DNA from: Lineus longissimus
Taxonomy: Eukaryota; Nemertea; Pilidiophora; Heteronemertea; Lineidae
Assembly (NCBI RefSeq): GCF_910592395.1
Contig: NC_088323.1
Coordinates: 4,464,001-4,528,000, forward strand
Length of the DNA stretch: 64,000 nt
Reading direction: 5' to 3'
A program made the position numbers and the translations under genes. Under the pieces are notes generated by a model that saw nothing but the letters and a program-made list of their open reading frames with translations, was not told the DNA's origin and did no database searches. Below are positions 1-64,000 of the stretch, one piece after another. Numbering within the stretch: position 1 is the first letter of the stretch; each line of letters opens with the position of its first letter.

Positions 1-33
1 ATATGAATTTGAAAGATTTGTCAGTGACGGTAC

Positions 34-2364
34 CTTATGGTGGAACATTACTTGTGTTTTGTTGGGGTCGAGGTTCACATCTAGACCAGTAGGTGTCACG
101 TTAAGACTCACAAAAGCAACCGGATATCGTGATGTTTCTGAGTTGGTCCCTGCTGTGAAGTACTTTTTGAGAAGCTGGAAATATGAGCAGAAGTATTCTC
201 AATCCTGGAATAATCATGCAACCCACATTTGAACAGGAGGTCCCAGTGAACTCGAGTTTGTAGTCCGACGTGGCTACTATATCTTCATGTCTGGCTAACC
301 ATTCCTGCCAAAAACACGGCACTCGTCAAAGGAAGCTGCCATTTATATTGTGTGACATCACAAGATGACCTATTACATTACATTTTAAAAAGTCAGTAAA
401 CTAGCTGAAGTTGCTGCACTTTCATTGATCATTGATGTAACAATCTTTAAGAGTAACAAGGATCTGGAATTGATCAACTGAATAACACTACATACACTGT
501 ACCTTTTCAATGTCTTTGTTGATAACTGGTCTTTTGTTGACAAATATGAATGTGCGATCACTATTGGTTCTGCCAGTCACCTGTAGGTTTGAACTAGGGC
601 GTGGCAGGTACGATTCAATGTCCACCTGGAAGAAATTGGGCATTACATATCGATAATTTGAGATTTAGAGAGTTGATTTTTAGTGAACACAAAGTGCAAG
701 AGTGTGGAACTTGAGCCGGTTGATTGCGAGTCCAACTATCACTGTGCCAAGTCAATATCGTTGAATAACTAGGCACAACTTAGTACCCTCTATCATACCA
801 ATGGAAGTTTGTGATAACCATGACCATCAGTGCTGGCCCAACTTTATCTCGAGACCCTCCTCTGAATGTACATCATGAGATACATACCTCCTCATCATGG
901 TAGTCGTGGTACTCCATGAAATTCACACAAGCAGACCCAAGAACATTAAGCAGCACCATTCTGTAATTAGCCACGACACTCTTCTGCCAAAGACTCTCCT
1001 TATTATGGTGTAAAGTAAGGCGAATCTCTGGATGAATGATACCAAATGCCATAACTAAATCTTCAACATTTTTCAAGCATTCTTTTTTCTTTTTTGCTGT
1101 GTTATAGAACTGGCGCCGGACTGGGAGGTCTTTGAAAAGACATGTTGCAATGACTGTGGTCCCTGAAAAATAAAAAAGTTGGGAGCTTTAGTCTGCTTGA
1201 GTAGACTAGCTATTGCACAGGCCAGAACCGTGTTTTTGTGTGCCACTACACTTTGGTGCCAATAAGGTTTATTTGTGTATTGACTTAGTCTTCAACCACA
1301 ATGAGTGGCTTAATTTCTCACAAGCTCAGAGCTTTAATATTTGTAATCAAATCAACCAACCTTGTCCCATGTGTGAAGGAGTCTTCGACTTGATCTGTCC
1401 CTTGTGGTCCAGACTGTATGTATAGCCGATAAGGTCATCAGCTGTCTTAGTTGTTATGGCAACATTAGAAACAGCACATAAGGAACCTAGAATATACATC
1501 AGAAGTTATCTGAGTTAAATTTTCAAACAGAGAAACTAATTCTTCAATCAGCAACTGCATGTCTAAACGTGTACATCAATGCATTCACTCAAAATGCTGA
1601 AGATAAGATTCAGATAGTCAACCCAGAAACCACAATCCCCGGGCTTTGAGCTGGCTCTAACCAATGTACCACTGATCTCCCAGATTTTCCTGGAAGTACC
1701 TATCATGAGGACTCACCTAATGCCTCTCCTCTAAATCCATAAGAAACCAAGCCCTCCAAGTCTGCATGTGACTTTATCTTTGAAGTATAATGTGGCTGTC
1801 CCATGAATTCTGTATCCTCGGTTTTGATGCCAGAGCCATTATCCCTCACTTCTATCTTATCAAATCCAAAATTCTCCTGGAAATACACATTTTAATTGAA
1901 AAAAATAGAGGGTGGCTCATTAGGATCACATTCGGTGTACGTGACCCCCCCCCCTCCCAGGTCAATCAGATCCCTAGAAAACGTATTGCAGCACTTATAT
2001 TTCCAAGTTTTTTGTGGCGAAGGGCTCCGCTAGACCTTCCCTCATTTCTAAGATTGAACCTTTGGTGCTTTCTCAGTCTCATATTGCAGGATGGGCCTGT
2101 GCCCCTTTTTCCTGCCATAGCATATCTCAGTTATTCAATGGCATTTTCAACTTGATCATAAATCAAAATGAAATTAAAACAAAGTTTACTCACAAGTTTA
2201 ATTTGTATATTTGTGCTGTTAGCATCCAAGGAGTTCTCCAACAATTCCTTTACAACACTTAGCGGCGATGTGATGACTTGGGTACTCCCAATAAGGCGAA
2301 CTGTAGATGAGGGAAGCTTCTTCACGCAGCCTCCCTTATTGTCTTCATCAGCTGGTGCAGCCAT
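34..2364 (-). CDS. PMS1: PMS1 (MutL-family mismatch repair ATPase), N-terminal part
   Basis: Six coding exons, read right to left: 2194-2364, 1717-1876, 1361-1486, 888-1162, 503-625 and 34-174. All have GT-AG borders and compatible phases, giving 332 residues; the gene continues off the left edge. The product is the GHKL-ATPase and S5-like transducer region of PMS1, a nuclear MutL homologue that pairs with MLH1. Visible motifs are [10 protein letters not shown] (motif I; E40 matches the MutL catalytic Glu29 and N44 the metal-binding Asn), EVRDNGSGI (motif II), YTSKI and YGFRGEAL (motif III), then the basic loop [15 protein letters not shown]. Later exons match PMS1 specifically, with [16 protein letters not shown] and [11 protein letters not shown]. 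The start ATG at 2364 adds about 13 residues ahead of the usual PMS1 N-terminus ([10 protein letters not shown]). The C-terminal dimerisation half and any HMG box are outside the window. The exon-to-family match is strong; exact use of the last exon border at 34 is inferred. Confidence 0.95.
1600..1700 (-). repeat. Possible tRNA-derived SINE remnant in a PMS1 intron
   Basis: On the minus strand this intron stretch reads TGGTTAGAGCC, resembling a tRNA A box, followed by AGCCCGGGGATTGTGGTTTC, loosely resembling a B-box region. It lies between PMS1 exons 2 and 3 and has no coding potential. No complete tRNA fold is visible, so this is at most a degraded SINE head. Confidence 0.25.
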
Positions 2365-3527
2365 TTATAACACCTCTTCTGTCTATCTCTATATCAAGTC
2401 CGCAGCAAACTCTGGGTTATTTTGGTAACTTTTGAGCTGCCCCCTGAAAAATATTTTACATTTTGAGACCAATTATTTCGTAAAATACTTTGATTCTTCG
2501 ATAGAACAGTCGCATATAAACATCTGAAAAGTTACCAGTTGTCTTTGGCTCTGATGTTGAGAGCAAAAAATTGTTTTAGCACGCTTAATTACGCAGTTTG
2601 AACCACAATTAATCGGAAATTTTGGACAAAAAAAGTGGTGGAAGGAAAAACACCAAGTAAGGAACGTACCATTTTTCAAGCTCGTTCCTCATTTTGTGGT
2701 ATTTTTTTTAGTCCCGTTTTCATTTTATCCTGCGTGAACAAAACTTTGACAAGATGATGCCTGCAACAACAGATGACAATTGACCCCCTCCTAAGACCAA
2801 AAAGTTAAATACAGCCCTCGTCGCATCGTTGCTGGACACATTCGATCCCGTCCCCATCTGCAGTTTTACGTTTAGACAAATTTAACGACCACAACAACGA
2901 ATTCATTCCACCGCTGGCTGTCTTCGGCGAAGTTGTCTCCGTCTTCGATTAGTGTACTGTTACTATGAGAAGGGAAGAGTACTATGCGTTCACCCTTGGA
3001 GGAATTATATAGTAAGGTTCACCCTTCCCTTCTTATAGTACTATTTTCCTGGCTTTTATCCCATTATAAACAATGAGAACTCACAGTTATCTTCCCTTTT
3101 CACAGCGCTCCTTTCCTGGCTTATCCCATTGTTTAGCGCGATAATCACGCTAACTGGACTTCAGGGGCCTTTGCTCCATCAATCACACGCTTTCCGCTAC
3201 TCGGTTTGTCGAAGAAATTTTTTTTGAGATGGTCCCGTGTTGGTTTGATACATTTTTCAGTTCCACTTTCCAACATAAGATGGCGTGACAACGGCTGATG
3301 AGGATTTTCCGAGTCGCCAACCCCCAAAATCCATTACATTCCCTGCATTTCATGCAATAATCGGACAATACTCAATGTATAAAATACAGGAACTTTGAAA
3401 ATATTGGCAATTTTCCTCGGATGACGCAGCAGATATCTACAGTGACTTGACGTCATCATCGACATTGTTATTGGCGAGTTGAGGCTTGCCTTTGGCAGAA
3501 GAAACTTGCTGTTCGTGTTCATTTTTC
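2365..3527. promoter_or_regulatory. Head-to-head intergenic/promoter region of PMS1 and the GHR gene
   Basis: About 1.16 kb separates two divergent start codons, so both promoters and 5' UTRs must lie here. I see no convincing ORF. A small hairpin is formed by actatgagaagggaag (about 2963) and cttcccttcttatagt (about 3028). The motif tttcctggctt...tcccatt occurs twice (about 3046 and 3110), suggesting a local duplication. No TATA box is evident. A CRE-like TTGACGTCATCA sits at about 3448-3459. Confidence 0.45.
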
Positions 3528-4547
3528 ATGATTTTGCAACTGAAAGCTCTTCAGTTTCTTCGAATATCTCTTAGAATCCGTCGTTTTTGTTCATTCGAGA
3601 TGTCAGAGGCTATATTAAGAACACCAGGTGCCTTCAGAAACCGAATAACAGCTGATGGATCCAGTGGTTTCCCTGCAGAAGCCGGCAGATACCATCTCTA
3701 TGTGGCTATGCCGTGTCCCTTTGCACACAGGGCGCTGTTTGCCAGGAAAGTGAAGGGGCTTGCAGATGTTGTGTCTGTGGATGTTTTTGGTTATCAGGAT
3801 GCTGAAAAGGGGTGGACCTTCTCTGACGATCCTAAGCCACCTTGTACCATTGACACTGTAAATGGGTGTAAACACATATTGGAAATCTACAAGCTTGTCG
3901 ATAAAGATTTCAATGGCAGGGCGACGGTCCCGATTTTGTGGGATAAGAAACAGAATACGATCGTCAGTAATGAATCATCTGACATCATGGAGATGTTCTG
4001 TCGGGAATTCAATGCTTTTGGTAATACCCCTGAACAGAAGGCATTGGATCTGTATCCAGAGAGCAAACGTGCTGAAATCGATGAACTGAAGCCGTGGATT
4101 GCAAGTGACATCGCCTTGTCTGTTTACAATGCCGGCTTTTCTCAAAATCAGAAAGATTACGACAAAAATGTTGTCATCGTCTTCAAAGCACTTGATCGAG
4201 TGGAAGAGATCCTATCGACACGTCGCTTCCTCACCGGCAACGTGATGACGGAGGCAGATATCTTCCTGTTCACACCACTGATACGTTTCGATCGAGTTTA
4301 TCACATGTTGTTCAAATGCAACAAGAAGATGATATCACGGGATTACCCAAATATTTGGGGATTTGTCCGCCATGTCTACTCAAGCCAGGAAGTCCGTGAT
4401 TCAGTCGATTTTCCGTTGACACTTGATGGTTATTACCGCAAAATGGGAGTATTTAGAAAACTCAACACCTTTGGGATCGTCCCAATTGGACCAGAGCTAG
4501 ACTTTGATGAGCCACATGGCAGGGAGAAATTAAATGAATTATTATAA
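3528..4547 (+). CDS. Glutathionyl-hydroquinone reductase (Xi-class GST, ECM4/YqjG family)
   Basis: Intronless ORF. It encodes a Xi-class glutathione transferase that reduces S-glutathionyl-hydroquinones. The family signature is clear: RYHLYVAMPCPFAHRALF with the catalytic Cys of the CPxAHR motif, then GWTFSDD, then VPILWD and SNESSDIMEM in the thioredoxin-like domain, and YYRKMGVFRKLNTFGIVPIGPE near the C-terminus (the GHR-specific tail). Two starts are possible. ATG 3528 gives 339 aa with an Arg-rich, nearly acid-free N-terminus (MILQLKALQFLRISLRIRR) that looks like a mitochondrial presequence. ATG 3600 (gagATGt, MSEAILRTPG) gives 315 aa, the usual cytosolic length, with the catalytic Cys at residue 39. 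In-frame codons continue upstream to a TTG at 3486, but TTG is an unlikely start in an animal. Poly(A) signal follows at 4615. The family is common in bacteria, fungi and plants and unusual in animals. Confidence 0.93.
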   Translation: MILQLKALQFLRISLRIRRFCSFEMSEAILRTPGAFRNRITADGSSGFPAEAGRYHLYVAMPCPFAHRALFARKVKGLADVVSVDVFGYQDAEKGWTFSDDPKPPCTIDTVNGCKHILEIYKLVDKDFNGRATVPILWDKKQNTIVSNESSDIMEMFCREFNAFGNTPEQKALDLYPESKRAEIDELKPWIASDIALSVYNAGFSQNQKDYDKNVVIVFKALDRVEEILSTRRFLTGNVMTEADIFLFTPLIRFDRVYHMLFKCNKKMISRDYPNIWGFVRHVYSSQEVRDSVDFPLTLDGYYRKMGVFRKLNTFGIVPIGPELDFDEPHGREKLNELL

Positions 4548-4614
4548 GATGACAATATTGAACAACATTTAGTGTCATTGACTGTCATGACTAGGCTGTG
4601 TAGATCTGTGCAGA

Positions 4615-4620
4615 AATAAA
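4615..4620 (+). terminator. Poly(A) signal of the GHR gene
   Basis: AATAAA lies 68 bp after the stop codon, giving a very short 3' UTR. Confidence 0.7.
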
Positions 4621-6615
4621 TGTTAAATGGAATCCATGGAATACTGTAAACACAGAAATATTTGTGTGCCTTTTATTGGCCCGTTACAACGACAACAATT
4701 ACAGATAATAAGGCATGGCTGCAAAGAAGAAAATCTAATTGTTGAAATGACTGTTGTGTCTAACAAGGTTGTCTCAAGACAATTTCCAATTTTACAAAAT
4801 CGCTTAGTGAGATGGCTGCTAATATTTCTGGGTTTACAGTAGCTGTTTGTAAAGAATGCACCTACACAATAAATGGCTATCATCATACACACCAACAAAG
4901 GGCTAGCATAAGTAGTCCAAGTGTATCAACTAATCAAGTATTATACTTTATGATATGTATGTGCCCTTCCACGAATGTCCTGTCAACTTTTGATAATTAA
5001 CATACTGAGTCCTCCTTCTGCCGAGTAGGTGTAGGTGTCCTTGGGTTCTCTGTCTTGTTATTCTCTGGACAGTGTATGTGATCTTGAGGATAACAGAAGG
5101 TTTGATTCTTGCCGAAAAAAGCAATGTCTAATAATACCGTATACCGTGATTTTGTTATGTTTTTGAATAAAAGACAGGTCAGCTAATGGCCTCCCTTTAA
5201 TCCTAAGTCCTTCATCGCCATGGTTGCAAAGAGTTTTGAAGCCTGCTGATGCAATATTACTATAATAGCTAAAAGTCACTGTAAAGGTGGAAAAATAATT
5301 GTTGTTGTCACTTGTTCAAAACGCTTTTAGGAACCGTCCGCACCAAAAACCAATGTGCCATATTCTCTTCATGATACATGTAGCGGTCATGTACAGCTGA
5401 TAATCATATTGTTAAACCAAATATTCCGTGTCAACACTATTCAGTCACTTTTGGCGCATCTGTTGATACACATAATGATAAAGGTCTTTTGAGCATATTG
5501 ACAAAATGTACTGCTAACTGTGTTGGGCAGAAATTGGGAGCTGTTTTTGTTCAATAGAATCAAAGCATTCAATAAAATCATTTGGAATAAGTAGTTTTCA
5601 ATCCCACCACCTTGATTTTAACTTGCAAGATAAACAGCTCGAATAACGTAAACGATAGATAATGTCTTTGCTCATCATCATGTTCTTTGCAATGTAGTAG
5701 TTTTAATTCTTCTTGCACATAATTGCTGACCTTTGGTAGACAGAAATTGGTAATTGTTTTTCTTTTGTCACAAACATACATAATGTTGATTCATAGAAAT
5801 AAAACCGCTATGCAGTATTCAGGTGTTTACTTTGGTTATCTTTGAATGGTGCCCCATTTGTGTACCATCATTTCCAGCTTTAACGCTGTCATTCCCTACC
5901 TTGCCCAGCCCTCACAGTCTTCTTGTTTCTCTCTCTCATGGAAGCATGACACTATGTTGCCCCTTGTCAGATTATCCTGGCTGTCAAGACTAAGACTGGC
6001 TGACTGACACTGGTAGTCAAACCTGCCCCTGGTATGGGCCCTGGCATTTGGCATAAAACCTCCAGTTTTGTTGTCATTGCTCTGGCCCTGCCACTAAAAC
6101 TTTCTCCGATATAGCTTCCCTGCCCTGGAAACTTACTGACCAGCCCTGACATGGTTGTGCCGACTCTGGCTGTTGGTCTTTCCCTGCTATCCTGAAATTG
6201 TTCATTCACTACTTAGCCCCTGATATGGGCAGTTAGTCTTCCCTTGCTGCGTTCACTTGTCCGGACTTGTACCCAGCTGTCTCTGCCATGAGTGTCCTGG
6301 CCAGGACACTAGATATGCTGTTATATTTTTCCTGGGTGTATTGACATACATGGCTGTCTTTTGTGGACACTAGACTGGTGTCCCTGGAACAGTTCTCCTG
6401 GCTGTGACAATACCCTGTCCCAAGGTGATCCAGTCTACAGTGATCATATCCTTAGTTTCAGAGCATTTTACTGAATCCTGCTAAAATATGGGTCCATGTG
6501 GGTGACAATACCGAAAAGCCCAGCCATCATTCAGTCAATCCTGGCGTCCCAAAGAAGACTATCCCCCTCTAGAAATATAATAAAGACAAGATATTGAGCA
6601 CAGCATAGTTTAACC
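4621..6615. other. Intergenic, no gene seen
   Basis: About 2 kb of AT-rich sequence between the GHR poly(A) signal and the distal 3' UTR of the ankyrin-SOCS gene. ORFs are short, have no family resemblance and carry no splice context. From about 5870 to 6470 the sequence is enriched in degenerate tracts of ctggctgt/ccctggc type, a low-complexity region rather than coding DNA. Confidence 0.5.
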
Positions 6616-6621
6616 TTTATT
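6616..6621 (-). terminator. Candidate poly(A) signal of the ankyrin-SOCS gene
   Basis: Minus-strand AATAAA about 1.26 kb beyond the stop at 7880. It implies a long 3' UTR; closer signals may also be used. Confidence 0.4.
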
Positions 6622-7650
6622 GATGACTTTATCTTTATGAACGCATTCAATAAGGGTCCACATGATATAGCACAACACACTGTAATGAAATGGTATGGCT
6701 GGTTCAGAAGTTAGTTAAAGTACATGTATTTCGAGGAGTGGAGTTGAACCTGGTCATAAGTTCGAGGCAGCCAGTGCCACCTACCTGCTAAGTGTAACAG
6801 AGCATGTGCACTCCTTGGTTCTATAGGAACATTTTTGGATTGAGACAGTACAGTTCTACAGTAAGCGCTGCATAAGAACTAACATTTTGTAACAATCATT
6901 GAAATTATTCAGAGATTGTTGAATCTAACGCCATACATTTAGAAGGTAGATTTTCGTCAAAAACAGAACCATTATAACCAGGTTGATTTACTGCAAAGGG
7001 ATAATTCCAATTCCAATTATGACTCGGATCATAAACAGCTGTATTGGGCCTTTAAGTTTTACATGAACATCACAAACAACAATAAATAAACAACAACTTT
7101 AAACATGTACAGTTATATCATCTCGTTCAGTAAAGCTCAGCAAGAAAACATAGGCAAACGTCTGACAAAACTCCTCCGAGTCCGAGGCTATTGAATCGGC
7201 ACCACAACTGACAGAAACTGGGACAAAACTTCCAGATTTGTACTGTACCCTGTTTCAACTTCTGTCACGTGACGCTGATTCAATGATGGTCCTCAAAGGA
7301 ATATTCAATGGTTTCTATTAAGTACATCCTTCTGACATGATTAGGCTGAAAAATTCAGCAAAGAACAGAACTGTGTACCAGGAGACAGTATATGAATACA
7401 CTATACCAGCCAATGATGTGTACGACCACCCTTGCTTTTAAGGAATATCCTATGAAGCTCAGCGGGAATACATGATGGTACACAAAAAAACAGTTCAATG
7501 ACTAGATACAACTACATGCATTTTATGTGCAGTGGCCAAGCATTTTAACTTACGTTAGATCACAATATCCTAATACGAAAGGCACTCAAGCTACATACAG
7601 ATCATTTTCTTTGGATCCAGCCAAAGTCAAGATGGAGATCGCAGTTAATA

Positions 7651-7830
7651 TGTGACCCATCAAATCAAATCGGGTCACTCGTCGCCAGGCCAATTACTTA
7701 GCAATTATGTTGCTTATTATCTTTGGAAACAAAAGCTTGCAAATCAGAATAAATTTCATGAGATTTGCGAAACCTCCCTAATGAGCATGAGATTTCCATA
7801 AATGAAATTATCAGAAACCAGTCTGCACAG
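7651..7830. repeat. Partial inverted-repeat element end in the ankyrin-SOCS 3' UTR
   Basis: tgtgacccatcaaatc at 7651 followed by a variant of the gggtag/gggtcac motif resembles one arm of the compact palindromic element at 43492-43584. The second arm is not clear, so only one end is supported. Confidence 0.3.
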
Positions 7831-7879
7831 CAAGCACACACTTCTTTTGTCGAATGACTGGCAATTCTATCCAGTGTGT

Positions 7880-9955
7880 TTAGATAACAATTTCACCCAT
7901 CTCACTGAAGCCAAACTGCTCATCACCACTGAATGCCAGGAAATCTTTCAGTCTTGTCGGGACCGGTAGACGGCCTATCTTTGCTAGCTGTGTACGTCGA
8001 TGTTGCTTGATGCACTTTCTTATTGTGCAGCGGCACAGATCCTGCAGGAGTACTGGCTGGGAGGTCAGGTCGAGGAACTGAGAGATGAATGCTGCATGGT
8101 CTGCAGCAGCTTTTGGCGAGTCGGGCTCCAATCCTGATGTAAGCGCAATTACCTGGGAACTGTCCACACGAAAGACACATCGCATCAACAAATGGATACA
8201 ATACGTATCCCGGTGCTTTATGATCTCATCAAGCAGAACCCTACCGGCTTTTCTAAGGCTGCCGCAGCCTTCTTGAATCAAACAGGTAAAGTAGTAGTAA
8301 TTCTCTCTGTAGACTTTAGCAAGCAGTTTACCCTCGTCTTTTTCAAGACAATCGAGATCACAACCGTATTTGATCAGGAAATCTAGGGTACTATACATGG
8401 AACTTGCAATACCACTTGTGAACACAAACATGAATGGGCTATAGCCATTGGAATCTTTTTGTTCCAAGTACATCGGACATTTTTCAATGAGGTATTTTAC
8501 AACATGGAGTTGGCTTGATATACACGCTGCATGAAGTGGGCGGTGTGGTTCTTTCATCACACCAAATCTCGAGAATAATTTCTTGACGAACTCCAACTTT
8601 CCCTCCCGGGCCGCCACTTCTAAGGGCGTCAATCCCTGATCACCTCGTATGGTGACGTCAGCTCCATAATCAAGCAAAAGGTCAAATACATCAAGGTCAT
8701 CACTTTTCAATGCCATATGAAGTGAGCAAGAGAGATTGATGTCCGCATCAAAAGACAACAGTAACTTGACGAGACCACTGGTGGCAGGGCTACCGTGGCA
8801 ACAAGCGAGACTTAGTGGTTGGTTGTTGTCTCGATCAAAAACATGCACATCAGCACCATTCTCTAACAACAGCTTAGCAATACCGTAATCACCAGAACAG
8901 CATGCAAAATGTAATGGCGTCCACTTTTCCAATTTCGTAATGACGTTCACGTCAGGTTTCTTACAGGAATATTCCAGAAGGTGCTGCACCATACCGAACT
9001 GGTTGAGAAACGTAGCGATGTGAAGCGCAGAGGTTGCATCGTCATCAGTCACATTAATATCCGCCCCAAGATTGAGAAGTTTGTCGACTAATTTTGGTTC
9101 ACCACTAAAACAGGTACAATGGAGGGGGGTCCGCCCTTTCATATCCGCTGCATTAAGATCCATGCCCTTCTCCAGCAGTTTTCCAACTCGGCTTTCATCT
9201 GCTACAAAGCACGCTAAATGCAACTGGTAACTCTTCAGACGTTCTGATTTTGCACCTTTATCGATTAATAACTTAAAAATATCTTTACTGCCAAGTCTGT
9301 ATGCAATATCAAGAGGAGTATCACCATCTTCATCTTCCGTGATGCGGGCGCCACGCTGCAGCAAGGCATCAACAAGATCAATGTGCCCAGTCTGACAGGC
9401 TCGATGTAGAGGAGTTGAACGTACGCTATTCACAACATTAACGTCTGCACCAAATGCAATCAACTTTATGATGATTGACCGCTTATCCGTCATGCAGGCA
9501 TGAAACAAGGGATTACGGCACATTGACTTGAAAACGGCTACTGGTAATCCAAGTTTATTTTTACAATGATCCAAGACGATGTCCACTATTTCTTCATTTC
9601 CAAAATAACAGGCACTATCCAGAAGGCTTGTACAAGACTGTGAATCCTCCGCAGCTCCTCTTTCTAAGAGTAACTCCAAAATTGAGGGTGAACTCGCCAC
9701 TTGAGACTGAAGGTAGGAGAGACCTAATTTGGCATCTGCTCCATATTGCAATAACACTTGGACAACTTTGAACTTCTGTTGACGGATGGCAGAGTAAAGT
9801 GGGTTCTGTCGGGTACGTTGGCAGGAGGCGTTCACGCTCGCTCCCTTGGATAGACAGCTCTCAGCTAACACACAGTTACCGACATGACAGGCATAGTTCA
9901 GTCCGTCATCAAGGAATCGCTGTCTGGAACCCATGTTTCTCTCAGGACTGGACAT
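7880..9955 (-). CDS. Ankyrin-repeat and SOCS-box (ASB-like) protein, single coding exon
   Basis: One uninterrupted ORF of 691 aa from ATG 9955. It begins MSSPERNMGSRQRFLDDG and is filled with about 15 ankyrin repeats, e.g. TPLHRACQTGHIDLVDALL, TPLHCTCFSGEPKLVDKLL, TPLHFACCSGDYGIAKLLL and TPLEVAAREGKLEFVKKLF. It ends in a SOCS box: BC-box-like LQDLCRCTIRKCI, then the LPVPTRLKDFL Cul5-box-like stretch around residues 660-673, and an 18-residue tail. ASB proteins use the SOCS box to recruit Elongin B/C and Cullin-5, with ankyrin repeats as substrate receptor. The lack of introns in the coding region contrasts with every split neighbour. The sequence before the ATG (ctattgtccag|catg) could be a splice acceptor, implying a 5' UTR intron. 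If that sequence is instead retained in the mRNA, an upstream ATG opens a 14-codon uORF overlapping the start. I cannot assign a particular ASB orthologue. Confidence 0.92.
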   Translation of the reverse strand: MSSPERNMGSRQRFLDDGLNYACHVGNCVLAESCLSKGASVNASCQRTRQNPLYSAIRQQKFKVVQVLLQYGADAKLGLSYLQSQVASSPSILELLLERGAAEDSQSCTSLLDSACYFGNEEIVDIVLDHCKNKLGLPVAVFKSMCRNPLFHACMTDKRSIIIKLIAFGADVNVVNSVRSTPLHRACQTGHIDLVDALLQRGARITEDEDGDTPLDIAYRLGSKDIFKLLIDKGAKSERLKSYQLHLACFVADESRVGKLLEKGMDLNAADMKGRTPLHCTCFSGEPKLVDKLLNLGADINVTDDDATSALHIATFLNQFGMVQHLLEYSCKKPDVNVITKLEKWTPLHFACCSGDYGIAKLLLENGADVHVFDRDNNQPLSLACCHGSPATSGLVKLLLSFDADINLSCSLHMALKSDDLDVFDLLLDYGADVTIRGDQGLTPLEVAAREGKLEFVKKLFSRFGVMKEPHRPLHAACISSQLHVVKYLIEKCPMYLEQKDSNGYSPFMFVFTSGIASSMYSTLDFLIKYGCDLDCLEKDEGKLLAKVYRENYYYFTCLIQEGCGSLRKAGRVLLDEIIKHRDTYCIHLLMRCVFRVDSSQVIALTSGLEPDSPKAAADHAAFISQFLDLTSQPVLLQDLCRCTIRKCIKQHRRTQLAKIGRLPVPTRLKDFLAFSGDEQFGFSEMGEIVI

Positions 9956-10088
9956 GCTGGACAATAGAGATCAGCTCTTCCTCCATGTTCCCTGAGAGGC
10001 CATTGTTTGTCTGGAAAGAATATATATTAAGGACATTATTTACTTTTTAGCATGGTTTTTAACTGAATCTGTAGAGAGTCAAGAAAGA

Positions 10089-10231
10089 CTATAGATTCAT
10101 GCACTTGATTGGGAACAACGTTTACATGACGTAGTGTTGGCCGTCGTCACGTCACCATGCATTTTACATCAGTGTAACGTGACGTGACGTTTTCGTAAAC
10201 GTTGGTCCCAATCAAGTGCATGGATCTATAG
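10089..10231 (+). mobile_element. MITE copy 1 (~143 bp, 26-bp terminal inverted repeats)
   Basis: The ends ctatagattcatgcacttg and its near-perfect inverse at the right edge (one mismatch in 26) bracket a core rich in CGTCACGTCA-type motifs. A second copy in reverse orientation lies at 12689-12824. Too short to encode anything; non-autonomous. Confidence 0.8.
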
Positions 10232-10826
10232 TAGTACACTTACTAGGCTTTTGCGTGTATGGAATCGCTGGAAGCTAGTAAATCTGCACTTAGTGATAAG
10301 ACCCGCGAAAACTGGCTCCTACATGATACTAGTAGTACTATACTAGGGCAGGCCTACTAACTTGTGATCTAAATCTGGCTTTTGGGGTTTTAGTTTTGAG
10401 GTAGCTAGTCCCGCTTTATGCTAATGATACCTGTCAGTTTCATCCCTTAGTATTTTATTAGAACTCTGAGCATGTACTAATATAGTATCCCTGGAGGCTG
10501 GACTCATGCCATGGTAACTTATGGCAAGGCCAAAATATTAAACAGGCAAAAAGTGCAAGATGAGAAAACGGCGTCAAACTCAAGATTTACGCACTTTGTG
10601 TAGTCTTTCTCTGCGCTGAAGGCCCCTATGTAATACTTGCGCATCACAGCCACTTCACGGAGGTTTTTGTCCACATCCCACGATATAAATTCGACTTTTT
10701 TGAGAAGTTTCTTCTCATGAAATTTCAATGTTTACAAAATGGCACTCGGTAGTTTGTCCATTTATCACACGGCGCGGCGCGGCGCTGCGAACGGGCACAT
10801 ATTATGCTGTTATGGCAGTATCTAAA

Positions 10827-11250
10827 ACCACATACCACATACCACATACCACATACCCACATACCCACATGCTAATTTTTTCCAGGTGGGGCAATCCAAT
10901 GACGGTTGAAGCTTTTTCATCACAACTATTGTTAAAGGAAAATCTGTCGATCTTTCGACCTTAGAGGGCGCCACCGCCAGTAACTTATGTTAAAGGGGAA
11001 GTCTGTTGTAACAGGTGGCGCCCTCTAAGATTGAAATATCGACAGATTTCCCTTTAACACTAGAGGTGGCGCCCTCTAGGATTCAAATATCACCATATTC
11101 CCCTTCCCATTTGGCATGTACCATATCCGGTGGAAATATCGATAAATTCCCCCTTTAACAACAGACTTCCCCTTTAACATAACCGTCATTGCATTGGATT
11201 GCCTCACCAGGAACAAATTGGCATGTGGGTATGTGGGTATGTGGTATATA
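10827..11250. mobile_element. Foldback element with long inverted ends made of accacata repeats
   Basis: The left end has tandem accacatac/ccacatac units followed by catgctaattttttccagg...gcaatccaatgacggtt. The right end is its inverse (aaccgtcattgcattggattgc...catgtgggtatgtgg), about 60 bp with small indels. The core repeats gtggcgccctcta and aaagggga motifs in both orientations. No coding capacity. Confidence 0.75.
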
Positions 11251-12297
11251 GGTGGTTTGTTATTGGAATAAGTCAATATAGTGCGTGAATAAGTATCATT
11301 TTTTTCTCAATGTATGAATATTTAGTCAAACACTCTCAATGAACCACTTTGTATTTTATAAATATGTATATTTGACTTCCTTTATACCACAAACGTGGTC
11401 GTCTGGAGTGAATGAACTTACTTAATATCACCAGTATGAATCCATATCCGATTCCTCAGATGATCAAGTACATTCACCTGAGTTCAATTGTCTGAATGGT
11501 TTATCACCAGTACGAATCCTGGCTAACAGAAGCCCAAGGCTGGGACCCCACGTGCGCATTCGTATTTCCCGCGGCTAGGAACTCATGAACTAATAGTAGC
11601 GTCACCTGTCATTACTGGGAAGAACCATGATATCCCTCGATGTGTACATTGAGGATGTGACAAATCGCCCTGAATATACGCATCGGATGTCGGCGTTACC
11701 TAGTGATAATAGGTAGCGCCACTATAGTTCATTTATTCGGTTCTCCAAAACAGCGAACTCATAAACGACCTATTTGATAAGTCATAGATTAATTAATGAA
11801 ATACGACTTATTGTTTTTATCGAAATGTCAAAAACTGTATTTTTAACCATTTAATTTTGAACAAATAATTTTGTCCGATTCGTTTTCGCCATTTTGAAAC
11901 GAATGAAAACAAATTCCGGCGCGGTCTTTAACTGTCGATTTATTCAATATTTTTTATGAATTTCTAGGTAAATGACATCCAAGATTATTGAATTTCGGTT
12001 GGAAAAACTGTTGTCCTGAAGAGAAAGTAAGCAGAGTGAATAATTCGTGTTTAAAACCTGTAGTGCCAACACTGGTCGTGTAGTGCCGGCCACTTTTAGC
12101 GAGGGGCCGGACGGGGTGACCTACGGGCTGATTTAGGTGTGCACTACCGCGACTATATAGGTGCGAGCATGATACGGTGCATTATGCATGAAAGGTGCAC
12201 GAAACCGGACAAGATACGGGATAAACTTACTCTGTAGACTTCTGTTGTTTTTCTGCCCCGAGACTGGGCCTGCGAGGGCTTTTATGCGGTCCGGGAG

Positions 12298-12330
12298 TGA
12301 CGTCACTGGGTCCTCCACCTGCTGACGTCA
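12298..12330. promoter_or_regulatory. Paired CRE sites upstream of CCDC34
   Basis: Perfect TGACGTCA octamers at 12298-12305 and 12323-12330, 25 bp apart, about 700 bp before the CCDC34 ATG in a GC-richer stretch. Octamers of this type bind CREB/CREM/ATF factors. Their function here is inferred from sequence only. Confidence 0.5.
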
Positions 12331-12688
12331 CGGGATACCGGCTGTTGGTGACGCGCTCGATATCCCTCCGCACCACAAACCTACCAAAAACAGTCGATCC
12401 CGTTTGAAATTTTCATCAAAACTGCAGTCCGCATCCGTTTCAAGCTTTTCAAAAGATTAGGCCTACACTTACAGTGTCTTTATCCTTCGTAATCTTTACT
12501 TCTTTGGAAAGTCAGAGACTCGTTTCTGTTAATTTTGCAAATAGATTAATCAGCCAAGTCCATAGCCTCCTAATCAGCCAAGACAACCATAGCCTACCAG
12601 TACCATCCATCGAGTGGACACCCTGTCCCCAACCAACCAACGCCAATTACGGCTAGTAAATGGCCTAGGCCTATTCCTGAATACACTA

Positions 12689-12824
12689 CTATAGATCCAT
12701 GCACTTGATTGGGACCAACGTTTACGAAAACGTCACGTCTTGTCACGTTACAGTAATGTACAATGCATGGTGACGTGACGACGGCCAACAGGCATTGTTC
12801 CCAATCAAGTGCATGAATCTCTAG
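12689..12824 (-). mobile_element. MITE copy 2 (~136 bp), inverted relative to copy 1
   Basis: Ends ctatagatccatgcacttg and the inverse of ctagagattcatgcacttg. Its core is the reverse complement of copy 1 with a few substitutions and short deletions. Copies 1 and 2 are 2.5 kb apart in opposite orientation. Confidence 0.8.
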
Positions 12825-13014
12825 TAGGCCTAATCTCATGCACTTTTGGGCATTGGCATTGCCTATTGGGATCTGACAGGATGCGCCAGTAAAGCTACTG
12901 GTCTCCATACGATAGTTGTAGGTCTACATGTTTTGTGATAATGATTCTGCTTTCATAATTCATGGTTTAAAAAAAATGTATTCTTACTTGCAGTGTAAGT
13001 AACTTTCAGCCAGG

Positions 13015-16000
13015 ATGAGTGCCAGACCACGACCTGTGACAGCAGCAAGCTACAAACCTAAACACGAGAGTACACCCATTAGAAGTCGCGCCTACTCTCC
13101 TGAATCTACCGGTGATGAGACGAGATCACTCATCTCTGTACTTGATCATGATAGCATCGATGACTTGCTGGACTTGGATCTGGATGAAAAGAAATTACTG
13201 AAGACGTAAGTATACATGTAGTTTCTTGTAAAATCATCCCAAAAACTGTTTGTTTGAACAATCTGTTGTAATTTAAATTAAGTCACTTTGAAAAAATCTG
13301 TATTACCTCCTACTATTCTAATATAAGCAGACAGTTGGCACGTCAAGCAGACTGAAGCTGATGATATTTTAACCACTGACATGACTGAATACATTACAAA
13401 TGAGTAATATTTATTCATTTGCTGTTATATGTAATGTAGTTAGAAAAGCTAAAATTTTCTGTTCATTTGATTTTTCAGCCCTGAAATTGAAAACAAAGGA
13501 GAAGAATTAGCGAAAGACAATGACCAGCGTGATGGGAAGAACAAGAAGGAAATCGAGAATGAAGATAGAAGAAACAATAGTGATGACTCTGGAAGTCACA
13601 ACAGCAGAGAATGTCAGGAAAATGAAGAAAACAAAAGAAATATCAGGTAAAGTTGCAACGCTTTTGGCCATGTTGGCAAAAAATGATGTTGTACCATGTA
13701 AAATCATAGTAAAGACATATCGTCGTTGACGGCCTAGCACTTGCTAAAAATGACCTACCTTGTCACAACAGAGGTCGTTATGATGTCATATCTTGTGACA
13801 TCACATGATATGATTCATGAATGGCGGCCTACGTGGAGCAGTACAGCTCCAATCAACATGTACTTACTGAGTACTCTTTACAAATAGTCTTCTATTTGTA
13901 GCTATGGCACAGATACTTACGAATCATTTTCATCTGAGAAATCTGCACTGATGTCGCCATGGGAAAAATGGCTAGTTCAAAAAGCCAAAGAGGATAGACG
14001 AAAACAGAGAGAAAAACAGGCGGCTATAAAGAAAAAGAAAGAAGAGGAGGAAGAAAAGATGAGAATCGAGGAGGGAAAATTGCGAAAGGCGGCAGAGCAA
14101 CGGAAGGAGTGGGAGGGGAAGAAGAATATGGAAGAGAGGATAAAAAAGAAACTCGAGAAGCAGAAAGAAAAGACGGAGCAAGAGGTGAAGGAGGAAGAGA
14201 AGAGGCATGTTGAGGAGAAAGCAAAACAAAAGTGAGTTTCATTTTGTTGTGCGTGTGGTCTAAAGGCATGAATGCTCTGTCATTTCAGTTATTTGACTAT
14301 TTTCAACCCTAGCTCCAGGGCACAAGATAACCCTCGAAAGGGGTCTTTTGAGGCATGAAATTTGCAATGGTGCCCATCTTATGACAAGAGTTCACAAGGC
14401 ACTTTGGGCCTTGTGTTGAGCCCTGTGAAGGCCGCCATTTTCATACAATTTAATGTGGCTCATATGAGCTTCAGTTTGAGGATCTTTTCCTCTTTAAAGG
14501 TACAACGAATGGATGGAAGAGAAAAGGAAGCGAGAAAGAGAGCAGAAGAGGAAGGAAGAGGAAAAGAAACGGAAAGAGGAACAGCAGAAAAAGGACCGAC
14601 AGGAAAAGTGTGACAGGGTCTTTGATGAGTGGTGTGAGAAGGCGAGAGAGAGACCAAAGTCAGTGCCAAGCAGTTTCGGTTATACTTCGGGGAAACTCAC
14701 TGGTGAGTGTGTTATGATTTCTCCTTTTTTACACCTTTGGTTCATGACTCGACAGTCAACTATCCTTAAAACATTCCTCGATACCTTGATCAGCAGTCAC
14801 AAACCATAACACAAAATTATAAAACTACGTAAAAATGTTCCTTTATTTGATAAACATATAGAAAGTATAACAGAATCCTTTTTCAATACAGTATACATTT
14901 TTCAATAGAATTCTCTGGAGATACCAAAGAAATAGATAAAAAGATAAATAAAATTACTATAAAATCTTCTGAAATATTTTAGCGCCTGAACAAAAGGGTA
15001 TGTACAGTTAGTTTCTTCCGTTCAAAATTTACAGTTTTAAGTTAAAGCACTGTTTCCGTATTACTGTTTCACTGTTACTGAAATTCTGGTGTTTTCCACT
15101 GCAGCAGCAGTGAATGTTATTTATTTTATTCATCCTTTGTTCGTAATTTTGATAGCGATCTAGTCGTTGATTTCGAGATTTTCCTGAAAGCGGGAATTCC
15201 GCCTTTGCGATTTTGTTAAAATGGCAATGCAACAGACAGAATGAGTATTTGAAAAACTAAGAACTCGCTATATCAATTTTCAGAATTACACTTTTGTTCA
15301 AAGGTGCTCACACCATGATAGTGGGAGGCATCTGTGTCTTGTCCTCTTTAACCTTAACTTATATGTTACATTGAACTTTGTCCAAGAATGGCAAAGAATA
15401 AAGATTTATTCCCGATTTATCATATTTTCTATATTCCTGGATTATTAAAGTCTGTTCTCGTTATTGTTGTCCCTGTCAATCTTCCTAGCCCTCTTCAACC
15501 TGCCCTTCGGTTGCCTGGCCCTCTTCAGCCTGCCCTTCGGTTGCCTGGCCCTCTTCAACCTGCCCTTCTGCAGCTTGTTCTTCTGCAGTCTCTCCCTCAG
15601 CAGCCTGGCCTTCTCCCTCAACAGCCAGACCTTCTCCCTCCACAGCCAAGCCTTGTCCCTCTACACCCAGGCCATCTCCCTCTAAAGCCAGACCTTCTCC
15701 TTCAACAACCAAGGCTTGTCCCCCTATACCAAGGCCATCTCCCTCTTCCTCTGCAACCAAGAGGTCTTCAGGCGCTGCCAGTCTCTGTGACAGAATCTCA
15801 TGCTTGTTCTCTTCATAATAACTTGGAGGATTTTGTCTCTGAAAACGAAAATTAAGTATTCTTGTACTTTACGGTTGGCAGGCATTACGATTCGGTAACT
15901 AGGTAGATTTTTGGCACAAAAAACGACACTGAAATTAAGTAGATGTGACTAACTTCTAGAAGTAAGAACTCATTATCGATTCCCCGGCACCAACATATGC

Positions 16001-17304
16001 CAAGGAATCAAGGTTGGGAAGTGTAAAAGATTAACGAAAGCAAGAATAATGTTTCAAGTTGTCTGATTGCACCATCCAGCCATATAAACACTCAGCCATC
16101 CGTCCACAATTTTCAAATTATTTGGCATTCTACGATATCAGGACTTGTTTCTGGTATCACTGCCTCGTGAATGGGAGGGCTGATGTGTCGTTGAATACTC
16201 TCACCATGTCTAGTGCGCCCATGTCTGCTCCAGCATTTAGCAGTGTTTCCTTTAGTTTGTCATCCACTGCTAAGGCATAGTGAAGCGGGGTTCTGTCATG
16301 CTGGAAATGCAAGGACAAAATTTTATTTTCGCTCGAAAATTCATCAGTTTATTGCAATGGTTCAGCATCACCTCAGTTTACAGTCAATGGTACTTACGTT
16401 GTCTTTGAAGTGGATCAAGTATGGATAATTTTCCAGGAGATATTCCACAATTTCTTGTCTATTGTACAGAACGGCTTGGTGTAGAAAACTCCGCCCGGCA
16501 TCATCTCGGCCACAGCTTAATTCTTTTCTCCAAAGGGATTGTCTTAATTCCCTGATGGAACCTTTGAGAACCGCTTTTCTGCTTGAGAGTAGTGCATCCT
16601 GTAAGAAATTCAACAAATGTCATAGCATTCAAATCAACTCAAGTTTTGACAAAGGAGCATTAACACTGCTATGATTGAAATGTTATGTAGCAAATACTAC
16701 GCAATGTTTGACTCTAGCAGTGATCATGGTTGACGGTCTGATGTAGATTGTTTGATGCAATACATACATCTTGAAAATGCTCAATGGTGTGGCTATTCAT
16801 AGCATGAGATATTGTTGAGTACTGGTCCCACGAGCTGTCCTTCACAAACCTGCAGCGATTCTTGAATGAGAATTTCTTCCCGCCTTGGGTTTTTACCGGG
16901 CCATGAGTGCCATTTTCCAAAAATGATAAATGCATTATTTTGTGTCGAAAAGTGCCCAAGTTCTAGGATTGAAAAATTGCTTTACCTGTGCTTTACTCAT
17001 ATTCTTCCATATTCCAAAGGCGTCTTCGTCGAGCCCTGCCCCGTCTTCCCCGTATCGCTCTGTAAGGTCTGGTATCTTATTGTACCCTGTCAGCACCAGT
17101 ACCTTAATGGCGTCGGTCTTTCCTGTCTCAAACAAGCTGCACACGTATTTGTCTGAAAAGACAGAAGAGCGTTTTTTCAAAACAGCCAATTTGGGCATAG
17201 TAATACGGTGTCGGGACTAGTCACTATAAATGATCCCAACATTGTTGGTTTTTAGCTCACCTCTTAGCAGAGGTGAGCTTATCCCATACCGTGGCGTCCG
17301 TCGT

Positions 17305-17351
<47 letters not shown>

Positions 17352-20300
17352 CGTCGTCCGTTAGCAGGGCACGTTTCGTAACTGTTAGAGCTATTGAGTT
17401 GAAACTTGGTACACATGTACCCTTATGTAATGACACCTTGGAGACCAAGTTTCGGTCCGATTCGTTTCATGGTTTCGCCACCAGGGGGCCAAACGTTAAA
17501 AGTGAAAATATGCAATATCTCCCTTAATAGTAGTCGGGAAATTTTGAAAAAAATATGGTAGGTACTTCTAGCAAAGGTGCATCATATATCCTCCGGGTTT
17601 TTGATTTGACCTCCTTTTCAAGGTCACAAGAGGTCAAATGGTGTGTAAATTGGCCGTTAGGATGTAACGATGGCACGTTTCTAAACTGCAATGACTATTG
17701 ATACCAAATTTGGTACACATTTACCCCTTAGTCAGGTGATCTCAGGGACCGAAGTTTGGTCCAATATGATTCACCACTTGACCACCAGGGGGCAAAAGCC
17801 AAAAACCTTAAAAATGTGATTATTCCTGAACTTCTTGCCCGATTGCCACCAATTTGATATCATGGGTATATCTAACCACCATACAGTATATGTCACACAG
17901 GTTTTTAATTTGACCTTCTTGTCAAGTTTACAGAGGTCAAATGGCGTAAATTCGCCGTCAGGCCGTAACTATGGCACGTTTCTTAACTGCAATGACTATT
18001 GATCACAAATTAAGTACACATGTACCCCTTGGTCAGGTGATCTCAGGTACTGAAGTTTGGTGCGATCTGATTTGCCGTTTGGCCTCCAGGGAGGGGGCCA
18101 AATCCTAAATTCTTCAAAATGCTATTATTCCTAGTAATGACTTGCCCGATTGGCACCAATTTTATATCATAGGTACATCTAATTCTAACAACCATTCAAT
18201 GTGTCACCCGGGTCTTCTTTGATTTGACCTACTTTTCAAGGTCACAGAGGTCGAATGTACTGTAAATTGGCCATTTTGGGGAAATTGTAACTGCTTGGAC
18301 CTACATCAAACCTAACACTACATGACACAATACCATGCTCTTTATCCATCTTTCCTCCACATGAGGTGAGCACAATGGCCCTGGCCATTTCATTGGATAT
18401 AAAACAGCGTTCGACTTGCTCAAGACGTACCAATTGCCTCGACATGCTCTGTCCTTTCAGCCTCTTCCGCCAATTCTCTTGGTGTCTTCCCGTTTGCATC
18501 TCGCAGGCCTAAGTTGAATCCCCTCACCATGAAGCTGTCAAGGTCAAACACCTCTTGTATCACAGCGCGGTGTAGCTCCGTTTGACCATTCTCGTCCCTG
18601 ACGTTGATCGTATCGACTTTCATGAAGGCGTCCTCTTGTTCTTCCTCCTTCAAGGTGGGCATGGGAGGACCTGCAAGTAGGCTCTTCTCTCGTTGCCTGA
18701 AAGAGTGTAGAAATACTTTGAGAAACTAGTGTGAGACACATGGTTATGGTCCTTTCCAGAGAATTTGGCCGCATCACAATTGATTTTTGTAGAAAATGCC
18801 AATAGACCTTTAGGTAGAGAAAATCTGGGTATTCAGACATCATCTGCTCAAGGCAGTCAAGCTTGAACGAATTACAATAGAGAAAATAGTGACCTCTTTT
18901 CCTCTTCCTCCTGTTGTCGCCGCTCCTCCTCTGCCTGTAACTTCTGCTGTCGCTGCTCCTCCTGCAGTTTAAGGCGCTCCTCCTCACATTTCTGCTTCAT
19001 CAGGCGTTCCTGCTCTTCTTGGATGGCTTGTCTCCTCATATCCTCCTCTTGGACGCGAGCCTGAAAGTCAAGTGTCACATTTTGAAATGTTCACCTCGCA
19101 TCTAAAAATTAGGATTTCTTCTTCATAATCTCGTTGGTTTGGCACTGGTGTATTGACTCTCATTGCGGACAGGTAAATGCCATACAGCGAGCCCAATGGT
19201 CCTCTGCATTGGTCGCTAATAGTCTTGGTTCTCTTGATTCTGGCCATGTATTCATGTCAGTCCAATCAAGAGCAAACTCACCTTCCTAAGTCTTTCTTGG
19301 TTGGCAGCATACTTCTGCAGCCAATGACCCAAGAACTCAATGGGATCCCAAGGCCTCTTGTCCACGATCTCAGCCAGGGCTAGGGTCAGCGCTTCACCGA
19401 GCACACTGGCACAGTACAGGCCATCCTCTGTCTTTGGAGGTGGGATGTCCCGAACGAGGTATGGGTCAGCTTTAACTTGGCTGGGGATGGAGACTGAGCC
19501 TGTGAAAGAACAAATTATGAATTATAAAATGTGAGTCTGCCATTCATTGATTAAAGGGAAACTTGCGAAGAACTACTGTGCAGTTGAACTGTTTTATCCA
19601 CTATGTGTGTCATTCTTCATGATGCATTTAAATCAAGTTTTCTTGTACCTTGGAATTTTGGATATTGAGCCAGGCCAAGTTAGAGGAATGGACTGAAGTC
19701 AGGTCTCACCAGATTGCGAGGTCTTTTTGGACTCCCCTTGTCTACCTGAGCCAGCAGATGAGACCCTCGATCCTGCTGCTGAGCCCCTTGATGCTGCCTT
19801 CTCTGACGTCTTTGATCCGGGTCGAGATTTCTTGGATGATGGCCGCGACTTGAGGTGCTTGCGGGGCTTGACGAGGATCTGACTGAGCTTCTGACGGAAG
19901 GCTACGAGGTCTATCTCATCCTTGTGGTCAAGGTAGTATTTGGGCGTATGCTCTTTCTGGAGTTAAAGATAGGTTGACTCATGTTTTGTTGCCTCAGCTC
20001 TATTGAATGAAGTCATTACTAGTAACGAGTTGTTGCTTTTCTCAAAGAAATCTCAGCTCAGAATCAGAATTTGTCCCAAAAAAGTTGAGATACTGTATTT
20101 CGAAACTCACTGACCTGACCATTCATTTGACTGTGATCTGTCAGGACTTCCCGATGGTACAATGTACTAGATTTGAGTCATTTGAGGATCAATAACTGAA
20201 ATCATCTTGGAATTTCAACTTACGTTGTCCTCAATTTCCTCACCGGCTCCAGCGTTGACCAGTATCTGATACTTGTCACGACTGTCCGTGGTGACAGCAG

Positions 20301-23300
20301 CATAATGGAGGGGGGTACGCCCATACTAGAAGCAAAAAATCATGATGGTATCAGTCCCTTTGTTGCTGACACTGTCAGGTCATGTCACAACAAAAATTAT
20401 AAGTTGAAGTTTAGCCTGGCACTGGCAGCTTAAAACAACCCGGGTGTGCATGACTGCATGAGGTAATTCTTGATCTTGATTTAAAAACCCTCCGATACTT
20501 ACGCTATCTTTCTTGTTGATGAGCTCAGGGAAGTTCTCAACGAGGTAGTTCAGCGTATCCATCTGGTCGTAAACAATGGCCTTGTGTAGCGGGAACAGGC
20601 CCGTCTCATCACGTGCCTTCCCCACATTCTTCTTGTCGGCAAGCTGCTTCAGCAGACGAACGTTCCCATCGAATATGGCACGGTGGATGTCCTTGACTCG
20701 GTCCTGGGAAATGGAAAGGTTGGGTTTAGGCATATTGAAAGTAGAAGGCCTGAAGGTATTTGCAAAGAAAAATCGAGGACTGTATTATCTATAGGGGCCC
20801 AATATTCAGCTTCTTCACAATGGTAGGGTTGGTCTTAACAAGTATTTAGTGTTCGGTTTGGGGTCACTTCTTCCCTCACTCAGATCAACACACAACACCC
20901 TTGAAGCCCCACTTCCTAAGACTAGGTTTTGAGGTGCTCGGAGCTTGTGTTTTATCCTTGCCTCACAAAGGCTAGGCTTGGGGGTTGACTGCCAGATGCC
21001 TTGTATTGTATATCACTGGTCCTTTAGGCATTGTGGGCAAAAGTTTCTTGACCATCTCGTTATTTGAAGTCAATTCTAAGGGACAAACAGTCTGCTGCAG
21101 TAAATGTTTACCTCAAAACTCTTGATGTTATCCAGCAGGACATCAATAGCCTCTGAGTTCTGCTTGATCTGTTTCCTCTTGGATGATGATGGTCTTGGTA
21201 CCTCCCATCCGGCCAGGACAATTTCCTCCAGCTTGTCCGTGTCGCCCTCGTACATGACGCTGTCGATGAATTCGATGAAGACATCATCCAATTGCTTGTC
21301 GTCTTTCTCAAGGATTTTGTCCAAGACTGTATCACCTGAAAAATCATTTACCATGTTTACTTGTTACAAAAGCTAAGTGGTTTTTGGTACTGGAACTACT
21401 TTTGGCAATACCGTTGGGTTAATTTTGTTGGGTGTTCCAAAGGAATGGGCTTAGCTCAACCCTCCTGGTCTCGTTTTTCTGGTACAGAGATCCGCAAGTG
21501 CAATGTTTATTCCTGAGGAACGGAGTCATGAATCATGCAGACAAAAAAGAATCTTACCTTCTTCGTCCCTTTCTGCGATATCCGATCTCTTCATCAACTC
21601 CTTGATGATCCCGATCTTGCACTTCATCTCGACCGCATGTTGTAAAAATGTCCGCCCATCGGAATCTTTGAGCTTTGTGTCTGTGTCAGCATTGAGCAGG
21701 TTGACAACCTCATCCTCATCATCATTCTGCAGCGCCAGAAATAATCCTGTGGCACGAAATTTTGCCATTTCTACGAAGATATGGTTTATTGCCTGTAAAT
21801 TATAGAGTACTGAGTAAGACTCCACCCAAATTATCCTCTGAACTCTATGTTGGAAATAGTTCTAAAATTTACAAACAAAATCTCAGCTCGTCCAGTGTGA
21901 GTGGTGTAAAGAGATGTACACCAATCTCATTGAGAGTGTCATGTGTATGTTGCTAGGTCTCATGAATGACATTGGTTACCAATGTTTTCAATTGTGGTGG
22001 TTTTGTAAAGGGACGATCTCAATAGCAGAGATATGGTTGGATGATTTCGTTTGACTGGGTCCTTTGCGAGATACTTGTAATAATGAGTGATTTTCAAAAG
22101 AAAAATCTTAGTAGTTGATCGAAGATGTTGTCTTGAGAGAAGCAATCTAGGGTAAGATGTCTTGCTCAAGGACACTTGGATGAAACAGTAGTATTCGAAG
22201 AGTTAAACCGGTGACCTGATTATGACCCTGCTCTTGTCTCAAACCAGTGGCACTGATCTCAGTCAGCTCGAGCAGTTTGATGTGATCAGATACTGCTTTG
22301 AATTCATATTTCATTATCTATCGTTGACACAGTCCCCATATTCTATCCCACGGTCCACCGCAATATATCAATACCATAAAATCCTATCATATTAGCACAG
22401 CAAGTATGCTGTGTTGACCATGCAATATTGGGTAGAATTCCTGCCTATTCATCGTAAGATTTGTGGAATACAAAACTTATATCCATATTGGTAATCTATA
22501 ATGAGAACGTGACCATACAGATCAGCCTCCAGCTACGGTCAAGTACACAGGCCTGTACTGTTATTTCTGGGAGTAGTCCAATTGGCTTCCAGTCCCGACA
22601 TCCAGCAGGAAGCAGCCTGAGGCAACGACTTTCAAATGCATGTTTTTAGGGGCAGTCCAGTTGGCCTTCAGTTGCAATATCTGGCAGTGCCCTTTAACAC
22701 CTAATAGCTACAGCCTTGCAAGGGCGACTGGAAAGAGGCCCCAAGGATCCTCATCAAACAATCCATCAAAAAACAATGCAAATGCATTTGTAAATATGAT
22801 AAAGTATATTTATTCAATATAAATTCATCCTAAACAAGATCTATGACATGTTAGAAAATAGCACTTGGTCTTTTTTTTTAAACAAATCTTCCTCTAAAAA
22901 TCCATTTGAAAGTGTTTTATCACAGTTCTTTGTTAATTCCTCCACGCTTTATCCTGATCCTTGATATTCTTCCCGGCTTATTCTGCCCCGCCCTCATCAG
23001 TCTGTTCTGTGCCTTCCCCCGGTGCTTCGTCGACGCTCTCACTGACCGTCCCGTCGCCGGGAGCATCTCCATCAGCCGGGGTAGGTGGCGCCTCTTCCAC
23101 CTTCACAGTGACCTCTCCCACTTCACCTTCAGCCAGTTGCTGCAAATGGAGAAGAATGTTAAAATTTTGTCAAAAAGAGTCGTAGTGTTGTGGAATATGA
23201 TAGGGGCTTTCTGAGGAGATCCTTTCCTCTTTGACTTGAGTCTCATGTTTTGCACCAAAACCCTCACCAAATGAAGAAAATACGCTGCTTACCTGAGATG

Positions 23301-26300
23301 CTGGTGTGGCTTTCTCCTGATCATCCTCCCTTGGATCTTCATTCACCGTTGCCAGATCTGGTGGCTGCGCATACTTCTCCGCGTTTTCCCGCTCCCGTTT
23401 CATATGCTCGTCCATCTCCAGTTGCTTTTGCTCCTCCTCGAGTTGAGATTGCCGCTTCCGCACCAGTTCATCTTGTTGTTGGCGTCGTTCTGCTTCCTCT
23501 TGGCGTATTTTGGCAGCTTCAATCTCACGCCTCTTGCGCCTACGATGTTCGTTCTCTTCAGCGATTCTCTGCTTTTCAAGATCGTATTTGATTCGTCGTT
23601 GCTGTGAATGAAATACCAGATTCTGTAACTTGTGATTGTGATTTATTTCATTACAAGCAGTGTCTCCCCTGATTGTTTTGAACACGTCAAGTTGCATTAT
23701 TTTGCCCTCCCTGGGTAATTTACATCATACAATGCACCCAGATGCCTCCAAAACCTTTTAAAGTTGATGAACTATGGTCTTACCTCTTTAGCGTACTTCA
23801 TATTATTGTCGTACTTGTAGAGGTACTGTGCGAGGTATTCAACGGGGTCATGAGGTCGCTTCTGACAGATCTCTGCAAGTGCCTCCTCCAGGGCAGCACC
23901 AACGTTCTGAGCGAGGTATTTCCCATCGATGGTGCTCGGCGGCGGGACATCTTTGATTGGCACTTCTGGAATGATTGGCTCCACTGGAAGAAGAAGAAGA
24001 TGGTCAGAGAATATTTTGAAAAACCGCAGGTGTTGAGACTGCTTACTCTTTACTACTATTTACTACTTCTGACACTTGAGTAGTGTCTCTTGGCCATGAT
24101 CTCAGAGAAGGTGTACTCACATTCGAGACTGGTGAGTGACTCAACAGAGAGTTGCTTCTGTAGTGGGATCGTAGCAGCTTCATGGTCAGCCTTGATCTTG
24201 TTGGCGATGATTTTATGGAGGTCAGTCAGTCCGAGGGTTTTTACGTAATCGATGAGTGTGGTGCCATCCTCCTGGAACCAGATGATATTCGTCAGGTCAA
24301 GTAACATAAAAACCACAAGTTGCTATTATCGAGATTTTCAGGAGCACGCAACCTCCAGCCTAAGTGGTCACAAGTGAGATCAAACAAGTGATTGCTGTTG
24401 AGCGAGACATAGATCTTGTGGTGTCACCCATGATGTCACGCGATATTTCATCGCAATTGGGGCTGAAGTTTTGCAATGAACGAAACTTGCAAATCTTTTG
24501 ATCTATGTACAACTGTTTCCACTCACCCGGTTTATTTCCAAGTCTGCCCCGTCGTCTATGAAAGCTTTGGCTATGTCTTGTGCCCCTGTCCTTGCACAGA
24601 TAAACAACAGCGGGTCCACACCAAGTCCGAGAACCTTCTGGATGTCATTGAATGGAACTTCAAGGTTTCTCTCAATGTTTCTGACTCCTGGAAGTTTATA
24701 AAAGGATTTGAAATAAGAAAGTTTATTTTGAAAAATGGCAATTAGAGTGGTTGCTGTTTGAACCTAGGCATAGTAGTAGTTCTACCCATTACCCCTGACC
24801 CTCCAGCGGTTCTTCAGTGCGTATAAAACTTGACTTGGGATCTGGGCAACACGGCCAAACTGAGACTATTCACCCTAACTGAACTAAGAATATAAACTGT
24901 GGTCAAATGTAAAGACAAAGAAGAACTTAATAGGCTTACCTTGGATATCATTGTTTTCAATGCACTCGGCCATTGCATTATAATTCTGCTTCACTGTGAC
25001 CGCGGAGCCGTATTTCAAGGAGCGTTCTCTCTCGATGATGGCCTGGACGTTGTAATGGCCGGCGTCGGCGTCATCAGCATGCAGCGCCATCTCTTTCTTG
25101 TAGTCTTTGCCACTTAAATTGTTCTAGAAAAAGAAGGATCTTTTCAAATGATTTCGGCTCTCGATTCAGACATGACACTGTTCTGTTTCTTCTCTTCTGC
25201 TCTTGACAGGAGGTTAGGTAGACTGTTTTGGATCATGACATCAGCTAACTCTTTGTAATTGTTGGCATCATTGGAAGTGAGCATCGAAATATTCAGAAAA
25301 TGTATCTTACCCAATCCTTGGCATCTTCGTCTGAGCCAGCGCCAGCCAATACAGCGTACATTTCTTCTCCATCAGTCTGGGCTGCAGCATAGTGGAGGGG
25401 CAGGCGACCAAGCTGGAGACAAAGATAAACATTGTTTGAGTCTGCTGTAAAATTGCCATTCATTAATCCGATTTGTGTAAGCAAAAGGTGACTTAGAGGT
25501 TGCATAGAGGGCAAGCTCTCACTCATGTCCTCTTCGCCTGGCCCTAGCACTACCCTTCTGTGGCAGGAGTGTTTCAACAAGTAGCAGTGGTACGCCAGGC
25601 TTGACACTGGTGTCTCAAACCTGGTAGACGCAAGCTGTGGTATACTCACATTATCTTTGGCTCCGACCAGTGCCTCATACTGCCCAACTAAGTATTCCAC
25701 CACTTCCTTCTGCTCGTACAGGACGGCCTGATGCAAGATGCAGCGTCCTGACTTGTTTTTGTACGATGCAAGTTTAGGATCAGCATCTAAAATCTTCTTT
25801 ATCTCATCCAAGTTGCCTGCTTTTGCAGCTTTCAGCAAAGTTGTGACCTTGCCCTGGAAGTAGTGAAGAGTTCTTTTATCAAAAGAAAAGTTGGCAGGAT
25901 TCGGCAACACTAGAGGTGCCCAAATTGCAACAAATAAGAAAAGAAAAACTATGCACGACACAAAGTTTTTAAAATTTCATGAATTTTCATACCTGATCCT
26001 CCTTGGCCAGCTCAACCAGCTCCAAAACATCCGACAATCCTTTCTCCTCGGCCAAATCCTTCACAGTCTTCCCATCTGCCCCTATGACTTTCCACAGCCA
26101 ATCAAAGCAGCTGGCCGCCATTGCTTCTATTGTGTCTGTGCGACCGTGTGGGTTGGTGAAGATCGTATCAAGCACGTATTTCTGTAGTGCAGCAGCTTGT
26201 TCGTTGTTTCCTTGGAAGATGGCGTCATCGATTACAGTATGACCCTGGTCGTCTCTGGAATGGCAGAAAAGTTGAAGATTCTATAAACTTATCAAGGCCC

Positions 26301-29258
26301 CTTCCCATTCCCCTTCACAGAATCATATGTACATTGCTCTACAGATAGTGTAAATTGAACATGAAAGTACTTTTCAGAAGAACTCGATGGCCACTGTCAC
26401 TGCCCCTTAGTGATAGTCTACAGATTTGCCGACTTAAAATGTTGTCTCTTTTGGTTTCTGGATAAGAGGCCACAGAGCTTGCTACCATCAGTCATATGTT
26501 CCTCTCAATAAAAGTCTCACCTCTCGCAGACGTCGACACCCATTTCTAGGACTTTGATCAAATGTTCCACCGATCTGTTCTGGGCGGAATAGGCGATGGT
26601 CTGACCTCGGCTATCCTTCAAACCAAGGTCGCCTTGCTTCATCACGATCTTGGCGATGTCCTCAGCTGGTTTATTGGTGCTGTTTTCAACAGCAAATATG
26701 AGGGGTCCTGCAGGGTCGATGCCTTTGTAGAAGGTACTGAAAGGTAATATGGAAGTATTCTTGAGAAAATTGGGTCTGTTATGTCGCTTCCAGGGTTTGG
26801 CTGTTAGAACTTCTGCCCTGTCAGAACGGAACATAGTCAGTCTCGTAACTGAGCACTCAGGAAGCTTATGCTACAAACCCAAAAGGAAGCAAGAAGTTTC
26901 ATCATCATATGAATGCAAATTCACATACTACTTACTCTAGTTTTGGCGCCAAGCCTAGTAGCGTTGCGACCACGTCAGTCGCGAGGTTTCCTTGTGACAT
27001 TGCGGCAACCAGGAGAGGCATTGGACACGCCTCACCTGTCCAGTAGTCCTTGTACGCACTATCAGAAACATTTACATCAATCTTGTCGCCATGTTCTTCA
27101 AACAGTCGCTTCATGCTATCGGTATCACCAGCAAGCGTAACCTTGATGAATTCTAATGTGGGTTGAACTTGCTCGATCAAAGCTGCCAGCTCGGGGTCCT
27201 CCTCTTTCAAGGCATCTAATATATTCACCATGATCCCATCTTTCTTCACTGTTGGGATGAGGCACCAGTTTTTAAGCAGACGTTCGACTAGTGCTTTGTT
27301 TTTGGAGGCAAGAGCAGCTGGGAGACCCTGACCGTAGCCAACGAATTGATCCTTCATGCGGTCGTCAGTGACTAGATCGAGTGGTGTTTTGTCATCGTTG
27401 TTCTTGATGGTCAGGTCAGATCCGATGCGAATCAGTGCCTGTGTTAGGGGCCAGCCTGCTTCATCTCCTGAGAGGCATTTGTGAAGGGCGGTGTTCCCCT
27501 GAAATAGATAGATGAAATATAAACAAATCTGATAGTGATTCTATACAAATCTAATATTCTCTCAGAGTCCGATTGAATTTTGACAAGTTTGACAAGAAAC
27601 TGAAGACAGTACAACTCAGTACATGGAGTGGAACGTTTCTTGAAAATGTGAATTGTAACTTACCTGATTGTCTTGTGCATTGGGGTCAATTCCTTGACAC
27701 GCCAACTGATAGACAACCGGGACCAGCTTCTCCTGGTCGTTACCCTGCACGGCCGCTATACGATGGAGATAGGTGGAGCCATCGGTGTCTCTCAAGTCTG
27801 TCACACCAACTCCTTGTGGTCCGCGGAGGAAGTCGAGGGTTTTCTCGTATGTTGTGTCCGACAGAAACTCATCGGGATTAAGGAGAAAATAGAGGCTGTT
27901 TTCTTTGAATTCCATGTTGCTGTCTGCAATTGTAAAAAAATATAATTCATTAAAAATTATTTGATGACTCGGGATTGAGCCTTTGTGGTGTTGCTAGAAG
28001 CTGCAGTGATACAAATTTATACTGCATAGTCGCATAAAGACCACCGCTCGCACCCCTAGCCCCTCAAGACACTTTTATTTTCATGCCTGTTTGTTTATTC
28101 TTGTCTGATAACTTTGAATGGATTAAAATTCTTTCATCAGCTTATTGTAATCTGTTGAGACTGTATAATGAGAAGATAAAAAATATCGAATATGACACCT
28201 AGAGAACGATGAGAAAAGAGGCATATCGTGGCTCAGATAAAATCTATGCTTAAATTGGAGTTTCAACTCTCAATAGAACTCTCACACTAGCGAAAGTACA
28301 AAGAAACTACACTTACACAGCCACCCACAAGGACATTCTATGATTTCACTGCCAATTTTTACACTTTGACAGCCAACTAACTCTGAATTGCCGCTAAGTT
28401 GATACTCGGAGCCAAGCTAGGTATGATATGGTGTGGCGTACTTGTTAGGTATGGCCAAGAGTTAAAAAAGAATAAATTTTTCGGGTATCGCCTTTTATAT
28501 TATTGGTGTACATGTAGGACAATTCTCCACTTCGGTTGGCAAGGCCCTGCAGGTTATTGACTTCCATTTCCTCTCTCAGAACAGTGTTATTTCCTCAATA
28601 CTTAGGCAGATAATTTCGAAATAAGTCTCATGCTACAGAGGAAAATGCCCCTTGGTTCCCACTGGACATTGAAATCATTCAAATTGGTGTCAAATTCAAC
28701 TTTTCTGTAAAAAAATCTGATTGTTTGATTCAAAAACAAATGTTAAGGACCTACCTGTTTATGTGTCCCTTCCTGTGTACCCTACTCCACTGTGCTTACG
28801 CTAGGCCTACATTGACTAAACAGTTCCCTAGTTACCGTCTATGCCAGAGATTAAAGCTAAGCTGTTTGAGTTACCCAACCATTTCGCTTAGGCCCGTTGT
28901 TGGAACTCATTAAACCCTTTACAATAGGGCCTATTACTGGTCATCAAATCTCAGTAGTTAAACCCTCTGATATCTAGGCCTGGTATCCAAACAAGCTCTG
29001 TTCTAAATAGCTAGGCCTGTCAAAGTGCATGTCTGTACAATCTAACATGCCGTTCAAATAATTATAAACATGTTTTTAATCATGGGAAACTCCCTTCTCC
29101 TACTTGTCACAGGTTACTACGATCGCGCTGCGTACCCCGCCCCAGGTTTCTACAATCCGATACCGTGGCATCACCCTCCCGTCCCAAGAGTCAAGTCGGA
29201 GAAGAAGAAACCAGTACGACCTAAAAACAAACGATGGGATCCTTCAAAATACTTCTGA
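13015..29258 (+). CDS. CCDC34: CCDC34 (coiled-coil protein, cilium/flagellum-associated)
   Basis: Five coding exons: 13015-13205, 13479-13646, 13902-14231, 14500-14702 and 29113-29258. Phases match at every junction (2,2,2,1), giving 345 aa. The family signature is SPWEKWLVQKAKEDR, then a long Glu/Lys/Arg coiled coil (about residues 130-235) with the repeated YNEWMEEK / FDEWCEKAR units, and SFGYTSGKLTG. The last exon supplies the conserved tail YYDRAAYPAPGFYNPIPW followed by a basic end (KKKPVRPKNKRWDPSKYF). Human CCDC34 shows the same order, including GYANGKLTGFYSG and PAFYNPIPW, and is required for sperm flagella. The first 120 residues are acidic, Ser-rich and unconserved. The fourth intron is 14.4 kb and contains two complete minus-strand genes. 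ATTAAA at 29796 is a candidate poly(A) signal. The joining of exon 4 to exon 5 across the nested genes rests on phase and on the family sequence crossing the junction. Confidence 0.93.
14703..15404. other. Start of the large CCDC34 intron, nothing recognised
   Basis: About 700 bp of AT-rich sequence between CCDC34 exon 4 and the poly(A) signal of nested gene B. No conserved ORF or clear repeat seen. Confidence 0.5.
15405..15410 (-). terminator. Poly(A) signal of nested gene B
   Basis: Minus-strand AATAAA 75 bp beyond the gene B stop codon. Confidence 0.65.
15485..21768 (-). CDS. Nested gene B: ankyrin / Dpy-30 / coiled-coil / ankyrin protein
   Basis: Twelve exons, right to left: 21558-21768, 21112-21335, 20503-20703, 20224-20325, 19710-19956, 19282-19499, 18894-19060, 18431-18696, 16986-17152, 16398-16598, 16205-16300 and 15485-15838. 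All phases agree, giving 817 aa from ATG MAKFRATG. Order: ankyrin-like repeats (residues 5-246, e.g. RTPLHYAA); a basic Ser-rich linker; a Dpy-30 motif (about 354-401) with core KRPWDPIEFLGHWLQKY; a coiled coil (about 402-470); a second ankyrin block (about 480-700, RSFLHQAV, RTPLHYAL); and an acidic tail of EGQAxEG/VEGEG repeats. Dpy-30 motifs form dimeric four-helix docking bundles and are frequent in axonemal proteins. The exon 7 donor (AGAG|GTCACT) is weak but is the one that keeps frame. Paralogous to gene A upstream; lies wholly within a CCDC34 intron. I do not recognise a named orthologue. Confidence 0.88.
17254..18390. mobile_element. Non-autonomous element with (CGT)n tract and three ~300-bp internal repeats
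   Basis: Sits in a gene B intron. The left end is a perfect 11-bp-stem hairpin (agctcacctct/agaggtgagct, 17254-17279) followed by a (CGT)n-type microsatellite (about 17293-17361). Three degenerate units of about 300 bp then start near 17368, 17672 and 17972, each carrying ggcacgttt, gtacaca, ccaccaggg/cctccaggg and tcaaggtcac/aagtttacagaggtc motifs. The right end near 18365-18390 repeats gaggtgagc and a ggccctggcc mini-palindrome. Both strands give arginine-type ORFs across the CGT tract, which are artefacts. Confidence 0.7.
22135..22275. repeat. SINE-like fragment between genes A and B
   Basis: Contains tcttgctcaaggacac, then ttcgaagagttaaaccggtgacc and accagtggcactgatctcag. This arrangement resembles tRNA-like SINE consensus seen in many invertebrate genomes. 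A shorter match (tcttgctcaaggact) is at about 41629. Degraded; no intact promoter boxes. Confidence 0.4.
22809..22814 (-). terminator. Poly(A) signal of nested gene A
   Basis: Minus-strand AATAAA about 165 bp beyond the gene A stop codon. It separates genes A and B as distinct transcription units. Confidence 0.6.
22978..27915 (-). CDS. Nested gene A: ankyrin-repeat / Dpy-30 / coiled-coil protein
   Basis: Twelve coding exons, right to left: 27664-27915, 26936-27498, 26521-26736, 25993-26254, 25650-25853, 25311-25412, 24940-25123, 24527-24687, 24121-24271, 23784-23983, 23293-23601 and 22978-23139. Phases agree throughout, giving 921 aa. It starts MEFKENSLYF after a splice acceptor (ttgcag|acagcaacATG), so there is a 5' UTR intron. 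Residues about 40-695 are divergent ankyrin repeats (GSTYLHRIAA, GNTALHKCL, GRLPLHYAAA). A Dpy-30 motif follows at about 718-765 with core KRPHDPVEYLAQYLYKY, then a highly charged coiled coil (about 766-850, EEAERRQQQDELVRKRQ) and an acidic Pro/Gly/Glu tail ending EGGAE. The protein is probably a structural or docking component, plausibly axonemal, by analogy with other Dpy-30 proteins; this is inference. Tandem paralogue of gene B. I cannot assign a vertebrate orthologue. Confidence 0.88.
27930..29112. promoter_or_regulatory. Upstream region of nested gene A, last part of the CCDC34 intron
   Basis: About 1.2 kb without coding potential. It should hold the promoter and 5' UTR exon of gene A, because an acceptor precedes its ATG. 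I looked for an RFX X-box (GTTRCC-RGYAAC type) and saw no good match. Confidence 0.4.
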
Positions 29259-29271
29259 TCACATGTTATTT

Positions 29272-29445
29272 GATGGACTTTCAATGACAGCTTAGATACA
29301 GATGGACTTTCAATGACAACTTAGATACAGATGGACTTTCAATGACAACTTAGATACAGATGGACTTTCAATGACATCTTAGATACAGATGGACTTTCAA
29401 TGACAACTTCGATACAGATGGACTTTCAATGACAATTTAAATTTA
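29272..29445 (+). repeat. 29-bp tandem repeat, six units
   Basis: Unit gatggactttcaatgacaac plus ttagataca, starting at 29272 and repeated every 29 bp to 29445. The last copy diverges. It begins 14 bp after the CCDC34 stop codon, so it forms part of the 3' UTR. Confidence 0.9.
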
Positions 29446-29795
29446 GATCACAACATTCCAGATCTTCAAACAGGACTTTCTCTTTTCGATCAGTTTTGAG
29501 TTCACATACACGTATCCGTGGGTTGATTTGCTGGCAACAGTAGTAATACATAGACAATCCTCTTTCAGTTTCGTTTCGACGGAGACTTGCTTTGTGCTGG
29601 TTCCCTTTTTCGGAAAGAGGGTGTTCTCCTTTTGACGCAATTGAAGTAGAAATTGTCAGTTAGATGCTTGTTTTAGTTAGAGTAATTTATTGTGGAATTT
29701 AGTGTGTAGAGGCAATGTAGGTAGTCATGATTGTAGTGTTTTAGTTGTTTCTGTTTTGATGTGTTTTAATGATTCTTAACTTCCACAACAACTCT

Positions 29796-29801
29796 ATTAA
29801 A
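29796..29801 (+). terminator. Candidate poly(A) signal of CCDC34
   Basis: ATTAAA about 540 bp after the stop codon. It is the first plausible signal beyond the 29-bp repeat that I noticed. Confidence 0.4.
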
Positions 29802-31155
29802 TGATGGCTGGACCATCGTATAGATTCACATATTGATGTAAGAACTTTTACATCGAGCAGCTCATGTCGTCTTTGGAGCAGATGAGTTTAGAAGGGCAAT
29901 AGCTCTCCACTGACTGATCTGCAATTGATGGCTTCACTATAGTTTAGGGCAATAGCTATCCACTGACTGATCAGCAATTGATGGCTTCACTATAGTTTAG
30001 GGCCGCCCAACGAAAGTCAGGTGGCCATAATATTCTGTCTTCATCGAGTGCAATAGGATGGATTCGTTTTCTCTGGGCATGTTGGGGTGTGGTTGTCCCA
30101 GAAGCCTATTGAAAGTGAACCTGATCCTAATGTCACAATTTCATCAACTTTGTTAAAATATGCTGTACCAAATGATTCTTTAAGGCATCTTGGGTGTGGT
30201 TGTCTGACTTGCCTGAGACTTGTGTACTCTCCAGAGAACTGCCGTCTTCTGTATCTTGTGAAATGATTTGCAACGAATGGATGGGTCAATCGGTTCAATT
30301 TTCGGCATTTTGGCTTGTGGTTGTCCAACTTGCCTGCTGGTGTAACTGATAATTAAGATATCTTCCGTTTTCAAAGAATATCTCATTGTAGCACACCATT
30401 TTTCTCATATACTCTTGAATAATTTGATCTTGCTTCCAATAGAAATTGTTGTACCAAGATGTTGCCTTAAAAATGTATATGTACAAAGCTTTATAGTGAT
30501 TGACATTTCTACTTTTATTAAATGATATTTTATGAAGAATATTTTTGCTCTATTATTGTCAATCTTGTCCCCTGATGCTTGGAAAATGCTCTGGCCCCAT
30601 TGAAGGCAAAGTATGTTGTTACTATTATACAGTACAACTGTACTCTCTTAAAGCGTGTTACATTCATGCCCATACCTAATCCAGAACCAAGGAGTGCACA
30701 CACTGTACTACACTTAGCCATTTCAGGCAATTGAAAGGATGGAGTGGCATTGGATGAGCCTCAACCCCAAGGCCTTACTATCAGATGCTCTCCCTCCAAC
30801 CACAAAGCTTCCCAATGATTTCCCTGATGTGATTCAAATACACGAGTCGGGCTGACCATTTCCCTGCTGGGGATGATGGGGTCTGTGGCCAGCAGGCAAA
30901 GGAAGAGGCAATAGCCCCCAGTCTACTATAACACTTGTGAATGAAATTCATGAGGATTCAACCCAGATTGTCCTCATGAGGACAAAATCGAAACCAGATG
31001 GTGGGTCAGGATGTCACACTCATTTGCTTCTGCAACTTGACATTTCTCTGTGTCAACTGTGCCACCCAGCCCTCCCGGCATTACTGTCCTCAGCCATTTC
31101 AAATGATACTATTGTTCAAAATATATTGAAAACAAAAACGTATATCAAGAAACCT

Positions 31156-31161
31156 TTTATT
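31156..31161 (-). terminator. Poly(A) signal of ERCC3
   Basis: Minus-strand AATAAA about 250 bp beyond the ERCC3 stop codon. Confidence 0.6.
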
Positions 31162-31406
31162 ACAAAGAACATCACTTTCACAAACTGAAGACTTCTTCTT
31201 CAACAATTAGATTTGTACATTCATTACAATGATCATATATATGCACAATGAACACAGTTTTCAGCACTTTGATCCGAAACACAGTTTGTCTGGGGTTATG
31301 GCAATGGGATGGTTCTAATCTGTCACTCATACGCCAGGCTCAGATCAAACCTCCAGGTAAAGTCTTTCTGAAGCCAACACACCCCAAGTGTTGTTGCAAC
31401 AAGTTC

Positions 31407-34400
31407 TCATTTCTTCGTTTTGAACCTCTTGAAGAGTGGATGTAACGTCTTCGTGCTTTGTGCTTTTGTTACTTCCATATAGATGGCGTCATCTGCTCCC
31501 GACATGGAACTCATGTTACCAATACGACGTATGACCTGAAAGAAAGACGAACCTTGTATAATTGTTGATCTGAAATTACATCACTTAGAAGATGACAATG
31601 GATTGCTCATAAACAATGTACACTGTAGTAACTTGACTTCAAAATAACTAAAATAGAAACATTTTAAAAGAACCTCATTGGTTTACTTGGCTTGCTTATG
31701 AATTTCTGCTTTTAGACAGGAATGGCTAACTCATGCACCTACCTTTGAAACGGTCTTTGACTGTGGAGGACCAGCAGGATCTTTTTCCTCCTCAGCTTCA
31801 TCCTCATTGGCGGCAAGGACTTTCTGCAGCAGCTGGGCTTGCTCCTCTTTGGTTGAAAAAGCAAGGTCTTCCTGAAAAAACGATGAAACAGAACCCAGTT
31901 GATAATTTGTATCCTTAAGTCATGGTTAGTGATAAGGACTCATTCAAATACCAGTACCAAACACTCATCAATATATCTTCTGACCTTGGGCAAGTCACTT
32001 CACCTTGATGGCCTTGTCTTCAGAACAAACCATGATACTTTGTACCTAGTATCTGGTACAAAGTAAGAATAATCCAATATGTTCTTGTCAATACATATGC
32101 ATGGGCAAGCAAACAAGATCACGTACCTCCTCAATTCCAGCCAGCTTCGTGATAACCTTGTAACTGTATCCCTGGTTGGCAAGGAAACGCTGTCGCTTGG
32201 TGGCATAGTGCACTTCCATCGTATCCTGGGAGACGAGGGAGTAGAAGAATGCGTTATATTCTTCGGCCACAGCACCTGTTAAAAGAAAAAATACATTGTT
32301 TTTAACTCAACTGTGGTATTCTCATAGGAACAGTCTAACCCCTCCCTGTTTAAAAATAAACTTGAGGGAAATTGATTATTTCTGATGTTTTTCATCAAGT
32401 TCATTTGAACGAACATTTTAGTTTCATATACCGGTACTCAACGTACTTGCCTCTGGCAAATCGAACAAGAGAATCCAACCAACCTTTCTTAGCCCTGAGG
32501 ATCCTGCCAAGTCTCTGTGCCTCCTGACGTCTGGAGCCACCATGGGATGAGATCTGGATCAAGACACTCGCCTCCGGCAAATCAAACGAGTTATCGGCAA
32601 CCTTTGAGACGAATATTGTGTTGACTTTTGGGTTGTGTTGGAAGTTCTGAAGAATATTCAGCCTTTCTCCTTGTGAGGTTGGACCATACAAGTAGGGCCT
32701 GCAAGAAACATTTGGTGAGGTTAAGAAATGTTTACGTATGTTCAAACTATCCAAAGCTCTTACTTATAATGAAAGGCTCGGGCTTGGGTGAGCTGCTCAC
32801 ATCACTTACTTGTTCATCCTTGTTGCATAAGCTTTCAATGCGAACACATTGTCAGAGAACACGATGATTTTGTCGTTTCTTCTCTCATGGAAGCGAATTA
32901 AGAACTGGCACGCTCGGAACTTGTTCGGGTTGTTCACGTACAGCAACTGAAAATTGAGCATAAGTTTTCATAGATTCCTCCTGGGTACTGAACAAGTCCA
33001 TCGCTCTTCTCTCTACTACTCCTGGATCCAGCTCCATTCATTAGAAACAATCAAGGTTCACTATGTGTGGAGACACCAGCTATAGTTGAAAGGACATGGA
33101 GATGAAACAATGCTGGCCTAATCCAGAATCATCCATTCCAACCCCTGGTTACAAATTTCAATAGCTTGTGGGTGTGCGTGCATGAAAACAGTGCCTTGTT
33201 TTTCAGAGCACTCAAACCACTAGTCCCTCCATCCCAAAACACTGACCCCACTCCATACCTACCAATTTCTTCCTCGTCCGTGTGTTGAGATATTCCTGGT
33301 AGAACTCGGGCGTCATCGGACACCAAACCTCCGCACACTGCACCTTAGCAATATAGTTCTTCTTCTGCAGTTCTAGCCAGTTCGCTTCGTACAATTTTGG
33401 TCCGATGAGGAAATTCAGATCTGTAATCTTATCGTCTTCTCGAACTAGCGTTGCTGTCAGACCAAGTTTGCAGTGAGCCTGGACGATCGTTAACACACGT
33501 CGGAACATCTTAGCTGGAATTGTGTGGACCTCTGAAATGTTTACAGAATAATTCTCAAGTAATGCAACCCTGAAGATTTTCAATGTTAATTTCTAAAAAA
33601 ATCTGTGGGATTTTCAGAATAATTAACAAAAGTTTCAACTGTAAATTGCACGTGTTACTTGCAAAGTCGTGTTGAAAATGACAGTTACCGTCAAGGACAA
33701 TGAGTCCCCACTCCTGTGTCTGCATCCATTGCATGACTTGCTCAGCCTCCCAGGACCTCTTGGTCGAATGAGCAATCATCGAGTACGTGCTGATACAGAT
33801 AGAGCAGCCCATAGGCTTATCCTTGGCATCGGATGTAAACCGACAGATCATGCTGTCGTCGGCAGTTGACCACATCTTGAACTAGAAGAAAAGTAAGGAT
33901 GATATCATCGGCATGTTATCAGAATCTGAAGGAAATTCAAAAGTGATAAATGTGTAACTTGATGAGGACTGAAGTGATCAAACTCAACCAAAGACGGTAG
34001 GAAGGATAGATTAATCTGTATAATCAATCCTTGTTGGCAGTAATGGCGAATGATTGAAAGTGCAGTAATACGCTTACTGATGAAGAAAGACTATTTAAAT
34101 GACTCATGGAATGGCAAGTTCTAAGACTTCCACCACCAAAAAGTAAAAATAATTCTACCTGTGACCGCCACTGCTCGACTGCGACCCCAGACGTACACAA
34201 GCAGAGACACCTTTTCCTCACAGTGCAGGCAGCTGTCACTCCCACTAGTGTCTTGCCAGCACCTGAATAATTAGAATATAAAGATTCAAGATCTATTTCA
34301 GGACAAACAGCTTAATCTGTTGCCAACCCAGCCACCAGTCAAGATACCTTAGGAACTGTGTGTGCGTTAAAATTTCCTCGGGGAAAGAAGTCATTTTGAG

Positions 34401-37400
34401 TTCAAAACATGTTAAGGACACAAATATGCAGTAACTTGTCTCATTTCAGTCTCGTATTTCTTCCCCCTTTACACCTTCAAAGCAAAACATGCGAATATGG
34501 CATCAAAATCTTAATCTTACCACATGGTAATACAATGACCCCAGATCTGGCACGTCCATTTCCAAACATCTTCCTGAGGCTTTTCTCCTGATATGGACGC
34601 AACATTGTGCTGGGCTTCAAATCAATGCTGGAAGAAAAACTCAATACTTGAAAAAAAATGATATCTTTAAAGTCTCATTTATGACTTGGTTGACTAAGGG
34701 ACATGACAAGTAGTGACTGTTGGTTAAGTCAATAACCTTTTGTGTTTTCCCATCCCCAGTTATGCTACCAGAGAACTACAATGCTCGAATGAATGTAATG
34801 TACTACAAAATCACTCATCTTAACTCACTTGATATCAGGATTTCTGGTGTCATTTCTGAAGTCATATTCAGCCAAAAGAGGGTGCTCCACCTCAATACAT
34901 CTTTTCTGTAAAACTTCAATATTCTCCTGACTGACTTCGAATGAGACAATCTTCAAGTCCTCAGCATCATCATCATCATCATCTTTGTCTATTTTTTCGT
35001 AAAAGTCGAAAATGTCTGACGGGATAGTTTCTTCCGGTTTGCTGTCGCCGTTGTTCATAGTTTCGTCACCATTGGTACCATCAGCTGATGTACTTGGGCC
35101 TGGCTTGTTGATCTGAAAACAAATGACATTTAGTTATTGTGTGACCTGTCCTCACTACAGAAGGTTCAAGGGATCATTTTATACTTGGATTCCTTGAAAA
35201 TGAATACAGGTATTCGAAAAACACATGTCACAGTTCTGAGCTAATTGAGAAACTTCAGTAGGCTAATACGTACCTTGAGTGCCGATTTTGCCGTCAACTG
35301 AGACTCCTCTAAATCACCATCAGCACCAGTCCCCGCTTTAAGACGACACTCCTGAATGACGGGATCTTTCAGAAGTTTTTGCAGCACCTCCGGGAATTGA
35401 CTTTCAACAAAGTATCGATTATGTTTCAGGACGAGCTTCACTTTTCCATAACTCAGGGTACACAACTGAAAGTGAAAGTTAGACGTTTTACTGAGCACTT
35501 GTAAAACCTTATCAAAGCACTCCGGAATGATGAGTCTTCGAATTAAAAGCATCAATGAATCTTTTCCATGTAACACGACCATCATAACGGTATTTAACCA
35601 TGTTCTGTCTTCGTAACTGGGAATAATATGGGGCATGAATAAGTTTCAGAACCTCATACCCATGACTTTCCAATCACAAGTCAGATATCTTCCACTGTAC
35701 CAACACGCTTCCTCACCTTGATGAATTCCTCGATACCATTTGGTAAAGTAGTCTTGCTCAACCTCTTCAGGTATTCAATGATGTCCTGAGTCTGCAGGCC
35801 GACTGACACAGCTGCGTACAGGGAGTAGGCTGTCAGCCGATACTCATGGATATGCTCTGGTCGGCACACGGGCTGGATATGAGAATAACAAAAACAATAG
35901 GATTACTAGTGTGCTACCAATTTATATTACTGAGCCTCAGTATGCCACAGATTCAAGGATAAACTCCCAACCTGAAAAGTTATCTCAATTTCGGTGATAA
36001 GAACTAACCTCTGCTATTGCTATGAGAAAATCATGTGCGTGTTTGTAGACCGGTGAAAACGCCTCCAGGAATATGTGACCATTTGGTGCCTGGAAAATAG
36101 AAAGAAAAAATAACAGCAAGTCAGCCAAATTTTGAATATGGAGCCCATCTTTTTACTAGAGAATTTTTTAAAATATCCCCAATTTACATGAGGTGGTATA
36201 AATTTTGAAGCAGGAGCCGCATCCTCTTTAGGGTAACGCTTGCGCTGTGTGTGTCAACATTACATGCTAAAAGTCAAGTTCCTCATTACAGACTTTCTAC
36301 TCAGACGTTCTGCTCAAATGAAAAAGTGACCTATGCCACTCACCACCCAGATAGGTCTGGCATTGTGATCCAACTTCAAACTGAGAAGAGACCTGTAATC
36401 TTTAGCACCATATTCATCCTCAGGGGCAGTGATTGCTTCTTCTGCATTCTGCTTGGCTACCTCTGGGACCAGACCTAAAACAGACAATGAGCAATCATTT
36501 AGATTAGATTGAGGGTGAAAAGTACTTTACCTACTTCATCATTATTGCTTCATCTCTATGAAACAGACGAGAACCACCAACGTCTTGCTGGAGTTGGAGT
36601 CTGGGATGTCTGAATTCTAAATAAGGCCATCACTCTGCCCACTGAGCTAAAGGGAACTACCCTCTAGCCTGCATCCTTTTGTATAATTCTGTTGCACTTA
36701 CAGATAGAGCTTCTCTTGTAAAATTAAGTTACAGATAGAGTTTGTCTTGTAAAATACTGTTACAGATAAATGTGCATGGGCATTGCAGAAACATCACACA
36801 CTATTATTTTTCTTTGTAATGTTCACCTTTATCGCCTACTGGCTCATCATCTCCATAATTGGAGTCCTCATCGTCCGGTTCGTATGAATCTGCAGCCTTT
36901 TTGGACTTCTTCGACTTTTTTCCTGAAAATTAATAATCCCAGATGTTGACAACACACAAAACCTGCAGTTCACAAGGCAGCCAATCAATAGCCTTTGGTT
37001 ATGACCACAGCAAATAAACAAACCTAGGTGAACAATCAAATGCCTGGATCAGTGGATATCTTATAACTTGCCATGCCCAGTAGGCCTACAGGGAAGACAA
37101 ACTGAGTTCTAGACAACTTTCATAAATTTGGTACTTCCTAGAAATTACAACGACTGTTATTCATCGTGACGATAAGATGGGATAAAAAAATTCATCTGTG
37201 AGTGTGACATTTTTTGGGAAACCCTGTATTAGGGGTGCGTAAGAAAGCAGGAACGGACCGAAACGGACCAAAACGGCCCGAAACAGAGTTAAAATTTGCC
37301 GAAACGGAGCTTCTAGTTGTTTTAAATGGCATCTATAGGCAAGATAGGGCCCCTGAATTATAAATTATGTTCATATAATGAAGATCAGACTTCTTTTCCA

Positions 37401-37849
37401 TGATTATGATAGCCCCTAAATATTTAATGAGGACTAAATTTACTTTCACGCAGAGCTGAAGTGACGTCATCAGTTCTTGTGCAGTATAAGCGCTGTCTGC
37501 TACTGGAATCGGCCTCGACCAAATCAGGCAATATCATCAATATCACGATGGAAAAGAAGTCTGATCTTCATTATATGAACATAATTTATAATTCAGGGGC
37601 CCCATCTTGCCTATAGATGCCATTTTAAACCACTAGAAGCTCCGTTTCGGCAAATTTTAACTCCGTTCCGGCCCGATCCGGCCCGTTTTGGTTCGTTTCG
37701 GTCCGTTCCTGCTTTCTTATGAACCGCGCGCTGTATTAGTGTATATTATTTCGTATTCAGCTGTGCTATAATTCTTTAGCCAGCCATTTTCCTGAATAAC
37801 AACGCATCTAACCTTTTGATTTCTTTTCTCTCTTTGTGCCCCCACCCAT
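31407..37849 (-). CDS. ERCC3: ERCC3/XPB, TFIIH DNA helicase/translocase
   Basis: Sixteen exons, right to left: 37813-37849, 36827-36922, 36344-36474, 36009-36089, 35717-35872, 35274-35465, 34829-35112, 34521-34627, 34159-34262, 33689-33881, 33263-33531, 32810-32946, 32484-32698, 32127-32275, 31743-31871 and 31407-31535. Phases agree, giving 802 aa (human XPB 782). XPB is the 3'-5' translocase of TFIIH, opening promoters and excision-repair bubbles. Seen: N-terminal EYGAKDYR and [20 protein letters not shown]-type segment; Walker A CGAGKT (K365), split by an intron; DEVH box formed exactly across an exon junction (D460/E461); [12 protein letters not shown] with the XPB RED motif; [34 protein letters not shown] (motif VI); and the C-terminal [15 protein letters not shown] and HPLFKRFK tail. 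All catalytic motifs are intact. One exon 13 donor is GTTGGT. Head-to-head with the dsRBD gene. Confidence 0.97.
36575..36660 (-). repeat. tRNA-derived SINE fragment in an ERCC3 intron
   Basis: On the minus strand, tagctcagtgggcagagtg is a good RNA polymerase III A-box context (tRNA D-arm like). No B box (GGTTCGA type) is seen in the expected distance, so this is a truncated SINE rather than a tRNA gene. Confidence 0.45.
37224..37739. mobile_element. hAT-like foldback element with ~170-bp inverted arms in ERCC3 intron 1
   Basis: The element (37233-37730) is flanked on both sides by the same ctgtattag (37224-37232 and 37731-37739), an 8-9 bp target-site duplication typical of hAT transposons. 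The arms (about 37233-37402 and 37548-37730) are near-perfect inverse copies starting gtaagaaagcaggaacgg, with repeated aaacggacc/aaaacgg motifs. The 145-bp centre is unique. No transposase is encoded. Confidence 0.82.
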
Positions 37850-38704
37850 GCTTAATTCACTCGCACAGGTAAAACGCCAAACGCGTCCTCTGAAGTGACA
37901 AAATTGTGTTTATTATGCACAAAATTTCACTTTTCTTGGAACTTGTCAACCATGTTTTTCAACAGCTCGCTGCGCTTGCGCACTCAGGTCTACTGCACTT
38001 CCTGTTTTTGGCGTGAAGAAGAGAGAAGGTCGAAAAGGTAACTTTTGCAAAAACTACCGAAATATTTCCACTAAAACCTGTTGGACTTTGTTAAACTATA
38101 TTTTCTCCCACTGTAGCACTTAAGTTTTTTGAGGTACATCTTGTACTTAGCGGAAAATATTGCTGTGAACAGCCGGTCTTTGTCTACCCGGTTTCGTCGC
38201 ATACACACTCCATGTACATTTGCACACATGTTACACTGCACTGCAGCGCCATGTCCAAGCTTGTGTGGATTCATCGTGTTTTAGTGCTTGCATGCATGCC
38301 AGCATAGGTCTTAGTCATGGGAAATACGGTCGCACTAACACTGTGGTCTGAAATAAAGACATTTGGGTGTGGCTTGAGGAATTTGACGAAGACAAATACT
38401 GAAATAGGCACACTAGCCAGACTAAGACTTGGGCTTGGCCAGAGCAAGCCCGAGGCAGAGGGCAGAACATGTCAACGTCTGTCTTTATTCAGAGACAGAG
38501 GAGGCCTTGGCTTAGGCTAGCCAACCTCGTACAATGTCATACACCACGAAATGCCATGAATGAAGCCACTGTTGTGACCCTGGTTCCAGGTGCGAACGGA
38601 TGACAGATGACAGACGACAGATTCGTCCAGGTCCAAGCAAAGACTCAGATTGACATGCCGGTAGGCCTAACTAAGTTCTACATTTCTTCCCTCTTCCATT
38701 TCAG
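37850..38704. promoter_or_regulatory. Bidirectional promoter region between ERCC3 and the dsRBD gene
   Basis: The two ATGs are 855 bp apart and diverge. A strong ETS site (CAGGAAGTG on the minus strand, 37996-38004) lies about 150 bp from the ERCC3 ATG. A probable 5' UTR exon of the dsRBD gene ends at tcgaaaag|gtaact (38037), and the matching acceptor, ccatttcag, directly abuts its ATG at 38705. No TATA box seen, as expected for housekeeping promoters. Confidence 0.55.
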
Positions 38705-41700
38705 ATGTCTCATAAAGGCCCAGGGAAGACACCGATAGCACTTCTGTATGAAGTTTGCTCCAAATTGCATAATGCCCAACCAAACATGAAACCACATTAT
38801 GAGGAAGTTGAGGTCAAGGGCCAGGTTCATGATCCTGTCTACGTCTTCAAGTGTTCAGTTGGGGATCTTCACGCAATGGGACAAGGTACATTATTTTTCA
38901 TTTAAAGTGTGCCCTTTCTGTAGCAAAAGTCAAATAAAATAGCTGTGCCCTTTTGAAACGAACCGTGAGCTCCAGGCAGTAGATGTAATTTTGATGATCT
39001 TTAGACAATGCAAGAAGCAAAGTGGTGACAATACTAAACGATAATCTCATCCATTTTTCAGGTACGAAGAAGAAGCAGGCCAAGCACCAGGCTGCCCACG
39101 GTGTGCTCCAGAAGATGGATGATGGCTCCGGAAGGTGCGTTGTACCGGGACTCCCGGGTCAAAACAGGTGAAAACTTGCAATGAAACCAATATTCCTGGC
39201 TAACAAAACCCCCAGTTTCATTGAAAACCATGTCCTCCACCTTAACACTTAGGGTTTAGTCGTGAAAAAAATATCCCTCCCATTAGTAAGTGGTTTAACA
39301 TCTTGAACACGACCAGAGGTGAACTTCTGCATGCACTTCAAATGCATGCAAGCAATCACAGCAAAGATTATCACTTGCAAAAAGAATTTATCATTTGTGA
39401 TGGTCATCACAGGTCCCTGTGTAGTTTATGGCAACCTAATACTCTGAACCTCTTCTACACAGATCAGAGATACTTGACTCTATGTTTTCACAACCGCATA
39501 CAGTTGTAAAAGGCAGATTAGACAAATGACGACTTGGTTTAGACATTGGTAGCCAAATGGAAAAATCTTGTAACCATTGGTGATGAAAACAAGTTGTTTT
39601 GAGCATCGGCATCCTACATGGCAAAGACCTCTACTCTGTCTGACATCTCTGCAGGTTATGTTGATGCGGTGCAAAATTATCAAAATTGCTGAAGATGAAG
39701 ACCCACATCATTGATAAACCTTTCCATTGTAGCATCATGCTGAACCTTTCGCAGATTGGTGACGACGGTTCAGACGGCAACCCGGTCGGACAGCTCCAGG
39801 AGCTCACCCAGGAGTGGAAATGGGTACCTCCAACCTACGAGTTCTCCGAGACTGTCCCCAACAAGGGACAACCTGCCAAGGAGTTCACATGTACACTGAA
39901 GTTGGGCAAGACGCTGCAAGAACGCGGCATTGGGAAATCTAAGAAGAGTGCCAAAAGGAAAGCTGCCCAGGCCATGCTTCAGCAGATCAAGGCTGGTGCC
40001 ACTGTGTGTGCTGAAGATATGGAGCCAGAGGACTTTGATGTAGGAAATATTTTACCTAAACAACTACATAAAACCGTTTTTTTGGTTGAGAAGATGATAG
40101 CAATAATGTTAGAAGAACTTTCTCTAGTATTTGCCATATTGTGCCGAATTGGGCAAACTTAATTGTGAAGTAAGAATCATAGGAGAGTACAAGTAGGTTC
40201 CTTGATACATATTAACATCAAATTGTACACACTTCAGTGTTGTGTACATGCTGCTTTGAAATAGCTGGCTTCTACATTGGGTGATTTCAAAGTCAGTTTT
40301 TAGATTTAGTTTTAAAACTAAATGGAACACTAAAACCCTTGATTAAACCAGCATTGAAATGAAGTGGGTTTTAGTTTCATCCTATTTCAAAGTCAGTGTT
40401 TGTTGGTTTTAGCATAATGTCCGGTTTTAGCTTAAAACTAAGGGATGGTTTTAGTGTCAAAAACTAACACCGGGACTAAAACTAAAACTCTCCACAACAC
40501 CAGAAATGAAATCAGTTCTGGTGTTAGTTTTGACACTCAGTTTTAGCATTATCCTATTTCAAATTAGGTTTTAGTTTCACACTGAAACCAATTGGAACAC
40601 CAAGGTTTGATCTTAATCCCAGCTCGGTGTTATATTTGGAAGATTTGTAGTGCATTTTGTATTACCAATAAAACTAACACCTTAGGCATTAACACCGAGT
40701 GGATTTCAAAGTTGGTGTTGGTGTTAAGAATAAAAAATCATGTTGTTCGTACCATTTCAAGAAGTAGTTGCTGGTATTTTGAACGATGATGGGAATAATG
40801 ATGGACGTGAAAGAAGACGACAAATTTATATAGATCGGAAGCGGTTACAATTGTGAAACAACAGTAACAACGACAACAACATGCATGTTTGGTTTTTCCA
40901 AGGTTTTATCTCTGTCCATCTTTGTGTTAGTTTTACCTGCAGAATAAAACCTCTTCTTAGTTTCAGCCCAGGTTTTAGGTGTTTAGATAAAACCAGTGTT
41001 GGTGTTAAACTAAAACCTCGAATTGGTCTTATCCAGACATAGGTTTTTAGGGGTAGAAATTAAGAATAAAACTGACACTAACACCCAACACTAAAACCAA
41101 AACCAACTTTGAAATCACCCATTGTCATAAAAGGAGAGAGAAAATGAAATCGTGAACATCATCTTGTTTTCAGCACTTGCATGACAGCAAGGGTTCCTAC
41201 ACTGCCCTGAAGGAGGGAAAGCGCATACCAACCATCACACCAGGTGCCAGCAAAGAGATTGGCAAATTCTACGCAAAGATGAAGAATGCGACTGGTCCAA
41301 TCCTGAACGCACTCCACACCAAGCCTGTGACCACTCCAGCGGCAAACTATTGCCAGATGCTTCAGCAGTTGGCAGAGGAACAACGATTCGAAGTGACCTA
41401 CGTTGACCTCCAGGATCCTGCTCCAATCGGTAAAGGTAGAAGCTTTGTTGGAACTTTTTTGTTGTTGTGGGGGAGGGTGTGAAATTAGTGCCTACTTTAG
41501 AAACAACTTATTGCCCTGATGTCTGGCTTCAGTGATCTGTCCTTTTCTTCTATGTCTTTGTAGTTGGTATATTTTGGTAGCAGGCAGTAGTCTCATTTGA
41601 GGGATGAAGCAAAGTGTGGTAAAGGTATCTTGCTCAAGGACTCTGTGATCCTTCCAAAACCACTCTGCCAATATCTACCCTCACCATGTGTTCTGAATCA

Positions 41701-41911
41701 GATATTTCTGTTTTCACTTTTATCGAATGAATTTGTAACTTTGATCACTCTATCACTTCCAGGTCAGCACGGTCAACGCCAATGCTTGGTTCAACTCTCC
41801 ACCATGCCTGTGGCAGTCTGCCATGGCTTCGGCCCAACCACGGATGACTCGCATGCCCAGGCAGCCCACACTGCTCTGCAGTACCTCAAGATCATGACCA
41901 AGAAGGCCTAA
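38705..41911 (+). CDS. TARBP2/PRKRA: Triple dsRNA-binding-domain protein (TARBP2/PRKRA/Loquacious family)
   Basis: Five coding exons: 38705-38885, 39062-39134, 39733-40039, 41174-41429 and 41763-41911. Phases agree, giving 321 aa. Three dsRBDs are visible. Domain 1 (about 8-77) starts KTPIALLYEV and ends GTKKKQAKHQAAHGVL. Domain 2 (about 102-172) starts PVGQLQELTQEW and ends IGKSKKSAKRKAAQAML; both have the KKxAK RNA-contact helix. Domain 3 (about 242-317) has CLVQLSTMPVAVCHG and AHTALQYLKIM and lacks the lysine cluster, as in the protein-binding third domain of TRBP and PACT. Members assist Dicer in small-RNA loading and, in vertebrates, modulate PKR. The third domain resembles both TARBP2 and PRKRA, as expected for a gene predating their duplication. 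The ATG directly follows a splice acceptor, so the 5' UTR is spliced. The 3' UTR may reach 44004. Confidence 0.94.
40275..41125. mobile_element. Inverted-ended element in the dsRBD gene intron 3
   Basis: Ends cattgggtgatttcaaagt and, inverted, caatgggtgatttcaaagt bracket about 850 bp. The core repeats ggttttag, aaaactaacacc and tttcaaagt in both orientations. No ORF of note; a MITE-like, non-autonomous element. Confidence 0.65.
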
Positions 41912-43491
41912 GTTTATCAAAGGCGGTAGTGTCAGAACTGGGTATTCACATCAAGGTTGTAGGGAATACCCTATGAAAACTTTTAATTTTTTGCCCCTGC
42001 TGAAATGCATGCGGTGATAATTTTAAAAACCAGAAATCATTTTACCCTGCTGGTTATTTTGCCATGCATAATATTGTTAGGTACCACTAGGTCAGTGGTG
42101 CTGATGCCCAGTTCTGATATTACGTGCTCTGATACGACCTGTCGCTGCACTCTTCAAAACACCATGCACAGCAGGTCTGACTACATGCCTTGTATTTGTG
42201 GTATTTTGAAAATTGTAGTAAACTCTTTTGATTGGAACTGGTTCTTGTAGAACTGGGGGTGATTTCTCTCTGTGGAAGTGGAATAATAAGAATTCAAATA
42301 CATGGTTTTTGGAAACTATTGTTGTATTGGAAGGCATTTCTCTTCAGGGAGTGTCCTTTTTCTTCCTGAGAGGTCACCCTCAGTTCTGACAAGTTAGGCA
42401 CTTTATTATGGTGCATGTAGAATTTGGTTGTTCATAGAGTGTAATTACGACATTTTTCTTTTGTCTCATTTCCTGCTTCAAAAAATATACAGAAAAATAA
42501 CAGGAAGAAAATCATAGCATTTTAATCTTTTGTCGGTCAGTAGTGGAATGATGGAAAAATGTTCATGATTAAGTCAACTATTTGGAGACTGAAGGCGACA
42601 GAATGGAATTTTAAATCACAGTAGTTTTAAGAAATATTCGTATTTTTGATGATGTACCATTGGTTAACCCTTGTGCTAGGTTCAATTACAGTAACTAAGC
42701 TGCACAGTTAGGCATCGAAAGGGAAGTGAGGGATCATCATAGTGTGTCCTGCTCATGAAACGATTCTGATGAGCTTAACGTGACGATTCTTTGCTGCCGT
42801 GTCTCACAGAGGGGTTGACATTTTCTGCACCCATGTGTCTTGAACCACACATGGCTTGAATGCAAACATACTTAGTCACCTTCAGACTTCAAATGGTTGA
42901 TTCCTTCCAAACTACAGTTTTGACGTTGTAGCCGTGCACTCTCATCAAACCATTTGGTCTCTATGTATACAGTATATACATGCACAATAGTACAAGTGCA
43001 AACAGGGGGTGACTCTATGAGTTGAATCGATTCTTATCTCCATGTGCTCAGGGTAACTAATATAGTAGAACATCTATGATTTGGACCCAAACGTGAAATA
43101 GTCCGCTTCAGCTGTGGCAGTGGTTACATCAGAGTCCTCTTTAGGTGCTCTTCTGTATTATATTTATTGGATTTTGAATGCGAAAATGGCATTAGCTGAA
43201 ACTATTCACAGAGACCCACAAATTTGTTATGGGATTGATAGAATGCTCAACTCCTGGAGTCAACTTGCCTGCTTTATCTCATTATTGCTCATGAATGAAT
43301 GTTGGCATTTTAAAGTATGGAGATGTAAAAAATCCCTGTGAGTTCCACCTTGATTAATCATTTTCAGCACCTCTGGGTGTTACTGTCTCATGTGCCCTGC
43401 TTCATGGTTGGTAACTTACCAGTGTGGTCTGCGGAAGTAAAGGTGTGATAAATTGAAAAGGGAATTCGCAGATCAGTTTCTTCTTCATAAA

Positions 43492-43584
43492 TGTGACCCA
43501 TCACACCAAGATGGGTAGCAGTTTCATTTATTGCTCGATACTAGGCCTTGTGACTTCCTACCCAATTTGTTGTGATTGGTCACA
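43492..43584. mobile_element. Compact palindromic MITE (93 bp)
   Basis: The arms tgtgacccatcacaccaag and the inverse of the right end (tgtgaccaatcacaacaaa) pair over about 27 bp with few mismatches. The left arm resembles sequence at 7651. Confidence 0.6.
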
Positions 43585-44003
43585 AATGTTCACAATAATC
43601 AGGAGTTTAAAATTCCTTAACCTTAGTCATCTGTCATTATTGTATGTTACTGTAATATGTGTGGTCGTTGTTTTGCAAGAGTCTATTGGGTTCTGAATGG
43701 ATGCATTTATACACGATTTATATATATTTTATTGCATGTACACAGGGCTTTCATGCACCTTTAACATGCTAGGCTGACTTCTCTATACAGTTCCCTTGGC
43801 CTGTACAGCAGATCCCAGTTAAGAGAATATTCTTTACAAATGACATGAAGCATGGTACTATCTTATACCCTGTGTTACATGATCATATTTGATTTGAAGA
43901 GTGAAAAACTTGTCAAAATGTTTGACCGAACCGTACCGTAAACAGCTTGGAATTTGATGAAACAACACATTTTTCGTGGAATGGCCTGTCTGTCTTTTTG
44001 TCA

Positions 44004-44009
44004 AATAAA
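44004..44009 (+). terminator. Candidate distal poly(A) signal of the dsRBD gene
   Basis: AATAAA in a tcaaataaaa context about 2.1 kb downstream of the stop codon. A nearer non-canonical signal cannot be excluded. Confidence 0.35.
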
Positions 44010-46378
44010 ATTTGATCAGGTGTGTTGGTGATAAGTCACACTAGCTTTTAATTACCTGTAGTACCATTTGAAATGTTTTTGTTACACCTTTAATTGGAAT
44101 ATTTCTATTAGAATGTCTTGAATCTGTTGTACAGTACGTTATCTAGTGCATTTTTGCTCGTCGGTTGAGTCGAGCATGTCTGGGGTGCAACCCACTGGGA
44201 AGGGTCAGGGACGTGTACTGTGCTCTGGGGGATTTAAAAATGCACATGTGCAGATGATAAAAGGTCACAGCTTATCACTATCGCTGTGCATGTGTAGCCC
44301 ACATTTTTCAAAGCATGGTGTGTGTAGAACTTTTTTTATATTTTTAGGGGTGGGTTGGGATCTAATCAAGATTTCCACATTGACTCTTGCAGGATAACGA
44401 CATAGTTAGGCCGAGGCAGGTGAAAATAATCTCTGAAAATATGAGCCAGTTCAGAAAAGGGTTTATCTGACTGTCTGAATAAGCTTCACGAATATATTTC
44501 AGGGGTAGATACAGATATTGGGTGGCTGCCACCTGGGCTAAAGGCCACATTTTAGCTCCACCCTTCTGGTGGTCAATGAGACAACCAGTAGGGACAGCGA
44601 GTTATAAATTCCTTAAACCTTGGCTGTCAAGATGGCTTTCTGAATGTTACTTTGTACTTAACTCTTATGTCAGTTGGGATAAAATCTTTTCAGATTAGTT
44701 AGCCCTTCTTAAACCTTAGTAGATATGGCATTAGTGGCTACAAACAACAGAAAGATGTTTTCAGCTGTCTCGCCTCCCTAGAACGTTCCTACATTAAACA
44801 TTTTGTAGCATGAAAATCTCTCCGTATGACTCGAGTTCATGTGGTGTCGTATTGGACAGAGTCATATACAGGAGTTGGCATCCTACGCTTTGTCTGTCTT
44901 GTCATTGAACATTTTGAGGCAGAGTTTTGATGACTTTATCAGTCATGCTGTGCATATATCTCTGTTTTACCTCGCTTTAAAGAGAACAACATTGTTTGCA
45001 GACTTTCAAGCTGTCAGCAAATGTTTGAACACCTAACCCCAGATTCAATCCAGTGAAAAAACCTACCAGCCTGTATAGAAGAGAGAGCTGATGCTTCAAA
45101 GAACATAAGTTGAAGTACTATGTTTTTGATGTTGAGACTAAGACCAACTACACCAGTATGATTCTCGTCTCCAGTCCATACAGTTCTGTAGTATGATATC
45201 CCAGCCTACTTGTATTGATTTTATCACTTGCCACTAGTTTTAACAACATGTAGTAGGACGTTCTTGTGTCACAAGGAGCCTTGGATAACTTTTTCTGTGA
45301 GAATTTTTCCTTGAATGTTCAAAGAGAACATGCTGTGAAAAACTTATAAAGGTTTGAAGGGTGTGACATCAGCTGTGTAGCTTTTGAGATTTTGATGGTG
45401 ATAGTGTAGACTGTAATGTATACGTGATCAAGTCCTCAACAGTGACATTTTTATTGTATTTTTTGTTTCTTTTTTACTACATGGTCAAACATAGGTCTGT
45501 TGACTTAAAACAGTACAACGAAGGTAAAATTAATGGCATAAAAGCATCCTAAGATGGCTACCATCACGGTTTATTTATTGCACTGATATGATTTGGATAT
45601 ACATGTATCTAAAATTGTAGGAAATTATTCGAAATCATGTAAAAAGGTTTTGTCTGAAAAATGCAATTTGGTGAAAAAATGTTTTGTGCAAATCTTGGAC
45701 AAGGGTTGCAACTTGGTTTGTGGCATGTCATTGGTATAGAACATGGCAGCGTGCACATTGAAGATGGTCGACAATTAATTTTTCGACATTGAAAATTTGA
45801 AGTCTTATCTGTGTTTTCCCTGTGCCATCATTCACGCCGTCAGTCATACCAATGGATGAAACATCACGTTTTGAATGTGTACACTGCTTGTGCATGGAAA
45901 GGTGACTTAAGTTGAGAAAATATAAGAATAGATACTGATAAAAAACTTGATGAAATGTTATGGTCACAGACCTTGGCCTGGGTTACGGTTTGGGCTAGAA
46001 AGCTTTCTTCTCTTATCATTTGTGCAAGATTCTGCATAAATGTCGCTCGTATGTCTTTAGTTTTACATGGTAGACCAGTGTTCATTACACAATCATGAAC
46101 AAATTAAAAAATTTATAAACAAACTTTTCTTTTGTTGTGTTGTGTGGTGTTGCTTCTCTAAAGATTACATCATGGTTACGATACATTGGTTCGATTGGGA
46201 GTTAATGTTTGCTTCTCCAACCCAACACAGCCCCCCTTCCTTGAGACATTTAAAGGCAGTTAAATCTCAGACGTTGAATAAAAGCTGCTGTAACGTCAGT
46301 ATTTCAGCAAATGAGGGGAAATGTCTCCACTGAGAAAGGATGCAAAGAAGGCAATCTTTTAAACTGCATAAAATTAAA

Positions 46379-46384
46379 TTTATT
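46379..46384 (-). terminator. Poly(A) signal of YAE1
   Basis: Minus-strand AATAAA about 160 bp beyond the YAE1 stop codon. Confidence 0.6.
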
Positions 46385-46542
46385 CAAATTCAAAGGAGAC
46401 AATACCTTGGATACAGAAACTACAAGAAGCATTGTTGTGTGGACGAAAAGATTGGATGAGGCTTAAACAGCTAATACTCGAGGCTTTGCAACCCCTAAGA
46501 GTGACCAAAGGTTAAAAATTGCATAAGTATCGTAAGATAAAC

Positions 46543-47824
46543 TCACAGCGTAGCAATGAAATCAGAACTAAAACCCATCTTTGTCAACAGAGTGACAACT
46601 TCTGGCATCACTTGATTAATCTTCCGAGAGAACTCCGGAAACGCACCCGAACTGGGAGCAAAAGAGTCATGATTCAGATTCTTGTCACAAGGTGTCACAG
46701 CTGGTTCTCCATGATTTTTGTTGTCTGTGCCCTTGCGGTCAATGGGTTTTGAGTCCTCGCTAGGTGTGCATGCACATGGTTTTCCATCGTCTCCTCCACA
46801 CCGTGGCAGCCCAGCTGAACTTGGTCCAGGCAGACCAGTTTCATCCGCAGCTGGGACCTGGATATGCTGGAGTAAGTCTTTCTCAATGTCTGATATTTCT
46901 TCAACAAGTTTTGTTGTCAGCTGTGTGTCTTCACTGCTTGCTGTTGGATCATTTTCGTGCAGCTTCACAAGGACTGCACTGAAAGACAAACATTTAACAT
47001 TATTTAAAACTGCACAATATATATTCACCGTCAAGTGTAGTCGTCCACCAACATTATAGTTCTAGAAATAATTGATTTGGACATACGCGAGGATCAGGCT
47101 TATGCAAGACTGAAGGTACTTATATTACTACTTGAAGACTTCTATGTTGTGAGCCCATCTTGATCTCGTAGCATAAGATATGAATAGCAAATGCCTCCAA
47201 CATTCCTACTCAAAAGAAGATAAACCTTGCATTTTGGGGATAACCACTGACATACTGTAACATTCCTACTCAAAAGAAGATAAACCTTGCATTTTGGGGA
47301 TAACCACTGACATACTGTAACATTCCTACTCAAAAGAAGATAAACCTTGCATTTTAGGGATAACCACTGACATACTGTATAAGTAAACTAAAGCTTGTCA
47401 AACATTACTGATCAAATTCTTACCAGAGAATTCCCCTCATTCGTGCTAGCTGATAAGCCTGGTTGACAGAGGTCTTATAACCATCATCAAAACCTTCTTG
47501 CAGCTTCCTTTCCTCACCAGCAGCTAGGCCTTTTTTATAGCCTTCCTAGAAGAAGAAGAAGATGGTCTAGATCAATTTTCACTTCTGAAACTTGGTCTGT
47601 GATTTAACATAAACAAATTACACTCCCAGCAAGGCATGACAACTAGCCTCTTTTGGATCTTGATGAGCCAATGCACAAACCGGATCCACAATACACGTGA
47701 AATACACACCAGCAATACACTATGTAGAAATCAGTCTTACTTTTACTCTGTTTTCCTTTAAATTACTCCATTCCCGTCGAGATATCTCGATGTCATCACG
47801 ATCTTCGTCAAAAACATCATCCAT
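46543..47824 (-). CDS. YAE1: YAE1 (adaptor for Fe-S insertion into ABCE1)
   Basis: Three exons, right to left: 47741-47824, 47424-47545 and 46543-46978. Phases agree, giving 213 aa. It starts MDDVFDEDRDDIEISRREW, matching the conserved DVFDE...REW N-terminus of YAE1. Exon 2 then holds the deca-GX3 signature EGYKKGLAAGEERKLQEGFD, with glycines at four-residue spacing, followed by GYK and MRGIL. YAE1 with LTO1 recruits ABCE1 to the cytosolic iron-sulfur assembly machinery. The C-terminal 145 residues are poorly conserved and acidic/Pro-rich, ending with a short helix (LLTKMGFSSDFIATL) similar in position to the vertebrate tail. Identity rests on exons 1-2, which are specific. Confidence 0.88.
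47201..47380 (+). repeat. 60-bp tandem repeat, three units, in YAE1 intron 2
   Basis: Units at 47201-47260, 47261-47320 and 47321-47380, starting cattcctactcaaaagaaga. Nearly identical, differing at two or three positions. The period is a multiple of three, which creates a spurious repetitive ORF on the minus strand. Confidence 0.93.
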
Positions 47825-47990
47825 GTTCCCTGATTAAGTTGATGACAAAACTTTTGTAAAGCGAAAAGCAAGCAAATTAGCGAAAGATTTTTGCCCAATT
47901 TACTCAAACATGGGCGCGGCCATTTTGTACAAGTCATGTGACTTGTTTTAAATGAGGGGAAATTTTGTACATATGTAGCTTTTAAAAATA
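47825..47990 (-). promoter_or_regulatory. YAE1 promoter region with YY1-like and E-box motifs
   Basis: Just upstream of the YAE1 ATG, gcggccattttg (47916-47927) is close to a YY1 site (CAAAATGGCSGC on the minus strand). It is followed by agtcatgtgacttg, a palindromic CATGTG/CACATG E-box. YY1 sites close to the start of transcription are common in housekeeping genes. Confidence 0.45.
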
Positions 47991-48001
47991 GATTTTGCTA
48001 C

Positions 48002-48597
48002 GAAAATTATCTCGATGATATCCAAAATAGGGAACACAGGTCCCATTTTACCAAATTAAGACTGAGTAATCATTGTCTTTTAATCGAGAAAGGCCGCTAC
48101 TCTCGTCCTATTATCCCCAGGGATGAGAGATGGTGCCCTCACTGTTTATCATTGGGAATCAAAGAAACTGAAGATGAGACTCACTTTTTGTGTTCATGCC
48201 CTTTGCTCTCTAACCTTCGTGATAAATATTTGAACAAAACTCGAATTGGGTTAACAAATGAACTTTCAAATAGAAATCTATTATTATATCTTTTAACTGC
48301 TGAAGGCAATGTAGCTCGCCTCACCGGCAAATTCTGTTATCTAGCATTTCAGGTGAGGAAAGCTCTGTAATTATTAAAAATACTGCTGCAATCATTGTAA
48401 TAATGCCCACCAACTCTCTTGCACTCTTAAGTAATTTCTGTATTATTTGATTACTTTTATTACTTATTGCTCTCTTTTCTTCTGACTCTCTATCTGCACT
48501 GCACTGTTTATTGTATTTTCGTCCCATGTAAAATGTAAATTTTATACGGATTCAATAAACTTTTGTAATTTGTAATTTGTAATTTGTAATTTGTGAC
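48002..48597 (+). mobile_element. 5'-truncated non-LTR retrotransposon (LINE) 3' end
   Basis: An open frame from about 48002 to 48370 encodes KLRLSNHCLLIEKGRYSRP, then RWCPHC, then EDETHFLCSCPLLSNLRDKY. This is the Cys/His-containing segment found after the reverse transcriptase domain of many invertebrate LINEs. Downstream, a sequence ending in aataaac and four ttgtaattt-type repeats (about 48563-48597) forms a typical LINE 3' end. The reverse transcriptase and endonuclease domains are missing, so the copy is dead on arrival. Confidence 0.75.
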
Positions 48598-48615
48598 CAG
48601 CTGGTGACTCACCAT

Positions 48616-51045
48616 GAGACAAGACCACAATTGATTTTTTAAGCCTTTTAGCAGTTAAATTGTCAATGTTTGACCGCGACGCATCAAAGAACGCGTGGTG
48701 TTGTGAATCTGAAATTTAGATTATGTTATTCCGGACAGTCGGGCAAGTAAATGGTGAAAAATAAAATGGTGATTGACCACGGAAATTTTTTTTTAATCGA
48801 CAAATTAGACAGACTTTGATATTTCCACTCTTTTCAGCCAACTGGCAGAAAAAACTCAAAACACGCCCCCTATTACCCAATTAGCAAAATTCGAAATTAA
48901 TTTTTTCATCAAATAATTTCTTTATATCTGTAGACTTGCCACAACAAATATTTTTTCAATACCTCTCCAAATATGTACTTGAGAGTAAAAAACATGCACT
49001 CGTCTAATAGATAGGCCTGGACCCTCCAACCTATGAATATTCATTAGTGGTCTTGTCTCAATGAAGGTACATTTCAGGGGTTAACATTTTGAGATTTTTT
49101 TCAAACTAATGTACATGACATCCCACAACTCTCCAACAAAGGAAAGTCATATCTGGACATTTTTGGAGAAATGAGAGACATTTCAAAGAGTGGTACAACT
49201 GTGCCAAAGCGACGAAAGAGGACAAAATCGACAAAAAGTCATGATTTTGCACCCAACAGCACCAAATTCAAAGACCTGCCCTGGCCAGAATAAGCAAGCT
49301 ATGGAGCTGAAACTTTAGGATGTGATTTAGTAATATCTTTGCTGCTTAGGGCACAACTTTCAGAATCAAGGCCTAAGTAGTTTCAAAGAAATTACAAAAT
49401 GAATGGCAACACAACAAGACTTGTAAAAATGAAACCGAACTTAGACCGGGGTTAGGTTGACTCTTATTTGGGTCAAATTAAGTTTTTTTCTCATTATTTT
49501 AGCTTGTTTTGACCTTAAATCATCAGCAATACAATATTCTAAATGAATTAGAGTGATTTGAGCACATTCAAATTTTTCACTATATTGACCCAAAATGTAG
49601 TGTAAATAGAGACAAGACCACAATTGATTTTTTAAGCCTTTTAGCAGTTAAATTGTCAATGTTTGACCGCGACGCATCAAAGAACGCGTGGTGTTGTGAA
49701 TCTGAAATTTAGATTATGTTATTCCGGACAGTCGGGCAAGTAAATGGTGAAAAATAAAATGGTGATTGACCACGGAAATTTTTTTTTAATCGACAAATTA
49801 GACAGACTTTGATATTTCCACTCTTTTCAGCCAACTGGCAGAAAAAACTCAAAACACGCCCCCTATTACCCAATTAGCAAAATTCGAAATTAATTTTTTC
49901 ATCAAATAATTTCTTTATATCTGTAGACTTGCCACAACAAATATTTTTTCAATACCTCTCCAAATATGTACTTGAGAGTAAAAAACATGCACTCGTCTAA
50001 TAGATAGGCCTGGACCCTCCAACCTATGAATATTCATTAGTGGTCTTGTCTCAATGAAGGTACATTTCAGGGGTTAACATTTTGAGATTTTTTTCAAACT
50101 AATGTACATGACATCCCACAACTCTCCAACAAAGGAAAGTCATATCTGGACATTTTTGGAGAAATGAGAGACATTTCAAAGAGTGGTACAACTGTGCCAA
50201 AGCGACGAAAGAGGACAAAATCGACAAAAAGTCATGATTTTGCACCCAACAGCACCAAATTCAAAGACCTGCCCTGGCCAGAATAAGCAAGCTATGGAGC
50301 TGAAACTTTAGGATGTGATTTAGTAATATCTTTGCTGCTTAGGGCACAACTTTCAGAATCAAGGCCTAAGTAGTTTCAAAGAAATTACAAAATGAATGGC
50401 AACACAACAAGACTTGTAAAAATGAAACCGAACTTAGACCGGGGTTAGGTTGACTCTTATTTGGGTCAAATTAAGTTTTTTTCTCATTATTTTAGCTTGT
50501 TTTGACCTTAAATCATCAGCAATACAATATTCTAAATGAATTAGAGTGATTTGAGCACATTCAAATTTTTCACTATATTGACCCAAAATGTAGTGTAAAT
50601 AGAGACAAGACCACAATTGATTTTTTAAGCCTTTTAGCAGTTAAATTGTCAATGTTTGACCGCGACGCATCAAAGAACGCGTGGTGTTGTGAATCTGAAA
50701 TTTAGATTATGTTATTCCGGACAGTCGGGCAAGTAAATGGTGAAAAATAAAATGGTGATTGACCACGGAAATTTTTTTTTAATCGACAAATTAGACAGAC
50801 TTTGATATTTCCACTCTTTTCAGCCAACTGGCAGAAAAAACTCAAAACACGCCCCCTATTACCCAATTAGCAAAATTCGAAATTAATTTTTTCATCAAAT
50901 AATTTCTTTATATCTGTAGACTTGCCACAACAAATATTTTTTCAATACCTCTCCAAATATGTACTTGAGAGTAAAAAACATGCACTCGTCTAATAGATAG
51001 GCCTGGACCCTCCAACCTATGAATATTCATTAGTGGTCTTGTCTC
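48616..51045. mobile_element. Tandem array: 444-bp repeat x3 alternating with 549-bp spacer x2 (993-bp period)
   Basis: The 444-bp repeats lie at 48616-49059, 49609-50052 and 50602-51045. Each begins gagacaagaccac and ends gtggtcttgtctc, giving 13-bp inverted termini. The 549-bp spacers are 49060-49608 and 50053-50601. As far as I can read, the copies are identical. The whole block is flanked by ccat on both sides (48612-48615 and 51046-51049), looking like a 4-bp target-site duplication. The structure resembles terminal repeat-internal-terminal repeat-internal-terminal repeat, as in tandem LTR/TRIM elements, but the repeats lack TG...CA ends and I see no clear primer-binding site or polypurine tract. 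The only ORFs (about 60 aa, one per spacer) look non-coding. Confidence 0.85.
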
Positions 51046-54000
51046 CCATTAGAATTTATTTTGAAAGCATGAATGAACATCGCATGCTGAGTTCTAACGT
51101 CTAAACAAGCAGTAACTGCATTCTATATCTACCATTTATTTAATGTTATGGTAAGCTGATTATATTTTGTAATTTCCCCGCTTTTTATGTTATCTTGTGC
51201 TTTAGGTTGGTAGAATTGGGTCGTTTTCTTCAGGCCAATATTTTAAGAAGTTTGAATCAAGTGTATTGTACTAGCCTACTACAATGTACACAATGGCAAT
51301 GCATGAATAATGGTATGTTGACAGTGGGTGTGTCACATTTGTGACAGTAAACTATCCAAGTTTTAAGGTTTTATTTTCGCAAGTACCCATGGTGATATGT
51401 AGGCTATGTAATCAGGCTGTAGATGATTGTCGGGAAGTAATGGCCTTGATGAGGAATGACAAAGACAGCAAAAAGGAAGCAAAAACACTAACCCCCTGAC
51501 TAAGGATTAAGCCTCCCCTGAGGTTATGTCTTTGACAGCAAGCTCTGAGACCAGGTACCGGTAGAACTCGCAAAGAAATTAGCCACCCAGGTAAATCACC
51601 CTTACATAAAGCTGTGCGAGCTCAAGCCCAGCCTTTCCGAACTTATGATGCCCGTCATACCCTTGGTGCATATCTAGATTATAGGTCAATGATCATGTCA
51701 AAGATAAGAAAGGTGGAATGAAACGTAATCAATAACTATGCAAGTAGACATTTGTTTGTAATTAAATCTATCGAATTGTCAATGGAACAAGAAGTTTGTG
51801 GCAGCTGTTTGCCATGAGTTATGGCCATGGGGCCAGATCGACATTTATTCGATATTGTGTCATATTTGTGAAAATGCTGAAATAAAACATGACATGACAA
51901 TTAAAATGATTAGATAATGCCAGCTGATGCTGATATTCATTGGTTGACATCACTTTATTCATAAAGCTTGTCATTTTAGAAAAGAAGACTAATCAGGACT
52001 GTTTGGATGTAGCAGACTGGTGCAAGCTAAAACTTAGTATTTAGTAATTAATTTTGTAATCCCAGACACTGAGATATCGGTTTTATACTATGCCAATCTC
52101 AAAATTGAGAGAAGACAGAAAAACTCCAGTTTTGTCTTGTTACCCAGATCAGAATGAGCGGCAACTTATTTTAAAAAACCATTTGATCAAGAACAACGTC
52201 CTCGTAAAAAATCAACTTGCGGCAAACCCGACAATCCGACAATGTGACTAGCATTTCTTTTTATAGGAACTAAAGAAAGTATTTACTGTTGGGCAAGTAA
52301 ATACCATTGGTTGTGTTATGTGTGTAGGCCTAAATGTACATTATTGTATGATAATAATAGCTGGGTAAAGTAAGGTAAATGTTTTGATGCGTTGTCTCTT
52401 CAAGCCAAGCTAGGGAAGCCGCAAAGTAAGATTATTTCTCTGTGCAGGTTTGGTAACTTGTGATAAGGAAGATTGTGTGTTCACCTGTTCACACCCTTTT
52501 TGATAAAATCTGGAATGAAAAAAGAAGGATATCCAGTGTCGGAGAGAACTTGCAAAACCTTCCACTTGTCCAAGTGTTGTTTTATCTTTGTATCCCAAGC
52601 CAATGTTCCTCTCCACGTATAATCATAGCATGTAATCGTAGTGGGCCAAAGGAGGAAAATGGTATCACTTAAAACCAACAGGGAAGTAAAAATGATAGTG
52701 GATAGTGTATATGTCCTGTCCTGAATCCTAGTTTCTTTCATAGTTTTTATTTGTTTCAGGTTTTCACCACCATCGCCATGTTGCTGTACTCCACTTCAGT
52801 TGGAAAAATGACCCGATCAATGGGTTAACCTTTCTCTATATCTTGGATTATTGCTGCTTGGGATTTTATTCATTGCAAATGTAAGTGCCTTACAATAGGT
52901 TTGTTTTGTTTCAAGGGTGGGGTCATACAATTAAAACTTTCTTCATTTGTGAATATTGCCTATTTTATATTTGGTGATGTTCCCTGTTCCATTTTCCTGC
53001 TTCATTTCATATCAGTCTCGATGGTTGTGACATTGTCTTAGTCGGTGTTTGTCTTACATTTTGTGTGGAAAGATTATAGGGATAATACATTACTCTGGGG
53101 ATTCTGTTTTAAACTTCTATAAGCAATGCCAACTTTCCATATCTGACCCAAAACCATTATTCAGATACATGATGTCTTCCATGTAATCAGAATATTTTAC
53201 TATCATTCAGTATTCATGAAGTGTCTTTTATACGAATCAAAATGTTGTTTATGTGGTTATAAATATAATTGGATTTGTTGGGCCATTTCCAAGATATTTC
53301 AGGCCTATACGATAGGCCAGGCTTGCATTTGATGACAGGTTAGCACTGAAGCATTCAAGAAGAGAAAAATATGTTTTCAAAGCCTTGGCAGAAATAATCC
53401 TTTTTATTCCCCAGATTGCTAACACTGGTAAATTGAGATCCCCACACTTCATGTTCATGTAGCAATGCAATCCTGACCGCAGCCTGTCACCTTCAATAAT
53501 GCAGTCCTTGCCACCACCCATAGCCATCTCCACGTCATGTTACTGCATGAATATGTGTTATAAATTGAAGAGCCAGTAGCTGCTACTGCTCTAGTGCTAA
53601 TGAAATGGTATGAAATTCAATATTTTTGTAATAAAGGTACATTATGAGTAGGCAGCTTCACAGTATCACATTATGAGTCACTGGCTTGATTTCCAATAAA
53701 TACTGATTAGGAGTTGATTCTGCAGTTAAAGGGAATTTCTCCCGCCCAGCTTTTAAGCCTGCTTCCCTGTTGCACAGAAGAAAATGATAACAGATCGAGC
53801 TCAGTCTGCTAAACTTTTTGATTTTGAGACTGTTCTATTCATGCTTACGTTGATACCGACCAAGGCATTGAAAATAAAGGGGCATCGTGTTGAGCTGGCA
53901 AAGTTTCCTTTAATAAGCAGCTTTCCTAATAATCCTATCAAATTAGCATGAACAGCTCAGGAATCAAAATGTACGTATTTTGATTCTTGAACTATTTTCA

Positions 54001-55533
54001 TTATCTGAAACTGGACAGAGCAGACGCCGCCGACCCTGCCCTACGATTGATTAATGACGATGAATAGGAATAAAAGAACCAGGTTGGTCTTTAGCTGATA
54101 AAGCAAAGACTATCATTATCCTGGTGCTTAGCGTTGAAATATCGAGTGTTATAACTCTTTATGGCCGCTTCATCTCCGCCACAGGACTGAGGTTATAGTA
54201 CATAGGCAGGTTGAACGCTGAACTCTTTATGGGAAATAATAGTACACTGTGTCTGTGATTTGTTCGAATGTCGCTCGACTGGCTGTGAAAAGCTTCCAAG
54301 AGATCACCAAGTCCCTAATTCTAAGTTGAGGATTGGATTTTCGACATTTGTACAGATATGGGTCTAGGGGAATGAGGTCAAGATGGGCCAAGTCATCACG
54401 ATTATTCATCTTGACCCCGAAGGCTTTGACAACTCTGTGTTCTCATGTCCTTCAAATAATACTCCTTGTCTTTGCCGTGTGAACTAACATAGCTGAGGGC
54501 GTTCATGAAAATACACAGACAGTTCGAGTTGGCCTTGGACAATTTGAGTTGGGCTTGAGTTGACGCTTTCTCTGTGATTCAGTTTAGAGTTTCATTCTAT
54601 GATCATCTTGCCGTCTAGTATCTTTCTGTTTCCATGTTTTGGCATCTTAAACACAAGGCTATGAGATCGCAAAGTCCCGTTTAAAAAAACGAGCTCAGTG
54701 TGTACTCTAGGTGGGGCTTAGACTGTCGAACTGGTTAAGTCAGCTCAGCGTGAACAACTTTGCTGTCCTTTAGAGTACAATACTGGTGCTGTTGCTATAT
54801 TTACTCCCTCATTAAGTTTTCAATGTGGCCCTAACTGCAGGTATCTGATGAGGATAATGAGGTTGGCTTTGTGAGGTCGAGACAAGAATTTGAGGGAGGG
54901 TCTCCTTGGTCTGCAAGAATTCAGGTTATGACCCCTTTTCACAATGGACATCGACTGTGTCTGCATCCAGAAACTCATTGAAGTAGGCGAATGAGTTATT
55001 GCTACATCTGAATTGTTGGACTCGTGAATTCAGTTGCAGAAAAGTCTAAAGTTTTGATTACCGGTAGGCATTGATTTGGAGGAAATACAACTTTGTAAGT
55101 TTGCCTTTTTAGGCCCGAAACTCCAGTCTTTCTGTACATTTGTAACCTATAAGAGTACACCGATACATTTGTACATGTCAGTCTGGTTGCCCAATTTGCA
55201 TGATGTTCGCTTTAATCCAGGGGCGACAAACAGATTTCGATCCAATCCAAACAATGCGATATTGACGGAGATGTTGTCTATTCACCCTTCCTACAGATTT
55301 GTACAGATCATTGCTCCAAGCATGTTGAGATGTTGACATAATGTTCAGTGGAATTTCAATCTTTTGCCAAATTTCCATCGGCCTCTCAGTTCAGGTCTAT
55401 TGTCAGAAATCGTTGTCATGGTTGAGCGACTTCTCCTTGAGTTGACTCTATCAGAGTCTTGTTGCCAAATTTCCTGACGTCAATTTATGTTCCCATCTCT
55501 TCTTACAGACATGACTGACCACCCATAGGCATC
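51046..55533. other. COBL upstream region, non-coding
   Basis: About 4.5 kb with no conserved ORF. A splice acceptor (cttcttacag at 55499-55508) precedes the first coding exon of COBL, so at least one 5' UTR exon and the promoter lie here or in an intron within it. A five-codon uORF (ATG at 55511) lies between that acceptor and the COBL ATG. No clear TATA box or CpG-rich block stands out. Confidence 0.5.
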
Positions 55534-58500
55534 ATGAGTGTGACAGGGAGCATCGCAAGTTCAGCCACCTCCCACCGGAAACGCTCCTCGGTCGACGTGA
55601 CACGCAACGGAGATCTCAATCATTCGGTGCCAACTGGTGAGGAGAGTGATGATGAACCCGCCAACATCGATCATGATATTGTGCTGGACGTTGTGTTGCC
55701 TGACGGGACAACTCGGCAGATGACAGTAAATTACAAGTGTGTATAAAAGCAAGAATTAATAAAGACCCGTCTTTATCAATTCTTTTGACAACGGTAGAGT
55801 AGACAGTTTCTTTTACTGTTGGCTTAATTTTGTCGAGTGTAGAGTTTAGAGTGTCCTTTCCACTTCCCAAATGGATCAGGGGGTTGTCCTTGAAAAGGCC
55901 TTCAATCGGTTGTCCTTGAAAAGGCCTTCAATCGGTGTGGGTAATCAAATATCGACATCACATGGGAACCCAGTGCCAATCTTCTTGTTGCCTGTTCTTT
56001 CATATTACTTCCTTAAGCTTATTGGCACCAGTACTTCTTGCATGGAGTTCTCTTTACACCATAACAAGTTTGCCCTCCGAGATAATAGCATTAGTCTTGG
56101 ACGGCATATTTACTATTTAAGGGATCAACTCATTCAGAAATCCATACTATGTGTGTCCCTATGCATATTTTGTATGTAGATGGCCAACACACTTGCATGA
56201 CTGATTTCTGATTGAAATATCAGTTCTAGTTGTGTTCATCAGGTGGCAGCAATTCATGATGGCCAAACTTTAAAAAACTTTTCACCAGAAAGTTATTGGG
56301 ATGGTATGGTATCTTGGCTTCACTGTCACACTCTGTAACTTTCTGTACTTGCATCCCATTGCAACAAGTTATGTGTTGCCAGGTCTCATAGTTGTATGAG
56401 CCAATCGCAATCAGGATTCTAATTCACTGCTGATGAGAGTAGCTGATCCCTGAGAGAAATATCTTTTTGCGGCAGGCGAGAAATTCGAACCAAACTGATA
56501 TGGTTATCACTGGAAAGCCACACTGTGAAAGCCTCTATACAATGTTGGCAAGATTTTGTTGCCTGTCGCACGTTGGTAGGATACAGTAGCATCAATAGGC
56601 AAGTAATCTTGCCAGTAATTCGGAATGATCATGGTTCTTTTTCATTTTTCCCCCCGACAGCTGAAAAATTTGAGCTGGATAGAATTTTGGAAATTCCTCA
56701 AAGAAAGTGTTAAGAATGAAAAATGCCATTCAAAATTTTAACCTCAGAAATTTTCAAAGATCGGGCCCTTTCAATTTTTCAAAAGGTTTAGTTTTATGTG
56801 GGCTTGATTGAGTTGAGTAGGCCTATGTCAGGTAGTAGTAGTATAGATATGTATGTATGCTAAGAATGACAAAAAGGCATAGTTTAGCAAATATTGTATG
56901 ACTGGGCCAACTTGTGAATGTGAATGTGCATGACACGAATGAAGGTCTTCTGTGTAATTTCACAGTTGGTCGAGCTCCTGATCAGTGCCTTGGCTATATA
57001 CTCACTTGCACCTCAGTCGATAGGCTTGGTTGTGTCAGAGAAAACTTGGCCGTGCTTGTCTATGTTGTTTTGTTGTCAGTTCACAGGTGTGACGACAACC
57101 ATAATATCATACATCAAAAGTGCCATCTCTGTGTTAAAAAATTTCGGAGCAGAATATTGTGATAAATCATTCTGCATGTCATTGTTACCCGTTTGCAGCT
57201 GTCCATTTTTGATGGCTGTAGAGTTGGTTGTTCCATACAAGACCTCAATTTTGGAATTTTCCTCATATTTTGACAGTTAATTGGATCACAGAGTCATCCT
57301 CTCTTTTCTTGGAAACTTATTTCTACTTTTTGTCAGTTTTTGAGTTCACTACGTTGGATATCTTTATAGTGATCATGTTGATATTTTTGGATGGATGTAG
57401 TCCCAAACCATGGACAACTTGACCTACTTAACACTTGTCGCTGCTGTATACATGAACGAATAGTTGTAAAGGGTTAATGAATAGCTTTAAAGGGTTAATG
57501 ACTAGCTTGTCAGTTGGGTTATAAGCCACCTGAAATATCTCAGCTTAATTAGTGCATGAGAAAAGTCAGCTGGCATTGAATGGTAGCACGTTGGTGATAT
57601 CAAGATTGTGGTCAATCCTTAGACCATTTTGTTCCTACGACTGTTCATTTGACGATCAAGGAATGGATATGCTTTTTGGGTCGGCTGGCTTAGTTTAACT
57701 TTTTCGAAGCAGATTTCCTTTAATTTGGAGTTAAACGGGTTAAAGCCTTGGGGATGCGAGACATGTATAAATTAGCCTCATTTTGCAATAGGATATGACC
57801 AATTTTTACAACGCTGCTCTCGTGATCCAGAATCAGGAAGAAATAAAACTTTGTATTCAGCTGATTGTATTGAGAGGATAATATTACACGGCTGATCATT
57901 GTTTGATGAGAATGACTAATGAGTAGAAACTTGAACTCATTTGCTAGTTGCATAGGAGCAGAATTGGATATAAGGCGTGTAATTGATGGATTCATAGGAT
58001 TTATTTGCAATTTTAAAAATGGAATTGATTTTGGTGGTAAGTTTTGGGTCCTGAAAAGTAAAATGACTTCTGAGGTCTCTGGTTTGATTCCAGGTCAGTC
58101 CTGGTACACTAGAATTATCATTTGTTGTCTAAGCCCAGTCGTCAAGGGAACTGGTATGTGATGACAAGTCCAACTCGATCTAAGCAAAACCCAGAGAACA
58201 TGCTGAGAATATAACCATGGTCTTATCTTCCTCTCTTTTCAGTATCCCTATGATGGACCTTCTGGTCCATGCAGCAGCCTCCAGTAGACTTAGCCCAGTC
58301 GGTCACATTGTAGTCGTCCGTGATACCAACGGTCACGTGAAAGAGTATCGTCCGAACCAGTCGATAGGGTCTCTCGGTGTTGACGCTGTTTATCTGCAGC
58401 AGAAAGGAGTCAAGATGGAGAAGACACCATCGAAGAGTAACGTCCAGCCGTTTGAGGTAATACACGACTTTCTGGCCAACCACCATGTTTTCATCCTGAA

Positions 58501-61500
58501 ACTCATGGTCTATAAACTCCCTTTAAACGTAGCTAGGGTATATCTTGATAAGTTGCAAAAGCCTTTGTGGTCAAAATGCCATGTTTTGTCACCTGGGAAG
58601 CATCTGTTCGTTCTAAACTGACTATTGGTCCAGTGGTTATGGTCCAGGCCAGCAATCAATCTATGCAATTTGCTGCCATCGCAATGGTGTAGTTCTGCAT
58701 TTGCGGGGGCAAAATATTGTACTGATTATGCCCTCTATATTTCAGATTACAAATCGTCTGATCATTAACCTCCCTAAGAGCCAAAAGATGGTGCTACGTG
58801 TCAGTCTACAGACAAAACTCTCCGAGATTTTTACGATTATATGCAGCGAGAAGGGATTGGACTCTTTTATACATGAATTGCGACATCCCAAAAATCATGA
58901 CATGGAACTCAATTTGGATAAAAGTTTACAAGATTATGGTTTGACTGAGGTGAATGTGGTCAATATCAAGGGTGAGTGGCCTGATGATGGGATTCATTGT
59001 CTTGTATCCCTGTGTACTGTTTCAGTTTTAGTCTTCTAGTCAAGGCACAGATATTCTAATCTAATGGTTACGATGTCACATGCACAATCGAACATTTGAG
59101 ATGGGTTCAAGCCGATAAACCCAATCCATGCCTAACTGTTGTGGCAGCAAATTCTGTAGTGACTTCAGAAAATTCTTCTAAAGTGGATCCAATTGGTTAG
59201 ATCCGAACTTATCTGGATACTGCAGCATTGAGATACTACATGTAGGACCGCTGTGTGAATGAACTTAACTTCGCATTTCCCTCATTATTTTTATCTAGCA
59301 CCTCAAAGTTCTCGAGGCAGTGATGATGACTATTCCATCCATTCTCCAAACGCGAGTGAGATCTTACCACCGTCCATCCATGTGCCTGTGTCTCGCATGT
59401 CGCTGAGCATGACGTCGAGCGGTCACTCGGGACATACGGGTCGCAGCGCCTCTCCTGAGAAGAAGAAGAAAGGTCTGAAAGGCCTGTTTAAGAAGAAAGA
59501 GAAAAAGGCGCCTAAAGGGGTAAGTTGAGTCTGATGTGCTGTCACCCAAGCTGAACATCTCATCAGGCCTGGGCTGAGCCTGAAGTTCAAGTATCTTTCC
59601 AGCCAGTGTTCAATCCAGACAAGTAACCTTCATACAGGTAGAACACGCTGAGATACTGCCAATCAAAGAACTTGCACACTCTCCTGATACATTAACGCCA
59701 GATGGAGCACTGCTGAAACATCTGGACATTGTCTCCAGATGTCTTATACAGAATCCTACAAATTCTCTACATCTTTCACTTCAGAGTTCACACCACTTCA
59801 GTCCACCACCGGCGCCAGCTCAGGATTCCAATTTCATCTTACGAAGGCGAGAACCAAACAAAGGTCACGACCCATCACACCGTCATACAATGCCTCCGGA
59901 GGCTTTCATGGGTGATGTATGGAAATCGCCGGATTTGCACAACCAGCAGTCGCCAACGTCGACATTGAATAGAACAAAAAAGAGACATGCGCCAGCTCCA
60001 CCTCCTGGTGGTGTTAAAACAAACATTGATGGCTCTGCGGAAATCGTAACATCGGAAGTCGGGCCTATGCACCAAGCCTCGCTGGGCACTCGTCAAACTG
60101 GCGGCCATAATCAGGTGTCTGCATCCGCAAGTTTAAGTCCGCTGTCAGCGTCTAGCGGAGTCAGTGGCTCGGTGGATTTTAAGAACGAAAAGCGGAGTCA
60201 AAGTGTTCATGATATACCAGGTGCTGGGAAAGAGGTTGGTCGTCCGATGAGGTTGGATGTTGCAACGGCAGGGTCAGTGGTTGTGAATTCGCTGAAGGTG
60301 GTAAAGAAAAAGAGACGGGCCCCAGCCCCACCAGAGTGTAAGTATTGTGTAATAGTTTTGTCTTTGTTTTTTGCAACTCTGTGGGATAGGCCAAAATAAG
60401 GCTTCTGCAGTGAAAGGCCTCAACATGGTTTCAACTACAGCAGATTGCAGGAAACTGCGCGGTTTTCACAGGCGTTGGATTAATTTTGATGGAAGTTATT
60501 GGCTCGATAATGGTATCTTACCACAAAGCCTGTGGAACATGGGAAAACGCCACAGTTTTCAGCAGTGGAATCAGTCCTATGGTGTTATCATATCAATTTT
60601 GCAACGTTTTCTTCAGCTGACGAGTGGGGATCTGAGGAATCAGATTGGGATGATTATGATGATTATGATGATAGTAGTAGGGCCAGTGAGGAGGAGGAGG
60701 GATGCTGCGACCAACAGCCACAGACCCTCTGAATCTTTCATGTCACATATATAACATCCATGTATATTCTAATTTAGTTATCTGAGATTTTTAGTTGCAC
60801 TAGGAATATTTTCTTTTTTTTTCCGATAATTTTGATATTGGGAATTTTGCTTGCAAACTACTGCTGTATGGAACTCCCTTGCTATGAACACCTGTATTTA
60901 GTTAAATTTCTTGAAAAAAGCCAGCTTATTTTTCTGAAACACAAACAAGTGTCTGATCTGTCCAGAATTTCTTATGTTTATGAGAATTCACAACAAAATA
61001 TTTCTTTTGATACTCTACGAAAACACATTTGATTGAAGCCTTAAAAATCTTCAATTCTTTCTCTGAAAATGATTCTGAGATGAAAAGAAAAACACATTTA
61101 AAAAAGTAAGTTCCGTGATTTTTGATATTATGTTCCCATTAGAATAGGTTTGGTAATGGGTCTTTTTATTCCAATCCCAGAGTTATGTTTAAAGTTTCGT
61201 AACCGATTTGGTGGACTCGGACTAAACCCACATCATGACATAAAAAACCGGTTTGGGATGAATTGATTTGAATTTGGTGTAAGAGATTGTTAATCTAAAG
61301 GTTTAAAAATCAGTTGCTGCACCTATAGTTAGTCAAAAGGTACAAGGAAGGCCTCCTATATCAAGCCTCGGGGAATAGGAATAGTCCAATTATCTTCGAA
61401 GGAATGAAAAGAAATCAATTCCATTTACCCACTGTCAAATTAGCTTAGGCGATGGTGGCGCTGTCTCGCGGTAGAAGATGGAACTGAAATAGTTGTCCAA

Positions 61501-63882
61501 AACTCTCAGTTCCAGCTTCTATCGCGAGACAGCGCCACCGTCGCTGTCTCGTCTCGCGGTGGCGCCGTTTCGCGGTAAAAGCTGGAACTTAACGTTTTGG
61601 ACAACTATTTCAGTTCCATGCTCTACCGCGAGACAGCGCCACCATCGCCTAAGCTAATTTTCAATGAAATTGAGCATTCTCCAGGGTGGTCTTGGGACTT
61701 CTTGTCCCGTTTTTGTCATGTTTTATAGGCTTATCACCAATGTAGATTAGACATAAGTTGGGGGGTATTTGAACCTATATGGGATCTACCATTCATTATC
61801 TATCCATCTTGGACAGAAGTGTGCTTTTGGAGAGGCACTGAGCCAACTGTCAATTCGGATCGAAGGAGACAGACCTGGTACCTAGGCCTATCTCTCCGTC
61901 AAGACCACCAAGCAATGACAGAATAAGTTTGGTAATGGGTATTTTTATCCCAATCCCAAAATTATTTTTAAAGTTTTAATTTGGTGGACTCGGATTAAAC
62001 CCACATTGGTGTTGCATCTGTTGTGCATGAAGGAAGCCATCCTATGTATTCTGTATAGTTTTGGAAATGATGGACAGATGTATGGTTTTGGCTTTATGCT
62101 TTGGATTAGAAGGGGAAAATCCAGACTCGTCTTGTCCTTGATACCCTTTCCATAAGACCTCTCTCCATTCCTGAATAGTTAGAAACCCAAAATACCAAAC
62201 CACTCTAGTGAACCAAAATCCTACGAGATTAGAGTGACATTAGAAAGATTATAGTTCAGTATATAGGGGATTGACAGTGACACCTCAGAGGTCAGAGATT
62301 CTATTGTCCTCACCCATTACCCGACTAGTGCTAGTAGAAGCGGCAACTCTTGTCTGCTTGTCTGCCTGAAATGGTTTCCTTTGCTGGCTTCGGTCTTTAC
62401 GTTTCTTCAAATCAGTCAGTTGTACATTTACTTTCTAGTAGATTGACAATATTGTCCCTGGAACCAGGGTCAAAAGCCCTAAATCAATCAATACCAAACC
62501 AATATAGTTGCATGCACTTTTAAGTAAAACATCAAATGTCTCATCAATGTCATCTAATGTCTAATCGATGTCTTAATCTCAATTTCAGCTCCCACCACCC
62601 CTACTCAAAATGGTAAGTTTCAATGTCCTATATTCTTCATCCTTTATGTGCATAGAGGGTCATTTCCAATAGGTAGTTCAGGGTAGGGGGCACAAAAATC
62701 AGCAGCATTCACAGTTTTAGTGTAGTTGGTCAAAACATTTTAGAAATTATGGAGGAATGTTAGAATTCCGCTTCAGCCGGTTCTGGAGGGATGTTTGTTT
62801 CGTTAAATGTTTGTCGCTGTTAGAAACTGTTGTGTTATATGTGTCGTTTCTTGTTGTCTAGGTGACATAGCTGGCCCCTCCAAACCTCCTCGGGCCATTT
62901 CCATGTATGTCGAACCCACGTCGTTAAACGTCGATGTCAACAAGTCCAGGAGGCCATGTTCATTCATTGCCCCGCCCCCGCCTGATACCCCACCCCCAGA
63001 AGATGTCCCTATTGTGTCCCTCAACAATGGCATGGTCACCAAGAGCGTCTCTACCAGTTTCAACCCTGATGTGGAGATAGACCAAGGTAGGTTCATGCAA
63101 AGTGTGTCCCATTATTTTCACTGGAGTGATGTTTTTTTGGACGAGAGTGTGGTGTATGTTCCGTGTTTTGTTCTGGCTGTCCAGCACTTGTTGTGTAATT
63201 GTATACAATAGAAAACATCAGTGTCATGTTCCGCATCCATTCAACTGTGTTGATACCAAACTACAATAAGTTCAACAGCCATACAATGCTGTTGAGACCA
63301 AACTACAGTAAGTTCAACAGCCATACAATGCTGTTGAGACCAAACTACAATAAGTTCAACAGCCATACAATGCTGTTGAGACCAAACTACAATAAGTTCA
63401 ACAGCCATACAATGCTGTTGAGACCAAACTACAATAGGTTCAACAGCCATACAATGCTGTTGAGACCAATCTACAATAAGTTCAACAGCCATACAATGCT
63501 GTGATAAGTGCTACAACCATTCAGCTGTGTTGAGGCCAGTCTATAATAGATTCCTCAGCAAGTTAAAGCCAAAGACTACTTTCCTATTTTGCACCAACCA
63601 AAGCAGGTATGGTTGCCTTACCATAATCATTGTCGTCAAAACGTCGCTGGTTGCAGGCTGTTAAGAGTTGTCCAATGAATTGTCTCTTTTCAGAAGTGGA
63701 TGTCCAAGTCAATGGAGACGCCCACCATGTTGATGACATCCATGTTGACATCACTGGCCATCTTCCTTCTGACGATGGAGAAATCGACGCAAACATCGAG
63801 GGTGATAAATCAATTGATGATGTCAACCTCGCTTTCGAAAACGTGATCGCAGAGGCAGAGAAGGTCATGGAAGATGATGAAG
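55534..63882 (+). CDS. COBL: Cordon-bleu (COBL/COBLL1 family) actin regulator, N-terminal part
   Basis: Coding exons: 55534-55736, 58243-58456, 58746-58971, 59299-59519, 59785-60337, 62589-62612, 62862-63086 and 63694-63882. Phases agree, giving at least 618 aa; the gene probably continues to the right. Residues about 40-215 form the Cobl ubiquitin-like domain (DVVLPDGTTRQMTVNY, MMDLLVHAAASSRLSP, RLIINLPKSQKMVLRVSLQT). A Ser-rich and basic stretch follows (EKKKKGLKGLFKKKEKK), then two KKRAP-type motifs (KKRHAPAPPPG, KKKRRAPAPPE) that bind syndapin/PACSIN in vertebrate Cobl, then Pro-rich and acidic segments. Vertebrate Cobl nucleates actin through C-terminal WH2 domains, which would be off the window. 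An optional acidic exon (60617-60685 or 60617-60732) is phase-compatible. A short terminal form may end at 63947. COBL and COBLL1 cannot be told apart here. Confidence 0.88.
60617..60732 (+). CDS. COBL: Candidate alternative COBL exon encoding an acidic segment
   Basis: After acceptor ttttcttcag, the frame set by COBL exon 5 reads DEWGSEESDWDDYDDYDD, then SSRASEEEE and a stop at 60732. A donor (GCCA|GTGAGG, exon end 60685) inside it would keep phase into exon 62589-62612. It could therefore be a 69-bp cassette exon or an alternative terminal exon. The composition is far from random for an intron, and both reading choices fit phase. Transcript data would decide. Confidence 0.5.
61142..62012 (+). 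repeat. Direct repeat pair in COBL intron
   Basis: Two diverged copies of a ~95-bp segment (61142-61238 and 61920-62012), sharing gtttggtaatggg, ccaatccca, ttggtggactcgg and taaacccacat. The foldback MITE at 61437-61660 lies between them. Confidence 0.7.
61437..61660. mobile_element. Foldback MITE with ~65-bp near-perfect inverted ends
   Basis: Left end aaattagcttaggcgatgg and its exact inverse at the right end. The arms (gtggcgctgtctcgcggtag...) pair over about 65 bp, and the central part carries further inverted copies of ctcgcggt. No coding capacity. Confidence 0.8.
63256..63507 (+). repeat. 42-bp tandem repeat, six units, in COBL intron
   Basis: Unit ccaaactacaataagttcaa plus cagccatacaatgctgttgaga, repeated every 42 bp with one or two changes per copy. 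The period is divisible by three, so long repetitive ORFs open on both strands; neither is a gene. Confidence 0.92.
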
Positions 63883-63942
63883 GTCAGTGGTGGAAAACTT
63901 TGCGGAAAATTCCTGATAAACTAATGGCACTTTTGCATGACA

Positions 63943-63948
63943 AATAAA
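63943..63948 (+). terminator. AATAAA overlapping the stop of a possible short COBL form
   Basis: If the donor after 63882 is skipped, the COBL frame continues GQWWKTLRKIPDKLMALLHDK to TAA at 63945-63947, which overlaps an AATAAA. This could give an intronically polyadenylated short form. Confidence 0.4.
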
Positions 63949-64000
63949 GTGTTAATTAGAGTTTGTTGTGAAATGGTCATTGTTGAACAATTGAATTGTC

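Follow-up and report, generated by a model that had tools for sequence, protein, structure and literature searches.

Two minus-strand ankyrin/Dpy-30 genes within the last coding intron of CCDC34 in Lineus longissimus

The host gene and its last coding exon

The window, a 64,000-nucleotide stretch of chromosome 16 of the nemertean Lineus longissimus that spans C16:4464001-4528000, carries a five-exon CCDC34 gene on the plus strand whose fourth intron houses the coding regions of two further genes, referred to here as guest A and guest B, on the opposite strand (Table 1). The published genome of this species comes to 391 Mb distributed over 32 scaffolds, and its chromosome 16 measures 16.53 Mb (PMC8593623); the assembly searched here comprises 391,118,348 bases in 30 contigs. 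Because the window contains no N, the idea that the arrangement stems from a gap or from a scaffold join within the nest was rejected; a haplotype-specific rearrangement at the nest is possible.

Table 1. Features at the CCDC34 locus (window positions) and relatives of guest B elsewhere in the assembly (contig positions).
Feature	Position	Strand	Remarks
CCDC34 coding exon 1	13015-13205	+	exon model; identical in public protein P0001
CCDC34 exon 2	13479-13646	+	exon model; identical in public protein
CCDC34 exon 3	13902-14231	+	PF13904 match begins here; identical in public protein
CCDC34 exon 4	14500-14702	+	ends within Gly298 codon of GKLTG
CCDC34 intron 4	14703-29112	+	14,410 bases, GT-AG; houses both guest coding regions
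AATAAA after gene A	15405-15410	-	one of 14 minus-strand AATAAA in intron
Guest gene A (LOC135500600)	15485-21768	-	12 coding exons, 817 aa; ankyrin repeats, Dpy-30, charged coil-like stretch, ankyrin repeats
AATAAA after gene B	22809-22814	-	one of 14 minus-strand AATAAA in intron
Guest gene B	22978-27915	-	12 coding exons, 921 aa; ankyrin repeats, Dpy-30, charged coil-like stretch
CCDC34 terminal coding exon 5	29113-29258	+	YYDRAAYPAPGFYNPIPW... tail, stop; family-conserved
ERCC3/XPB neighbour	31407-35133	-	downstream of and convergent with CCDC34; both ends approximate
Relatives of B N-terminal part (L034/L035)	C4:6935974-6945912		~30% identity
Relative of B N-terminal part (L036)	C5:2476681-2477241		~30% identity

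The five CCDC34 exons (13015-29258) form a single open frame of 345 codons with GT-AG borders at all four introns. The first three introns are short (273, 255, and 268 bases), whereas the fourth spans 14,410 bases. The join across this long intron reads CTCACTG/gtgagt ... tgtcacag/GTTACTAC and splits the Gly298 codon inside the family sequence GKLTG-Y. A public L. longissimus CCDC34-like protein matches our model at all 345 residues, the join included, although the public models of both CCDC34 and guest A may derive in part from homology. A search of the 391-Mb assembly reported five CCDC34 matches (66 of 66 candidates scored), all of them at this locus and on one strand. Two further observations concern the flanks of the coding region: an acceptor-like AG is found within about 40 bases upstream of the ATG exon (12976-13014), and a short tandem repeat, with several copies of a unit of about 20-25 bases, lies directly past the stop (29270-29440).

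Residues 138-316 of the host protein match the Pfam CCDC34 profile, PF13904, at 117.6 bits (6.2e-34), well above the curated cut-off of 35 that places the protein in the CCDC34 family, and the match extends over positions 3-169 of the 169 in the profile. Swapping exon 5 for the intron read-through lowers the score to 97.5 bits and ends the match at profile position 158. Exons 4 and 5 by themselves score 80.4 bits; exon 5 preceded by the upstream intron reading and without the other exons scores 13.2 bits, below the cut-off. In an alignment of 10 sequences, namely the worm's own and 9 of the 18 other matches from the homologue search, none departs from GKLTGY, D301, or FYNPIPW across the join. 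Searches with CCDC34 returned no match among PDB sequences and no family in NCBIfam. An earlier sequence-only reading of this DNA had proposed that exon 4 joins exon 5 in frame and in phase and that GKLTG-Y crosses the junction; the open frame, the conserved join, and the identical public protein bear out both points, and splicing of exon 4 to exon 5 is thus a well-supported prediction. Assignment of exon 5 to another gene was rejected, since this is its sole reported locus, the public protein uses the exon, and it encodes conserved family sequence.

Downstream of CCDC34, the ERCC3/XPB neighbour is recognized by PF16203, which scores 53.4 bits on the open reading frame at 33212-33592, above the cut-off, and 20.7 bits on that at 31731-31919, below the cut-off of 27. 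We placed the ends of this gene by what we take to be its resemblance to ERCC3/XPB, and its presumed stop falls about 2.1 kb from that of CCDC34. Upstream of CCDC34, an ASB-like gene on the minus strand (7880-9970) consists of one long open reading frame, 696 aa between stops, that encodes ankyrin repeats together with a SOCS box.

Two minus-strand genes inside the intron

Both guest coding regions lie complete within the CCDC34 intron (14703-29112). Their spans, introns included, occupy 11,222 of its 14,410 bases (about 78%), and the coding sequence alone accounts for 5,220. The model of guest A agrees letter for letter with a public protein (P0064, LOC135500600); its donor at exon 7 (GTCACT) is weak, and the public model has the same join. 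The frame of guest B is open, with GT-AG borders at all 11 introns. No internal stop occurs in the frame used by any of the 24 guest exons, and 45 of the 48 alternative frames are closed, which argues that neither gene is a chance open reading frame. Both proteins score above the curated Pfam cut-offs for ankyrin models and for the Dpy-30 motif, PF05186. The gene identities, the strands, and the nesting of two multi-exon minus-strand coding regions had been read correctly from the sequence at the outset. The possibility that the guests are retrocopies was rejected, as each contains 11 introns. The 1,278-base intron between exons 8 and 9 of gene A holds apparent degenerate repeated units and an ACG microsatellite (17260-18300).

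For guest B, no matching public counterpart and no full-length homologue were found among proteins of 507-1,612 aa. The homologue search, in which the 7,995 candidates sharing the most words were scored, yielded 44 matches with a best identity of 36%, none of them listed with Dpy-30 and none named Lineus. When the whole of gene B was searched against PDB sequences, ankyrin-repeat chains dominated the best 60 of 286 matches. An NCBIfam search with A touched seven ankyrin-type families, all far below their cut-offs, and an Rfam scan of the window gave no match at the gathering score.

Ancestry of the guest genes

Guests A and B align with one another over three stretches, at 28% (273 residues), 38% (151), and 30% identity (233). 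They also have in common an exon pair of 67-68 and 32-34 codons with phase-0 borders, present in three copies as exons 5-6 of B, 3-4 of A, and 10-11 of A. This exon pair and the alignment together indicate that A and B are an old pair of intron-bearing ankyrin/Dpy-30 paralogues, not retrocopies. A recent tandem duplication was rejected on account of the 28-38% identity and because the first module of A groups without B in the module tree described below.

Searched against its own genome, A gave 36 matches (55 of 367 candidates scored), of which 12 mark its own locus and one the Dpy-30 motif of B; we read the remaining 23, at 23-36% identity, as generic ankyrin matches. The corresponding search with B gave 28 matches (49 of 254 candidates scored), and here the N-terminal part of the protein has relatives on contigs C4 and C5 (Table 1). 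Near the C4 relative are two ankyrin stretches that resemble the exon pair of A and B. Elsewhere, two Dpy-30 motifs lie 8 kb apart on the same strand of contig C3 (C3:18468917, L007, and C3:18477057, L011), and the first of these loci is presumably adenylate kinase 7, judging by the resemblance of its letters.

A search for homologues of A returned 66 matches. Leaving A itself aside, each of the 19 strongest is listed with both ankyrin repeats and Dpy-30; this set spans molluscs, one annelid, insects, and nematodes, plus two unnamed sources. In all 11 of the homologues examined (from molluscs, Owenia, insects, and the two unnamed sources, with no nematodes), the first ankyrin module, the Dpy-30 motif, and the second ankyrin module of A were each matched, and gene A has these elements in the same order as its homologues. 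Within the Leptinotarsa and Pieris proteins, what best matches the first module is an N-terminal copy. The nematode relatives (P0068-P0070 and P0080) match A piecewise and stop at Dpy-30, lacking a second module beyond it. The homologues from snail and abalone (P0065 and P0066), at 1,388 and 1,371 aa, carry at their N-terminus two additional A-like modules that are absent from the worm gene. Gene B departs from the order of the A family in that one module precedes its Dpy-30 motif, none was found after it, and its N-terminal part is separate; B is related to the A family but does not belong to the same subfamily. We rejected the idea that B is the N-terminal half of a longer molluscan protein, since B has a Dpy-30 motif of its own and the additional N-terminal regions of the molluscan proteins also match modules of A.

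The module tree was built from 23 modules of A, B, and 10 homologues, with Drosophila miranda left out. The first module of A joins the first modules of lophotrochozoan proteins without B (80/84, below the starred level), and its second module falls with protostome second modules (98/95, starred). Guest B stands outside the first-module group on a long branch, and the node that unites B with that group has support of 73/53. The A family is therefore older than the nemertean lineage; the age of B is less sure.

Origin and meaning of the nest

The sequence-only reading had also credited each guest with a start and a poly(A) signal of its own. For both genes an ATG and a minus-strand AATAAA (at 15410 and 22814) do lie inside the intron, although each single AATAAA is weak evidence given the 14 on that strand of the intron, and the transcription start of B was not located. 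An acceptor-like AG directly 5' of each ATG exon (27916-27930 for B and 21769-21805 for A) suggests that both guests probably have further 5' untranslated exons, and those of B could lie beyond CCDC34 exon 5. The acceptor-like AGs before the ATGs of B, A, and CCDC34 would mark introns in the 5' UTR or, possibly, sites of trans-splicing. Gene B might then be nested only in part, if its promoter and an untranslated first exon were located at CCDC34 exon 5 or past it, so that B overlapped the end of the host; we consider this doubtful but far from negligible, and it is compatible with the reading of the locus that we prefer. The sequence ttgcag/ACAGCAAC-ATG just 5' of the B start makes an upstream exon likely, and the ATG lies about 3.5 kb from the presumed ERCC3 stop, with CCDC34 exon 5 inside that gap, but the 1.2 kb of free intron between the ATG and exon 5 would leave room for a promoter and a short exon. 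The nest would be merely apparent if CCDC34 ended in intron 4 at an intronic poly(A) site and exon 29113-29258 were a relic or belonged to another transcript. Plus-strand AATAAA signals do occur in the intron at 14947, 15397, 26507, and 28471, the first two soon after exon 4, and reading past the end of exon 4 adds 34 open codons. Past the stop, no plus-strand AATAAA is found in about 29.2-31.5 kb. A truncated CCDC34 transcript is therefore possible, and such an isoform may exist beside the full-length form. As an account of the whole locus, however, an early end is very improbable, because exon 5, which encodes highly conserved sequence of the family, fits in frame and phase, has good splice sites, is used by the public protein, and has no other locus reported in the assembly, and because ATTAAA variants at 29796 and 30517 follow the stop.

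A genuine host-guest nest, in which the guests are independent and the arrangement is tolerated, is in our judgment highly probable. CCDC34 would be transcribed over some 16 kb, with splicing across the 14.4-kb intron adding the conserved exon for its C-terminus, and the two ankyrin/Dpy-30 paralogues occupy that intron on the minus strand; these elements follow from the sequence and, for the host and A, also from identity to public proteins. Since exon 5 encodes the conserved tail of the family, recruitment of a new distant exon by the host is unlikely, and the arrival of the guests in an existing intron offers the simplest account. They most likely reached it by duplication or rearrangement at the DNA level, which would have kept their introns, and each is most likely made independently of the host from its own promoter and poly(A) site. 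The nest itself is most likely tolerated and not a regulatory device, neutrality being the default.

What the three genes do bears on whether the nest might nevertheless be functional. Mutations of CCDC34 occur in some men whose sperm flagella are malformed, and the sperm of one such patient had almost no IFT20 or IFT52 (PMC9679630). The Dpy-30 fold is described as a docking and dimerization module related to that of the regulatory subunits of PKA (PMC8339350). In PDB sequence searches, the Dpy-30 region of A matched four distinct chains, every one of them from DYDC1/2 or radial spoke protein 2 (RSP2). That of B matched 16 chains, headed by DYDC1/2 and RSP2, with weaker matches to DPY30, NME5, and AK7; the guests thus match the ciliary proteins better than the chromatin protein DPY30. 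In Caenorhabditis elegans, the protein ARCP-1, which has both ankyrin repeats and a DPY-30 domain, is a binding partner of PDE-1 and contributes to its enrichment at BAG-neuron cilia (PMC6953435). These matches and the domain likeness to ARCP-1 point to the guests as likely scaffolds at cilia or flagella, in which, probably, a Dpy-30 dimer would grip an amphipathic helix while the ankyrin repeats hold cargo, much as ARCP-1 helps to keep PDE-1 at cilia. Nematodes are not known to have motile cilia, and their retention of relatives of the guests favors such a scaffold role over one confined to motility. The cellular theme that the sequence-only reading assigned to host and guests finds some support here, and a theme of the cilium is plausible.

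Coregulation of host and guests as ciliary or sperm genes, or a tuning of CCDC34 by convergent transcription of the guests, would draw on the flagellar phenotype of CCDC34, the proximity of the guest Dpy-30 regions to DYDC1/2 and RSP2, the role of ARCP-1 as a ciliary scaffold, and the intact coding frames of all three genes. We nonetheless think it improbable. The work on ARCP-1 was done in sensory neurons, not sperm (PMC6953435), embedded gene relationships are conserved in only 20-34% of cases among Drosophilidae (PMC3786989), and nesting is common, with the opposite strand as its usual form (PMC8467205). The chance is slimmer still for a long-kept ciliary nest in which two ARCP-1-like scaffolds and an IFT-linked flagellum gene are coregulated and convergent transcription balances the programs of sensory cilium and sperm flagellum. 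If the nest proved conserved, it would allow functional host-guest nesting to be tested in spiralians, from which few worked examples are known. Even a neutral, merely tolerated nest documents a double antisense arrangement in a compact locus and an ankyrin/Dpy-30 scaffold family across protostomes, whose look-alike ARCP-1 helps organize ciliary cGMP signaling.

In seven vertebrates, 4.3-8.7% of protein-coding genes belong to nested structures, and in about three quarters of the simple nests of human and mouse the genes lie on opposite strands (PMC8467205); other counts give about 6% for Drosophila melanogaster, 2.1% for C. elegans, and 0.5% for man (PMC3786989). By these published frequencies the CCDC34 nest is an expected kind of structure in its usual antisense form, and the presence of two guests, paralogous and multi-exon, within a single intron of a small gene makes it a somewhat richer case. 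In the open-licence PMC literature, we found neither CCDC34 described as a nested-gene case nor a report of nested intronic genes in Nemertea. The nest resembles that of Drosophila 2mit in intron 11 of tim2 (PMC3786989), where a complete opposite-strand coding region likewise sits in one intron and the host splices over it, but here two guests, both multi-exon and paralogous, share one intron of a 345-aa host. As a member of its family, the host protein showed nothing unusual, with PF13904 matched over positions 3-169 of 169 and the conserved GKLTG-Y...FYNPIPW tail; what sets the gene apart is a last intron of 14.4 kb that houses two genes. The guests resemble DYDC1/2 and RSP2, for which solved structures exist, along the Dpy-30 motif and into the charged stretch that follows, although the DYDC1/2 chains are only 159-177 aa long whereas the guests have 817 and 921 aa with ankyrin repeats. 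By domains, the closest characterized protein is ARCP-1 (C. elegans F34D10.6; PMC6953435), a comparison drawn from domain content. The nematode ankyrin/Dpy-30 proteins that match guest A lack its second module. The PDE-1 partner and the role in sensory neurons, not sperm, belong to the C. elegans protein (PMC6953435).
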